Counted from the first letter of the stretch, positions 1 to 58,607 are shown. The stretch is DNA of 58,607 nt from Prochlorococcus sp. AG-402-A21 (GCA_003279655.1 QCHI01000009.1:1-58607); one strand, 5' to 3'. Program-made: numbers and translations. The notes: generated by a model not told the origin, from the sequence alone.

Positions 1-60
1 GTATCAGATATATCTCCTGGTTATGATCACATTGCTAGGGCAATTGTTCCATCATGCGCA
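1..60 (+). other. Chimeric left edge: inverted thiC-like fragment joined to manC
   Basis: Positions 5-33 are identical over 29 bases to the reverse complement of 7532-7560, which lies inside this window's thiC. Reading frame 1 gives the ThiC peptide [10 protein letters not shown], then a switch at about 34-45 into sequence that continues as manC (IVPSCA, a stop at 61-63, then TGYGYIEAKE). Position 4 differs from thiC. A ManC protein would not carry this ThiC peptide, so the edge is best read as a junction between unrelated sequences. An amplification or assembly artefact at a contig end is more likely than a real rearrangement. Confidence 0.7.
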
Positions 61-63
61 TAA

Positions 64-1050
64 ACTGGTTACGGTTACATTGAGGCTAAAGAATTACCTG
101 GGACAGAAGATCAATTAACTGGTTTAGAAATAAATAAATTTATAGAAAAACCTAACAAAGATATAGCTGAGGAACTAATCAAAAATTCTCGCTACACATG
201 GAATAGTGGAATGTTTCTTTTTAAAGCGAGTTCAATAATAAGTGAGTTAGAAAAATTCTCTCCAGAAATAATCAATTATTGTAAAATTGCTATAGATAAA
301 GATATAGAAGATCTTGATTTTCTACGATTAGAAGCAGAATCATTCAAGAAATGTCCAAAAATATCTTTAGATATTGCAGTAATGGAAAAAACAAAGTTAG
401 GAACCGTTCTTCCATTAAATGCAGGATGGAGTGACATAGGCAGTTGGAAATCTTTGTGGGATATTAGTCAAAAAAATAATGATGGAAACTATATAAATGG
501 TAGGGTAATAGCTGAGAAAACTAAAAACTGTTATTTAAAAAGTGAACAACGTCTAATTGTAGGAATAGGAATCGAAGATCTAATAGTTGTTGATACAAAT
601 GATGCTCTATTAGTGGCGAATAGATATCAATCTCAAAATATTGGAAATATAATCAAAAGTCTAAGTTCAGCTGCCTTCCCAGAAGGTAAAATGCACAGAA
701 AAATTTATAGACCTTGGGGTAATTATACCACAATAGTTGAAGGTAATAGATGGCTAGTAAAGCTCATAGAAGTAAAGCCAAATGCCTCTCTTTCTTTACA
801 AATGCATCATCATAGGGCTGAGCATTGGGTTGTAGTTAATGGAACGGCATTGATAGAAAAAAATGGGGAAAAACAACTATTAAGTGAAAATGAAAGTACA
901 TTCATTCCCCTAGGTTGCAAGCATAGATTAAGCAATCCTGGAAGAATGAAACTCGAGCTTATTGAAGTCCAAAGTGGAACGTATTTAGATGAAGAAGATA
1001 TTATTCGTTTTGAAGATTCTTATGGCCGGATAAATAATGTTAGTTCGTAA
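64..1050 (+). CDS. manC: Mannose-1-phosphate guanylyltransferase / mannose-6-phosphate isomerase, 5'-truncated
   Basis: This is the C-terminal two thirds of a bifunctional ManC (type II PMI-GMP), which makes GDP-mannose from mannose-1-phosphate and GTP and interconverts mannose-6-P and fructose-6-P. The visible part starts at TGYGYIEAKE and runs through FIEKP and YTWNSGMFLFKAS (nucleotidyltransferase domain). A C-terminal cupin isomerase domain follows, with RPWGNY, the metal-site region QMHHHRAEHWVV and FIPLGCKHRL. About 150 N-terminal residues, including the GTP-binding start, are missing, and the frame has a TAA at 61-63 just before the fragment. ATG at 211 is in frame but internal to the domain and unlikely to be a true start. 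The product would feed the two Gmd-family enzymes at 38948 and 51512. Confidence 0.85.
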   Translation, partial: TGYGYIEAKELPGTEDQLTGLEINKFIEKPNKDIAEELIKNSRYTWNSGMFLFKASSIISELEKFSPEIINYCKIAIDKDIEDLDFLRLEAESFKKCPKISLDIAVMEKTKLGTVLPLNAGWSDIGSWKSLWDISQKNNDGNYINGRVIAEKTKNCYLKSEQRLIVGIGIEDLIVVDTNDALLVANRYQSQNIGNIIKSLSSAAFPEGKMHRKIYRPWGNYTTIVEGNRWLVKLIEVKPNASLSLQMHHHRAEHWVVVNGTALIEKNGEKQLLSENESTFIPLGCKHRLSNPGRMKLELIEVQSGTYLDEEDIIRFEDSYGRINNVSS

Positions 1051-1089
1051 AAAACTAAAGTTTATTAATAAAAAAATGCTGTAAATTAA

Positions 1090-1107
1090 CTAGATAAAAT
1101 CATCTAG
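1090..1107. terminator. Small hairpin between convergent manC and glmS
   Basis: A 6-bp inverted repeat (ctagat / atctag, 6-base loop) is followed on the + strand by an A/T-rich run. It lies in the 70-base gap between two converging genes and could serve as a weak terminator, but the stem is short and AT-rich. Confidence 0.3.
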
Positions 1108-1120
1108 AATTAAAAAATTT

Positions 1121-3025
1121 TTATTCTACTGTTACACTTTTTGCTAAATTCCTAGGCTGATCAACATCTAAACCTTTATGAGCCGCAATATGATAACTAA
1201 ATAACTGTAAAGGTACAACGGTCAATAGAGGACTTACCCATTCACTAACTTTTGGAATAGTAAATAATTCATCAAACATTTCCGATTCCGGTCCATCTGT
1301 AGATACACCAATTAAGCGTGCATCTCTTGCTTTAGCTTCCTGCGAGTTACTGAGAACCTTTTCATAAACCACTCCAGGAACAGCTAGTGAGACCACTGGA
1401 ACATGCTGATCTAATAGTGCTATTGGTCCGTGTTTTAGCTCTCCAGCTGGATAACCTTGAGCATGGATATAGCTTATTTCCTTTAGCTTAAGAGCACCTT
1501 CAAGTGCAATCGGATAATTTATTCCTCTACCTAAGAAAATTACATCCTTTGTTTCAACAAACAAATGTGCTATTTCCTGTGAAAGAGAATCATGCTTTTT
1601 TATAAGATCTGTTAGGTGACTAGGAATTAATTTCAAATCATTAGATAGATCTAAAATTTCTTTAGGAGTTCTTTTTTGTCTTTGAGAAGCAAATAAGAGT
1701 GTCAAGCCATAAAAGGACAACATTTGGCCAAGAAAGGTTTTTGTAGCTGCTACGCCTATTTCAATTCCTGATCCAATATCAATAACATTATTTAGTTCAC
1801 GACCTAATGAACTATCAACTCGATTAGTAATTCCCAATTGATGAAAGGAAAAATTAGCATCTTTAGTCGCATCTCGTCTGTCCTTTTCCATCCTTAATGC
1901 GGCTAAAGTATCTGCTGTTTCGCCCGATTGACTTACTCCTATTGTCAGAGTATTGGGGGAAAGTGGTGGTGGAGCATATCGAAATTCACTCGCGAAATAT
2001 ACTTTTGTAGGAACTCCTGCAAACTGTTCCAACAAATAAGCCCCAACCATACCTGCATGTCTACTAGTACCGCATGCAAGTATTTGTATTTGTTCTATCT
2101 TCTCAAGAAGAGATTGTGCTATCGGCAAAGCCACTGGATTTTCAGAGGGCAAATCAATAGGCAAAAATCGATCTATCCATAATTGTGCTGTCTTGGGCTG
2201 CTCATAAATTTCTTTCAACATGAAATGACGAAAATTTCTTTTATCCGCAAAATATTCCGTGCCCTTTAAAAGTGATGGAGCTCTGTGCTGCCTATTTCCT
2301 TCATCATCATAAAGTTCAATTCCTAATGGAGTTAAAAGGGCAATTTCATGATCCCTTAAAGGTAAGAATGTACGGGTAAATCCTACTAATGCTGGCGTAT
2401 CACTTGCACAAAAAAACTCCCCTTCTCCAAAGCCAAGAACTAACGGGGCTTGTTCTCGAGCTACTACTAGAGCATTTGGGGCCTTAGACCAAATCACAGC
2501 TATGGCATAAGCCCCATCTAGTAGATTCAAAACGTTTTGAACAGCTCTTAACAAAGTTTGTTCATTAGGTAAAAGCCCATTTGCTAAAAATTGTTCTATC
2601 TCTAGCCCAATTAAATGTGGAATTATCTCAGTGTCAGTTTCCGAGGTCAATTTAACTCCTTTAAGTTTAAGGCTTTTAGATAACTCTCTGTAATTTTCAA
2701 TAATCCCATTTTGAACAACTGCGATTTGCCCTGAGAAATCAAGATGAGGATGGGCATTTCTTTCGTTAGGTTTACCATGAGTAGCCCATCTGGTATGAGC
2801 GATACCTACGTGACCTGTAGGAGGCTTTTTTTTAATTAAATCTGAAAGATTAATCAGCTTTCCTTCTGATTTTTTAACATTTAGTTGTCCAATTTGATCT
2901 TTATTTAAATTATCAATTGTTGCCATCCCTGCTGAGTCATAGCCGCGATATTCCAGTTTTCTCAATCCATCAATAAGCAAAGAAGAAACTTCTCTTGATC
3001 CAATAACAGAAAATATGCCACACAT
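1121..3025 (-). CDS. glmS: Glutamine--fructose-6-phosphate aminotransferase (isomerizing)
   Basis: GlmS makes glucosamine-6-phosphate from fructose-6-phosphate and glutamine, the entry step to UDP-GlcNAc for peptidoglycan and lipid A. The protein is 634 residues and starts MCGIFSV, so Cys2 becomes the N-terminal nucleophile of the class II glutamine amidotransferase domain (about 1-240). Two SIS sugar-isomerase domains follow: the first with CGTSRHAGMVGAY and SQSGETADT, the second with FLGRGINYPIALEGALKLKE. The C-terminus DVDQPRNLAKSVTVE is the family's conserved tail. The length is somewhat above the usual ~610 residues. It stands alone, converging on manC. I see no glmS ribozyme-like element, and none is expected in cyanobacteria. 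Confidence 0.97.
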   Translation of the reverse strand: MCGIFSVIGSREVSSLLIDGLRKLEYRGYDSAGMATIDNLNKDQIGQLNVKKSEGKLINLSDLIKKKPPTGHVGIAHTRWATHGKPNERNAHPHLDFSGQIAVVQNGIIENYRELSKSLKLKGVKLTSETDTEIIPHLIGLEIEQFLANGLLPNEQTLLRAVQNVLNLLDGAYAIAVIWSKAPNALVVAREQAPLVLGFGEGEFFCASDTPALVGFTRTFLPLRDHEIALLTPLGIELYDDEGNRQHRAPSLLKGTEYFADKRNFRHFMLKEIYEQPKTAQLWIDRFLPIDLPSENPVALPIAQSLLEKIEQIQILACGTSRHAGMVGAYLLEQFAGVPTKVYFASEFRYAPPPLSPNTLTIGVSQSGETADTLAALRMEKDRRDATKDANFSFHQLGITNRVDSSLGRELNNVIDIGSGIEIGVAATKTFLGQMLSFYGLTLLFASQRQKRTPKEILDLSNDLKLIPSHLTDLIKKHDSLSQEIAHLFVETKDVIFLGRGINYPIALEGALKLKEISYIHAQGYPAGELKHGPIALLDQHVPVVSLAVPGVVYEKVLSNSQEAKARDARLIGVSTDGPESEMFDELFTIPKVSEWVSPLLTVVPLQLFSYHIAAHKGLDVDQPRNLAKSVTVE

Positions 3026-3090
3026 ATATTTAAATCAACATCACAAATTATTTATATAAAATATACCTTCTTTAAGAAAAATACTAATTT

Positions 3091-3384
<294 letters not shown>

Positions 3385-3472
3385 CTACATAAAAAAAAAT
3401 AGTTGCAATGCCGTCACTTTTGTTAACTCGACACTCTAACCCGTAGTATTGGAAGTCAGGTCTAAGAAGGTT

Positions 3473-3715
3473 ATGTCCCAGGAAGCAATCCTTGAAAAAG
3501 TTCGTTCAATTGTCGCAGAGCAACTGAGCGTTGAAGCCGGTGAGGTAAAACCGGACTCAAATTTCCAAAACGACCTCGGAGCTGACTCTCTCGACACTGT
3601 CGAACTAGTTATGGCTCTTGAAGAGGCATTTGACATAGAGATCCCTGACGAGGCGGCTGAAGGCATTGCCACAGTCGGGGATGCAGTCAAATACATCGAA
3701 GAAAAACAGTCTTGA
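3473..3715 (+). CDS. acpP: Acyl carrier protein
   Basis: AcpP carries growing acyl chains on a 4'-phosphopantetheine arm during type II fatty-acid synthesis. The 80-residue acidic protein contains the attachment site in [14 protein letters not shown], where the Ser is modified. Helices [14 protein letters not shown] and [12 protein letters not shown] match the family fold. The open frame extends to a TTG at 3449, but ATG 3473 follows an AGAAGG ribosome-binding site at 3465-3470 and gives the usual length. fabF begins 7 bases downstream, so the two are probably co-transcribed. Confidence 0.96.
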
Positions 3716-3722
3716 GGTTTAA

Positions 3723-4970
3723 ATGATGGAGAAACTCCATCGAGTTGTTATTACAGGTCTAGGTGCCATTACTCCTATTGGCAATAACCTAGAGAGTTAC
3801 CTACAAGGCCTTCAATCTGGTCAAAATGGGGTAGATCAAATAACACTCTTTGATGCCTCATCCCATGCCTGCAGATTTGCAGCAGAGGTAAAAAGTTTTG
3901 ACCCAACAGGCATATTAGAGCCAAAAGAATCCAAAAGATGGGATCGATTCTCAAAATTTGGAGTCATTGCAGCAAAAGAAGCACTGAATCATTCAGGTCT
4001 AATAATTGACGACTCAAATTCCGCAAGAATTGGAGTGATTATTGGATCTGGAGTGGGCGGATTGCTGACGATGGAAACTCAAGCTCATGTTTTAAATAAC
4101 AAAGGAGCTAGTCGAGTAAGTCCTTTTACCGTACCCATGATGATTCCAAACATGGCTACTGGTCTTGCTGCAATTGCACTGGGCGCTAAAGGTCCAAGTT
4201 CAGCTGTTTCAACTGCTTGTGCCGCAGGATCAAATGCTATTGGTGATGCATTCAGACTTCTCCAATTAGGCAAGGCAGATGCAATGGTTTGTGGCGGAGC
4301 AGAAGCAAGTATCACTCCTCTTGGGGTAGCAGGCTTTGCGAGTGCTAAGGCCCTATCTTTTAGGAATGACGATCCTTCTACAGCAAGTAGGCCATTTGAT
4401 GCTCAAAGAGATGGATTCGTTATTGGAGAAGGAGCAGGAGTATTAATTTTAGAAACTCTTGACCATGCATTAAAAAGAGACGCAACAATTCATGCAGAAA
4501 TAATTGGTTATGGAACCACATGTGATGCTCATCACATCACATCTCCTACGCCAGGTGGAGTAGGAGGTTCAGCAGCCATGAAACTTGCATTAAATGATGG
4601 AAAAATCAATCCTGAGCAAGTCGATTACATAAATGCTCATGGAACAAGTACTCCAGCAAATGACAGTAATGAAACTTCGGCAATTAAAACGGCATTAGGG
4701 AATCATGCGTTCCAAGTTCCCACGAGCTCAACCAAATCAATGACAGGTCATTTGTTGGGGGGCTCAGGTGGAATAGAAGCCGTTGCTTGTGTTTTAGCAA
4801 TAAAACATGAAATAATTCCGCCAACAATTAACTATTCCAATCCCGACCCAAATTGTGATCTTGATTATGTTCCCAACAAAGCAAGAGAAAAGAAATTAGG
4901 TGTCGTACTATCTAACTCTTTCGGATTTGGCGGTCACAATGTCTGTCTAGCTTTCCGACAAATGATCTAA
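3723..4970 (+). CDS. fabF: Beta-ketoacyl-ACP synthase II
   Basis: FabF condenses malonyl-ACP with acyl-ACP in fatty-acid elongation. The 415-residue protein has the thiolase-fold KAS hallmarks: the nucleophilic Cys in STACAAGSNAIGDA, a His in NAHGTSTPANDSNE, a Lys in TSSTKSMTGHLLGG and the second His in SFGFGGHN. Two adjacent ATG codons (3724 and the one following) are possible starts. It sits 7 bases after acpP, a conserved pairing, and is followed by tkt on the same strand 49 bases on. Confidence 0.96.
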   Translation: MMEKLHRVVITGLGAITPIGNNLESYLQGLQSGQNGVDQITLFDASSHACRFAAEVKSFDPTGILEPKESKRWDRFSKFGVIAAKEALNHSGLIIDDSNSARIGVIIGSGVGGLLTMETQAHVLNNKGASRVSPFTVPMMIPNMATGLAAIALGAKGPSSAVSTACAAGSNAIGDAFRLLQLGKADAMVCGGAEASITPLGVAGFASAKALSFRNDDPSTASRPFDAQRDGFVIGEGAGVLILETLDHALKRDATIHAEIIGYGTTCDAHHITSPTPGGVGGSAAMKLALNDGKINPEQVDYINAHGTSTPANDSNETSAIKTALGNHAFQVPTSSTKSMTGHLLGGSGGIEAVACVLAIKHEIIPPTINYSNPDPNCDLDYVPNKAREKKLGVVLSNSFGFGGHNVCLAFRQMI

Positions 4971-5019
4971 TCAATTTCGTCTTCACTGTCCACTTAAAAT
5001 TTTTTTTCACTAAATACAA

Positions 5020-7032
5020 ATGGTTGCTCTGACTAATTCTCTAGACACGCTATGCATCAATAGCATAAGAATGCTCGCAGTTGACGCAGTTAATAAATCC
5101 AATAGTGGTCACCCAGGACTTCCCATGGGTTGCGCACCGATGGGTTACGCATTATGGGACAAACATCTTCGTCATAATCCAAAAAATCCGAAATGGTTTA
5201 ACCGAGACAGATTTGTTCTTTCTGCTGGACATGGTTGCATGTTGTTGTATGCACTTTTGCATTTAACTGGCTACGACTCTGTAACGATGGAGGACATAAA
5301 ACAATTCAGACAATGGGGAGCTAAAACTCCTGGGCATCCAGAGACCTTTGAGACACCGGGTGTAGAAGTAACTGCTGGACCATTGGGAGCTGGAATTTCA
5401 AATGCAGTGGGACTTGCAATAGCAGAAGCGCATTTATCAGCCAAATTCAATAAGCCAGATTCAACAGTTGTAGACCATTACACATACGTAATTATGGGTG
5501 ATGGATGTAATCAAGAAGGAATATCTTCAGAAGCTTGTTCTCTTGCTGGTCATCTAAAGCTTGGAAAATTAATCGCTCTATACGACGACAACAGCATCAC
5601 AATTGACGGGCGAACAGATGTATCTTTTACAGAAGATGTATTAAAGAGATATGAAGCTTACGGTTGGCATGTTCAAGAAGTACCTGATGGAAATACAGAT
5701 GTAGATGGTATCTCTAAAGCTATAGAAAAAGCAAAAGCAGTTACTGATAAGCCATCAATTATAAAAATCACGACAACTATCGGATTTGGTTCTCCAAATA
5801 AGAGTGATACAGCTGGAATCCATGGAGCAGCTCTTGGCGAAGAAGAGGCAGAACTCACAAGGAAACAACTTGATTGGTCATATGAACCTTTTAAAATTCC
5901 TCAAGATGTATACGACCAATACCGTCAAGCTATTGAAAGAGGATCCCAACTAGAGGCTGACTGGAATCAAACACTTGCAAATTACAGAGAAAAGTATCCT
6001 TCTGAAGCATCTGAATTTGAACGGATGCTTAGAGGGGAGCTTCCTCAGGGTTGGGATAAAGATTTGCCTTCATATACAGCAGGTGATAAAGGCCTGGCTA
6101 CAAGAAAACATTCTCAAATATGTTTAGGTGCTTTGGGACCTAATGTTCCTGAATTAATAGGGGGTTCAGCGGATTTAACTCATTCAAATTACACAGATAT
6201 CAAAGGAGAGACTGGATCTTTCCAATATGAAACTCCTGAAAAGCGTTATTTACATTTCGGCGTCAGAGAGCATGCTATGGCAGCCATCTTGAATGGTATT
6301 GCTTACCACGATAGTGGTCTAATCCCATATGGTGGAACATTTTTAGTTTTCGCAGACTACATGCGAGGTTCGATGCGTCTTTCCGCGCTGAGTGAGCTAG
6401 GTGTTATTTATGTGTTAACTCACGATTCCATAGGTGTTGGTGAGGATGGACCAACACATCAACCAATAGAAACCATTCCATCATTAAGAGCAATGCCAAA
6501 TATGCTGGTTTTCCGTCCAGGAGATGGGAATGAAACCAGTGGAGCATATAAAATCGCAATTAAAAACCGTAAAAGACCAAGTTCTTTATGCCTAAGTAGG
6601 CAGGGCATGGCCAATCAACAAAATTCATCAGTAGAAAAAGTTGCTTTAGGTGGATACATAATTGAAGATTGCGATGGCAACCCTGAACTAATACTTATTG
6701 GAACTGGAACTGAACTGGATTTATGTGTACAAGCAGCGAAAAAGTTAACTTCAGAAGGCAAAAAAGTGCGAGTTGTTTCTATGCCATGTGTAGAACTTTT
6801 TGAAGAACAAGGCGAAAGTTATAAAGAAGAAGTTTTACCTTCTAACGTAAGAAAACGACTAGTAGTTGAAGCTGCAGAGAGCTTCGGATGGCATAAATAT
6901 ATTGGTCTGGATGGAGACAGTGTCACTATGAATAGCTTTGGAGCCTCTGCTCCAGGTGGATTATGTATGGAGAAATTTGGATTTACAGTTGAGAACGTAG
7001 TAGAGAAATCTAGAAATCTTCTCAACAAATAG
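5020..7032 (+). CDS. tkt: Transketolase
   Basis: Transketolase moves two-carbon units between sugar phosphates in the Calvin-Benson cycle and pentose phosphate pathway, using thiamine diphosphate and Mg2+. The 670-residue protein has the N-terminal TPP-binding region with [14 protein letters not shown] and the [12 protein letters not shown] motif. The pyrimidine domain has [16 protein letters not shown] and [17 protein letters not shown], and a C-terminal domain with [13 protein letters not shown] follows. It follows acpP-fabF on the same strand and converges on thiC, whose product is the precursor of its cofactor. Confidence 0.97.
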
Positions 7033-7068
7033 GATCAAGTATCATAAATAGTTCATCCAATTAAATTA

Positions 7069-8488
<1,420 letters not shown>

Positions 8489-8542
8489 CTAAAAAGCTAT
8501 TGAATAAACAAAGGGAGCAATATGCAAAGATCACAAGATTTC

Positions 8543-8630
8543 ACTTTCCCTACGCTGGTTCAAACCAGATCAGGTTCAGAGGGTGTGATCTCAGCCATAA
8601 AGCGAAGCAATATGGCACCCCTAGTGATAA
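8543..8630 (-). promoter_or_regulatory. TPP riboswitch (THI element) upstream of thiC
   Basis: On the minus strand the order is GGGGTGCC, GGCTGAGA, CACCCTCTGAACCTGATC, then CCAGCGTAGGGA, the conserved THI-box blocks of the thiamine diphosphate aptamer in the right order and spacing. It ends about 58 bases before the thiC start. That short distance suits control of translation initiation or a compact terminator, but I could not identify a clear expression platform. A 9-base string (catattgct) occurs both in the aptamer and just downstream of it. Confidence 0.95.
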
Positions 8631-8702
8631 ATACAAATTAGCTCGAAATTCTAAATTAAACCCTAAAGTTTTTATAGATAAAAAATCGGCGTATTAAAAA
8701 TT

Positions 8703-8915
8703 TTAATCATTCATATCCTTTTTTATTTCAAGAAACAACATTCGTCGTCGTCGAAATCTTCTAACGGCTCCAGTCAAAACAAGTCCACTTCCAACTACTA
8801 AAGCAGGTATGGTTTGAATTTTATCTTTGCCCTCTCTATGTAAAAAACCAGTAATTGCTAGTAAAATCAGCAAAGGTGCTGAAATTGAAATTAGTGGGTT
8901 ACCCAATCTATTCAT
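8703..8915 (-). CDS. Small membrane protein, function unknown
   Basis: This is a 70-residue protein with one or two hydrophobic segments (about 8-25, APLLILLAITGF, and 36-52, IPALVVGSGLVLTGAV). A strongly basic stretch (RRFRRRRM) and a charged tail follow. The arrangement predicts a small inner- or thylakoid-membrane protein with a cytoplasmic basic region. It may belong to the short cyanobacterial DUF3188-type family, but I cannot confirm that. It starts 10 bases after the stop of the peptidase gene and is probably the last gene of the ruvB-TPR-peptidase operon, before the thiC riboswitch. Confidence 0.7.
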   Translation of the reverse strand: MNRLGNPLISISAPLLILLAITGFLHREGKDKIQTIPALVVGSGLVLTGAVRRFRRRRMLFLEIKKDMND

Positions 8916-8925
8916 GAAAAAGCAA

Positions 8926-10110
8926 CTAAATACATTTAGTTGGTTTAGCAGACATGGTTATCGTTTGAGACAAAATTTTTATTCCTAATTCAAGGCTTCT
9001 TTCATCTAACGAAAAATGTCCACTGTGCAATGGAGCACAACCTTGATCTCCAGCAACTCCTAATCGAAACATCGTTCCTGGTACATCTTGCAAGAAAAAA
9101 GCAAAATCTTCAGCACCTAATGACGGATTTTCTAAATAAACAATATTTTTTTCATCCATAAAATTCTTTGCACAGTTAGATAACAAACTAGTCAAGTCTG
9201 GATCGTTATAAACTGGAGGCGCGATCGAATTGAACTTTATATTAGCCTGAGCTCCGTAGTTAGAGGCTATATTTTGTACTATTTTTTCAATCCACTGAGG
9301 TAATTTTTCATAAAGGTTGCTATCAAGACACCTCACTGTGCCTAGAAGTTTAACCCTCTCAGCAATAACATTAAAAGCATTTCCTCCTGCAATTTTCCCA
9401 AAACTAATAACTACTGGCTTAAGAGCATCTAATCGTCTACTAATAGCCTCTTGAAGTCCACTAATAACTTTCGCGGCAATCCAAATTGAATCTATGCCTT
9501 CATGGGGTCTAGCACCATGCCCTCCATTTCCAATAATTTCTATTTCCAATTCAGCAGCGGCGGCCGTAAAAGTACCACTTCTTATTCCAATCTGACCGAC
9601 TGACAAATCTGGATAAACATGGACACCAAAGAGAGCTTGGACTCCCTCAAGAACGTTTTCAGCTCTCATCCAATTTGCACCTTGAGCAATCTCTTCAGCA
9701 GGTTGAAAAATGATTCGGATTCGAGAATTTGTAAATTTGGTTTTTGCTAATACTTTAGCCACTCCCAAGCCGATACAAGTATGTAGATCATGACCACATG
9801 CATGCATCAGGCCTTGAATTGAAGAAGAATAATCTAAACCTGTTCTCTCCTCTATTGGCAAAGCATCCATATCAACTCTCAAGCCAACAACAGGTCCGTT
9901 TTTGTTACCCATTTCAGCCACCACTCCCGTCTTCCCAACTGCTTCTTTGACTTCCCAACCTGATTTTCTAAGCTCCCCGGCAACAAGAGCAGCAGTTTGA
10001 TATTCCTGACCGCTTAACTCTGGGTGAGCATGGAGATGACGACGTAATTGAATCAAATCAGGCAGTATATCCTTGGTTAAAACGTCAATTTTTTTTCCTA
10101 AATCTTTCAT
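8926..10110 (-). CDS. M20 family amidohydrolase / peptidase
   Basis: This is a metal-dependent amidohydrolase of the M20D (HipO/AmiA/IAA-amino acid hydrolase-like) type that cleaves N-acyl amino acids or similar amides. The 394-residue protein shows GLRVDMDALPIEE, HACGHDLHT (metal ligands), FQPAEE, a dimerisation domain around GNGGHGARPHEGIDS, and the late LGAEDFAFF and PLHSGHF motifs. The exact substrate cannot be told from sequence. It overlaps the upstream TPR gene by 4 bases (ATGA), so translation is probably coupled. Confidence 0.9.
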   Translation of the reverse strand: MKDLGKKIDVLTKDILPDLIQLRRHLHAHPELSGQEYQTAALVAGELRKSGWEVKEAVGKTGVVAEMGNKNGPVVGLRVDMDALPIEERTGLDYSSSIQGLMHACGHDLHTCIGLGVAKVLAKTKFTNSRIRIIFQPAEEIAQGANWMRAENVLEGVQALFGVHVYPDLSVGQIGIRSGTFTAAAAELEIEIIGNGGHGARPHEGIDSIWIAAKVISGLQEAISRRLDALKPVVISFGKIAGGNAFNVIAERVKLLGTVRCLDSNLYEKLPQWIEKIVQNIASNYGAQANIKFNSIAPPVYNDPDLTSLLSNCAKNFMDEKNIVYLENPSLGAEDFAFFLQDVPGTMFRLGVAGDQGCAPLHSGHFSLDERSLELGIKILSQTITMSAKPTKCI

Positions 10111-10895
10111 CTATTATCCAACGCAAGAAATGCAATCAAATCATTTGTAGGTCTTGGAGGCCACCGGCGAATATTCAACAACCAATCCTTCTCACGATAT
10201 CGAATATCTAATCCAGCCGCCGCAGCCCAATTACTTTCAGCTTCACCTGAGAAACCTTTACTCCATAGAAGAGCACTTAATGCAGCTCTCGCATCTGCAA
10301 ATAAAGGATATTTACGGATTAATATTCTGATTTTCTTTTCAGCGAGTTCAAGATCACCCAATTGATAAATCGCAAGCGCCTCACTCGACCTAGCCATAGC
10401 TATAGAATTATTTGACGCAGCAGCTTGAGCAAACAATTTCTTCGCTTCAATCCAATTATCCATGGAGCCCATAACATTACCTAAGTTATATAAAGCTGAA
10501 ACATCTTTAGGATTATTCTTTAAAACGTAGTTGTAATCTTTACTGGCGTCCTCCCAACGCTGCAAAGCTTCTTCAGCAATTCCTCTATTCAGATAAGGGT
10601 CTAAATCTTCAGGTGCAATCTCAATAGCCTTAGTTTGATCTTTTATAGCTCCTTTAGGATCACCAAGCGCGAGACGGATATTACCTCTATTGCTTAACGC
10701 AGCCGCATCATCTGGGTTTTCATTTAAGTAAGAACTCCAATCTTTTTCAGCTCGAATGAAATCTCCTTCTTTACTTTCTTGAAGAGCGTTCTCAAATAAA
10801 ACTTTTGGAAGCACTTTAGCTTGGGTCGAAACTGGCACGAAAACAAAAACAATAGAAAGTAAAAGTAGAACTTTTACAACTCTTCTCAACATCAT
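10107..10895 (-). CDS. Exported TPR-repeat protein
   Basis: The 262-residue protein starts with a signal peptide ([26 protein letters not shown], cleavage near 26). It then carries about four to five tetratricopeptide repeats, for example [40 protein letters not shown] and [20 protein letters not shown]. Such proteins act as scaffolds in the periplasm or thylakoid lumen, but no specific partner is evident. It overlaps ruvB upstream and the M20 gene downstream by 4 bases each, so the three form a tight operon. Similar TPR proteins next to ruvB are common in picocyanobacteria as far as I recall. Confidence 0.85.
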
Positions 10896-11962
10896 TTATC
10901 TATGTTATTTGCGGAAGTTAGCAAATAATGGTTTTTTGCTTCTGGAGTAACAACCCTTCCCCTAGAAGTTCTATGTAAAAAACCAATTTGCATTAGATAA
11001 GGTTCAACTACAGTTTCAAGAGTGGTTGAATCCTCTCCAAGTGCAGCAGCCAAAGTTTCAAGTCCAACTGGGCCACCTTGATATTGATTAACTAACAAGC
11101 CTAAATAACTTCTATCTGTTGCATCTAACCCTCTTTGGTCCACACGATGTAAATCAAGTGCATCGTTAACAACTTCAACATCAATCATTTTTGAAGAAGA
11201 ATGCACTTCTGCATAATCTCGAACTCTTCTTATGAGCCTATTTGCAATTCGGGGAGTACCTCGACTTCTTGTGGCTAATTGATGAGATGCTTCCTCTGAA
11301 ATTAATAAATTAATAAGTTTCGCAGATCTTTTAATTATATTTTCAAGGTCCAAATAATTGTAAAAATCTAGTCGCTGAGTTATGCCAAAACGATCTCGCA
11401 TAGGGGAGCTCAATGCTGCCGGTTTTGTTGTAGCACCAACTAAGGTAAAAGGGGGGATTTCGATTGATCGCATTCTCGAAGAAGTGCCCTTACCTACAGT
11501 TAAATCCAACCTTCTATCTTCCATCGCTGGATACAAAAGTTCCTGTGATATGCGATTTAGTCTGTGAATCTCATCAACAAATATCAATTCACGTGGCTGC
11601 ATATTGATCAATAATCCAACAATATCCCTTGGTCGTTCAAGAGCAGGAGCGCTTGTAACTCTAGCTTTAACACCCAATTCCTCAGCGATAAGAAGAGCCA
11701 TGGTAGTTTTTCCCAATCCTGGCGGCCCGTAAAGCATTAAATGATCAAGTGCTTCACCTCTTTTTAATGATGCTTTAACTGAAATCTCAAGAACTTTCTT
11801 TAATTCAGATTGACCTACAAAATCATCAAAAGATTTAGGCCTGAGTGAATCTTGCTGAGATAATTTAAGCTCCTCCTTTAAAAGACTGGGACCAACCAAT
11901 CTTTCCTCTCCTTTATCATTAGGAAGAGAAGAATGATTAGTAATTGAAGACACAATTGCCAT
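10892..11962 (-). CDS. ruvB: Holliday junction branch migration helicase RuvB
   Basis: RuvB is the AAA+ motor that drives branch migration of Holliday junctions together with RuvA. Visible features are the N-terminal [12 protein letters not shown], Walker [10 protein letters not shown], Walker [10 protein letters not shown], sensor LVGATTKP, and the C-terminal winged-helix part with [12 protein letters not shown] and [12 protein letters not shown]. The frame opens at 12118, but the first 52 codons give a hydrophobic, Phe-rich non-homologous stretch and run into smpB. ATG at 11962 ([12 protein letters not shown]) gives 356 residues, close to the normal length. It is divergent from smpB with 47 bases between the chosen starts. 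Confidence 0.96.
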
Positions 11963-12009
11963 AAATGAAGGGTAGTGGCATCTCAACAAAAATGGAGGTA
12001 AATAGAAGA

Positions 12010-12507
12010 ATGAGCAAAAAAGGAAAGAAAAAATCAAAAAAAAATTCCTCAGCTGATGGAAATCGTCGCTTAGCTGAAAATCGACAAGCGCGGTATGAAT
12101 ATGAAATCCTGGAAACACTTGAAACTGGATTAGAGCTTTTGGGAACCGAAGTTAAATCGATTAGAGCTGGAAAAGTAAACTTAAAAGATGGATTTTGTTT
12201 AATTAAAAAAGATCAAATACAACTTCATAATGTTCATATATCTCCTCATAACCATGCCGGTAAATTCTTCAATCACGAACCTCTAAGAATCAAAAAACTT
12301 CTTGCTCATCGTAAAGAAATCGAAAAATTAAAAATAAATATCGAGAGAAAAGGTTTAGCAATAATCCCTTTAAGTCTTTATCTAAAAGGCTCATGGATTA
12401 AGTTAAAACTTGGCATAGGAAAAGGGAAAAAACTTCATGATAAAAGAGCTCAAGAGAAAATTAATGACTCAAAAAGAGACGTAAAAAATGCCCTGAAACG
12501 TTTTTAA
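12010..12507 (+). CDS. smpB: SsrA-binding protein SmpB
   Basis: SmpB binds tmRNA and brings it to stalled ribosomes for trans-translation. The 165-residue protein has a lysine-rich start, then [23 protein letters not shown], the core LKDGFCLIK and [19 protein letters not shown], and the basic C-terminal tail [21 protein letters not shown] that enters the decoding centre. The open frame begins at 11965, but ATG 12010 follows a GGAGG site at 11994-11998 and gives the normal length. Confidence 0.95.
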
Positions 12508-12574
12508 AAGAAAATTATTTTAATACTTTTCTACTAAGTTTTTTTAGAAAACTAATACTTTAATTATTTAGATA

Positions 12575-12826
12575 TTAGTTAGTATCCAAGCTAACATTAT
12601 CGGGTGGAGGCGTTGGATCAGGATCAGCAATAAGCATATGTTGTAAAACAATTTCAGGACGCTCGCTATCTCTCCATCTAATACGATAAGCAGGCATTTT
12701 AGTCCCCCTGCTTGTCGTTTGCTCGACAGGTTCCATGACCCAACCGCGTCTTGAACGCCCTTGGGGATTTCGTTTCACAACAGCGTCCGCGTGCTTGAAA
12801 CGAAAACCAACTCTCTCGCCACTCAT
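12575..12826 (-). CDS. Conserved hypothetical small protein
   Basis: This is an 83-residue protein with no recognised family. It is basic in its first half (FRFKHADAVVKRNPQGRSRRGW) and has a central YRIRWRDSERPEIVLQHMLI and a proline/aspartate-rich tail (DPDPTPPPDN). There is no signal peptide or membrane segment. Compact, regular coding sequence between smpB and lysS on the lysS strand suggests a real gene. It lies 41 bases downstream of the start of the lysS gene region and probably has its own promoter. The RIRW/DSERPE core looks like a small beta-barrel, perhaps nucleic-acid binding, but this is a guess. Confidence 0.75.
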   Translation of the reverse strand: MSGERVGFRFKHADAVVKRNPQGRSRRGWVMEPVEQTTSRGTKMPAYRIRWRDSERPEIVLQHMLIADPDPTPPPDNVSLDTN

Positions 12827-12867
12827 CTGAACAAAATCCTTACTCGCCTATTATCCACTGTGACGGG

Positions 12868-14388
12868 TCACTTTCCAGTTTGTTTTAAATTTGATTCTGG
12901 CCGCAATAGTGGAAAAGCTATGACATCTCTAATGGAAGGACTGTCAGTTAATAGCATTACAAACCTATCTATTCCTATCCCTAAACCTCCAGTAGGAGGC
13001 ATCCCAACTTCAAGAGCATTAATAAAATCTTCATCCAAGCTTTGAGCCTCAAGGTCACCTGCTTCTTTTTTTGCCTGCTGTAAAAGTAAACGTTCTTTTT
13101 GATCAATAGGATCAATTAGTTCACTAAAAGCATTCGCAGTTTCTCTACCAACAATAAAAAGTTCAAATCTTTCAACCAAACCTTTCTTAGTCCTGTGTTT
13201 TCTAGCCAATGGAGAAATCTCAATTGGATAATCCATCACAAATGTAGGTTGGACCAGCTTAGGCTCCACTACTTGCTCAAAAGCCTCATTCAAAAGTCTT
13301 CCAACACTGTCAGCCTTATCAGGCACTTGAAGCCCCTCCCTTAGCATTTCCGATCTGGCATCGTCAACATTATCTCCAAACGACTCAAAATCTATTCCAG
13401 TGAATTCCTTAACTAATTCATGCATCGTGGCCCTTCTCCAAGGGGGTTGCAGATCTATTTCTTGCTCTTGATAATTAATTTTGGTCGACCCACAAATCTT
13501 TTCGCAAACTGTAGAAAGTAATTTTTCTGTTAAGACCATCATATCGAAATAGTCCGCAAAAGCCTCATAAATTTCCACAGAGGTAAATTCAGGATTATGC
13601 CGAGTGCTAATTCCTTCATTTCTAAAAATCCTTCCAAGTTCATAAACCCTTTGAAAACCACCCACAACAAGTCTTTTAAGATGTAATTCTGTTGCAATTC
13701 TCAAATACAAAGGCAAGTCCAATGTGTTGTGATGCGTTATGAAAGGCCTAGCATCAGCCCCACCTGCTTCTGATTGTAAAACTGGAGTCTCAATTTCAAG
13801 AAAGTCTTTTTCATCTAACCAACGTCGAATTGAACTAACTAATAAAGCCCTAGTTCTAAAAGTTTTCCTTGACTGAGGATTTACAATCAAATCTAAATAT
13901 CTTTGTCTATAGCGCTTTTCTACATCAGCAAGTCCATGCCATTTATCAGGTAAGGGCTTTAACGATTTGGACAGCATTGACCATTCGAAAACCTTAATAG
14001 AAAGTTCACCTCTATTAGTTCTCTTTAATATTCCACTAACTCCTATCCAATCACCAGAGTCAACAAGAGAAGTAACGTTTTCAAAATTATTCTTTAGATT
14101 TTCACTATTTGTCTTTTGGTTTAAGGTCGCCTTTTCCAAAAACAGTTGAACTGTGCCTGTTTCATCAGCAAGAGTAAAAAAAGCAAGTTTGCCCATCACT
14201 CTTTTAGAAGTTACGCGCCCTGCAATTGATACTTCGTCTTTTTTTTCTTCGCCATCTGGTAAGTCTGCATATTTTTCCTGCAAAGCTTCAGCAGAGTAAG
14301 TAGGTCGGAAATTCAAACCATAAGGACCTTGGCCTAGGCTTTTTAATGCTTTCGCCTTCTCAAGGCGAGTATCTCTTAATTCAGACAA
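12868..14388 (-). CDS. lysS: Lysyl-tRNA synthetase (class II)
   Basis: LysS charges tRNA-Lys. The 506-residue protein has an N-terminal OB-fold anticodon-binding domain (about 45-150, with [22 protein letters not shown]) and the class II core: motif 1 region [23 protein letters not shown], motif 2 [29 protein letters not shown] in part, and motif 3 [12 protein letters not shown]. The order and length match bacterial LysS. It is transcribed in the same direction as the response regulator upstream, 70 bases away. Confidence 0.96.
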
Positions 14389-14458
14389 GGCAATTTATAC
14401 ATACGGTGGGGAAAATCGAAATCAAATGAAAAACCTATCAATTTTGAGCTATTAATCT

Positions 14459-15199
14459 TTAACTGGCAATAGCAGTGGGAAATTCTCCCATCCTTTGAGA
14501 AGCATAGCCAATACCTCTAACAGTCAAAATTAATTCTGGATTCCTTGGATCAGGTTCAAGCTTGCCTCTTAAACGAGCTACGTAGACATCAACAACTCTT
14601 AAATCCGCAGCTCTTCTTGGAGGGTAACCCCAAAGCTGTTCCAAAATTTCTGCTCGAGGCACAACACGACCAGGATCTCGAAATAATAATTCCAGCAAGC
14701 TAAATTCTGTATATGTTAGGCCTATTCTTTCCCCTCCTCTACTAACTTGCCTTCTATTGGTATCTACTACAAGATCACCTAGTTTCATTACGCCTTGTCC
14801 TGATGGAACCTCCCTGGGCTCGTCAACTGTAGGAGCAGGTCCAACTCTTCTCAAAATTGTCGCAATTCTTGCCTCTAACTCCTTGGGACTAAATGGCTTA
14901 GCGAGATAATCATCAGCGCCTAAATCCAAACCAGCAACTCTTTCTGAAATCGCTTCAAGAGCAGTCAAGAATATTATTGGAACACAAGACTCTGCTCTTA
15001 TTCTTCGGCAAACTGCAAAGCCATCCATTTTAGGGAGCATTACATCCAAAACCACTAAGTCTGGTGCTTCTTTGTGAAAAACCTCAAGTGCCTGCTCTCC
15101 GTCCTGTGCAGATAAAACTTGATAACCAGCAAGATTCAGCCTTGTTACCAAGACTTTCAAAACTGCTGGTTCATCATCTACAACCAAAATAGAGGTCAT
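14459..15199 (-). CDS. OmpR-family response regulator related to RpaB
   Basis: The 246-residue protein has a receiver domain (about 1-120) with DDEPAVLKVL, the phospho-acceptor Asp in LVVLDVMLPKMDG, the conserved Lys in DYLAKPFSPKELEAR, and a C-terminal winged-helix DNA-binding domain ending VDVYVARLRGKLEPDPRNPELILTVRGIGY. The ending resembles RpaB (RVVDVHISRLRAKL) rather than RpaA, but the N-terminus differs from canonical RpaB. It is therefore probably the RpaB-like paralogue that some picocyanobacterial annotations call rpaA. The likely role is control of photosynthesis or high-light genes; its sensor kinase is not in this window. Confidence 0.88.
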   Translation of the reverse strand: MTSILVVDDEPAVLKVLVTRLNLAGYQVLSAQDGEQALEVFHKEAPDLVVLDVMLPKMDGFAVCRRIRAESCVPIIFLTALEAISERVAGLDLGADDYLAKPFSPKELEARIATILRRVGPAPTVDEPREVPSGQGVMKLGDLVVDTNRRQVSRGGERIGLTYTEFSLLELLFRDPGRVVPRAEILEQLWGYPPRRAADLRVVDVYVARLRGKLEPDPRNPELILTVRGIGYASQRMGEFPTAIAS

Positions 15200-15379
15200 G
15201 AGATTAGCTGTTGCCTTGGTGACAGGAACCTCGACATTTTATCTCGTAAAAGGCTTCTTGTTATATGAAGATATCATCTTCAAGTCAGGTATTCAAAGCC
15301 CTTTGGCTAATTTAGAAGACAGAGTCCCCACTAATAAATAAGTATTTATTCTATTTTTTAAGCTTTAAGAATTTTCTTA

Positions 15380-15880
15380 TTAGTTTTTTTTATAAGTAAG
15401 AAGAAGCCACGAGGAGAAAAATGGAGCAACCAATCCAGTAATTATAACCTCAGAAATTAATACATAAAGTGACCAAGAATGAAACCAATTATCTCTTAAA
15501 ACGCTATAAAGAATAATTTTCTGAAGCCAAATCGAAAGAGCAATAAAAGCAGTTCCTAGGATGGCCATCAACCCAATATTTAAAAATAATTCGATTTTTT
15601 TATTATGCAATCCATATTGGCTCCAAATTAAAGACAAAACAAACAAAGACGGGATATAAGAAACATTGCTAATTGTAAAAGAATCTATGAAAATTCCTAA
15701 TAGAATTGAAGCAATACCTGCCTTCCAAGGACTATTATGAAGTGAAAATGGCAACAATAAAATAACAGGCCAGCATGGAGTAATTCCATTTATTTTCAGC
15801 CAATCAGGAGATGTAACTATGAAAGCTGGTAAAAAAATTATAGTGAAAAATATTAATAATTTCTTATTTTTTTTAACCAT
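15380..15880 (-). CDS. mreD: Rod shape-determining protein MreD-like
   Basis: The 166-residue hydrophobic protein has about five membrane segments (for example LLIFFTIIFLPAFIVTS and a final LVAPFFSSWLLLTYK) and no obvious catalytic motif. Identification rests mainly on position: it overlaps mreC by 8 bases in an mreB-mreC-mreD order and has the size and topology of MreD, which links MreBC to the peptidoglycan elongation machinery. MreD sequences diverge strongly in cyanobacteria. Confidence 0.8.
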   Translation of the reverse strand: MVKKNKKLLIFFTIIFLPAFIVTSPDWLKINGITPCWPVILLLPFSLHNSPWKAGIASILLGIFIDSFTISNVSYIPSLFVLSLIWSQYGLHNKKIELFLNIGLMAILGTAFIALSIWLQKIILYSVLRDNWFHSWSLYVLISEVIITGLVAPFFSSWLLLTYKKN

Positions 15881-16622
15881 TATCTTTTAAAATTTGAACC
15901 CAATCTATGGCTTCTGGCGATGCAGTTAATTGCACTATTGCGAATGGAGAAGGTAAAGCTTTTTCATTTACAAACTGAACAATTCCAATTGTTAAATTAG
16001 GCGGCAACAAAGTACTGGCTGGAGATGTGGTTACAGCATCACCAATTTTAGCCAAACTATTTTTATTTAAGAAAATTAGTTTTGGTCTATTTGTTCCCAT
16101 TCCAGTCAAAATTCCATGACGCTTAGTTCGGTCAATCCAAGCTCCCACCTGATGACCAGGATCAGTCAACAATCTAACTCTTGCAGTAAGTGGAGTGGTG
16201 CTATCAACTAGGCCTATTAAGCCTCCTGGCCCTATGACTGCTTGGCCTTTTAAAACCCCATCTTTGGCACCCTTATTAATTTCTAGCTGTTGCCACCAAT
16301 TCCTAGAAGATCGAGATATCACAGCTGCTGAAATTCTATTATCACTATTGAACTCTTTCAATGAAAGAGCTTTTCTTAAACGATTATTATCATCCTCCAG
16401 CAATTTGAGTCGAATATTTCTTTCAATATTTTCTCCTTCCTTAATCCATTCTTTTTGAGCAGAGCCAGGGAGTATGGGATTTATTAAAATTGAGTATATA
16501 TCTAAGTAACCTGCTCCTTTTGTCCAACGAACCCCAAATAATAAAATTCCAAATACAAATATTACCCATAATCTTTTTTTCAAAAGCAAATAAAAGCCTA
16601 TTTTCCCCCTGGCTTTAATCAT
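15873..16622 (-). CDS. mreC: Rod shape-determining protein MreC
   Basis: MreC is the bitopic scaffold of the elongasome, with one N-terminal membrane helix (about 13-28, LWVIFVFGILLFGVRW), a short coiled segment (NIERNIRLKLLEDDNNRLRK shortened) and a periplasmic beta-domain. The beta-domain shows AVISRSSRNWWQQLEINKG, GVLKGQAVIGPGGLIG, VRLLTDPGHQVGAWI and GILTG. At 249 residues it is near the usual size. It follows mreB by 3 bases and overlaps mreD, so mreBCD is one operon. Confidence 0.93.
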   Translation of the reverse strand: MIKARGKIGFYLLLKKRLWVIFVFGILLFGVRWTKGAGYLDIYSILINPILPGSAQKEWIKEGENIERNIRLKLLEDDNNRLRKALSLKEFNSDNRISAAVISRSSRNWWQQLEINKGAKDGVLKGQAVIGPGGLIGLVDSTTPLTARVRLLTDPGHQVGAWIDRTKRHGILTGMGTNRPKLIFLNKNSLAKIGDAVTTSPASTLLPPNLTIGIVQFVNEKALPSPFAIVQLTASPEAIDWVQILKDNG

Positions 16623-16625
16623 GAT

Positions 16626-17687
16626 TCAATCTCTAATTACATTTCTAGCAAAATCAGGCGTATCTAAAACTCTTCGCATTGATTTAAAATCATCTAAAAC
16701 CAGGCCACATCCATTGACAACACACAACAATGGATCCTCAGCTACATGAGTGAAAATTCCTGTTTCATGACTTAATAGATCACTAATCCCTCTAACCAAT
16801 GCTCCTCCACCTGCCAACATTATTCCCCTGTCAACAATGTCTGCGGCCAGTTCGGGGGGAGTTCTCTCTAGGGTCCTTTTTACAGCATCAACAATCTTAT
16901 TCAAAGGCTCTGACATAGCTTCACGTAAATCCCCTGCTTTCAAATTGATTGAACGAGGCAAACCTGAGAGTAAATGCAATCCCCTTACATCTATAGACTG
17001 CAAATCAAATTCATTAGATGGAAAAGCAGATCCAATTTTAATTTTTATCTCTTCAGCAGTTCTCTCGCCGACTACTAAATTATGTATTTTCTTTAAATAA
17101 GTAGAGATAGCATCATTGATCTCATCACCCGCAACTCTGACAGATTCACTTAAAACTGTTCCACCGAGACTGAGAACAGCTACTTCGGTAGTGCCTCCGC
17201 CGATATCAACAATCATTGTTCCAATAGGCTCTGTAACTGGCAAAGAAGCTCCTATTGCAGCAGCTACAGGTTCGTCAATCAAATGCACCTCTCTTGCTCC
17301 AGCAAGACCAGCTTCACGAACTGCTCTTCTCTCTACACCAGTCACTCCACTAGGAATACCAACAACTAGTCGAGGGGCAATAATTCCTCTGCCCTCATTG
17401 CACTTTTGAATAAATGTCTTAAGCATTTGCTCTGCGGCATCAAAATCTGCTATTACACCATCACGCAATGGCCTTACAGCACGAATATTTCCTGGTGTTC
17501 GCCCTAACATTAATTTTGCATCATCACCTACAGCCAAAGGAACTCCTTCCTCTAAATCCATAGCGACAACAGAAGGTTCTTGCAAAACAATTCCTTTGCC
17601 AGACACATAAATCAAGGTATTTGCTGTACCTAAATCGATCCCAATATCTCGGGAGAATTTGAAACGGTTAAAAAACACGGATTTCAA
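16626..17687 (-). CDS. mreB: Cell shape-determining actin-like protein MreB
   Basis: MreB is the bacterial actin that forms membrane-associated filaments guiding lateral wall synthesis. The 353-residue protein begins near DIGIDLGTANTLIYV (phosphate 1 loop) and has VVGIPSGVTGVERRAV, the phosphate 2 motif IVDIGGGTTEVAVLSLGG and the adenosine motif GIMLAGGGALVRG. It is the first gene of mreBCD and is divergent from ssb, with 76 bases between starts. Confidence 0.96.
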   Translation of the reverse strand: MKSVFFNRFKFSRDIGIDLGTANTLIYVSGKGIVLQEPSVVAMDLEEGVPLAVGDDAKLMLGRTPGNIRAVRPLRDGVIADFDAAEQMLKTFIQKCNEGRGIIAPRLVVGIPSGVTGVERRAVREAGLAGAREVHLIDEPVAAAIGASLPVTEPIGTMIVDIGGGTTEVAVLSLGGTVLSESVRVAGDEINDAISTYLKKIHNLVVGERTAEEIKIKIGSAFPSNEFDLQSIDVRGLHLLSGLPRSINLKAGDLREAMSEPLNKIVDAVKRTLERTPPELAADIVDRGIMLAGGGALVRGISDLLSHETGIFTHVAEDPLLCVVNGCGLVLDDFKSMRRVLDTPDFARNVIRD

Positions 17688-17763
17688 TCATTTGAGCAAT
17701 CATAAAGAGAGTTGAACTAAGATAAATATATTATTTAGCAACCAATAAACATCGGGGGTAAAA

Positions 17764-18153
17764 ATGGGAATAAATTCAGTCACTCTTGTAGGTAGAGCAG
17801 GAAGAGATCCTGAAGTTAGATATTTTGAATCTGGAACTGTAGTAGCAAATCTGACGATGGCTGTAAATAGAGGGAATCGAAGCGATGAACCGGACTGGTT
17901 CAATCTAGAAATTTGGGGAAAACAAGCGCAAGTAGCAGCTGATTATGTGAAAAAAGGTTCTTTAATCGGTATAACTGGTAGCTTCAAATTGGATAGTTGG
18001 AAGGATCGTAATACTGGAGAGGATAGAACTAAGCCAGTTGTTAGAGTTGATCGTCTTGAATTATTAGGATCCAAACGAGATTCTGAAAATAGTAATTTCC
18101 AAAACAACAATTCATTTAATCAGCAGTCAAGTAATGATGAAATTCCTTTTTAA
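17764..18153 (+). CDS. ssb: Single-stranded DNA-binding protein
   Basis: SSB coats single-stranded DNA during replication and repair. The 129-residue protein has an OB-fold (about 1-105; MGINSVTLVGRAGRDPEVRY, DWFNLEIWGKQAQVAADYVKKG in part), a short Asn/Gln-rich linker and the acidic tip NDEIPF that recruits partner proteins. A GGGG run lies a few bases before the ATG. It converges on the dedA gene with a 12-base gap. Confidence 0.95.
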   Translation: MGINSVTLVGRAGRDPEVRYFESGTVVANLTMAVNRGNRSDEPDWFNLEIWGKQAQVAADYVKKGSLIGITGSFKLDSWKDRNTGEDRTKPVVRVDRLELLGSKRDSENSNFQNNNSFNQQSSNDEIPF

Positions 18154-18165
18154 AAAATTTCGTTT

Positions 18166-18822
18166 TTAATTTTTAATTAGCTTGCGAAGAGTTTTATAAA
18201 TTACATTTATTAAAACTCCAGCAATAATTAAAACAATAACTGTCTTAAAGATACTTGAAAAAGGGCTAATCCATTTTTCAATGTTTGCATAATTATCACC
18301 TAAATAAAACCCTGTAATTGTTAAAAACAAGGTCCAAATCAGGCTTCCAGCAGTTGTCCAAATCAGAAAGGGGGGTATGGGCATCAACTCAACCCCTGCA
18401 GGTACTGAGATCAAAGTACGAATTCCAGGGACTAATCTCCCCCAAAAGACCAAAGATACCCCATACCTGTTAAACCATTTACGACTTCGAGCAAGATCCT
18501 GAGGATTAATTCCAATCCAACGTCCATTCTTCTTCAGCCATTCCTCAAGTTTTTCTTCATTGACTAATCTGCCAATTCCATACCAAGGCAAAGCCCCGGC
18601 AACTGTTCCTAATAAACCTGCTAAAACAACCGGTAAAAAATCTAATTGACCTTGCGAAACATAAAAGCCACCAAGAGGCATGATTAACTCCGAAGGAATT
18701 GGTGGAATTAAATTTTCCAAAAACATTGCAAGTAAGATCGCCCCATAGCCGAACCATTGGTTAGTTTCAACTGCATTTCCTATTAATACTGGTAAAGAGG
18801 ATATGAATTCAGATATTTCCAT
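18166..18822 (-). CDS. DedA family membrane protein
   Basis: The 218-residue integral membrane protein is of the DedA/VTT family. Members are half-transporter-like proteins implicated in lipid (undecaprenyl phosphate or other phospholipid) flipping and envelope homeostasis. It shows the conserved LENLIPPIPSELIMPLGGF, the GRLVPGIRTLISVPAGVELMP block with the functional Arg residues, and four or five hydrophobic segments. A single gene between ssb (convergent) and ahcY (same strand, 24 bases upstream), so it may be co-transcribed with ahcY. Confidence 0.9.
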   Translation of the reverse strand: MEISEFISSLPVLIGNAVETNQWFGYGAILLAMFLENLIPPIPSELIMPLGGFYVSQGQLDFLPVVLAGLLGTVAGALPWYGIGRLVNEEKLEEWLKKNGRWIGINPQDLARSRKWFNRYGVSLVFWGRLVPGIRTLISVPAGVELMPIPPFLIWTTAGSLIWTLFLTITGFYLGDNYANIEKWISPFSSIFKTVIVLIIAGVLINVIYKTLRKLIKN

Positions 18823-18846
18823 TTAGTTTGAATTATTTAAATAAAA

Positions 18847-20280
18847 TCAATAACGATATTGATCTGTCTTATATGGACCTTCAATTGGAACATTAATATA
18901 TTCAGCTTGTTCCTCAGTTAACTTAGTTAACTTTGCGCCTATCTTATCTAAATGAAGAATAGCCACCATTTCATCTAGATGCTTTGGTAAAACATACACT
19001 TTATTCAAATATTTAACGCCATATTTAAATAACTCAATTTGAGCTAATACTTGATTTGTAAAAGAATTACTCATAACAAAACTTGGATGACCAGTAGCAC
19101 ATCCAAGGTTAACTAATCTTCCCTCAGCTAAAAGAATTATCTTGTTACCGCTGGGCAAAGTAATGTGATCAACTTGAGGTTTAATATTTTCCCATTCATA
19201 AGACTTTAAAGAGGAAACTTCTATTTCATTATCAAAATGGCCGATATTACAAACAATGGATTCATTCTTCATCCTGATCAAATGCTCATGACGAATAACT
19301 TGAAAGTTTCCAGTGGCAGTAACAAAAATATCTACATCTTCCACCACTTCATCTAGTCTGACAACTCTAAAACCCTCCATTGCGGCTTGAAGTGCACATA
19401 TTGGATCTATCTCAGAAATCATGACTGTCGCGCCTAATCCCCTTAAAGACTGAGCAGAACCTTTTCCAACATCTCCGTACCCCATAACAAGGGCGACCTT
19501 GCCAGCCACCATTACATCTGTAGCTCTTTTAATGCCATCAACCAAGGATTCTCGACAACCATAAAGATTATCAAACTTACTTTTAGTCACAGAATCATTT
19601 ACGTTAATTGCTGGGAATACAAGTTCTCCACTTTTTTCCATTTGGTAAAGACGAGCAACACCGGTTGTGGTTTCCTCAGTAACTCCTTTTAAAAAAGATT
19701 TGGCCTTTGAATAAAAATTTGAATCTTGAGAAAGTTTTTTCTTAATAGAAGCAAATAATGCAATTTCCTCTTCATTTGAGGGGTTATCAAGAACTGAAAT
19801 ATCTTTTTCCGCTTTGCTCCCCAAAATAATCAATCCAGTCGCATCACCTCCATCATCAAGAATCATATTTGCAGATTCTCCATCTCTCCATTCAAAAATT
19901 TTGTGTGTATATTCCCAGTACTCATCTAAAGTTTCACCCTTCTTAGCAAATACTGGAACTCCTGATTTTGCTATAGCTGCAGCAGCATGATCTTGTGTAG
20001 AAAAAATATTACATGAAGCCCATCTAACTTTTGCACCAAGTTCAACGAGTGTCTCAATTAGAACTCCTGTTTGGATAGTCATATGAAGACTACCTGCTAT
20101 GAAAGCCCCTTTTAATGGTTTTTGGGATCCATATTTTTTTCTCAGAGCCATTAAACCAGGCATTTCTGTTTCAGCGATTAAAAGTTCCTTTCGCCCGAAT
20201 TCAGCCTCAGTTATATCGTTAACTACGTAATCAGTATTCTTCTCAATACTGTTGAGATTTGACTTGGTTGCTGCGAACAT
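18847..20280 (-). CDS. ahcY: Adenosylhomocysteinase (S-adenosylhomocysteine hydrolase)
   Basis: AhcY reversibly hydrolyses S-adenosylhomocysteine to adenosine and homocysteine, relieving product inhibition of methyltransferases. The 477-residue protein has [31 protein letters not shown], the NAD-binding [28 protein letters not shown] and the C-terminal Lys/Tyr tail [10 protein letters not shown]. The length matches bacterial forms with the extra insertion. It is divergent from tsaE; the starts are 24 bases apart, so the promoters must overlap or lie inside the neighbouring gene. Confidence 0.96.
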
Positions 20281-20304
20281 AGGTTTAACTCTCTATAAGA
20301 GATT

Positions 20305-20829
20305 GTGGAAAAAGATACTGAAAAACAATTCAAGGTTTTTAATTCATTTGCTCAGCAAACTAATAATTTCTGCTGGACTCTAGACCAACCTGAATCAACA
20401 ATGTCATTAGGTTCAACATTAACAAAAAAATTTCCAGATCTAAGCATTCTCCTTTTAAAAGGGCCGCTTGGAGCAGGAAAAACCACATTAGTTAAAGGAA
20501 TTGCAAAAAGTCTAAGAATTCAAGAGCCCATTACTTCTCCCACTTTCCCCTTATCACAACATTATCCTTTGGGATCCCCTCCATTGATACATCTTGATCT
20601 TTACAGAATCGAAGAAACAAATGCGGCAAACGAATTTTTTTTACAAGAGGAAGAGGAATCCAAAGCCATGGGTGCATTAATGGTAGTTGAATGGCCAGAG
20701 AGGTTATCTCTGCCAATGCCTGATGCCTGGAGAGGAAAATTCGAATATTCCTTAGAAAATCATTCCCGTTTTTTTCAGCTCATTCCTCCTTTAGATAAAG
20801 ACAATAAATTTTCAATATCTACCAAATAA
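20305..20829 (+). CDS. tsaE: tRNA threonylcarbamoyladenosine biosynthesis ATPase TsaE
   Basis: TsaE is the ATPase that works with TsaB and TsaD to form t6A37 in ANN-decoding tRNAs. The 174-residue protein has Walker A LKGPLGAGKTTLVKGIA, the conserved ITSPTFPLSQHY, the Walker B-like HLDLYRIEE and MVVEWPERL. The start used is GTG 20305. ATG 20401 would remove about 32 residues not needed for the fold, so the N-terminus is uncertain. Its 3' end overlaps the convergent PfkB gene by 55 bases. Confidence 0.88.
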   Translation: MEKDTEKQFKVFNSFAQQTNNFCWTLDQPESTMSLGSTLTKKFPDLSILLLKGPLGAGKTTLVKGIAKSLRIQEPITSPTFPLSQHYPLGSPPLIHLDLYRIEETNAANEFFLQEEEESKAMGALMVVEWPERLSLPMPDAWRGKFEYSLENHSRFFQLIPPLDKDNKFSISTK

Positions 20830-21791
20830 GGTTGTGCGTCGATAGCTCCTACTCCTTTGCAAACGTGAGAACCGCATGCAATTCCAAATTGAATAATATC
20901 TTCAGCAATTTGTTGACTGATTTGATCAAGCTCAATGGAGGTGAGTTTAAAAATTAATCCTGCTGTAAATGCATCACCAGCTCCAGTCGTATCAACAACA
21001 GAGGAGGGGGCAATCGCCAATGATTTACCGATGTGATTATTTAGTCGCCATGAAATAGGATTTGATCCATCAGTCACAACAACTGATGGTCTATTAGCAA
21101 GGGATGAAGAAATTGCAGTTGGATCATCGGTGTTAAAAAACCATTGGGCCTCCTCTTTTGCGAGCTTGATTAATGAAACGTTTTTTAAAATTGAAAATAT
21201 TTGATTTTTTTCTTTCAAAGAGGGTTCTAAGACTTTGGAAACTTGGTTTCGCCAAAAAGTTGGGCGCCAATTAAGATCCAAAGCAATCTTTATTCCTGCA
21301 TGCAAAGCATTTTCAATACACCACAAAAAAGCTTTAGATGATATTTCGGAAGCCAAAGGAATTGTTCCCAAAACTAACCATTGCGCATTTTCTACAACCA
21401 ATGGCCAGTCTCGAATAATTTGTTCCCGCGATATGGCTTGATCGGCAAATCCCAAGCCTTTATCACCCTCAAATCCTTCAAAAAATCTTTCTCCATCAGA
21501 ATCTCTACGAACCAATACAACTCTTGTTGGACGCAGAGGATCCTGCTGTAATCCAGAAGTATTAATCCCTCTCTTAATTAATAGATTCTTAAAATTTTTC
21601 CCAAAAGTATCATTTCCTAAAGAGCTAATAAAAGAAACATTCGATCCAAGACGACTTAAGGCACAAGCAACATTAGCTGGCGCGCCCCCAAAACAATCTG
21701 TTACTGGCAAATCACAAGATGGGTCTCCTCCTGGAGGGCCAAGTCGATCTATTAAAGCTTCTCCAATTGAAATTACATTTCCAGTATGCAT
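20775..21791 (-). CDS. PfkB family carbohydrate kinase (fructokinase-like)
   Basis: The 338-residue ribokinase-fold sugar kinase starts with VISIGEALIDRLGP, has the first PfkB signature region FGGAPANVACALSRLG and ends with the catalytic signature DTTGAGDAFTAGL, in which the second Asp is the base. The N-terminal pattern is that of bacterial fructokinases (ATP + fructose to fructose-6-P), but substrates in this family cannot be read safely from sequence. It overlaps tsaE 3' to 3' by 55 bases. Marine picocyanobacteria handle sucrose, which fits a fructokinase. Confidence 0.88.
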   Translation of the reverse strand: MHTGNVISIGEALIDRLGPPGGDPSCDLPVTDCFGGAPANVACALSRLGSNVSFISSLGNDTFGKNFKNLLIKRGINTSGLQQDPLRPTRVVLVRRDSDGERFFEGFEGDKGLGFADQAISREQIIRDWPLVVENAQWLVLGTIPLASEISSKAFLWCIENALHAGIKIALDLNWRPTFWRNQVSKVLEPSLKEKNQIFSILKNVSLIKLAKEEAQWFFNTDDPTAISSSLANRPSVVVTDGSNPISWRLNNHIGKSLAIAPSSVVDTTGAGDAFTAGLIFKLTSIELDQISQQIAEDIIQFGIACGSHVCKGVGAIDAQPYLVDIENLLSLSKGGMS

Positions 21792-21827
21792 GTCTAATTA
21801 ATTATCAATAAAGTCATTATTAGTGAT

Positions 21828-22985
21828 TTATAGTTTTTTATTTCCAATACAAAGATGTTTATATAATTCAGAAATAATTTTCTTGTTTGCAGCAGGGAAA
21901 GGATAATCATTAAGTTTCTCTGGAGACACCCAAAGTAATTTTTGACTAGCTAAAGGTTTTGGCTCTCCTGAGATCCATTCACAAATATGAACGGTAAAAT
22001 AAAATTTTTTGTGAGTATAAGCGTGTTCAAAAGATAAAAGCTTTTCTCCAACTTTGACAATAATCCCAAGCTCCTCTTTCAATTCTCGCTCGATAGTTTT
22101 TTGAATAGATTCGCCGGGGATTTTTTTTCCTCCTGGAAATTCCCACATTCCACCCATACTGGAACTTTCCAATCGCTGGTCTATCAGGCATTCACCTTTG
22201 TTATTAAAAACAACCCCAATGCCAATTTCTTGAAAAGGCTTTATTTTTGTCATTTCTTTTGTAGGAAAATCTTCAGGATCGTACTTCGTATAAGAAACAC
22301 AAAAATTTTGTAGTGGGCAAGAAGTACAACTTGGTTTTTTGGGAGTACAAATAATTGCCCCTAAGTCCATCAAAGCCTGATTACAATCCCGTGGACTTCC
22401 CATTGAAATTAATAACGAGCTAAATTCCCATAATTTTTTTTCATCTTTAATAGATTTCCTCTCAATAGCTAACAATCTAGATAAAATTCTTTTTACATTC
22501 CCATCTAAGATTGGGGTTGGCAGGTCAAAGGCAGATGAAATAATACTACCTGCAGTACTTCTACCAATACCAGGAAGAGACATCCACTGATCTATTCTAT
22601 GAGGCCAAGCATGTGGATCTTGATCTATGCTTTTGCCAACAAATTCAACTAATTTTTTTGAGGATTGATGTATTCGATTCGCACGTGAATAATAGCCAAG
22701 ACCTTGCCATATCATTAGAACATTCTCTAAATCATCCTCTGCTAAAGAAGTCAAAGAAGGAAAAACCTTCATCCATTTTTCCCAGTAAGGAATAACGACC
22801 TTCAACTGGGTCTGCTGAAGCATTACCTCTGCGATCCAAATCTCATAAGGAGATATACTTTCACCTAATTGAGGAATAGAACCATCTTTCTTTAATTTCC
22901 AAGGTATCCAGTATCTACCATTTAACTTAAACCATTCCAGCAGTGAATTTTGGATATCTTGAGGAGAATCAATAATACCCATCAA
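21828..22985 (-). CDS. mutY: A/G-specific adenine glycosylase MutY
   Basis: MutY removes adenine mispaired with 8-oxoguanine. The 385-residue protein has the HhH-GPD domain (EVMLQQTQLKVVIPYWEKW, WQGLGYYSRANRIH, SLPGIGRSTAGSI with the helix-hairpin-helix and the downstream catalytic Asp in PILDGNVKR). The 4Fe-4S ligands are in CTPKKPSCTSCPLQNFC, and a C-terminal NUDIX-like domain recognises 8-oxoG (GGKKIPGESIQ..RELKEELGI). The NUDIX box is unusually intact for MutY. It is divergent from the alpha/beta hydrolase gene. Confidence 0.94.
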   Translation of the reverse strand: MMGIIDSPQDIQNSLLEWFKLNGRYWIPWKLKKDGSIPQLGESISPYEIWIAEVMLQQTQLKVVIPYWEKWMKVFPSLTSLAEDDLENVLMIWQGLGYYSRANRIHQSSKKLVEFVGKSIDQDPHAWPHRIDQWMSLPGIGRSTAGSIISSAFDLPTPILDGNVKRILSRLLAIERKSIKDEKKLWEFSSLLISMGSPRDCNQALMDLGAIICTPKKPSCTSCPLQNFCVSYTKYDPEDFPTKEMTKIKPFQEIGIGVVFNNKGECLIDQRLESSSMGGMWEFPGGKKIPGESIQKTIERELKEELGIIVKVGEKLLSFEHAYTHKKFYFTVHICEWISGEPKPLASQKLLWVSPEKLNDYPFPAANKKIISELYKHLCIGNKKL

Positions 22986-23036
22986 AATAAATTAAACTTC
23001 AATATAATGTTTTTCAATAATATCATTTTTTTAATA

Positions 23037-23077
23037 GTTTTAGCTATTCAAATTAATACTTTTTGAATAGCTAAAAC
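23037..23077. promoter_or_regulatory. Perfect 16-bp hairpin in the mutY / hydrolase divergent region
   Basis: The arms 23037-23052 and 23062-23077 are perfectly complementary (gttttagctattcaaa and its complement) with a 9-base loop. It lies between two divergent genes, so it is not needed as a terminator of either annotated gene. It could be an operator, the terminator of an unannotated short transcript, or a 5' leader structure of the hydrolase mRNA. Confidence 0.5.
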
Positions 23078-23087
23078 ATCGAATAAT

Positions 23088-23165
23088 ATGACTAAAGAAA
23101 TTATTGACTTTACCAAAGATATATCTTTAAGTAAAAATAATTCATATACTTCCCTAAAAATATGA
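23088..23165 (+). CDS. Possible 25-codon leader ORF coupled to the hydrolase
   Basis: ATG at 23088 opens a 25-codon frame (MTKEIIDFTKDISLSKNNS..) whose stop overlaps the hydrolase start as ATGA (23162-23165). Such an overlap commonly couples translation. No homology is recognised, and AT-rich DNA gives such frames by chance. It may instead be the remnant of a longer N-terminus in another frame. Confidence 0.3.
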   Translation: MTKEIIDFTKDISLSKNNSYTSLKI

Positions 23166-24061
23166 AGCAATTCTGGAATTGGAAAAATTATCAAATTGCA
23201 TGGCAAGTGGAAGATAGATATGATAAATCTGAACTTGCAATAGTTTTAATTCATGGTTTTGGAGCCTGTAAAGATCATTGGAGATTCAATCAAAAAAATA
23301 TTAGCTCAATTGCACCATGCTATGCATTAGATTTAGTAGGGTTTGGAGATAGTAGTAAACCAAATTCACAGATTTCATATGAAAAGAAAACCTCTTCAAA
23401 TTTCAACTATTGTTTTGATAATTGGAGTCAACAAGTTTATGATTTCTGTAACGAAATAGTTAAAAAACCTGTATTACTAATAGGAAATTCTATTGGTGGA
23501 GTAATTGCATTAAATGCATCAAAAAAATTATCTACAAAATGCTTAGGTGTTGTATTGATTAATTGTGCTCAGAGAACAATGGATGATAAGCGACTAGCAG
23601 AGCAATCATTATTAATGAGACTTCTTAGACCAGTGATTAAAACCTTAGTAAGGCAACGAATTTTAAGTTCAAACATTTTTAAAAATGCTGCAAATCTAAC
23701 TTTTATTGAAAAGATTTTAAAAGTAGCTTATCCAAGTGGAAGTAATGTTGATGAAGAGCTAATCAATACACTCTTCAAACCAACACAAGGTAAAGGAGCA
23801 CCTGAAGCTTTCAGGGGATTTATTAATTTATTTGATGATTATCTCGCTCCAGATCTACTAAAACAAATTAATAGTCCAGTACATTTAATCTGGGGTGAAA
23901 AAGATCCATGGGAACCTCTAAAAGAAGCTCAAAAATGGTATGAAACTTTTGAATGTATAAAATCTTTAGATATTATTCCTGAAGCTGGGCATTGCCCCCA
24001 TGATGAGATGCCTGAAAAAGTAAATCCTATTCTTAAAAAAATCATTCAAGAAGCCATATAA
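23162..24061 (+). CDS. Alpha/beta hydrolase
   Basis: The 299-residue alpha/beta-hydrolase fold protein has the oxyanion-hole motif LIHGFGACKDHW, the nucleophile elbow LIGNSIGGVIAL (Ser), the acid in WGEKDPWEP (Asp) and the base in EAGHCPHDEMPEKV (His). The cap region carries AQRTMDDKRLAEQ. The overall pattern resembles plant/cyanobacterial pheophytinase-like or haloalkane-dehalogenase-like hydrolases. The substrate is unknown. Its 3' end overlaps the convergent sigma-factor gene by 16 bases. Confidence 0.88.
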   Translation: MKQFWNWKNYQIAWQVEDRYDKSELAIVLIHGFGACKDHWRFNQKNISSIAPCYALDLVGFGDSSKPNSQISYEKKTSSNFNYCFDNWSQQVYDFCNEIVKKPVLLIGNSIGGVIALNASKKLSTKCLGVVLINCAQRTMDDKRLAEQSLLMRLLRPVIKTLVRQRILSSNIFKNAANLTFIEKILKVAYPSGSNVDEELINTLFKPTQGKGAPEAFRGFINLFDDYLAPDLLKQINSPVHLIWGEKDPWEPLKEAQKWYETFECIKSLDIIPEAGHCPHDEMPEKVNPILKKIIQEAI

Positions 24062-25053
24062 GCGTGAACTGAATCTCCAGATTTTCTTAAACCACGCAAA
24101 CCATCTCTTTCTAAATTTCTGACTCGATCTCTACTGATACCCAAAACCCTGCCAATTCCTGTAAGACTCATAGGGTCATCCCCATCCATACCGTATCTCA
24201 TTCTTAAAACGCGGTTTTGTAATTCAGGCAATTGTTCGAGTAATGTTTCTAAATCACCCTTCATACAATCACTTTCAATTTGCTCAGAAGGCATATCAAT
24301 TTCGTTAGACAATAAGTCTAATAAAATAGTATCTTCTCCATCACCAATTTTAGTTTCCAAGCTAACAGGCTGACCAGCTCTACTCATTAGATCTTTAACA
24401 TCACTTTCTGGTAACTCAACATATTCAGATAATTCTTTCAAAGTTGGAGTTCTAGAGAGTTCTTGACTTAATTCTCTTTGACCTTTTTTCAATTTATTTA
24501 GCATTTCAGTTATATGAATAGGAAGTCTTATAGATCTACTCTTTTCAGCAATTGCCCGTGTAATACCCTGACGAATCCACCAATAAGCATAAGTTGAAAA
24601 CTTATATCCACGAGTGGGATCAAATTTTTCAACTCCTCGAACTAAGCCAATGGTTCCTTCTTGGATCAGATCTAATAATTCCATATTTCTTTTGGTATAT
24701 TTCTTGGCAACGCTTACAACTAAACGAAGATTGGCTGCAACCATTCTTTCTTTTGCTCTTCTTCCACTTTTCAATTTCTTTTTCAATTGAAGTGGAGAAA
24801 TTCCAGCCTTATCAGCGAAGAAGTTAATTTCAGGTTTTTCCCCTAAATCACTTTCCAGTTGGGATTCAAGATTTTCGAGAACCATAAGATCTTGAACCTG
24901 TCTTCCTAATGTTATTTCTTGCTCATGGGATAACAAAGGGACCCTTCCAATATCTCTAAGGTAGGAACGAACCAAATCTATATCAGTTGCAGATCTTGCA
25001 GCAGTAGCAGCAGATGGATTTTTAACCTGGATAGCCTCTACTGCCATTGTCAT
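24046..25053 (-). CDS. RNA polymerase sigma factor, group 2 (RpoD-like)
   Basis: The 335-residue sigma-70 family protein has region 1.2 (DLVRSYLRDIGRVPLLSHEQE), region 2 (NLRLVVSVAKKY, LDLIQEGTIGLVRGVEKFDP, FSTYAYWWIRQGITRAI), region 3 and region 4 with LGISRDRVRNLERDGLRGLR. It lacks the long N-terminal extension of the primary factor, so it is one of the non-essential group 2 sigma factors of cyanobacteria (SigB/C/D/E type) used in stress or diel responses. Which one cannot be assigned from sequence alone. Confidence 0.92.
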   Translation of the reverse strand: MTMAVEAIQVKNPSAATAARSATDIDLVRSYLRDIGRVPLLSHEQEITLGRQVQDLMVLENLESQLESDLGEKPEINFFADKAGISPLQLKKKLKSGRRAKERMVAANLRLVVSVAKKYTKRNMELLDLIQEGTIGLVRGVEKFDPTRGYKFSTYAYWWIRQGITRAIAEKSRSIRLPIHITEMLNKLKKGQRELSQELSRTPTLKELSEYVELPESDVKDLMSRAGQPVSLETKIGDGEDTILLDLLSNEIDMPSEQIESDCMKGDLETLLEQLPELQNRVLRMRYGMDGDDPMSLTGIGRVLGISRDRVRNLERDGLRGLRKSGDSVHAYMAS

Positions 25054-25153
25054 GGGTTTGTTGAGTTTTGTGAAGCTTACTACTAAGAATTGTAAAGATC
25101 AATTAAGTAGAGCTCGGCTTTCCGAACTTTGAGTAAAAACACTCATTCGTCTT

Positions 25154-26563
25154 CTATGCCAATCTCCCTAAAAGCCAAGAAGCTGTTTTCAAATAAATCA
25201 ATACCCCTGCAACATCTGTAGCGGTAGTGATAAATGGAGCAGACATTAAAGCAGGATCCAAACCCATCCGATCAAAAAACAAAGGCAATGACGCCCCTGC
25301 AGTAGCCGCAAGAGTTGTAATAGCAATTAAGCTGATTCCTACAGCTGTTGCGACCAAAGGTCCCTGTCCTTGCCACCAAGCAAAAGGCACAACAAACACA
25401 GCCATCAAAACCCCAAGCAAAGCTCCTGCCAATGCTTCTTTTGCGATAGCCCTAAAAAGACCAAGCCGCTGAATTCGTTGAGTACTCAAACCTCGAATAA
25501 CAACCGTTGAACTTTGAGCTCCAACATTGCCCCCTGCACCAATTAATAGAGGAATGAAAGCCGTCAATAAAACTACTTGCTTTAAAACCTCGTCATTCAT
25601 AGCAATAACTTGGGTGGTTAATCCATTAGCCAAAACCAAAACAGCAAGCCAGACGATACGGCGTCTAGCCACAACAAATAAATTGCTCTGGAAGTAATCA
25701 TCTTCATCTCCAGCTTGAACGGCACCAGCCGCGTATATATCCCTCGTTGCCTCTTGTTCAATAACATCAATAACATCATCAACGGTGACAATACCAACAA
25801 GTCTTTTTTCAAGGTCCACAACAGGTAAAGCTAGAAAGTCATATCTTTGAATTGCTCTTGCAACCTCTTCTTGATCAGTATCTGTTCTGACATTAACAAC
25901 TTCTCGAGTCATCACTTCACCAATTAGCGACTCAGGGTCCGCAACCACTAAGTCTCTTAAAGATAAAATTCCTGTTAAGTGCCGCTCTTTATCAGTTACA
26001 TAAAGGCTATAAATTGTCTCTGAAAAAGTAGCTCTTTGTCTAACAAGTTTTAAGGCTTGAGAGACACTAAGAAATTCTTTAAGATCTATAAATTCTGTGG
26101 TCATTAATCTGCCAGCTGTTTCAGATTCATAACCCAAAAGCTGGGCAGTCACTCGTCTTTCTGAAGGACTAAGCTCTGAAAGTAATCGTCTAACAACTTT
26201 TGCAGGCAACTCATCAAAAAGGCGTACACGGTCATCAGGTGACATCTCCTCCACCAAGTCCAGTACTTCATTCGATCTCAATCGATCTAAAAGATTTTGT
26301 TGAACTGAAGGATCTAAATATTCGTAAACCTCAATAGCTTCATTTTTATTTAAAAGCCTAAAAGCCAAGGCCTGCAATATCATTGGCAATGTCCCTATTG
26401 CCTGAGCAATGTCAACAGGCTGAACAGGACTTAGAAGAGATTTAACACCATCGTAATTCCCAGCAGAAAGCATTGCCTCTAATTGATGTGCAACTGCTTC
26501 AGCGACCAAACTACCATTGGCCAAAGATTGAGTCTCAGTTGATGCCCCTAATTGTTCATTCAT
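25154..26563 (-). CDS. mgtE: Magnesium transporter MgtE
   Basis: MgtE is a Mg2+ channel gated by cytoplasmic Mg2+. The 469-residue protein has the N-terminal superhelical MgtE_N domain (with SPDDRVRLFDELPAKVVRRLL), a pair of CBS domains (SLYVTDKERHLTGILSLRDL and LPVVDLEKRLVGIVTVDDV) and a C-terminal pore domain of about five helices with the signature PLLIGAGGNVGAQSS. The order and length are typical. In cyanobacteria a Mg2+ supply role is linked to chlorophyll and Rubisco. It stands alone, about 100 bases upstream of the sigma-factor start. Confidence 0.95.
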   Translation of the reverse strand: MNEQLGASTETQSLANGSLVAEAVAHQLEAMLSAGNYDGVKSLLSPVQPVDIAQAIGTLPMILQALAFRLLNKNEAIEVYEYLDPSVQQNLLDRLRSNEVLDLVEEMSPDDRVRLFDELPAKVVRRLLSELSPSERRVTAQLLGYESETAGRLMTTEFIDLKEFLSVSQALKLVRQRATFSETIYSLYVTDKERHLTGILSLRDLVVADPESLIGEVMTREVVNVRTDTDQEEVARAIQRYDFLALPVVDLEKRLVGIVTVDDVIDVIEQEATRDIYAAGAVQAGDEDDYFQSNLFVVARRRIVWLAVLVLANGLTTQVIAMNDEVLKQVVLLTAFIPLLIGAGGNVGAQSSTVVIRGLSTQRIQRLGLFRAIAKEALAGALLGVLMAVFVVPFAWWQGQGPLVATAVGISLIAITTLAATAGASLPLFFDRMGLDPALMSAPFITTATDVAGVLIYLKTASWLLGRLA

Positions 26564-26626
26564 ATTCAGAGCAGCAAGCCTCTATTATTTTATTGCTAAC
26601 TGCCATTTTTTTTTACTTCGATATCC

Positions 26627-27103
26627 ATGTCCGTAAATATCAGCCAAGTTGAGGTCTTCTCTTTCGAAAATGAAAAAATCACTTTTGATCTTTTCAAAGG
26701 AGATGTCTTATTAATTGTCAATGTCGCTAGCAAGTGCGGATTTACTAAGCAATATGAAGGTCTACAGAATCTTCAAAATAAATACCAATCAAAAGGATTT
26801 AGAGTTTTAGGCTTTCCATGTAATGACTTTGGTAACCAAGAACCTGGAGAGTTAGAAGAAATTAAGCAATTTTGCTCAATCTCCTATGGAGCAAACTTCA
26901 AACTATTCCAAAAAGTTCATGCCAAAGGTAAAACAACAGAACCCTTTACAACCTTGAACAAAGTCAATCCAGCAGGCGACGTTGAGTGGAACTTTGAAAA
27001 ATTTGTGATTAATAGAAAAGGAGAGGCCATAGCAAGATTTAAAAGTTCAGTAGAACCAGAAAGTATGGAAATTACAAAATTAATTGAAGAATTGCTAGAT
27101 TAA
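26627..27103 (+). CDS. Glutathione peroxidase-like peroxidase
   Basis: The 158-residue thioredoxin-fold peroxidase reduces H2O2 or lipid hydroperoxides. The peroxidatic Cys is in VASKCGFTKQYEGL, where vertebrate enzymes have selenocysteine. The other tetrad residues appear in GFPCNDFGNQEPG and VEWNFEKFVI. The GFPCNDFGNQ cysteine is a possible resolving residue, which fits thioredoxin as the real donor. It converges on the crcB pair, overlapping by 4 bases. Confidence 0.93.
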   Translation: MSVNISQVEVFSFENEKITFDLFKGDVLLIVNVASKCGFTKQYEGLQNLQNKYQSKGFRVLGFPCNDFGNQEPGELEEIKQFCSISYGANFKLFQKVHAKGKTTEPFTTLNKVNPAGDVEWNFEKFVINRKGEAIARFKSSVEPESMEITKLIEELLD

Positions 27104-27444
27104 ATATTTATTTTCTTAGCTAATAAATGTCCAAAACCAACAGCAAAACATCCAATTAAGACTGTCAAAATTGAATTTAAAAAAAATAATTTATACGAAC
27201 CTTGACTTATTAAGTTAAATAAATATAAAGACCAACCACTAAATGTAGTAAGCGATCCACAAAATCCAAATCCAAACATCAATTTATACTTCTTTGAAAT
27301 AAGCAACGAATTTATAAATCCTAGTAAAAAACATCCAATCATATTGACGATGAAAATTTCATCGATTTTCCATCGTATTATAGCCGCAGGGACAGCCCCT
27401 AGTGTAATCCAAAAAAAACTATTATTTTTGAAAAAATTATCCAT
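27100..27444 (-). CDS. crcB: CrcB/Fluc fluoride exporter subunit (second)
   Basis: The 114-residue four-helix membrane protein is of the Fluc family, which exports F- as a dual-topology dimer. The signature GFCGSLTTFSGW and the Asn-containing helix FIVNMIGCFLLGF are present. It directly abuts the other crcB gene (27445). Adjacent non-identical CrcB genes usually form obligate heterodimers with opposite topologies. It is the last gene of the gyrB-SH3-crcB-crcB group. Confidence 0.9.
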   Translation of the reverse strand: MDNFFKNNSFFWITLGAVPAAIIRWKIDEIFIVNMIGCFLLGFINSLLISKKYKLMFGFGFCGSLTTFSGWSLYLFNLISQGSYKLFFLNSILTVLIGCFAVGFGHLLAKKINI

Positions 27445-27823
27445 TTATTGATTGCCCAAATATAGACCAAATGCTAAAGAAATTATTCCTAAAAACATAG
27501 AAATAAAAAATAATCTTAAGGCACTAAAAAATTTAAATTCTAAAAAAGTATTGCATATTTCATAAACAAATGTAGAAAAAGTACTCAAGCTTCCTAACAA
27601 ACCAATGGAAAAAAATAATATTAATTTATAAGAAAAATCATAAGAACTAATCCGTGGCACAATTGAAAGGAAAATACCAAGTAGGAAAGAAGAAAAAGTA
27701 TTAATTATTAAAATAGCAAAATCATTAATTAAAAAAAATTTTTTTAATTTTTCATAAATTATAAATCTAAAATTAACCCCCAAAACTGCTCCAAAAGAAA
27801 CTAATAATATATCTTGGAATTGA

Positions 27824-27837
<14 letters not shown>
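27445..27837 (-). CDS. crcB: CrcB/Fluc fluoride exporter subunit (first)
   Basis: The 130-residue four-helix Fluc subunit has the signature GLLGSLSTFSTF and helix 2 LIINTFSSFLLGIF. It overlaps the upstream SH3-protein gene by 14 bases and abuts the second crcB with no gap, so the two are expected to be made together and pair as a heterodimer. Both contain the conserved polar track and the Phe residues of the F- pathway (STFS). No fluoride riboswitch is visible upstream, because the upstream gene overlaps. Confidence 0.9.
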
Positions 27838-30171
<2,334 letters not shown>

Positions 30172-30301
30172 TTAGCCGAAACCTTTCCCGAAATTTCAAT
30201 TTAACATTGGTATTACGGAAAGTCTTAGGAAAAATTTCAAAACCAAATCAAAAAATCTAATTTCATGCAATTACTGCTAATAAACCCCCTGAAAGACAAT
30301 T

Positions 30302-31204
30302 ATGCAACCCATTCATAAGCCTCTTGTAATAGCCATTATGGGACCAACTGCCAGCGGCAAAACTGAGCTTGCAATTGATATTGCACAAAAAATCAATTCC
30401 AATATTCATAATGTCGATTCTCGCCAAATCTATATTGATATGGACATTGGCACTGCAAAGCCAACAAAAGCTCAACAAAAACAAGTAAAACATTTTCTCA
30501 TTGATCTTTGCCTACCATCTAAACCGATCAATCTTCATGAATTCCAATCAATAGCCAGAACATCTATGGAGAGAGACTTGAAAAAAGAAGGTTTCACTTT
30601 ACTTGTAGGAGGAAGTGGCTTATATCTTCAAGCCTTAATTGGAGGACTTAATCCTCCAGCGGTACCTCCTCAAAAATTCTTAAGAGATCAACTTGAAAAC
30701 ATCGATAAAACCGAGCGACATCAATTATTAACGTGTTGTGACCCTTTTGCGGCTGAGAGAATACATCCAGAAGACACAATCAGAACAATTCGAGCTCTTG
30801 AAGTTTTTTATGCAACAGGAAAAATGTTTTCGAAGCAAAAAAACATGAGGCCTACTCCTTGGAGAGTTTTGGAACTTGGATTAAATCCTGAGAAATTAAT
30901 CACTAGAATCCAACGTAGAACTGAAGAAATGTATAAAAAAGGGTTAATAGAAGAAACAGAAAATTTGATCAATAAATATGGCAATGATTTAAAGTTGCTT
31001 AAAACTATTGGATATGGTGAAGCAAGGTCTATGATTAATGGAAAGATTAATTATGAGGAGGCTTTAGAAATAACAATTAAACGAACCTGCCAATTAGCCA
31101 AAAGACAAAAAACTTGGTTTAGAAATAAGCATAATTCTAAATTGCTAAATGAAGATAATGCATTACCTGAAGCTTTATCTTATATCTATGAGTTTCTGAG
31201 TTGA
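30302..31204 (+). CDS. miaA: tRNA dimethylallyltransferase MiaA
   Basis: MiaA adds the dimethylallyl group to A37 of UNN-decoding tRNAs. The 300-residue protein has the P-loop [15 protein letters not shown], the [17 protein letters not shown] block, [14 protein letters not shown], and the late FRNKHN region for tRNA binding. The length is normal. It is followed by infC on the same strand after 60 bases. Confidence 0.95.
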
Positions 31205-31264
31205 TTACTTTAAATATGCTTAGAATTAGATTAAAAATTACTCTCCACAGAAATTAACCACTGA

Positions 31265-31873
31265 ATGCCACCACGTCCCCGTTTTGATCGTCGCGCTCCG
31301 GAAAGAGAGCTTCCCAATATTAATGAGAGAATCAGCTATTCTGATTTGAGAGTCGTTGATTCAGATGGCACACAGCTTGGTGTCATCAGCCGAGAGGAAG
31401 CGCTAGAAGTCGCTAAAGAGAGAGAACTCGATCTTGTTCTAGTAAGTGAAAAAGCTACTCCTCCGGTATGCCGAATAATGAATTATGGGAAATTTAAGTT
31501 TGAACAAGAAAAAAAAGCAAAAGAAGCCAAGAAAAAATCTCATCAAACTGAAGTTAAAGAAGTAAAAATGAGGTACAAAATTGACCAGCATGATTATCAA
31601 GTCCGTATTAGTCAGGCAACTAGATTTTTAAAGGCTGGAGATAAAGTCAAATGCACGGTTATATTTAGAGGCCGCGAAATTCAACATACTGCTCTAGCAG
31701 AAACTCTTCTACAAAGAATGGCCAAGGATTTGGAAGAAAAAGCAGAAGTACAACAGTCACCTAAAAGAGAAGGAAGAAATATGATTATGTTTTTAACTCC
31801 TCGTAAAACTCCTCTTCTAAAGAAAGAACAAGAAACAACTGAACCAAAAAAAGCTTTGAGAACAATTAATTAA
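31265..31873 (+). CDS. infC: Translation initiation factor IF-3
   Basis: IF-3 binds the 30S subunit and proofreads start codon selection. The 202-residue protein has the N-domain ([42 protein letters not shown]), a lysine-rich linker helix ([18 protein letters not shown]) and the C-domain ([31 protein letters not shown] in part, FRGREIQHT). A charged tail of some 25 residues after the C-domain is longer than in E. coli. The start is ATG, not the rare codon used for autoregulation in enterobacteria. Confidence 0.95.
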
Positions 31874-31965
31874 CTTAAACAAACTTTTCATTGGACAAAC
31901 ATTTAATTGTCACTTGTCATTCTATTTATTAGTGTAGCCACATTCACACCTGGCATACATAACGC

Positions 31966-32955
31966 GTGAGATTCCACATACAACAGGAAAGTGAAATACC
32001 TGCATCAAGTCAGTTATATAACCAAATTTGTTTTGCGATTGCAGCGAGACATTATCCCCCTGGGCATAGGTTGCCTAGTACTAGACAACTTGCCATGCAA
32101 ACAGGATTACATCGAAACACTATAAGCAAAGTCTATAGACAGCTAGAGACCGATGGAGTTGTTGAAGCTATTGCAGGATCTGGTATTTATGTTCGGGATC
32201 AGCAAAAACAAAAAGATTTAAGAAGTACCTCTCATTCAATACGAAAAAAAGGTATCCAAGATGTGGACCATGAGGTCCGAAAAAGCATTGATGAACTTTT
32301 AAATGCTGGATGCACCTTGCAGCAAACCAGAGAATTGTTTACTCGTGAAATTGATTGGAGGCTTAGATGTGGAGCACGGTTATTGGTCAGTACTCCCAGA
32401 GAAGATATAGGGGCATCATTGCTTATTGCAGAAGAATTAGCACCTCATTTAGATGTTCCAGTAGAGGTTGTACCAATGGAAGAGCTAGAATGTGTGTTGG
32501 AAAGTTCAAGTAAAGGAACAGTCGTAACTAGCAGATATTTTTTACAACCTTTAGAAGAATTAGCCAAGCGACATCAAGTCAGGGCAGTAGCAGTCGACCT
32601 TAGCGATTTCCAAAAAGAACTCAATATTTTAAAAAAGCTTCGCTCAGGAAGTTGTGTAGGAATAGTGAGTATAAGCCCTGGAATACTTAGAGCAGCAGAA
32701 GTTATATTGCATAGTATGCGCGGTAATGAACTACTTTTAATGACAGCCAATCCAGATGTTGGTAGCCGACTTATAGCTTTACTTAGAGCAGCAAGTCACG
32801 TTATTTGTGATAGCCCTAGCTTACCTGTGATTGAACATACTTTGAGGCAAAATAGATCTCAATTAATGAGAATGCCACAAATTCATTGTGCACAGAAATA
32901 CCTCAGTGACTCTACAATTGAAGAGTTGAGCAAAGAGATTGGTCTTCTCGAGTAA
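31966..32955 (+). CDS. plmA: GntR-family transcriptional regulator, PlmA type
   Basis: The 329-residue protein has an N-terminal GntR winged helix (SSQLYNQICFAIAARHYPPG, LPSTRQLAMQTGLHRNTISK, SGIYVRDQQ) and a cyanobacterial C-terminal domain unlike the aminotransferase or UbiC-type effector domains of other GntR proteins. This matches PlmA, which binds the PII-PipX complex and links nitrogen status to gene control. The start codon is GTG at 31966. It follows infC by 92 bases and precedes cysE by 18 bases. Confidence 0.85.
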   Translation: MRFHIQQESEIPASSQLYNQICFAIAARHYPPGHRLPSTRQLAMQTGLHRNTISKVYRQLETDGVVEAIAGSGIYVRDQQKQKDLRSTSHSIRKKGIQDVDHEVRKSIDELLNAGCTLQQTRELFTREIDWRLRCGARLLVSTPREDIGASLLIAEELAPHLDVPVEVVPMEELECVLESSSKGTVVTSRYFLQPLEELAKRHQVRAVAVDLSDFQKELNILKKLRSGSCVGIVSISPGILRAAEVILHSMRGNELLLMTANPDVGSRLIALLRAASHVICDSPSLPVIEHTLRQNRSQLMRMPQIHCAQKYLSDSTIEELSKEIGLLE

Positions 32956-32973
32956 ACATTGCATTTTAAATCA

Positions 32974-33705
32974 ATGTTTCGATCACTCAGATCAGATTTC
33001 AAAATAATCAAAGAAAGAGATCCTGCAGCTAAAGGAGCTTGGGAAATAATATTGTGCTACCCAGGCTTTCAGGCTTTAGCTGTACATAGAATTAGTCACA
33101 AACTTTGGAAATATAAACTTCCTCTAATTCCAAGAGTGCTCAGTCACCTAACTAGATTTTTTACGGGTGTAGAAATTCATCCAGGTGCAATAATTGGCAA
33201 AGGTGTGTTTATAGATCATGGAATGGGAGTAGTAATTGGAGAAACTAGTGAAATAGGAGACAGGTGTTTGCTATATCAAGGAGTAACTTTGGGCGGGACT
33301 GGAAAAGAAAGTGGTAAAAGACATCCAACTCTTGAGAGCAATGTCGTCGTGGGTGCAGGCGCAAAAGTACTGGGAGGAATTTACGTAGGAACTAACACAA
33401 GAATTGGGGCTGGATCAGTTGTAGTGAAAAATGTTGAGGCGAATAGTACTGTGGTTGGGATTCCAGGACGAATAGTTCATCAAAGTGGAGTAAAAATCAA
33501 CCCTCTAGCTCATTCTGCGTTACCAGATACAGAAGCCAACGTACTAAGGAATCTTATGGAAAGAATCGATCAATTAGAAAATGATATTTTAGGGCTGCAA
33601 GATCTATTAGGAAATATTCAGATCAATAAAAGAGCAGAAAGAGTCAGAGGTGAATCTCAGAATCTTAGGGACAAAGAAATCATTGATTTTATAGGAGATG
33701 ATTAA
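32974..33705 (+). CDS. cysE: Serine O-acetyltransferase
   Basis: CysE acetylates serine with acetyl-CoA, the first step of cysteine synthesis. The 243-residue protein has an alpha-helical N-terminus (IKERDPAAKGAWEIILCYPG) and the left-handed beta-helix of hexapeptide repeats (FIDHGMGVVIGETSEIGD with the catalytic His, LYQGVTLGGTG, GAGAKVLGGIYVG, GAGSVVVKN). The frame opens with TTG 32959, but ATG 32974 (MFRSLRSDFKII) is the conserved family start. It converges on the Wzm-like gene. Confidence 0.95.
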   Translation: MFRSLRSDFKIIKERDPAAKGAWEIILCYPGFQALAVHRISHKLWKYKLPLIPRVLSHLTRFFTGVEIHPGAIIGKGVFIDHGMGVVIGETSEIGDRCLLYQGVTLGGTGKESGKRHPTLESNVVVGAGAKVLGGIYVGTNTRIGAGSVVVKNVEANSTVVGIPGRIVHQSGVKINPLAHSALPDTEANVLRNLMERIDQLENDILGLQDLLGNIQINKRAERVRGESQNLRDKEIIDFIGDD

Positions 33706-33744
33706 ATCAATGCAAAGAATTGATTCTTAATTTTCAGATACAAT

Positions 33745-34542
33745 TCAAAGCATAAAAGGCAATCTTTTACCTTCCTTATCAAGTAAACAGACAGTAAAGA
33801 ATAATCCGATAATATTAAATATCAATATAAATATTGAGACCTGATAGTTCAAAGACCCCTCAATTATGCTCATTCTAAGTGAATCAAGAATTTGATAGAT
33901 AAAATTCACATTTGTTATCCAAGAAAGTGAGCCCAAACTCTCTTTCATATAAAGTATTGGAGAAGTTAAAAAACACAACTGAAGAATAATAGGAACAAGC
34001 TGAGCAATATCGTTAAAGCGCACACTTATCAAACATACGATTACAGGAAACCAATATATGAAAATAAAAAGGTTTATAAATGGAATCAAAGAATAAATAA
34101 TAATATTAGTTAACAGAGAGAATTTTAAAAAAATAAATGCTAAAAGCACTAAAATAAAAGACTGAAAAAAAGTTTGTAATTGAAAGGACCATTCTTCTAA
34201 AGTATAAAAAATAGGCTTCAGATTCAAATTTTTTATATTTGAAGAATTATAAGCAAAAAGTTGTGGAGAATTCGCAATTGATGCACTTATTGTATTCCAA
34301 ATGACTAATCCAAATCCTAAATATATAAAATAAGTCGAAAAGTCTTTAACGGAAAAAACTGTTCCATAAACAATACCAAGAGTTCCTATAGAAAGTAAGT
34401 TAGAAAATCCAAGCCAAAAACTACCAAGAATTGTTTTTGCGAACCTAGCTCTTGATCTAGAGGTGGCCGTATACCACCATGCTCTTCGAGTTTTAAATGC
34501 AAATTTAAAACTATTCAATAAAATTTTGACTGTAATAATCAT
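33745..34542 (-). CDS. ABC-2 type polysaccharide exporter permease (Wzm/KpsM-like)
   Basis: The 265-residue membrane protein has six predicted helices and the ABC2 permease pattern: an amphipathic start (WWYTATSRSRARFAKTILGSFWLG), a central FIYWFPVIVCLISVRFNDIAQLVPIILQ block (shortened) and LTSPILYMKESL near the end. These match permeases that move O-antigen or capsule across the inner membrane. It overlaps the upstream ATPase gene by 32 bases and forms the exporter with it. It is the last gene of a secA-ATPase-permease run. Confidence 0.9.
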   Translation of the reverse strand: MIITVKILLNSFKFAFKTRRAWWYTATSRSRARFAKTILGSFWLGFSNLLSIGTLGIVYGTVFSVKDFSTYFIYLGFGLVIWNTISASIANSPQLFAYNSSNIKNLNLKPIFYTLEEWSFQLQTFFQSFILVLLAFIFLKFSLLTNIIIYSLIPFINLFIFIYWFPVIVCLISVRFNDIAQLVPIILQLCFLTSPILYMKESLGSLSWITNVNFIYQILDSLRMSIIEGSLNYQVSIFILIFNIIGLFFTVCLLDKEGKRLPFML

Positions 34543-35893
34543 GGGTATGATAATAATTCAAAGCAGCATCCAAAGGACCATCGAATGCGATAGATCCATG
34601 ACTAAATACGATACCCCTATCACAAAACTGTTTTAATAATCCTTCAGAATGACTAGCAAGAAATAGAGTTGCTGCCGATTCCATAAATTGTTTCATTCTA
34701 TCCTCAGCTCGATCAAAAAAATCAGCATCTCCTGTTCCAAATCCCTCATCTATCGCCAGGCATTCATGTGGACTTGAAGTCAAAATTGAAAAAATTAATC
34801 TCGCTGACATCCCTTCACTATAGGTTTTGATTGGTAAAGATATGTAAGAACCTAAACCAGAAAAATCTATTATTTCTTGTAAGAAAGAGTCAAAACCAAC
34901 TAAACTATGGTGATTAAGAAGATAGTGAGCTTTACAAGCATCAATTCCAGAAAGTTCAGAGCTTGTCAAAAAAGTTTTTTGAAGCATAGGATATACATCT
35001 ACTGAGATTTTAATATTCCCTCTTGTCGGTAAATAAATACCAGAAATTAACCTTAAAAAACTACTTTTACCAGAACCATTATGACCAATCAGTCCTACTC
35101 TTTCTCCTTTCATAATAGTTAAGTTAATCTTATTTAAAGCAATAACATTGGTTCCAGATTTAGATTGCTTTAATTTTCCACCAGTAATATTAATAACCTT
35201 TGTTGCGAATCTTTTTGAAAGAGATCTATTTTCAGCAGAATAAATGGGAATTGATAATGAGGTCTCTTTAATTTCAATTGCTGGCTGAGTAAGTATTTTT
35301 ATAGCAGAGCCAGTAAATGATCTAATAACTTTGTTTACATCCTCAAGTGATACTTTCTTGTTAGTTACAGTACTAAGAAAATTAGATCCTCTAATTAATA
35401 TATTTCCTGCAATCCAAGGAGAAATTGAATCAGGTTTATATAAATTAACTAGAGAAATACTTTTACTTATTTGATTAGTAAATATTTCTGCAGCAGAAAG
35501 TTTATTTTCAAGTATCTCCTTATCTTTAGCTTCTTGTTCTAGTTGGATTGACAAATATTTATCAGCAGAGAATAATAAGTTATATACAAAATCAGAAATA
35601 TTATATTCTGGATTTTCAACCATTTTCAGCCAATAGTTTAAACTATCAAAATCAGCTTTTCTATTAAAAAGATTTAAATATACTTTGTTAATCTTAAACT
35701 CAATAGATTTATCTGAAGGAATAGATTTAATATATTCTTCTTGTCTAGAAAACTCATTAGATATATCTTTCAAAGTTAATAAATTCTTCAACTGTGAAAG
35801 CCAATAATTTTTGCCTGAAGGGTCTGCAGGCCTACCAAAATAAGCTAAATATAATTTTTGTAAGTCAGTAGAACCAACATTTCTCATTATCAA
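34511..35893 (-). CDS. Polysaccharide ABC exporter ATPase (Wzt/KpsT-like) with N-terminal DUF4214-type module
   Basis: The 460-residue protein has two parts. Residues about 10-112 are two DUF4214-like repeats (LYLAYFGRPADPSGKNYWL and VYLNLFNRKADFDSLNYWL), followed by a helical linker to about 200. Residues about 205-460 are the ATPase: Walker A GHNGSGKSS (270-278), signature YSEGM (358-362), Walker B ECLAIDEGFG (377-386) and the switch His in FLASHSEG. This is the KpsT/Wzt subfamily. The usual C-terminal carbohydrate-binding domain of Wzt is absent; a surface-protein module sits at the N-terminus instead. The same N-terminal region, with linker, resembles residues 1-184 of the S-layer-like protein at 46903-51021. 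The fusion is continuous, with no frameshift. Confidence 0.9.
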   Translation of the reverse strand: MIMRNVGSTDLQKLYLAYFGRPADPSGKNYWLSQLKNLLTLKDISNEFSRQEEYIKSIPSDKSIEFKINKVYLNLFNRKADFDSLNYWLKMVENPEYNISDFVYNLLFSADKYLSIQLEQEAKDKEILENKLSAAEIFTNQISKSISLVNLYKPDSISPWIAGNILIRGSNFLSTVTNKKVSLEDVNKVIRSFTGSAIKILTQPAIEIKETSLSIPIYSAENRSLSKRFATKVINITGGKLKQSKSGTNVIALNKINLTIMKGERVGLIGHNGSGKSSFLRLISGIYLPTRGNIKISVDVYPMLQKTFLTSSELSGIDACKAHYLLNHHSLVGFDSFLQEIIDFSGLGSYISLPIKTYSEGMSARLIFSILTSSPHECLAIDEGFGTGDADFFDRAEDRMKQFMESAATLFLASHSEGLLKQFCDRGIVFSHGSIAFDGPLDAALNYYHTHDYYSQNFIE

Positions 35894-35907
35894 GATAAAT
35901 TAGTAAT

Positions 35908-38742
35908 TTATACTTCTACTTTCTTTTGAGCTGGTTGAAACATGAACATAGAGTAAATTACATTTCTTCTCATATTTATCATCATGTCTAAAAACATGTC
36001 GTAGCCCTCATTTTTATATTCAATCAAAGGATCTTTCTGACCATACCCTCTTAATCCTACAGATTCTCTTAAAGAATCCATAGACTGTAAATGCTCTCTC
36101 CAAAGGGTATCTAATTGTTGAAGAATAAAAAACCTCTCAGCCTCTCTCATTATTCCAGGATGTGATTGCTCTACTTGAGCTTCTTTCAAATCATAGGCAT
36201 TTCTCAATTGCTCTTTGAGAAAATCTTTTAGCTCATCTTTATTTAATTGATTTAAATCTTCAGGCGTTAGATCCTCTAACAAATAAACAAATTCCTTTAC
36301 TTTAGATACTAAATTGGTTAAATCCCATTCCTCGGGTGGTAAATCTTCATTTACATAAGCTTCTACTATTTCCTCCATTGTTCTCTGACCATAACCAATA
36401 ACTTGCTGTTTTAATTCTCTTCCATCTAAAACTCTTCTCCTCTCTGAATAAACTGCTTTTCGTTGATTATTCATTACTTCGTCATATTCAAAGATTTGTT
36501 TTCTAATATCGTAATAGTAGGTTTCTACTTTTTTTTGTGCTCCCTCTAAAGACCTAGTAAGCATTCCAGACTCAATAGGCATATCTTCCTCCACTCTGAA
36601 AGCATTCATGAGGCCTGCAACTCTATCTCCACCAAAAATACGAAGTAGATTATCTTCTAAGGATAAAAAGAAACGTGTGCTTCCTAAATCACCCTGACGA
36701 CCAGCCCTACCTCTTAATTGATTATCCACCCTCCTTGATTCGTGACGTTCAGTTCCAATTACATGTAATCCGCCAACTTCACGAACATTAGTTTCTTCTC
36801 GACAAAGGATGCCTTCATATTCTTCTTTTATAAGTTGTATGGCAATCCTTAACTCCTCAATATTTTTATCATTAGTTGGTGTTTTTTCAGCAGCAGTAGC
36901 AATGTAATCATCCAATTCAATCGAACTCAAAGCACGATCACCCCACTCTTTGACTAACTTTGAAGCTAGAGAGACTAACTTTTTATCAGTTTCATCGTTC
37001 AGTTGAACTGGAAAAATATTCTTCAAAGATATTGATTGATCATTTTTGGAACTTTTTGAGACAGATTGCTGATCATCCTTAAACCCAGTTACCTTGGATT
37101 GCCTCTGTAAAGGTATAGGTGGTTTATGACCCTCCTCAGGTTTAACTAAACGCAAACTAAGAATTTCTTTGATTTTCAATCTAGCCATGTAATCACTGTT
37201 ACCGCCTAGAATTATGTCGGTTCCTCTGCCAGCCATATTGGTGGCAATTGTTACTGCACCTGCTCGTCCTGCCTGAGCAACTATCTCTGCCTCTCTCTCA
37301 ACATTTTCAGGTTTAGCATTCAATAAATTATGTGGTATTTCTTGCTCAGCAAGAAGTGCACTCAATAACTCACTCTTCTCAACACTTGTTGTACCAACAA
37401 GCACTGGTCTTCCTTGTTTATGTATTTCAGCTGTTTCTTTTGCTACAGCTCTCCATTTCCCTGACTCTGTTTTAAAAACTTGATCCACCCAGTCCTCTCT
37501 TGCAACTTTCCGATTAGTAGGAATAACGGTCGTTTGCAACTTATATGTTTTTTCAAATTCAACTTCTTCTGTTTTTGCAGTCCCTGTCATTCCTGATAGT
37601 CGGGGATAAAGAAGAAAAAAATTCTGATATGTAATAGAAGCTAAGGTTTGTGTCTCAGGCTGAATAGGGATATTTTCTTTAGCTTCAATTGCTTGATGTT
37701 GCCCATCACTCCAACGTCTTCCAGGCATAACTCTGCCAGTAAATTCATCGACAATTACTGCTTCGTCATCTCGAACTATATAGTTTACGTCTTTAATAAA
37801 AAGCTCTTTCGCCTTTAGTGCATTAGTAACGTAATGAGCCCAAGGATCTTTAGGATCAAATAGATCTTTTACATTTAAAAGCTCTTCAGTTTTAGCAAAA
37901 CCTTCATCAGTCAGAATACAGCTTCTTTGTTTCTCATCTACCTCATAATCTCCCTCAGGATCAATACCATCTTTACTCACATCTAATGACCGTTTCAAAT
38001 TCGCAACAACTGCTGCTACTTTTTGGTATTTTTCTTGAGGTCTTTCAACTTGACCAGAAATAATTAATGGTGTTCTTGCTTCATCGATCAAGATTGAATC
38101 GACTTCATCAATAACACAAAACTGAAAATCTCTTTGAACAATCTCAGATTTATCGGCCGCCATATTATCTCGCAAATAATCAAATCCCAACTCTGAGTTA
38201 GTTGCGTAAGTGATATCGCATTCATAATTCTTCTTTCTTTCCTGAGGGGACATTGATTGTTGAACCAAGCCAACACTTAAACCAAGAAAGCGGTGGATTT
38301 GTCCCATCCATTCCGCATCTCTCCTTGCTAGATAATCATTGACGGTAACTACATGTACTCCTTTTCCTGTTAATGCATTTAGATAGCTCGGCAAAGTAGC
38401 AACTAATGTCTTGCCTTCCCCAGTTTTCATTTCAGCGATTTGACCTTCATGCAAGACCATCCCCCCAATCAACTGAACGTCGAAATGTCTCATACCTAAC
38501 ACTCTTCTTGACGCCTCCCTGACCACAGCAAAAGCCTCAGGCAATAGATCATCTAACAACTCAAGTTCAGAATTTCTTTTGTTTATTTTGTCAAATCTCA
38601 ACCTAAATTCAGACGTTTTTGTTCTAAGTTCCTCATCAGTTAATAGCTTAACGTCGTCCTCCAAGATATTAATATCAGGAATAATGTTATAAAAGGATTT
38701 AAGCTTTCTAGCACTTGGATCACCAAATAATTTTCCAAGCAT
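35908..38742 (-). CDS. secA: Preprotein translocase ATPase SecA
   Basis: SecA is the motor that drives unfolded proteins through SecYEG. The 944-residue protein has Walker [15 protein letters not shown], the DEAD-type [18 protein letters not shown], the helicase part ([46 protein letters not shown]) and the C-terminal helical scaffold with [31 protein letters not shown] (in part). It ends [12 protein letters not shown] without the zinc-binding tail, as in other cyanobacteria. The exporter ATPase gene starts 14 bases after its stop on the same strand. It is a core gene in the middle of the surface-polysaccharide region. Confidence 0.97.
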
Positions 38743-38947
38743 ATCGGTTTAACATGAAAATCTACTATATTTTATATTATAATAAACAACATCGAAGCCG
38801 ATTTAAATCAAATTCCATATATGGAGAGAATTAATTATATTTAATCAATAGTATCTATAATTTATCTCACAAAAATCAAAAACAATATTTAAGAATTTGG
38901 TAGGTGATAAAGTATAGTGTTGTCCTTATAGAATTCAGGAAGTTTTT

Positions 38948-40000
38948 GTGAAGTCTGGCCAGATAGCTCTTATCACTGGTATTACTGGACAAGATGGCAG
39001 TTACCTAGCAGAGTTACTACTTGAGAAAGGATATGAAGTACATGGGATAATTCGACGTTCCAGTACACCAAACACACAAAGGTTAGATTCAGTAAAAAAT
39101 ATTCAACGAATCAAACTTCATTTTGGAGATCTAACTGATTCTTTAAGTATAAATAAAATCATTAAAGAAATAAGACCTAATGAAATATATAATTTAGGAG
39201 CTCAAAGTCATGTTGCAGTAAGTTTTGACGAACCTGAATATACAGCACAAACAGATGCATTAGGTGCTTTAAGAATTCTTGAAGCAGTCAGGATGAATGG
39301 TTTACAAAATATAACTAAAGTTTATCAAGCGAGTACAAGTGAATTATTCGGAAAGATCACTGAAAGTCCTCAAAATGAACTAACTACTTTTTACCCGAGA
39401 AGTCCATACGGAGTTGCCAAACTTTATGCATATTGGATAACTATTAACTATCGAGAATCTTATGGGATTTATGCATGCAATGGGATATTATTTAACCATG
39501 AATCTCCTAAAAGAGAAGAAAGTTTTGTAACTAGAAAAATAACTAAAGCACTAACGAGAATAGATGCAAACTTACAAAAATGTGTTTATCTTGGGAATTT
39601 AGATGCAAAAAGAGATTGGGGACATGCTAAAGATTATGTTGAAATGCAATGGAGAATGTTGCAACAAGATGAGCCTGAAGATTTTGTTATTGCAACCGGA
39701 AGACAATGTTCAGTAAGAGACTTTATTAATCTGGCAATTAAAGAATTGGGATGGGGTGAATTAATCTGGAAGGGCAAAGGCAGTGAAGAAATTGGAATCA
39801 GATCAGATACTAATGAAACAGTTATTAAAGTAAGTTCAGAATTTTATCGACCTGCAGAGGTTGAAACTCTTTTAGGAAATCCTCAAAAAGCATCAGATAA
39901 ATTAGGATGGAAGCCAACTTCATCACTTGAAGAATTAGTAGCTGAGATGATTGAAGAGGACAAAAAAATTACGAAAAACGAATTATTATTAAATAATTAA
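38948..40000 (+). CDS. gmd: GDP-mannose 4,6-dehydratase
   Basis: Gmd turns GDP-mannose into GDP-4-keto-6-deoxymannose, the branch point to GDP-fucose, GDP-rhamnose and GDP-perosamine. The 350-residue extended SDR has the NAD(P) motif [20 protein letters not shown], the catalytic set in STSELFG (Thr/Ser) and YGVAK (Tyr, Lys), the Gmd marker [16 protein letters not shown], and the late [18 protein letters not shown]. The start is GTG at 38948 with an AGGAAG site about 7 bases upstream. It is divergent from secA across about 205 bases. The following metalloprotease gene starts 18 bases after its stop. Confidence 0.95.
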
Positions 40001-40018
40001 ATAATAATATTCTACAAA

Positions 40019-41200
40019 ATGAGTTTAGTATTTAAAGACTTAATAAGTACTGAGTTCTGGAATCATTCTATTAACGCATTTGAAATATCGGAAAAGGAAA
40101 AAGTAAGTTACTATATTGCGACAAATACTGGTTGGGATAAAGTTAATGACTATTTAACAATTAATGATAATTTAATTGAAAACGAAGCAAGTATAATAAG
40201 TAATGGTCACTCTTCTCAAGAAATAGGATTTATTGTTGAATCTTTTACAAGGCTTGATGATCTGATTGATTTAGATTTTTACAGAAAAGATAATGATCAA
40301 GGTTCACTTATTGATATTTATTCTGTAAATTATTCTTCAAATTTTCAAGTCAATACTGTAGGTATGGCAATAGCCCAAACGACTAAAAATGGATCATGGT
40401 GGGATATCTTGTGGAAAGAAGAAGCCAAATCAGATTCTTCTTTAACTCCATTCGAAGAATATATAATTATTCATGAAATTGGACATGCACTTGGTTTATC
40501 TCATCCGAAAGAAGATCCATTTAATAAAAATTGGAATTCTAAGGATACAATCATGTCTTACAATAAAAGTCCAGAAGGTTGGAATGACTGGTTTTCACCT
40601 TTAGACATCCAAGCGCTTCAGTTTATGTGGGGGGTTGAGGATGATGGAAAATATTTATCTATTGAAGATTATAGTTATAATGTTGAATATAAAACAAACA
40701 AAGAAGAAACTTATAAACTCATTACAGAGTCAAAAAATCATGATATTTCACAGGTAGAAGAAATACGATTTATTGATGTAATAGTAAATGTTGAAAAAGA
40801 TATAAAAAACACATTTGAATTAGTAAATCACAAAGATGCTATTACAGGCAAAGTATTTAGATTATATAAAAGTGCATTTAATCGTTTTCCAGACAATGAG
40901 GGTCTAGATTACTGGATAAATTCAATAAAAAAAGGAAAGAATACATACGAAATAGCATGCAATTCTTTTATTGTTTCAAAAGAATTTTTGGAGACGTACG
41001 GGAATACGATTGAAAATGAAGAATTTGTTGAAAGCTTATATAATAATATATTTACTCGTTCTTCCGATCAGGTTGGATTCAATTATTGGCTTGAAGAACT
41101 AAATAGTGGATCTCTAACGAGAGGTGGTCTTTTATCAAGTTTTTCGGAGTCAGCTGAAAATAAATCACTTTTTTCCTCTCAGTTTGGATTGAGTGATTAA
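40019..41200 (+). CDS. Serralysin-like zinc metalloprotease with C-terminal DUF4214-type repeats
   Basis: The 393-residue protein has an N-terminal peptidase domain of the metzincin (M10 serralysin) type: zinc motif HEIGHALGLSHP (152-163), Met-turn DTIMSYNKS (176-184), then the serralysin-typical SPLDIQALQFMWG. No signal peptide and no propeptide cysteine are visible. RTX nonapeptide repeats, usual in serralysins, are absent. Instead residues about 276-393 hold two DUF4214-like repeats (VFRLYKSAFNRFPDNEGLDYW and LYNNIFTRSSDQVGFNYW), the same kind as in the S-layer-like protein and the exporter ATPase. The lack of an N-terminal signal and the type I secretion operon just downstream suggest it leaves the cell by that route. 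Confidence 0.9.
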   Translation: MSLVFKDLISTEFWNHSINAFEISEKEKVSYYIATNTGWDKVNDYLTINDNLIENEASIISNGHSSQEIGFIVESFTRLDDLIDLDFYRKDNDQGSLIDIYSVNYSSNFQVNTVGMAIAQTTKNGSWWDILWKEEAKSDSSLTPFEEYIIIHEIGHALGLSHPKEDPFNKNWNSKDTIMSYNKSPEGWNDWFSPLDIQALQFMWGVEDDGKYLSIEDYSYNVEYKTNKEETYKLITESKNHDISQVEEIRFIDVIVNVEKDIKNTFELVNHKDAITGKVFRLYKSAFNRFPDNEGLDYWINSIKKGKNTYEIACNSFIVSKEFLETYGNTIENEEFVESLYNNIFTRSSDQVGFNYWLEELNSGSLTRGGLLSSFSESAENKSLFSSQFGLSD

Positions 41201-41279
41201 ATAGCAAGAACTTAGAAGTATCAAGTATTTCATCTGGCGGGTTAAATGTAATATATATTCAGAATTGCTGCTCTCAAAA

Positions 41280-41288
41280 TGCTATAAT
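41280..41288 (+). promoter_or_regulatory. Extended -10 promoter for the secretion operon
   Basis: The sequence TGcTATAAT at 41280-41288 is a perfect extended -10 element. Transcription from about 41295 would give a leader of roughly 25 bases before the ATG at 41319. No good -35 is visible, as expected for extended -10 promoters. This would make the four-gene secretion operon independent of the upstream gmd-protease unit. Confidence 0.6.
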
Positions 41289-41318
41289 GGATTCAGTTTT
41301 TAAATTAACCTGTACCAA

Positions 41319-41516
41319 ATGCCAACTATTAATATCGACGGTAAAGATTATGATTCTGACAAATTAAATGAAAAAGCTAAAGGCCAATTAGCAAGCATTC
41401 AATTTGTAAGAGGTGAATTAAACCGATTGCAGGCTCAAATTGCAGCGCTTAAAACAGCAGAACTTTCATACATTAGTGTACTTAAGACTGAATTAGAAAA
41501 TTCAAGTAGTTCATAG
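41319..41516 (+). CDS. DUF6447-like small protein
   Basis: The 65-residue protein begins with a short beta-like segment (MPTINIDGKDYDSDKLNEKA), followed by one long helix with coiled-coil character (SIQFVRGELNRLQAQIAALKTAEL). It resembles the DUF6447 family of small bacterial proteins whose genes often lie near surface-protein secretion or polysaccharide genes; I base this on memory of the family. It has no signal peptide. It is the first gene after the promoter at 41280 and lies 39 bases before the parvulin gene. A chaperone or adaptor role is possible but unproven. Confidence 0.75.
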   Translation: MPTINIDGKDYDSDKLNEKAKGQLASIQFVRGELNRLQAQIAALKTAELSYISVLKTELENSSSS

Positions 41517-41555
41517 ATCAAGATTAAATTACAATCATCATAAGGCTTAAAGTAT

Positions 41556-42299
41556 ATGGATATATTGTCTCTTTCAAAAATAGATCTAATAAAGTCACTT
41601 CATAAAAATAATTTACTCAAACAATTTATCAAGTCTGATATATCTGATAAAGAGATATCGAATGTTAAGCTGAGTGATAGCGACTTCAAAAAACAAAAGG
41701 AAAATTTCTTTAGAACTTACAATATAAATAATGAACAGGATAAAGAGAATTTTTTTAAAAAAAATTCAATAACAGAAAAGCAATTGTTCCAAAAAATCAC
41801 TGCTCAGGCACAATTAAGAACTTATCTAATACAAAACTTCAAAGCAAAAGCTGAGAGTAGATTTATTGATAGAAAGTTATACCTTGACAGTGTAATTTAT
41901 AGCCTGATCAGAGTTAAAGATCCTCATAAGGCGAATGAATTATATATGCAAATATATGAAAAAGAATCTAATTTTGTTGAATTAGCGCACCATTCAGAAG
42001 GACCTGAAAAATCCACCAAAGGCTTAGTCGGTCCTACCGCTCTAAACCAGGCAGATCCGGCTTTAGTTGAAATACTTCGCTCACTAAAACCAGGTGAAGT
42101 TCATGAGCCAATTAGAGTGAATGAATGGTTCTTAATAGTGCAATTAGAACAATATTTTCCTGCTCAATTAGATGCTCAAATTGAGATAAAAATGATGATG
42201 GAATTGTTTGATATATGGCTTGAAGAAAAGTCATCTAAGATAGTAAAAGATGTTGTTGAGAAAATTAATTCTATGAACACAGAGGTTCCAGTCTCATGA
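41556..42299 (+). CDS. PpiC/parvulin-type peptidylprolyl isomerase, cytoplasmic
   Basis: The 247-residue protein has an N-terminal SurA-like helical part (about 1-100) and a C-terminal parvulin domain (about 110-205: YSLIRVKDPHKANELY, FVELAHHSEGPEKSTKGLVGP, LKPGEVHEPIRVNEWFLIVQLE), followed by a helical end. It has no signal peptide, unlike SurA or PrsA, so it should act inside the cell. It overlaps the type I exporter gene by 4 bases (ATGA). A fold-delaying or delivery role for large RTX substrates is a reasonable inference. Confidence 0.88.
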   Translation: MDILSLSKIDLIKSLHKNNLLKQFIKSDISDKEISNVKLSDSDFKKQKENFFRTYNINNEQDKENFFKKNSITEKQLFQKITAQAQLRTYLIQNFKAKAESRFIDRKLYLDSVIYSLIRVKDPHKANELYMQIYEKESNFVELAHHSEGPEKSTKGLVGPTALNQADPALVEILRSLKPGEVHEPIRVNEWFLIVQLEQYFPAQLDAQIEIKMMMELFDIWLEEKSSKIVKDVVEKINSMNTEVPVS

Positions 42300-45220
42300 A
42301 TAAAATTGTACTATCAGATTTAACACCATTCTCTAATTTTAATGAAGATGATTTAAAATTAATTGAAGAAAATGGTAAGCTGGTAAAATATCAACTTGGT
42401 CAAGTAATTTCCACTGCAAGTATTATTCAAAGTTCGATAATATTTATTATAGAGGGAAAAGCAAGAGTTATAGGTTCTGACGCTAATAGAAAGAAAACAA
42501 TTGGAAAGCTTATCAAAAATGATTGTGTTGGATTAATTTCCTTGCTTAGAGGAAATCCATGTGAGCAAATTAATGCTATTACACCGATATTAGCTATTGA
42601 ATTTAAGGATAGTTTTATATTAGATCTTTACAAAAATAACTCTAAATTCAAGCAATGGGTTTCAGGCTATATAAGTATATCAGAGCTTTACCATGTTATA
42701 TCAAAAAGCAATTTAAACGAATTAAAGAATAAAATTAATGACCCTAATAATCTGGAATCAATCAAAAACAATTCAGAACTAATTACCATTTATGAAGGTA
42801 GATTAAATCAAACAAATCAAGAAGATTATAGTTTCTTAGTAAGTAGTTCAAACATCACAAACTATGAAATAGGTGAATCAATTGATAACGTTAATGAATT
42901 TGAGTGGAATGGACCTTTACCTGCAAGATTAATAAAATTATCAAAGTCAATTCTATCTCGAGAAGATTTATCAAATGTAAAAGCTGAAACAGAAAAAATA
43001 AAATTAAGCTTTGACTCAGCTGAAATTGCAGTCGCTCCAGAACAATCGACTATTCAAATTGGTGATTATAATTCAAAGCAAAAATTTAAACTTATTAAAG
43101 GTAATGGATTACTAGATGAAACTCTTGCGTGTATGCAAATGTTATCACGTGAAATGAAATTACCTTTTCGGAAAGATGCTGTTGAAAAAACTCTGAGGGA
43201 TTTCATAAAAGATGATAGAAAACCATCGATTCAATTATGTGGTGCCATATCAACACGACTTGGACTGCATGCCTCGATTGGAAGAGTCCCTGCTTCTTTA
43301 GGAACCAGATTACAAGCACCCTCTTTAATATGTTGGGGAGAAACTTTTGCGATAGTAACCAAGAGCGATGCAAGCGGATTACACTTAGCCTCGCCTAGTA
43401 AAGGGTTTATCTTTATAGCTACTAATGAATTAGAAGAGAATTTCCCAGAAGCAATTGACCTTCTAATAGTAGACAGAACCAATTCAACTCCAAACCAAAC
43501 TTTTGGTTTGGGATGGTTTTGGCCTTCAATTAAAAAATTCAAAGCTAGTCTGATTCAAGTATTTTTTGCGTCTTTTATGGTTCAATTATTTGGACTTGCA
43601 AATCCACTTTTAATTCAAATTATAATAGATAAAGTAATTTCACAAAGAAGTTTAGATACTCTACAAATTCTTGGAATCGCGTTGGTTTTTGTAACTATTC
43701 TTGGAGGTATAATTGGGAGCCTTAGGACTTTCCTCTTCACAGAGACAACAAACAGAATTGATACGAGATTAGGAGCTGAAGTGATAGATCATTTATTAAG
43801 GTTACCGCTTAATTACTTTGATAAAAGACCGGTTGGAGAATTATCTAGCAGGGTTTCGGAATTAGAAAGAATAAGAAACTTTTTAACTGGTCAAGCTCTT
43901 ACAACTATTCTTGATGCTGCTTTTTCAATAATATATATAATTGTCATGGTTTTTTATAGTTTTTCACTAACGTTAGCTGCTTTATCTGTTGTACCAATAC
44001 AAATTCTAATTACACTTTTAGGCGCACCAATAATCAGAAGACAAATAAGAGAAATAGCCTCACAAGATGCAAAAACTCAAAGTCACCTCGTTGAAGTTCT
44101 AACAGGAGTACAAACTGTAAAAGCACAAAACGTAGAGACGGTTACACGTTGGAAATGGCAAGATTTATATAACAAATACATTGCGAAAACTTTTGATAAA
44201 ACAATAACAGGAACTTCTTTAAGCCAATTAAGTAATGTGATGCAACAACTATCTCAATTGATAGTTTTATGGCTTGGAGCTACTTTAGTTTTAAAAGGTC
44301 AAATAACTTTAGGCCAATTAATAGCATTTAGAATCATATCTGGATACGTCACACAACCGTTATTAAGACTCAGTACAATTTGGCAAAACGTTCAAGAATT
44401 GCGTGTTTCATTCGAAAGATTATCAGACATAATTGATACTCCTGAAGAGTCAAATCAAGAGGATAAAGCAAATATTCCACTGCCTCATATCAAGGGTAAT
44501 GTTCAATTTAAAAATGTTAATTTTAGTTTTGAAAATAATGACAGAAAAGTTTTAAATAACATATGTCTAGATATCAAAGCAGGGACATTTGTAGGAGTTG
44601 TTGGACAAAGCGGAAGCGGTAAAAGCACACTTATGAAATTGATACCAAGACTATACAATTCGCAATCAGGAAAGATTCTAATTGATGGTTATGATGTTAA
44701 TAAAGTTGAGTTATATTCACTAAGGAGACAAATAGGAATTGTTCCTCAAGATCCATTATTATTTGCTGGAAGTGTTACTGATAATATTGCACTAACCAAT
44801 CCAGAAGTTGATAGTGAAGATATAAAAAAAGCGGCAAAAATAGCAAATGCTCATCAATTTATAATGGACTTACCGCTTGGATACAGCAGTGATGTAGGTG
44901 AGAGAGGTGCTGGACTATCGGGAGGTCAAAGGCAAAGATTAGCAATTGCTAGAACTATTTTAATGAACCCTAATATGCTTATTCTTGATGAAGCTACCAG
45001 TGCTCTGGATTATCAAACAGAGAGAGTAGTTTGTGAAAATTTAAGAAAATCATGCGAAGATACAACTGTCTTTTTTATTACCCACAGATTAAGTACGATT
45101 AGAAACGCTGATATAATTATTATGCTTGACAATGGAGTTATTGCTGAAGTAGGGAAGCATGAAGAATTAATTAATAAAAAAGGTATGTATTATGCTCTTT
45201 ACAAACAACAAGGAGATTAA
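42296..45220 (+). CDS. Type I secretion ABC exporter with cNMP-like and C39-like domains
   Basis: The 974-residue inner-membrane exporter has four parts. Residues about 1-135 resemble a cyclic-nucleotide-binding domain, but the phosphate-binding cassette is degenerate (CVGLISLLRGNPCEQINAIT). Residues about 268-400 resemble a C39 peptidase; the positions of the catalytic Cys (near 275) and His (near 350) are not Cys and His, so it is an inactive C39-like domain as in HlyB. The membrane domain is about 415-700. The ATPase domain has Walker A GQSGSGKST (about 770), Q-loop VPQDPLLFAG, signature LSGGQRQRLAIARTI, Walker B MLILDEATSALD and the switch His ITHRLST. The 2-base gap to the adaptor gene shows they work together. 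The outer-membrane TolC partner is not in this window. Confidence 0.93.
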   Translation: MNKIVLSDLTPFSNFNEDDLKLIEENGKLVKYQLGQVISTASIIQSSIIFIIEGKARVIGSDANRKKTIGKLIKNDCVGLISLLRGNPCEQINAITPILAIEFKDSFILDLYKNNSKFKQWVSGYISISELYHVISKSNLNELKNKINDPNNLESIKNNSELITIYEGRLNQTNQEDYSFLVSSSNITNYEIGESIDNVNEFEWNGPLPARLIKLSKSILSREDLSNVKAETEKIKLSFDSAEIAVAPEQSTIQIGDYNSKQKFKLIKGNGLLDETLACMQMLSREMKLPFRKDAVEKTLRDFIKDDRKPSIQLCGAISTRLGLHASIGRVPASLGTRLQAPSLICWGETFAIVTKSDASGLHLASPSKGFIFIATNELEENFPEAIDLLIVDRTNSTPNQTFGLGWFWPSIKKFKASLIQVFFASFMVQLFGLANPLLIQIIIDKVISQRSLDTLQILGIALVFVTILGGIIGSLRTFLFTETTNRIDTRLGAEVIDHLLRLPLNYFDKRPVGELSSRVSELERIRNFLTGQALTTILDAAFSIIYIIVMVFYSFSLTLAALSVVPIQILITLLGAPIIRRQIREIASQDAKTQSHLVEVLTGVQTVKAQNVETVTRWKWQDLYNKYIAKTFDKTITGTSLSQLSNVMQQLSQLIVLWLGATLVLKGQITLGQLIAFRIISGYVTQPLLRLSTIWQNVQELRVSFERLSDIIDTPEESNQEDKANIPLPHIKGNVQFKNVNFSFENNDRKVLNNICLDIKAGTFVGVVGQSGSGKSTLMKLIPRLYNSQSGKILIDGYDVNKVELYSLRRQIGIVPQDPLLFAGSVTDNIALTNPEVDSEDIKKAAKIANAHQFIMDLPLGYSSDVGERGAGLSGGQRQRLAIARTILMNPNMLILDEATSALDYQTERVVCENLRKSCEDTTVFFITHRLSTIRNADIIIMLDNGVIAEVGKHEELINKKGMYYALYKQQGD

Positions 45221-45221
45221 A

Positions 45222-46400
45222 ATGAACAATAATAAAAAAGCAAAAGATAAATCAAATTCCAGATTTGAAAAGTATAAAGAAATAGTGTTCAGTAAATCTA
45301 AAATTATTTCATTTAACAAATTAATAGAGAAATTAGAAATAAAGCAAAAAAAAATCAAAAACTATCTATCAACGTTACTATTAAATAAAGAAATCAATAT
45401 AATAAACAAAAGTCAATCCAAATTAAATAATTTAAGTAGCAAGTTTAAAGGTATCACTAACAGTACACAAAAGCTTAGTAAGAGGCTCACAGAAACCGAT
45501 GATTATGAGGTTATCCTTACTCCCACTCAATTTTGGTCGAGAGCAATTACATGGAGTTTAATGTCAGGCACAGCCGTGGGGGTAGCTTGGTTGGCTACCG
45601 CAAAAACTGAAGAGATAATAGTTGCAACAGGAAAATTAGAACCTATTAGTGGTGTTGTAGAAGTACAAATGCCTGTACAAGGTATAGCAGAAAAAATTTA
45701 TGTTAAAGAAGGTGAGAAAGTAGAAAAAGGTCAAACGCTTGTATTACTAGATACTACTTCAAGTAAAAGTCAGAATGATCAGCTAAAGAAAAGCATCAAA
45801 TACAACCAAGAAATTGCTAACAGACTCCAAATATTGGTCAACGAAGGTGCTGTATCAGAATTACAGTTCCTTGAACAAAAGAATAAGATCGAACGACTTC
45901 AAAGCCAACTCATTCAAAGTGAAGTAATTCTCAAATATCAAAAAATATTAGCTCCCGCGAGTGGAATAGTTTTTGACTTAAAGCCATGGGGACCTGGATT
46001 TGTTGCACAAACGAGCCAACCGATACTTAAGATCGTCCCAAGTGATAATCTGATTGCAAAAATTGAAATAGCAAGTAGGAATATAGGATTTGTTTCAGTA
46101 GGAAAGAATGCCTCTATAAGTATTGATTCGTACCCATCAAGTGATTTTGGTGTAATTGAAGGGTTAGTAACAAAAATAAGTTCTGATGCACTTCCCCCAA
46201 ACCCTCAAATAAACAAGGGCTATAGATTTCCAGCAGAAGTAGAATTAGAAGGTCAAAATCTTATTTTAAAAAATGGTAATAAACTTCCATTACAAGCAGG
46301 TATGAGTCTTACAGCAAATATCAAATTACGAAAGGTATCTTACCTACAACTTTTACTGAACACTTTTCAAAGTAAAGCTGATTCTTTGAGGACACTATAA
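45222..46400 (+). CDS. HlyD-type membrane fusion protein of the type I secretion system
   Basis: The 392-residue adaptor links the ABC exporter to an outer-membrane TolC channel. A long Lys-rich cytoplasmic segment (1-105) precedes one membrane helix (about 108-126, AITWSLMSGTAVGVAWL). The lipoyl/barrel halves follow (GVVEVQMPVQGIAEKIYVKE; APASGIVFDLKPWG) with only a short coiled-coil hairpin of about 60 residues between them, then the C-terminal beta-barrel (LQAGMSLTANIKLRK). ATG 45222 has a strong AAGGAGAT site just upstream, so the earlier in-frame ATG 45192 inside the exporter gene is not used. Typical HlyD proteins have a longer hairpin. Confidence 0.92.
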   Translation: MNNNKKAKDKSNSRFEKYKEIVFSKSKIISFNKLIEKLEIKQKKIKNYLSTLLLNKEINIINKSQSKLNNLSSKFKGITNSTQKLSKRLTETDDYEVILTPTQFWSRAITWSLMSGTAVGVAWLATAKTEEIIVATGKLEPISGVVEVQMPVQGIAEKIYVKEGEKVEKGQTLVLLDTTSSKSQNDQLKKSIKYNQEIANRLQILVNEGAVSELQFLEQKNKIERLQSQLIQSEVILKYQKILAPASGIVFDLKPWGPGFVAQTSQPILKIVPSDNLIAKIEIASRNIGFVSVGKNASISIDSYPSSDFGVIEGLVTKISSDALPPNPQINKGYRFPAEVELEGQNLILKNGNKLPLQAGMSLTANIKLRKVSYLQLLLNTFQSKADSLRTL

Positions 46401-46902
46401 TTATAAATATTACTATGTATTGAAAAATTAAAGCAATACATATAAAAAACCAACAATTATTTCAGCAATTAATAGATACTATAATAAAGAAAAGATTGAT
46501 GCCAGAAAATAAGATAAAGTAAACAGTTTAACATTTAAAGTTTAATTTAATGTATTAGATAGAAGGTCCTTCTTGAGGACTAAATTCTCTAAATCAAAAA
46601 AATAATAAATAGAAAACTGAAGATAAACAAAAAATCAATGCATCATGTTTATGTAATATCCTTGCAAGAAAGCAAATGAAAACCAGATATAAAATAAAAC
46701 CTAAAAGTTAAGTGATCTTTTAATTTAACTAAAGACTTGCAAAAACAAATAATAAAGCATCAAAGGTCAATTAAAAAAATGGTTAGATAAAAATACAAAA
46801 ACAACTTCATTAATTTTAAAAAAGGAATAATTTCAATAGAAAAGAAAAAAAGACCGACCCTTGAAGGGTCGGTCTTTAATAATTACTAAACCGATACTAG
46901 TT
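46401..46902. other. AT-rich spacer without a supported gene
   Basis: This 500-base stretch separates two convergent genes, the adaptor and the S-layer-like gene. I find no convincing reading frame or tRNA. A weak 5-bp hairpin lies near 46568-46582 (gtcct..aggac), and the strong terminator of the S-layer gene is at 46849-46877. It may hold a small RNA or a long 3' UTR. Confidence 0.6.
46849..46877 (-). terminator. Strong intrinsic terminator of the S-layer-like gene
   Basis: A perfect 12-bp stem (aaagaccgaccc / gggtcggtcttt, loop ttgaa) lies 26 bases beyond the stop codon. On the minus strand it is followed by a run of T residues, the classic intrinsic terminator. It is GC-rich against a very AT-rich background, and the symmetric stem could also stop transcripts from the adaptor side. 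Confidence 0.9.
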
Positions 46903-49900
46903 TTAGTAAACAGTAAGGTTAGAGATTGAGAATGTACCAGCTGTAACATCAATCACTGCAACAAGTGCTAATGCGTCAGCAGTGGAAGTGTATCCAGAAG
47001 TTGTATTTACCTCATAGAGACTGTAGATACCAACTTGATCTCCAGCGGTGTTAGCAATAGCGAGAGTTGCTGTATCACCATCAGTCAAGTGACTGATTGT
47101 ACCAACAGCGTTAGCGAAACCTGAACTACTTGTGAAGTCATTCAGAGTTGCTCCAGTAACGAAGGTTACAGGTGCAATGTTGGCGTTAATTGAACCAGCA
47201 GCTTGTGCTCTGGCAACTTCTGTTGCACCGTCATGAACAAGATCTGCTCCAAGAATTGCTATTTGGTCCTTGGTAGCATCGAAGTCAGTAACACTTACAG
47301 CATCTGCAAGAACAAGTATATCTGTTGTACCAGCGTCAGCTGATGAGTTACCTGAGTTCAATTCAAGTCTAACTGTGTCATTACCTGCACCAGTTGTGAT
47401 AGTCAAGGATGAACCAGCTTCATGATCATCAAGAGCAGTGATAATGTCATTACCAGATGTACCAGTAACAGTTATTTGAGCATCAGTGTCTGTACCACCA
47501 ACGGTAATAGCACCTAAGTCAAGTGTCTGATCTTGCATGATGATTGCAAGTGTATCTGCCGCACCAGCGTTATCACCAAGAATGGTTGTTAGATCACTAC
47601 CGATGAATGTGTCGTCAACAGTAACAGTACCGTCTCCTCTAAGAGTTAGATGGTTGTACTCAGCACCCATTGTTGTGCCTTGGAGATTACCAGTATCAAG
47701 AATGACTAGATTGTTATCATCTTGTCCACCTTGAGTAGTAACCACATCAGCCCAGTCAGCAACGTTAATAGTGATGTTTTCGGCATCAGCAGCTAATAAG
47801 TCAAAGATTGAGACTCCTGTAACAGCAAGGTTGGTTAAGTCAAGATCGTCATCTGGTCCAAAGATAAGCTCAGAAGCTGCACCACCAGAACCAGTAATTG
47901 CAGTTGGGAAAGCTGTTACGTTGTTAGCGTCAACAGTAACTGCAAAGTTACCAAAGGTTAGTGTTCCAATGGTGTTAGTAGTAGAGATACTACTTAGGTC
48001 ATCTGCATCATTCAAAGTAACGGTCTGAGCAGTTGCAGTAGTAGCTGTAAATGCAGTTACGTCATTTAAGTCAGCAGCGTCAAAGGTAAGTACTGTTGCA
48101 TCTCCAAAAGCTATTGTTTCTGCAGCAGTTAGAAGAGTATTAGAGAAGTCAAATGGTGAAGAGTATGTAGCATCAAGAGTCAACGTGTCTGCACCACCAG
48201 AACCAGTAATAGCAGTATCAAATGCAGCTAAGTTTTCAGCGTCGATAGTTGCTGTTGTTGAACCCATTACCAAGGTCTCAGTTTCACTGAAAGTAGTATC
48301 AGTAAGGTTTGCTCCTTGAGTAACAGTTACTGACTGAGCAATATTTGCTACACCAGTAACAGTTGCTAGTTCACCACCAGCATTGTTAGCTAAATCTGCG
48401 TCATCAAGTGTGATACCAGTAACTGAGGTACCGATAGTCATTGTCTCCCAACCTTCAAAAGTGATACCAGAGAAGTCGAAAGTACCACTACCTGTTACTG
48501 CGATTGTGTCTTCACCACCTAAACCATTAACTGTAGAGCCAGCCAAGTGAGCAACAGTAGTGTTGAGTGTGTCACCAGCTTCAGTTAGAGCATTGTCTTC
48601 TGTGAAATGACCCTTAGTAGCGGTACTGAAAGCAGCTTGATTTGAAGTAGCAGTAACTCCAGTAGTAGCGATGTTTAGATCGCCTGCAGTAATAGTGCTT
48701 ACACCTTCAAGAATCACTCTGAAGTCATTACCATCTAAATCTTCATCTCCATCAACGTCATACCAAAGAGTATTTGCATCGGCTTGGAATACAACTTTCT
48801 TAGTTCCGGTTAAAGCTCCAGAAGCAAGGGCAAAGGTGCTATGAACTCCTGCGAATTGAGTAGATGTATCAATACCAGCAGTTGAATCAGTTCCAGTGAA
48901 TGTAGTTAGATCAATATCATCTGAACCACTTGTGAAACCCTTGATAGTATCTGTCTCTTGGTCAGACTGAGCTAAAGCTGAATAAACAATTCTGTCATCA
49001 CCACCTTTAGAAAGGTCAATCGTATCTGCTCCAGACATTGTACCGACGGTAAATACGTCGTTAGCAGAACCAAAAGTGACTGTTGCTCCACTTGCACTGA
49101 AATCTGTACCTGACAAAGTAAGGATGTCAGTCATTGAACCAGCATCTAAAGTTGCCAATACTGCAGTTGCTGGATCAACAGTATTTGTAATAGTTACTGC
49201 TGAATCACCTGAAAGTGTTATAGAAGTAGCATCTGATGCTGTTAAAGCTGCGATCGTAAGAGTTCCAGTAGCATCAGTTGTGTCATCATCAGCACTGATT
49301 GTTAACGTCTCAGCGTCTTCAACACTAATACTTGCGAAACCATCACCTGCTGAGATTGTGTCTATAGTCACTGTCGCAGAATCAGATGCTCCATCTGTCT
49401 TCAGATCAACAACTAATGTTGCATCAGCAGCAACTGCATTTGCAACATCAACCTCAACTTCTATTCCTGAAACTGCATCATCAACAGTTGCTGTTCCGTT
49501 TGCAGTAATACCTGCGTCATAAATAACTTTTGTCAAACCGGAGAAGTTATCCATATCAATGGTTCCGGTACCAGAATCACTGATATTGACTTGCTCAACA
49601 CTAGTAAGTGTTCCTGCAAGAGTTGTGCTTGCAGTCGCCTGAGTCAAAGTCAGAGTATCTGTTCCAGCTCCACCGTCGAATGAATCGTCAGCCTCGAAAC
49701 CGTTAGTAAAGTTAGCTGTATCATCTCCTGAGCCACCTGTTATTGCAACATCTTTTGCAGTTCCTGCAGAATCAGCAACTACGCTTAAGTTACCTGTGAA
49801 TGCAGATGCACTAATAGTTGTTGCACCAGCTATTGCACCAGTAATTGTAAGGTTTTGATCACCAGTAACATTAACCGTGGATGCTCCAGTAACAATATTA

Positions 49901-51021
49901 GTTAGCTGAGAGGCACCACTAGCTGTGCTTACGTTAAGTGTCTCAAAACCTGTATTAGAGGTATTACCAATAGTAACTGTACCAATAGCACCATTAGCTG
50001 TTGTTGCGTTGGTGCTAAGAGAAAGAGTTAATTCATCCGCTGTACCGGTGAGCAAAGAATCAATAAATTGAACTGTTGTATCACCTGCAGAAACGCTATT
50101 CAACTCAACTGAAGCTAATCCCTTGAGGCTATTAACAGTTAAATCAGTTGTAGATGCTGAGTTAACGATACTAGTAAGGCCTGTGGCTCCAGTAGCATTA
50201 ATTGTTGTGCCGCCAGTAGTTGTTGAAGTAAGAGTGTATTTCTCAACGCTATTAGATGTGAAGCCGGCCTCTGATACTGCAGCTGTTCCAGCAGAACTGT
50301 AATTAAATGAATCTGTTCCCTCTCCACCTGTTAGCTGGTCTCCAGAACTAAGAGTAGAATCACTACCAGAGAAAGTATCATTATTTGCTGTTCCAGAAAC
50401 AACGTCAACACCTGTTGTAAGAGTAGTTGTAGTACCAGTAGTAACAGATATTGGAGTTGCTGCAGATTGCATATTTGCAACCGCTGTATCAACTGAAGCT
50501 GCTGTTGCTTCAGTAGTAGTTATTCCTGCCAACCAAGTAACAGCTGATTCGAATGCTGCACCAGCCTTAAATGTTGCTCCAGTGCTTTCAGCCTGATAAT
50601 CCAACATTGCATTGGTATCAGCCTCAACATCTGCTGTGAAAGCGATAGCTGATTTTGTTTTAGCATCAAGTGCTGCAGCATCAGCTGCACCAGCTGTTTC
50701 AGTTTTAGCTGAGGTGATTAATTGAACCGCAAGCTTAGCTATGGAGCTTCTACCGGACTCAACTTCAACAGTCCAGTAAAGAAGACCAGCTGCATCAGCA
50801 GTTCTTCCAAATAGATTTTTATAAAGGTTATTTACCTGTTCCTCAGTGGATTTGTCACCTACTGTGGACTTTTGGTACTCATCTTGAGCGTGAATCTTTG
50901 CAGCGAATTCACTTTCAGTAATTCCGCTTGCTAACCAATATTTGATACCTGCGGGATCGCCAGGGCGGCCGAAGTATGCGATGTATTGCTGTTGAAGCTG
51001 GGTTTGGGTGATTGTAGACAT
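46903..51021 (-). CDS. Giant RTX / S-layer-like surface protein with N-terminal DUF4214-type module
   Basis: The 1372-residue acidic, Ser/Thr/Ala/Gly-rich protein has no signal peptide, and I see no cysteine on reading. Residues about 8-108 hold two DUF4214-like repeats (QYIAYFGRPGDPAGIKYWL, LYKNLFGRTADAAGLLYWT), followed by a helical stretch to about 184. From about 200 on it is a beta-rich solenoid with scattered RTX-type calcium motifs (GTANNDTF, GGEGTDSFN, GGSGDDTAN, GGAGTDTLT, GAGNDTVRL). It also has imperfect repeats such as TAITGSGGA, with a clear 312-base (104-residue) copy spacing at 47881 and 48193. The C-terminus (FSISNLTVY) would be the uncleaved type I secretion signal. The layout resembles Caulobacter RsaA and may relate to Synechococcus SwmA, both S-layer proteins exported without a Sec signal or thought to be. 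The gene is visibly richer in G and C than its neighbours, with C-ending codons, as in highly expressed genes. Confidence 0.88.
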   Translation of the reverse strand: MSTITQTQLQQQYIAYFGRPGDPAGIKYWLASGITESEFAAKIHAQDEYQKSTVGDKSTEEQVNNLYKNLFGRTADAAGLLYWTVEVESGRSSIAKLAVQLITSAKTETAGAADAAALDAKTKSAIAFTADVEADTNAMLDYQAESTGATFKAGAAFESAVTWLAGITTTEATAASVDTAVANMQSAATPISVTTGTTTTLTTGVDVVSGTANNDTFSGSDSTLSSGDQLTGGEGTDSFNYSSAGTAAVSEAGFTSNSVEKYTLTSTTTGGTTINATGATGLTSIVNSASTTDLTVNSLKGLASVELNSVSAGDTTVQFIDSLLTGTADELTLSLSTNATTANGAIGTVTIGNTSNTGFETLNVSTASGASQLTNIVTGASTVNVTGDQNLTITGAIAGATTISASAFTGNLSVVADSAGTAKDVAITGGSGDDTANFTNGFEADDSFDGGAGTDTLTLTQATASTTLAGTLTSVEQVNISDSGTGTIDMDNFSGLTKVIYDAGITANGTATVDDAVSGIEVEVDVANAVAADATLVVDLKTDGASDSATVTIDTISAGDGFASISVEDAETLTISADDDTTDATGTLTIAALTASDATSITLSGDSAVTITNTVDPATAVLATLDAGSMTDILTLSGTDFSASGATVTFGSANDVFTVGTMSGADTIDLSKGGDDRIVYSALAQSDQETDTIKGFTSGSDDIDLTTFTGTDSTAGIDTSTQFAGVHSTFALASGALTGTKKVVFQADANTLWYDVDGDEDLDGNDFRVILEGVSTITAGDLNIATTGVTATSNQAAFSTATKGHFTEDNALTEAGDTLNTTVAHLAGSTVNGLGGEDTIAVTGSGTFDFSGITFEGWETMTIGTSVTGITLDDADLANNAGGELATVTGVANIAQSVTVTQGANLTDTTFSETETLVMGSTTATIDAENLAAFDTAITGSGGADTLTLDATYSSPFDFSNTLLTAAETIAFGDATVLTFDAADLNDVTAFTATTATAQTVTLNDADDLSSISTTNTIGTLTFGNFAVTVDANNVTAFPTAITGSGGAASELIFGPDDDLDLTNLAVTGVSIFDLLAADAENITINVADWADVVTTQGGQDDNNLVILDTGNLQGTTMGAEYNHLTLRGDGTVTVDDTFIGSDLTTILGDNAGAADTLAIIMQDQTLDLGAITVGGTDTDAQITVTGTSGNDIITALDDHEAGSSLTITTGAGNDTVRLELNSGNSSADAGTTDILVLADAVSVTDFDATKDQIAILGADLVHDGATEVARAQAAGSINANIAPVTFVTGATLNDFTSSSGFANAVGTISHLTDGDTATLAIANTAGDQVGIYSLYEVNTTSGYTSTADALALVAVIDVTAGTFSISNLTVY

Positions 51022-51156
51022 CGAGTGTTAAGTGTCAGTACTTAGATAGGGAAACTCCGCAGTGTTTCTGCGGCTGCCGAGATACCCTGTCTTGGGCCTG
51101 GCATTGTGTGCAGAGGTAAGAGCGAAAAGCAAATACCTATCACTGTTGGCCGGCTA

Positions 51157-51184
51157 AATATACTCATTAAGTGCAATTAGTCAA
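51157..51184 (-). promoter_or_regulatory. Promoter of the S-layer-like gene
   Basis: On the minus strand TTGACT (51184-51179) and TATATT (51162-51157) are separated by 16 bases, close to the sigma-70 consensus. A start near 51150 gives a leader of about 129 bases that contains a GC-rich hairpin (ccgcag / ctgcgg). No purine-rich ribosome-binding site is visible before the ATG. Confidence 0.65.
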
Positions 51185-51264
51185 AGCCCTAGGCCAAATC
51201 CAGTAGTGATATCAACACAAGGTATTACCTGAGAAAGATACATTTTTATTTTTTATTCATTTTT

Positions 51265-51315
51265 TATTCAACCATCAAGAAGCTTTACATAGCAGTGCTT
51301 CTTGATGGTTGAATA
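51265..51315. promoter_or_regulatory. Perfect 19-bp inverted repeat upstream of the S-layer-like gene
   Basis: The arms 51265-51283 and 51297-51315 are perfectly complementary with a 13-base loop (tttacatagcagt). The hairpin is preceded on the + strand by T-rich sequence (51243-51264). It would act on the minus strand only as a hairpin followed by A's, which is not a typical terminator. It sits between the S-layer promoter and a possible short ORF. Confidence 0.6.
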
Positions 51316-51329
51316 GGGATAATTATCAA

Positions 51330-51482
51330 ATGTTAAATGTTTTTGAAAAGTTGCTGAAAAGCCCTTTCGCAGAGAACACTAATCCAACTGTCACACAGGA
51401 TTTGATCAATTATCCTCATGGTTTTCATATGATTTTTAAACAAGCTTTTCCTACCATTGATTTAAATAAAAACAATCAATAA
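51330..51482 (+). CDS. Possible small protein, 50 residues
   Basis: ATG 51330 opens a 50-codon frame (MLNVFEKLLKSPFAENTNPT.., ending LNKNNQ) with a weak AGGGAT site about 9 bases upstream and the 19-bp hairpin directly before it. The composition is less A/T-biased than non-coding DNA nearby, and the protein has no membrane segment. I recognise no family. It lies between the divergent S-layer and second Gmd genes and may share a transcript with the latter. Confidence 0.4.
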   Translation: MLNVFEKLLKSPFAENTNPTVTQDLINYPHGFHMIFKQAFPTIDLNKNNQ

Positions 51483-51511
51483 ATCAAACATGTTTTGCAG
51501 AGTTGTTAGTT

Positions 51512-52468
51512 ATGCGTCTTAAAGCATTAGTGCTTGGTTGCACTGGACAAGATGGTTCATATATGACGCAGTTTTTACTTGGAAAAGGCTATGAAGTCGT
51601 TGGGACATCAAGATCAAATCAAAAAAATATTTCCAACCATGAAAAACTTGGTATTGAAGGTCTATTTTTGATAAAAAAAATTAACCTCTTAAATTTTGTT
51701 GAAATCAAAAATTTGTTATTAGAAGAAAATCCAAATGAAATTTATAATTTTTCCGCGCAATCTTCTGTAGGCAAATCATTCGATAATCCAATTGAAACTC
51801 AACAAAGTATTTCGCTGATAACTATTAATATTCTTGAAGCATGCAAAAAAACAAATTTCAAAGGAGCAATCTTTTTCTCGGGTAGTAGCGAGATATATGG
51901 TGAAACATTATCTGGAGCCAAAATAGATTCAGAAATGAATCCTCAAAACCCATATGCAATTGCAAAAGTTGAAAGCTTCTTACTGGTAAAACACTATCGC
52001 GAATTATATGGTTTGCGAGCAGTAACAGGGATCCTTTTCCCACATGAGTCACCTTTAAGGAATAGTAATTTTATAACTCACAAAATTATTTCTGCTGCAG
52101 TAAAATCACTTAAAGATAACAACTATAAACTTAAAATTGGAAACTTAAATATTGAAAGGGATTGGGGATGGGCTGAAGATTATATCAAAGCTATACACTT
52201 AATGACAAATACAAAAAATTTAAAAGATCAAATAATTTGCACAGGAAAAGCAACTAAATTAAGCGATTTTATTGATTTAACATTCAAACAACTAGATTTG
52301 GATTGGAACAATCACATCATATCTGACCCAAGTCTTTTTAGAGAAAGAGATATCAATATAAGCTTTGGAGATCCTTCACAAATATATGATGATCTAAATT
52401 GGAAACCTAAATCTAAAATAGAGGACATAATTCAAAAGCTTCTAAAAAGCAAAATCAATAATTCATAA
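51512..52468 (+). CDS. GDP-mannose 4,6-dehydratase family protein (second copy, divergent)
   Basis: The 318-residue extended SDR starts at ATG 51512 (MRLKALVLGCTGQDGSYMTQF); the frame also opens with TTG 51503. It keeps the NAD(P) motif GCTGQDGSYM, the catalytic Tyr/Lys in YAIAK, SSEIYG, and the Gmd-like HESPLRNSNFITHKI and IGNLNIERDWGWAEDYIKA. The RRGE-TFVTRK block of true Gmd is altered. It is therefore either a second Gmd or a related 4-keto-6-deoxymannose-forming or reducing enzyme. It overlaps the convergent glycosyltransferase gene by 6 bases. Confidence 0.85.
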   Translation: MRLKALVLGCTGQDGSYMTQFLLGKGYEVVGTSRSNQKNISNHEKLGIEGLFLIKKINLLNFVEIKNLLLEENPNEIYNFSAQSSVGKSFDNPIETQQSISLITINILEACKKTNFKGAIFFSGSSEIYGETLSGAKIDSEMNPQNPYAIAKVESFLLVKHYRELYGLRAVTGILFPHESPLRNSNFITHKIISAAVKSLKDNNYKLKIGNLNIERDWGWAEDYIKAIHLMTNTKNLKDQIICTGKATKLSDFIDLTFKQLDLDWNNHIISDPSLFRERDINISFGDPSQIYDDLNWKPKSKIEDIIQKLLKSKINNS

Positions 52469-55400
52469 ATAATTTACTTCCAAACTCTTAATCATATTTA
52501 GGAAGCGATAGCTAATACTGGAAAAACTTCTTTGTTTGATAATTTTAAATTTGTTTACATCGCTCTGATTATTTTTCATTGAAAAAATATTATAATTTTG
52601 AACAAATTTTTTAATACCAAATGCTATTTCAGTTGGAGAAAAGCCCTCTAGATAATCAACCAAATCTGATATATCATCAAAAATAGGTAGAGGTGTAACT
52701 AAAACTGGTCTTAATGTCGACAAACCATACCTAACAGCAGCACTTGAGGACTCGTTAGTATATTGATATGGAAATACGAGTAAATCACTTTTTTTTAATA
52801 AGTCTATTGTTTCAGAATCTTTCATATAACTTGGATTAAGAGAGATATGTTCTTTTAAATTTAAGTCGTTGACTAAGTCAACTAGTTCATTAAAAACAAA
52901 TTTATATTCCTTATTATATATTGCAGAATATATTGAAAGTTTTATGTCCAAACCATCCTTAATTAGAATATTAGTAGCTAAAATCAACTCTTTGAATCCT
53001 TTATTAGGGAGACAAAAACCATATGAAGAAATATTTATAGTTTTAGAAGATAAAAAAGGTATAGGTATTTTTTTTGGTTGATCTATGTATAATGAATGAT
53101 CGTAGATAGGATGTGGTAAAAGACATACATTATCTATTAAACCAATTTTTTTTAATCTATTTAGATCATTTAGAGTATGCACAATTAATCTTTGACATTT
53201 ACTAAAAGCTTCGAAAAGTAAAAATAATTTTTTTGATTCAAATTCATTAGGGTCTATTGTAGAGTGAAGGATAATTATTATATTAATTTTTTTACTTAGA
53301 ATTTTAAAAATGAATTCAGATAGGTTATTGAAATCAAAAAATCCATAATTAAATTGAATGATAAGAGAAGTTATACCAGACTTAATGATCAAATCTGCAC
53401 ATGATAATAAATCACTATTATAATCCCATGTAGGTATAACTCTCTCATTTTGGTTGGCAGGAAGTTCCTCATTTTGAGGGGAAAATATAATGACTTCATC
53501 CGAAATATGTTTTAATAAATTTTTAGAATAGGAAGCAATACCGCATTTTGAGTTCCAGGTTGAAATACATCCCAATTTCATATATCTAAGGGGATAAGAA
53601 ATCAGTTCATTCTTCACAAAATTTAAGTTTCTTAGAGCTACTTGATCCCAACTTGATTTAACTATATCTTTTTTGGCTTGAATTATTTTTCTTTCTTTTG
53701 AGATATTATCTAATTCATAATGTTCACGTAATAAGTAACATAAATGTTTTAATGAAGGTTCTGCCCAATATGAATTATCTAAAGTAAAATGCGATTGAGA
53801 AGGAACGAACTCATAATCAATCAACCAACTATTATCATTATTACAGAAGTCTTTCTGCCCACCCCAGTTCGTAGTGATCACTGGTATTTCTAAAAACATT
53901 GCCTCCGCTATTGGCAAACCAAAACCCTCACCTCTACTTGGAGCTACCAACAGATTCGACTGTAAATATAGAGATTTTATTTGGCTATCATTTAATTCCT
54001 CTTTTATTACTATTACATCCGGAAAATCAACATGATTTTTCCTAAGATTATCTAATTGTGAGTCAATAAGGTTATGCGGATTATCAAAAGTCTTAATAAT
54101 TAAGGAAACATCGTCACGAGAAGTAAATGTATTTGCAAAAGCTTGCAACAAAATGTCTATTCCCTTTCTTGGAAAACATGATGAAATATGTAAAATCTTG
54201 AATTTATTAGCTTTAAGTTTAAAATTATCTATTGAGGCAATCTGACTTAAATGATCGACTCCTAATCCAGTAACTTTAATTGGCAAATAAACTCCATTAT
54301 CTATTAAACACTTTTTTACTTGCTCTGACATAACAGAAATACCTTGCAGATTCGAGTTAAATTCATCAACAAATTGTTGTGGAAACTCAGACTCTTCCCA
54401 GCCATAAGCATGCAATAAGTTAACAACTCCATTAGCATCCTTCACTCTTGGTGGATAAAGATTTCTAGTACAAATAAAAAACCTATCATTAGTATTAATA
54501 CCCCTCTGAAATAAATTATTTACAAAGATATTCTTTTCTAAAAAGGAAGAGTTTGGCTGATAATCTCCAGGACCATCTGTAGAAAATAGAGAAACTTTCT
54601 CACCCAATTTATCCATAGCAAGTGCGAAATTCCTATTCAAAATAGCTAAGCTATAAGAACTATCAAACGGACCTTCTATATGCCAATTAATTTTTTCATT
54701 ATTTCTTACTCGCCTAATAAATTCAATTTTCTTTGATTGATTATTAATTATTGATATAGCTGAAGCTAAAGATTTTAAATACTTTACATTAGGTTTATTA
54801 ATTGATTTTACCAATGGACTTTCAATCAGATTTTTAATAAGAAGATGATATTTAGTGTCTATCAAAGATATGAAATTTTTTTCATTTATATTGTTTACAG
54901 TAGATTTACTGTAAACAATATCTTTTAATGAATCAATAGTCTTTTGAGCCGTACTTTGCCATGAAAAATATTTAGATCGCTCTCTAGAGTTAGCACAAAT
55001 ATCCTGATAAAATTTCTCATCAACTAAAGTTTTAGTAATTAAGCGTGCAATATCTTTAGCATTTGTTGGATCAAAAAGAAATTTGTGATCACCTATAAGC
55101 TCAGGTAAGCTAGTGATGTTAGATGCAATTACAGGTGTGCCAAAATTCATTGCCTCTAACACTGGCAAACCAAATCCTTCATGCAAAGAAGGAAAAATCA
55201 ACAAATGACAAGTACGATATAAATTAGCAAGTTCTATGTCAGGAACAAAACCAAGAAAAATTACATACTCAAGAGGCAAACCACAAGTAATCATCCATTC
55301 TTGAATTGAAAGTATTTCCTCTTCTGTATATGGGCCAGTGAGGACTAACTTGTGTTTTAATATAAGTCCTAAAGGAAGTGATGCATACGCTTCTATTAAT

Positions 55401-56116
55401 CGGTATAAATTCTTTCTTGGATCTCTATTACCACAATATAATAAAAATCTTCCTAAATACTTTTTATCAATAATCTCCTTGATATGATGATTTAAAAATT
55501 TACTAATATCACACGCTGAGGAAATATTATAGATATTTTCAGGATTTATTTTTAGACATTTTGACGCTTCCATAAGCGAAGACTTAGAGATAGTAAGTAA
55601 ACCATCCATACTGTTCAATTCTTTAATTTTTTGAAAATAGAAAAGTTTATATTCTGGATCATTATTCAAATACTGATCACTATTAATTAACGGTATTAAA
55701 TCATATAAAATTGAAACGACAGGGGGTAATTTGAAGTCCTTATCATGACTGACTACAGTATTATCTCTAAAACCATCAAAAAAACTCGTAATCAAGATAA
55801 TGTCTGCATTCATAATAGACAAGGCATAGCTTCTTAGCTGTATTGATGACCACAGACTTGAGAATCTTCCACGATAGCTCTCATTCAAATCTCCTACTGT
55901 TGGACATTCAAAATAGTGCAATTTAAATTTTTTATTATTCAATTCAGTAGAAAAGTCATTTTTTAAATCAAACAAAGCAGAATTAGTAAATAAGGTATAT
56001 TCGTTCTCCGGATAATAATGAATTAGGGCCTTTGTAAGCTCTAAAGAATACCTACCTATACCTCTTTTACGATTACCAGAAATTTGTAATCCTTGTAAGT
56101 CAATAATAATCTTCAT
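52463..56116 (-). CDS. Three-domain glycosyltransferase (GT4 x3)
   Basis: The 1217-residue protein appears to be three GT4 (GT-B fold) modules in tandem. Module 1 (about 1-395) has RKRGIGRYSLELTKAL, LYCGNRDPRKNLYRLIEAY and FPSLHEGFGLPVLEAMNFG. Module 2 (about 470-810) has NWHIEGPFDSSYSLAILNRN in part, HISSCFPRKGIDILLQAF and APSRGEGFGLPIAEAMFLE. Module 3 (about 835-1217) has GCISTWNSKCGIASYSKNLL, SSYGFCLPNKGFKELI and a less conserved FPYQYTNESSSAAVRYGL. The EGFG nucleotide-sugar motif is present in modules 1 and 2 only. Such enzymes build glycan chains by adding several sugars. It overlaps the upstream methyltransferase gene by 4 bases. Confidence 0.9.
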   Translation of the reverse strand: MKIIIDLQGLQISGNRKRGIGRYSLELTKALIHYYPENEYTLFTNSALFDLKNDFSTELNNKKFKLHYFECPTVGDLNESYRGRFSSLWSSIQLRSYALSIMNADIILITSFFDGFRDNTVVSHDKDFKLPPVVSILYDLIPLINSDQYLNNDPEYKLFYFQKIKELNSMDGLLTISKSSLMEASKCLKINPENIYNISSACDISKFLNHHIKEIIDKKYLGRFLLYCGNRDPRKNLYRLIEAYASLPLGLILKHKLVLTGPYTEEEILSIQEWMITCGLPLEYVIFLGFVPDIELANLYRTCHLLIFPSLHEGFGLPVLEAMNFGTPVIASNITSLPELIGDHKFLFDPTNAKDIARLITKTLVDEKFYQDICANSRERSKYFSWQSTAQKTIDSLKDIVYSKSTVNNINEKNFISLIDTKYHLLIKNLIESPLVKSINKPNVKYLKSLASAISIINNQSKKIEFIRRVRNNEKINWHIEGPFDSSYSLAILNRNFALAMDKLGEKVSLFSTDGPGDYQPNSSFLEKNIFVNNLFQRGINTNDRFFICTRNLYPPRVKDANGVVNLLHAYGWEESEFPQQFVDEFNSNLQGISVMSEQVKKCLIDNGVYLPIKVTGLGVDHLSQIASIDNFKLKANKFKILHISSCFPRKGIDILLQAFANTFTSRDDVSLIIKTFDNPHNLIDSQLDNLRKNHVDFPDVIVIKEELNDSQIKSLYLQSNLLVAPSRGEGFGLPIAEAMFLEIPVITTNWGGQKDFCNNDNSWLIDYEFVPSQSHFTLDNSYWAEPSLKHLCYLLREHYELDNISKERKIIQAKKDIVKSSWDQVALRNLNFVKNELISYPLRYMKLGCISTWNSKCGIASYSKNLLKHISDEVIIFSPQNEELPANQNERVIPTWDYNSDLLSCADLIIKSGITSLIIQFNYGFFDFNNLSEFIFKILSKKINIIIILHSTIDPNEFESKKLFLLFEAFSKCQRLIVHTLNDLNRLKKIGLIDNVCLLPHPIYDHSLYIDQPKKIPIPFLSSKTINISSYGFCLPNKGFKELILATNILIKDGLDIKLSIYSAIYNKEYKFVFNELVDLVNDLNLKEHISLNPSYMKDSETIDLLKKSDLLVFPYQYTNESSSAAVRYGLSTLRPVLVTPLPIFDDISDLVDYLEGFSPTEIAFGIKKFVQNYNIFSMKNNQSDVNKFKIIKQRSFSSISYRFLNMIKSLEVNYL
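54888..54921. repeat. Perfect 15-bp hairpin inside the glycosyltransferase gene
   Basis: The arms 54888-54902 and 54907-54921 are perfectly complementary (atattgtttacagta and its complement) with a 4-base loop (gatt). It lies at codons about 398-410, at the boundary between GT4 modules 1 and 2. It may be a relic of an intergenic terminator from before a gene fusion, a translation-slowing mRNA structure, or a miniature insertion. Confidence 0.6.
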
Positions 56117-57336
56117 AACTTAGAGTATTTATCTAAATCCAAAAAAATCTTCTTAGCATCTCCAGATTTATCAATATAATTTTCTAAATACTTATCATGC
56201 TTATCAACCAATTCAATATCTTCCTTTCTTCTTTTGCTCCTCTTGACAAATTTATATTGATAAATTCGAAATCCAAATTGATCAAGTTTCCTTTCAAGAG
56301 ATCTTAATAAATAGAATAAATAATCAATTTTATATATTCTATTTATTATAAATATAAAAATTTTGCTGTCAATTAATGGACGAATGAAAATTTTTACTAT
56401 TTTTTTATATACAATCTTCAAACTGTAAATCTTTCTTTTTACTATAGTCATCTTATTTATAAAATAGAAGAAAAAACTTTTATTATAGATTCTGATAAAT
56501 TTCTGTAATTGACTTTCTAAATCTATAATTCTTTTTCGCATAAGAAATATAGCTTCATCATATTGTATAAGCCGATTACTCATATCATTATCAAAATCGT
56601 TTGCGGCTTCTAAAGTAGTCATTGCTTGTCTCAAATCTCTTTCAATAAGGTTAGTCTCATTAAAAATTAAATTATTTAAACTCTTAGACTTGGATGCTAT
56701 AAAAACAACATCTTGAGCTACTCCGCTCAATACTCTTGATAATTTTACATGATCTGGTTTTTTTAATTTTCCACCATTTATAAAGTAATATTTTGAATTG
56801 TTAAAGCCAGATTTCTTAATCATAAGATCCAATAAATCAGGATGGATTGCATTTAAATATGTAGGATCTATATGAAAAGATTTCGTCGAAACTAAAATCC
56901 TATCTATGCTTGGAGTCTCTAGAATTAGTAAGCCATCAGTTTTTAAAATGCGTTTAGATTTGACAAGAAGTTCTTTAATATTTTCATGACTCATCTGCTC
57001 AATAACATGAAAAGCACTAACTATCGAAAAAGTATCTTCATCAAAATCATCTAACAATGATAGTGCATCCCCTTCTTTAATATTTAGATTTAGATTCTTA
57101 CAATCATTCGCCAGCTTACTATCTAACTCAATCCCAATAGATTTAAAACCTTTTGCATTACACTTCTCTATCCATTCACCTTTACCTGAACCTATATCAA
57201 GAAGAGTAGGATATTTATCTATATTTAAAATATAATCTATTACTCCATCATAATTGGAAAGAACATCCATTATTTGTTCTGGGCTACCACGAAAATTATT
57301 TTCAAATTCTGTATAAGAATCTAAATCCATAATCAA
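56113..57336 (-). CDS. SAM-dependent methyltransferase with C-terminal helical region
   Basis: The 407-residue protein has an N-terminal class I methyltransferase domain (about 30-215) with the SAM motif LLDIGSGKGEWIEKCNAKGF, IGIELD, VSAFHVIEQM and LKTDGLLILETPSIDR. A helical region follows (about 225-300), and then a basic, hydrophobic C-terminus (FFFYFINKMTIVKRKIYSLKIVYKKIV in part) that could bind membrane. Similar proteins accompany surface-glycan glycosyltransferases, where they may cap or methylate sugars. The ATGA overlap with the triple GT4 gene shows they are one operon. Confidence 0.88.
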   Translation of the reverse strand: MIMDLDSYTEFENNFRGSPEQIMDVLSNYDGVIDYILNIDKYPTLLDIGSGKGEWIEKCNAKGFKSIGIELDSKLANDCKNLNLNIKEGDALSLLDDFDEDTFSIVSAFHVIEQMSHENIKELLVKSKRILKTDGLLILETPSIDRILVSTKSFHIDPTYLNAIHPDLLDLMIKKSGFNNSKYYFINGGKLKKPDHVKLSRVLSGVAQDVVFIASKSKSLNNLIFNETNLIERDLRQAMTTLEAANDFDNDMSNRLIQYDEAIFLMRKRIIDLESQLQKFIRIYNKSFFFYFINKMTIVKRKIYSLKIVYKKIVKIFIRPLIDSKIFIFIINRIYKIDYLFYLLRSLERKLDQFGFRIYQYKFVKRSKRRKEDIELVDKHDKYLENYIDKSGDAKKIFLDLDKYSKL

Positions 57337-57560
57337 TAATTACTTAGGTTTAAAAATCTTATATCCATAAATTGTATAATCTTCAAAACCAAAACTATAT
57401 AATTTGATCATATACTAATAGTACTATTAAAAGGATCGTAATTCTATTAAATCAATAGCGAATAATTAAGGCTTTGAAACCCTTGCACAATTATTGCAAA
57501 TATATATATGAATCCTTAAGGAACTAGAATTCAAGAAATTGGGAGTCTGAAATAATTTTA

Positions 57561-58025
57561 ATGAAAGGAGTCTCACTTGTTAAACATGCCCCAACAGCTC
57601 CTGGTCTAAGACTATTAGGTATGGGCCCTAGGCTTACTCCTACGAATGCCTTGATAAAACTTCAATCTTTTCTTAATGAAAACACTTTTTGGGCTAAAGG
57701 AAGAAGTAAAGAACAAATATGCAAAGTGCTTGCTCATAGCACAGTAGTAGTAAGCCTTTGGAAAGATAAGCGATTAATAGGATTTGGCAGAGCAACCAGT
57801 GATCTTGTATTTAGAGCTGTCCTTTGGGATATAGTTATTGCATCAGATCATCAAGGTCTAGGTATGGGGAAATTAATCATAGAAGCAATTTTAACCAATA
57901 AAAAGATTAAATCTGTTGAAAGAATATATTTAATGACAAGTAAGAGTTCAGATTTCTATAAACAACTAGGATTTCAGACTAATAATAAACAATCATTACT
58001 AATACTTCATAACAATAAAAATTAA
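57561..58025 (+). CDS. GNAT-family N-acetyltransferase
   Basis: The 154-residue protein has the GNAT fold with the acetyl-CoA motif in the segment VIASDHQGLGMGKLIIEAIL (Q-x-x-G-x-G-K), a preceding FGRATSDLVFRAVLWD strand and a late FYKQLGF. The substrate cannot be told; it could be a protein N-terminus, an amine or an amino sugar. From memory, a GNAT gene sits near secA/cysE in related genomes, which would make it a core gene displaced by the accessory block, but this is uncertain. Confidence 0.88.
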   Translation: MKGVSLVKHAPTAPGLRLLGMGPRLTPTNALIKLQSFLNENTFWAKGRSKEQICKVLAHSTVVVSLWKDKRLIGFGRATSDLVFRAVLWDIVIASDHQGLGMGKLIIEAILTNKKIKSVERIYLMTSKSSDFYKQLGFQTNNKQSLLILHNNKN

Positions 58026-58038
58026 CTATCTAAATTCC

Positions 58039-58607
58039 TTAATTCAAACTGCTTGAAGTGACTAAATCAACAATACTTTTTTCGAAATTTTCTTTAAGAA
58101 GGTTAAAACAGGAATTATACCTAGAAAGACGATTTTGAACTTCATCCTCAATGCATAAATCCATCGTATTTAATAGATTTAATTCATTAATCCAACTATC
58201 CACATTAGAAAGATCAAGTAATCGAAAATTTTCATTTGCCTTAACAAGATATGAAATCTCCTTATGAGAAGGAAGATCACTTACTAAAACTCTTAATCCT
58301 AAAGATGTAGCATCTAAAACAGGAATACCAAAACCTTCGACACAGGATGGGGAAACAAACGCATAAGCATTCAAATACAACCAAGCCTTTTCAGCTTCAT
58401 TAACGTAGTCTAAAAGCATAATATTCGATTCACCTTCACACATTGCTCTTATATCTTCACCATATTGATCTTTATGTATTTTACCCGCCACGCATAAATT
58501 AAAACCACTTCTGAAAATTTCACTACTTTTAAATATATTGATTAAAAAATGTAGATTTTTCCTTGGGACAACTGAAGAATTAAATAAAATATATTTTTTA
58601 CTTAGAT
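58039..58607 (-). CDS. GT4 glycosyltransferase, 5' end beyond the window
   Basis: The frame is open from the right window edge, and the visible part begins LSKKYILFNSSVVPRKNLHF, a typical GT4 donor-domain start. It continues with CVAGKIHKDQYGEDIRAMC, LNAYAFVSPSCVEGFGIPVLDATSLGLRV (in part), SDLPSHKEIS and a helical end. The EGFGIP motif binds the nucleotide sugar. GTG 58491 is an internal codon, not the start. The N-terminal acceptor domain lies outside the window. It converges on the GNAT gene with a 13-base gap. Confidence 0.9.
   Translation of the reverse strand, partial: LSKKYILFNSSVVPRKNLHFLINIFKSSEIFRSGFNLCVAGKIHKDQYGEDIRAMCEGESNIMLLDYVNEAEKAWLYLNAYAFVSPSCVEGFGIPVLDATSLGLRVLVSDLPSHKEISYLVKANENFRLLDLSNVDSWINELNLLNTMDLCIEDEVQNRLSRYNSCFNLLKENFEKSIVDLVTSSSLN

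Follow-up and report, generated by a model that had tools for sequence, protein, structure and literature searches.

The stretch of DNA examined here raises the question of why an ATPase of the polysaccharide-exporter class should begin with the same module as a giant surface protein encoded on the same contig. The DNA comes from Prochlorococcus, an ocean bacterium that is among the most abundant photosynthetic cells. It is referred to below as the window, and comprises the 58,607 nt of contig C9 from the 1.67-Mb genome of Prochlorococcus sp. AG-402-A21. A prediction made from the sequence of the window (the original prediction) had held that the two N-terminal parts are related, each having two repeats and a similar helical linker; that the C-terminal CBD of the ATPase is missing; and that the module recognises the same polysaccharide in both settings, coupling glycan export inside the cell with protein anchoring outside.

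Results

Genes of the window

The window contains, in this order, cysE, wzm, wzt, secA, gmd, a metalloprotease gene with DUF4214, a PPIase gene and the genes for a HlyB-like ATPase and a HlyD-like adaptor; these are followed by the genes for the surface protein, a second Gmd-like protein, a long glycosyltransferase and a methyltransferase. The positions are collected in Table 1. The HlyB-like and HlyD-like proteins scored under the NCBIfam cut-offs. Judging by its size, its composition, the neighbouring type I secretion genes and a biased similarity to RsaA, the 1372-aa protein is probably S-layer-like. The ATPase frame can be read from a TTG, and the ATG lying two codons inside it (35887) is the start in most relatives.

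Table 1. Positions of the features of the window (in nt, counted from its first letter)
Feature	Position	Strand	Remarks
CysE-like acetyltransferase, conserved downstream neighbour	32959..33705	+	hexapeptide and SATase_N matches
Wzm-type ABC2 permease, partner of the ATPase	33745..34542	-	ABC2_membrane (PF01061) 31.2 bits, cut-off 26.9
Wzt-type ATPase reading frame, 460 aa from TTG	34511..35893	-	
Wzt-type NBD, residues about 200-458, without C-terminal CBD	34511..35290	-	
N-terminal DUF4214-plus-linker module of the ATPase, residues 1-190 counted from the ATG at 35887	35318..35887	-	
SecA, conserved upstream neighbour	35908..38742	-	
GDP-mannose 4,6-dehydratase (Gmd)	38948..40000	+	TIGR01472 521.5 bits, cut-off 415
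Metalloprotease (Peptidase_M10/Reprolysin-like), C-terminal DUF4214 at residues 315-385	40019-41200	+	
PPIC-type isomerase, HlyB-like type I secretion ATPase and HlyD-like adaptor, beside the surface-protein gene	41556..46400	+	
HlyB-like type I secretion ATPase, 974 aa	42296-45220	+	weak N-terminal cyclic-nucleotide-binding match, C39-like stretch
S-layer-like surface protein, 1372 aa	46903..51021	-	
N-terminal module of the surface protein, residues 1-190	50452..51021	-	
Gmd-like sugar-nucleotide dehydratase, next to the surface-protein gene	51503..52468	+	TIGR01472 E 4.9e-68, under cut-off
Glycosyltransferase, 1217 aa, two GT stretches, beyond the Gmd-like gene	52463..56116	-	

Five other frames of this genome contain DUF4214 as well, including a fragment of 36 aa. 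DUF4214 frames with about the length of the metalloprotease (383-416 aa) lie on the opposite strand, about 5-6 kb from the fused ATPase, in several genomes of the genus (for example G161, G196, G248, G086, G241, G110, G185, G296 and G255). At locus L163, a 981-aa protein similar to the HlyB-like ATPase adjoins a module-bearing surface protein, and in two other genera a family-4 glycosyltransferase gene (Glyco_trans_4_3) was seen near the surface-protein gene (L159, 8145-9365; L165, 11160-12392).

The two N-termini are one module

When the two proteins were compared by BLASTP, residues 15-110 of the ATPase aligned with residues 13-105 of the surface protein (42% identity over 96 aa, E 5e-21). 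Both exceeded the DUF4214 (PF13946) cut-off of 23.2, the ATPase with 38.1 bits and the surface protein with 41.3 bits. A search of the same genome with the ATPase ranked the surface protein directly behind the ATPase itself (E 1.8e-21, query 4-231); for the module part, the match that followed had an E of 2.7e-7. Profile-profile comparison of 21 ATPase modules with 15 surface modules gave an E of 1.6e-49 (probability 100) over 186 aligned columns; the helical linker is therefore shared too, beyond the two repeats. The BLASTP and profile-profile E-values led us to reject chance similarity of the two N-termini. A leucine-rich repeat protein that phmmer returned for the ATPase N-terminus (E 3e-4) was taken as a chance match, made up of two stretches with E 2.6 and 4.4.

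The AlphaFold2 models of the ATPase N-terminus and of the surface module have the same 11 helices in the same order (pLDDT 93.3 for the surface module; 80.6 for the ATPase overall). In an alignment of 20 ATPase and 22 surface modules, from which the divergent ATPase row L021 was left out, 30 columns share one residue, present in 90% or more of the sequences in each set. These include both repeat motifs and also the linker positions D122, T137, Y150 and G161 (ATPase numbering). A further 16 columns are conserved among the ATPase modules and, in the surface modules, hold a different residue or vary. Across 21 ATPase-module sequences, 21 columns are invariant. Hence residues 1-190 of the two proteins are one homologous helical module, as had been predicted for the repeats and the linker alike, and its core is a known Pfam domain of unknown function, DUF4214.

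The ATPase belongs to a CBD-less Wzm-Wzt exporter

The NBD of the ATPase matched PF00005 with 53.4 bits (cut-off 25). Against the NCBIfam galactan models, the NBD scored E 1e-56 with Wzt/RfbE (NF050108; 191.9 bits, under the equivalog cut-off of 400) and the permease E 2.7e-23 with Wzm/RfbD (NF050109; 82.9 bits, under the equivalog cut-off of 380). The fold of the NBD matched Wzt, TagH, TarH and KpsT chains, TagH and Wzt giving the best rows (Z 23-26); with Mycobacterium abscessus Wzt (PDB 9qhw) the identity was 35% and Z was 25.5. A Wzm-type permease gene adjoins wzt in all 21 fused loci and in the 12 unfused loci examined. These results support the assignment of the ATPase as the Wzt subunit of a CBD-less Wzm-Wzt exporter of the O-antigen/polysaccharide class.

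The missing C-terminal CBD was borne out as well: the Pfam scan gave no match to Wzt_C (PF14524) in the ATPase or elsewhere in its own genome, and the exporter-model match stops at residue 451. In the AlphaFold2 model of the ATPase a helix lies at residues 221-229, between the first two NBD strands, with a mean pLDDT of about 53 there; because the pTM was 0.58, no domain placement was read from the whole-ATPase model.

Distribution and origin of the fusion

The full-length fusion was present in 21 of 24 same-genus genomes (46-100% identity), which form part of a family sample of 300 genomes, the other 276 being of other genera. Among the 24, it was not found in G206, G272 and G290. Named contigs with the fused gene are mostly from Prochlorococcus single-cell genomes (e.g., AG-402-I20, AG-436-C14 and AG-409-A10). 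We considered a sequencing or gene-calling artefact and rejected it, the frame being open at 21 loci, one per genome. For the other genera, the best matches listed begin at about residue 169-208 and lie mostly in frames of 259-324 aa, with a few up to 426 aa; the module is thus missing from the orthologues of other picocyanobacteria.

The order secA-wzt-wzm is kept in every one of the 21 fused loci; cysE follows in 19 of them, and in two the contig ends there. Five unfused loci extending as far as secA (L025, L026, L030, L158 and L162) show the same order; therefore, the module was added to the 5' end of an orthologous wzt that had no CBD. Since the unfused orthologues examined in other genera are also without a CBD, the module did not replace one, and the idea that it stands in for a lost CBD in this ATPase was rejected. 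In a tree of 62 modules, with L018 and L021 as long branches, all 21 ATPase modules formed one group (support 99/100; present in 100% of 200 bootstrap trees), and we therefore conclude that there was one fusion.

The ATPase module has diverged at about double the rate of its NBD, the mean pairwise distance being 0.50 against 0.26. For the 12 closest pairs among 20 sequences (L021 left out), dN/dS was 0.19-0.33 for the module and 0.05-0.11 for the NBD. The module is under purifying selection, constrained more loosely than the NBD. In this clade the fusion is an old one and has been kept by selection.

A wider scan used two short peptide patterns on genomes of 84,980 species and kept 80 of 81 matches; such a scan finds only close modules. 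It gave 76 loci, of which 20 have an ABC domain (19 labelled Prochlorococcus, two of them on one contig, and one labelled Candidatus Pelagibacter) and 56 do not. No fusion outside the clade occurred among these 56 other DUF4214 loci, many of which carry RTX-like repeats. In a phylum sample of 386 genomes, with at most eight candidates scored per genome, three had the fusion, all of this genus. The Candidatus Pelagibacter-labelled contig (L054; MED605 MAG) carries a Prochlorococcus-type fused ATPase and is probably a binning error. On another contig, QCND01000031.1, the fused gene occurs twice (L058 and L059), in opposite orientations and at equal offsets from the ends; the contig looks as if it were an inverted duplicate, perhaps an artefact of single-cell amplification.

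Surface-module genes lie near Wzt genes

A full-length or nearly full-length module in a non-ATPase protein was found in 21 of the 24 genomes of the genus, the copy in G248 being cut by the contig end. Twenty genomes of the clade have both the fused ATPase and a surface module. The two genes lie on one contig, 13-34 kb apart, in 17 of them, and on separate contigs in G248, G266 and G284.

In a first sample of 30 other-genus genomes, three had any module match, one of them partial. Among all 276 other-genus genomes of the family sample, five had a long surface module at E 1e-15, and in each of the five the module gene is near a Wzt gene (1.1 kb in G298, 9.4 kb in G174, 12 kb in G037, 23.6 kb in G071 and 27.9 kb in G062). 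The nearby Wzt has Wzt_C in four of the five; in G062 it is CBD-less and beside secA. The chance of each such distance at random placement is roughly 0.1-2%, by rough arithmetic with one or two Wzt genes listed per 2.1-3.7 Mb genome, a figure that overstates the linkage because surface genes cluster in islands. Wzt_C was found in none of the 24 clade genomes.

For Caulobacteraceae, the best RsaA-type gene was within 40 kb of a Wzt gene in two of the five genomes that have both genes on one contig, and more than 370 kb away in the other three. RsaA-type genes are thus not regularly near Wzt in this family. The best-match Wzt-like ATPases of Caulobacteraceae with RsaA-type genes (G429, G437, G402, G433, G335, G417 and G395) are frames of 253-290 aa without such a module.

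The two modules do not co-diverge

If the two modules read the same strain-variable glycan, their divergence would be expected to run in parallel. A mirror-tree comparison was carried out on 20 genomes with one surface module per genome (for G255, L031, the better of two); G278 was left out because no full-length surface module was found in it, G290 because it has no fused ATPase, and G206 and G272 because they have neither. Divergence of the ATPase module and of the same-genome surface module gave r 0.17 (p 0.13), falling to -0.02 without G056, against r 0.95 for the ATPase module and its own NBD. Module pairs from the same genome were no more alike than other pairs (excess 0.2 points of identity, p 0.23), and closely related ATPases are accompanied by either of the two main surface-module types. 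Binding of a strain-specific epitope by the ATPase module is not supported by these sequence comparisons. If one glycan is bound by both modules, the contact must be with a clade-constant part of it, through conserved positions such as the 30 shared columns.

Fold of the module and its likeness to RsaA

In VIA-align, the best rows for the module were the N-terminal domain of RsaA bound to O-antigen (Z 5.8 and 5.6). The first of these aligned 134 residues at an rmsd of 4.0 over RsaA 56-243, which is the span of Pfam RsaA_NTD (PF19198). Phycobilisome linker domains, which are protein-binding and bind phycobiliproteins, came next with Z 5.2; according to the tool's own warning, Z values this low can mean mere common helical arrangement. 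Foldseek gave weak matches only, the best (E 0.11) to a phycobilisome linker. In a viral structure library, DUF4214-like folds came up in phage and giant-virus proteins, one of them annotated as a glycosyltransferase (Terrestrivirus; weak, E 0.26).

At the sequence level, a 30-domain RsaA-type profile matched the surface modules with the register preserved (E 2.9e-4, probability 41%). A surface profile of 58 sequences scored 31.0 against the RsaA family, above both the maximum of 60 column-shuffled controls (26.1) and the reversed control (16.5). A 43-module profile, mostly from other organisms (43 of the 56 loci, the remainder being left out before alignment), scored 24.3, below its shuffled maximum of 26.7. 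The joint profile of 79 sequences scored 26.8, a value without shuffled controls of its own. With the ATPase modules alone, the RsaA-family profile found no match (E 0.96); with the joint alignment, E was 0.12. When the PDB was searched with the joint profile, only chance-level rows came back (best E 0.055), and no RsaA. Neither protein of the window matched Pfam RsaA_NTD at E 0.1, and there was no sequence match to the phycobilisome linker family (PF00427) at the same threshold. Residues 149-297 of the surface protein matched RsaA across the junction into the lattice body with E 3e-6 to 2e-3, the bias being as large as the score.

Free Ca2+ is low in the cytosol. The published account of RsaA describes O-antigen binding that uses Ca2+ held by a loop of residues 77-100, and shows the domain assembled side by side along the glycan in a cryo-EM spiral (PMC6978808). 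This loop falls largely into gaps of the alignment with our module. The fold and sequence comparisons suggest a weak, register-consistent resemblance to the O-antigen-bound domain of RsaA, which may serve as a model of how the module works and not as the family to which it belongs.

Discussion

Proposed role of the module

We tentatively favour the view that the module is a polysaccharide docking domain. The Wzm-Wzt exporter moves a lipid-linked, O-antigen-type polysaccharide across the inner membrane. Once, in this clade, its Wzt gained at the N-terminus the DUF4214-plus-linker module with which giant secreted surface proteins begin. Inside the cell, the pair of modules on a Wzt dimer would hold the chain near the channel entrance, and the exporter would thereby capture or favour the polymer needed by the surface layer. 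Polysaccharide is presumably a molecule that both proteins meet, the one in the cytosol and the other at the cell surface, and it would be the ligand in both places.

The gate helix of WzmWzt is described as lying in the loop between NBD strands 1 and 2, on the membrane face, at a putative site for the lipid-linked substrate (PMC6379404). The module is joined just before NBD strand 1, so that two modules could reach the chain at the entrance. CBD-bearing exporters need the CBD to export capped chains (PMC9445017). In the orthologous lineage, which has neither CBD nor module, export therefore does not need the module, which is more likely to have added a site of capture or retention than an essential gate.

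The glycan-coupling part of the original prediction thus stands in part. The shared module, the class of the exporter, the gene linkage, the absence of Wzt_C from all 24 clade genomes and the weak likeness to RsaA speak for it; the absence of co-divergence and the failure of the CBD-replacement idea speak against it. Points against docking also include the weakness of the RsaA likeness itself, the nearly equal fit of phycobilisome linkers, the need of RsaA for Ca2+ and the linkage of only two in five in Caulobacteraceae. The findings hint that a single module may recognise one sugar chain both within the cell and on its outside.

The main rival, ranked below polysaccharide docking and in our judgement rather unlikely, is that the module docks proteins. 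On the ATPase it would recruit a cytosolic partner, for example a glycosyltransferase, and so couple synthesis to export. On the surface protein it would make contacts with neighbours, only a sticky helical scaffold having been reused for different ligands. CBD-less exporters are thought to couple export to synthesis, and phycobilisome linkers, which head the Foldseek list, fit the module nearly as well as RsaA does; the ATPase module does not follow the surface module in its divergence and has 16 conserved columns of its own. However, no partner is known, polysaccharide exporters are encoded near surface proteins with the full-length module even where there is no fusion, and the 30 common columns keep the same residue in both settings. 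A homotypic contact without any sugar role, by which the exporter would recruit surface proteins before type I secretion or the modules would aid dimerisation of the ATPase, appears improbable. The surface protein shares the cytosol with the ATPase when it is made, type I secretion genes adjoin its gene, and RsaA domains assemble side by side along the glycan in the cryo-EM spiral (PMC6978808); but the two modules do not co-diverge, and Wzt dimers form without such a module in solved exporters.

It is very improbable that the fusion arose by accident and persists, neutral or nearly so, with no function of its own. The twofold faster divergence of the module and the degraded first motif in G056 (L021) would fit such an origin, but the frame is open in 21 of 21 loci, and the low dN/dS of the closest pairs and the invariant columns are at odds with it.

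A further step beyond polysaccharide docking, that the exporter uses the surface layer's anchor domain to check its cargo and that N-terminal anchor-type modules are an alternative to Wzt_C, is unlikely on present evidence. If it is true, chains that can be held by an S-layer-type module would be captured in the cytosol and exported by preference, and a single domain family, acting on either side of the envelope, would match the glycan to the protein coat.

The fusion of DUF4214 to an ATPase of known cargo class is a rare clue to the ligand of this domain. Should one glycan be held by both modules, this would reveal how Gram-negative cells match a surface layer to its polysaccharide, would give O-antigen-type exporters a second kind of recognition domain and would extend the anchoring principle of the Caulobacter S-layer to Prochlorococcus.

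The literature searched, which included few subscription papers and no preprints, did not contradict the statement that no module swap of this kind between an ATPase and an S-layer protein has been described. Within that scope, none of the papers that mention DUF4214 concerned ABC exporters by title, and nothing was returned on a Wzt with an N-terminal extension in cyanobacteria, on a Wzt with S-layer anchoring or on the Caulobacter perosamine locus.

Comparison with known systems

The nearest relatives of the exporter are the CBD-less Wzm-Wzt systems (galactan, NF050108/NF050109; M. abscessus, 9qhw), which it resembles in the NBD, in the permease and in having no C-terminal CBD. It differs from them by the extra 190-residue module at the N-terminus, and both its proteins are well under the equivalog cut-offs. 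With Wzt proteins that carry Wzt_C (PF14524) it shares the plan of an ABC exporter ATPase to which a further, possibly chain-recognising domain is attached; here, however, the extra domain is N-terminal, all-helical and of an unrelated family. Wzt proteins of that kind are encoded near module-bearing surface-protein genes in four other-genus genomes.

RsaA_NTD (PF19198; PDB 6t72 and 6z7p) is likewise a helical N-terminal S-layer anchor with two motif repeats in the same register, but its Ca2+ loop is not evident in the module, and it was never seen here on an ATPase. The phycobilisome linker domain (PF00427) has a similar helical arrangement (Z 5.2) without a sequence match. Among the DUF4214 surface proteins (PF13946), to which the module belongs by the curated cut-off, the 56 other loci of the peptide-pattern scan are without an ABC domain. 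The kind of exporter, a CBD-less one of the O-antigen type, is known; here its ATPase carries in addition an N-terminal, S-layer-anchor-like module.
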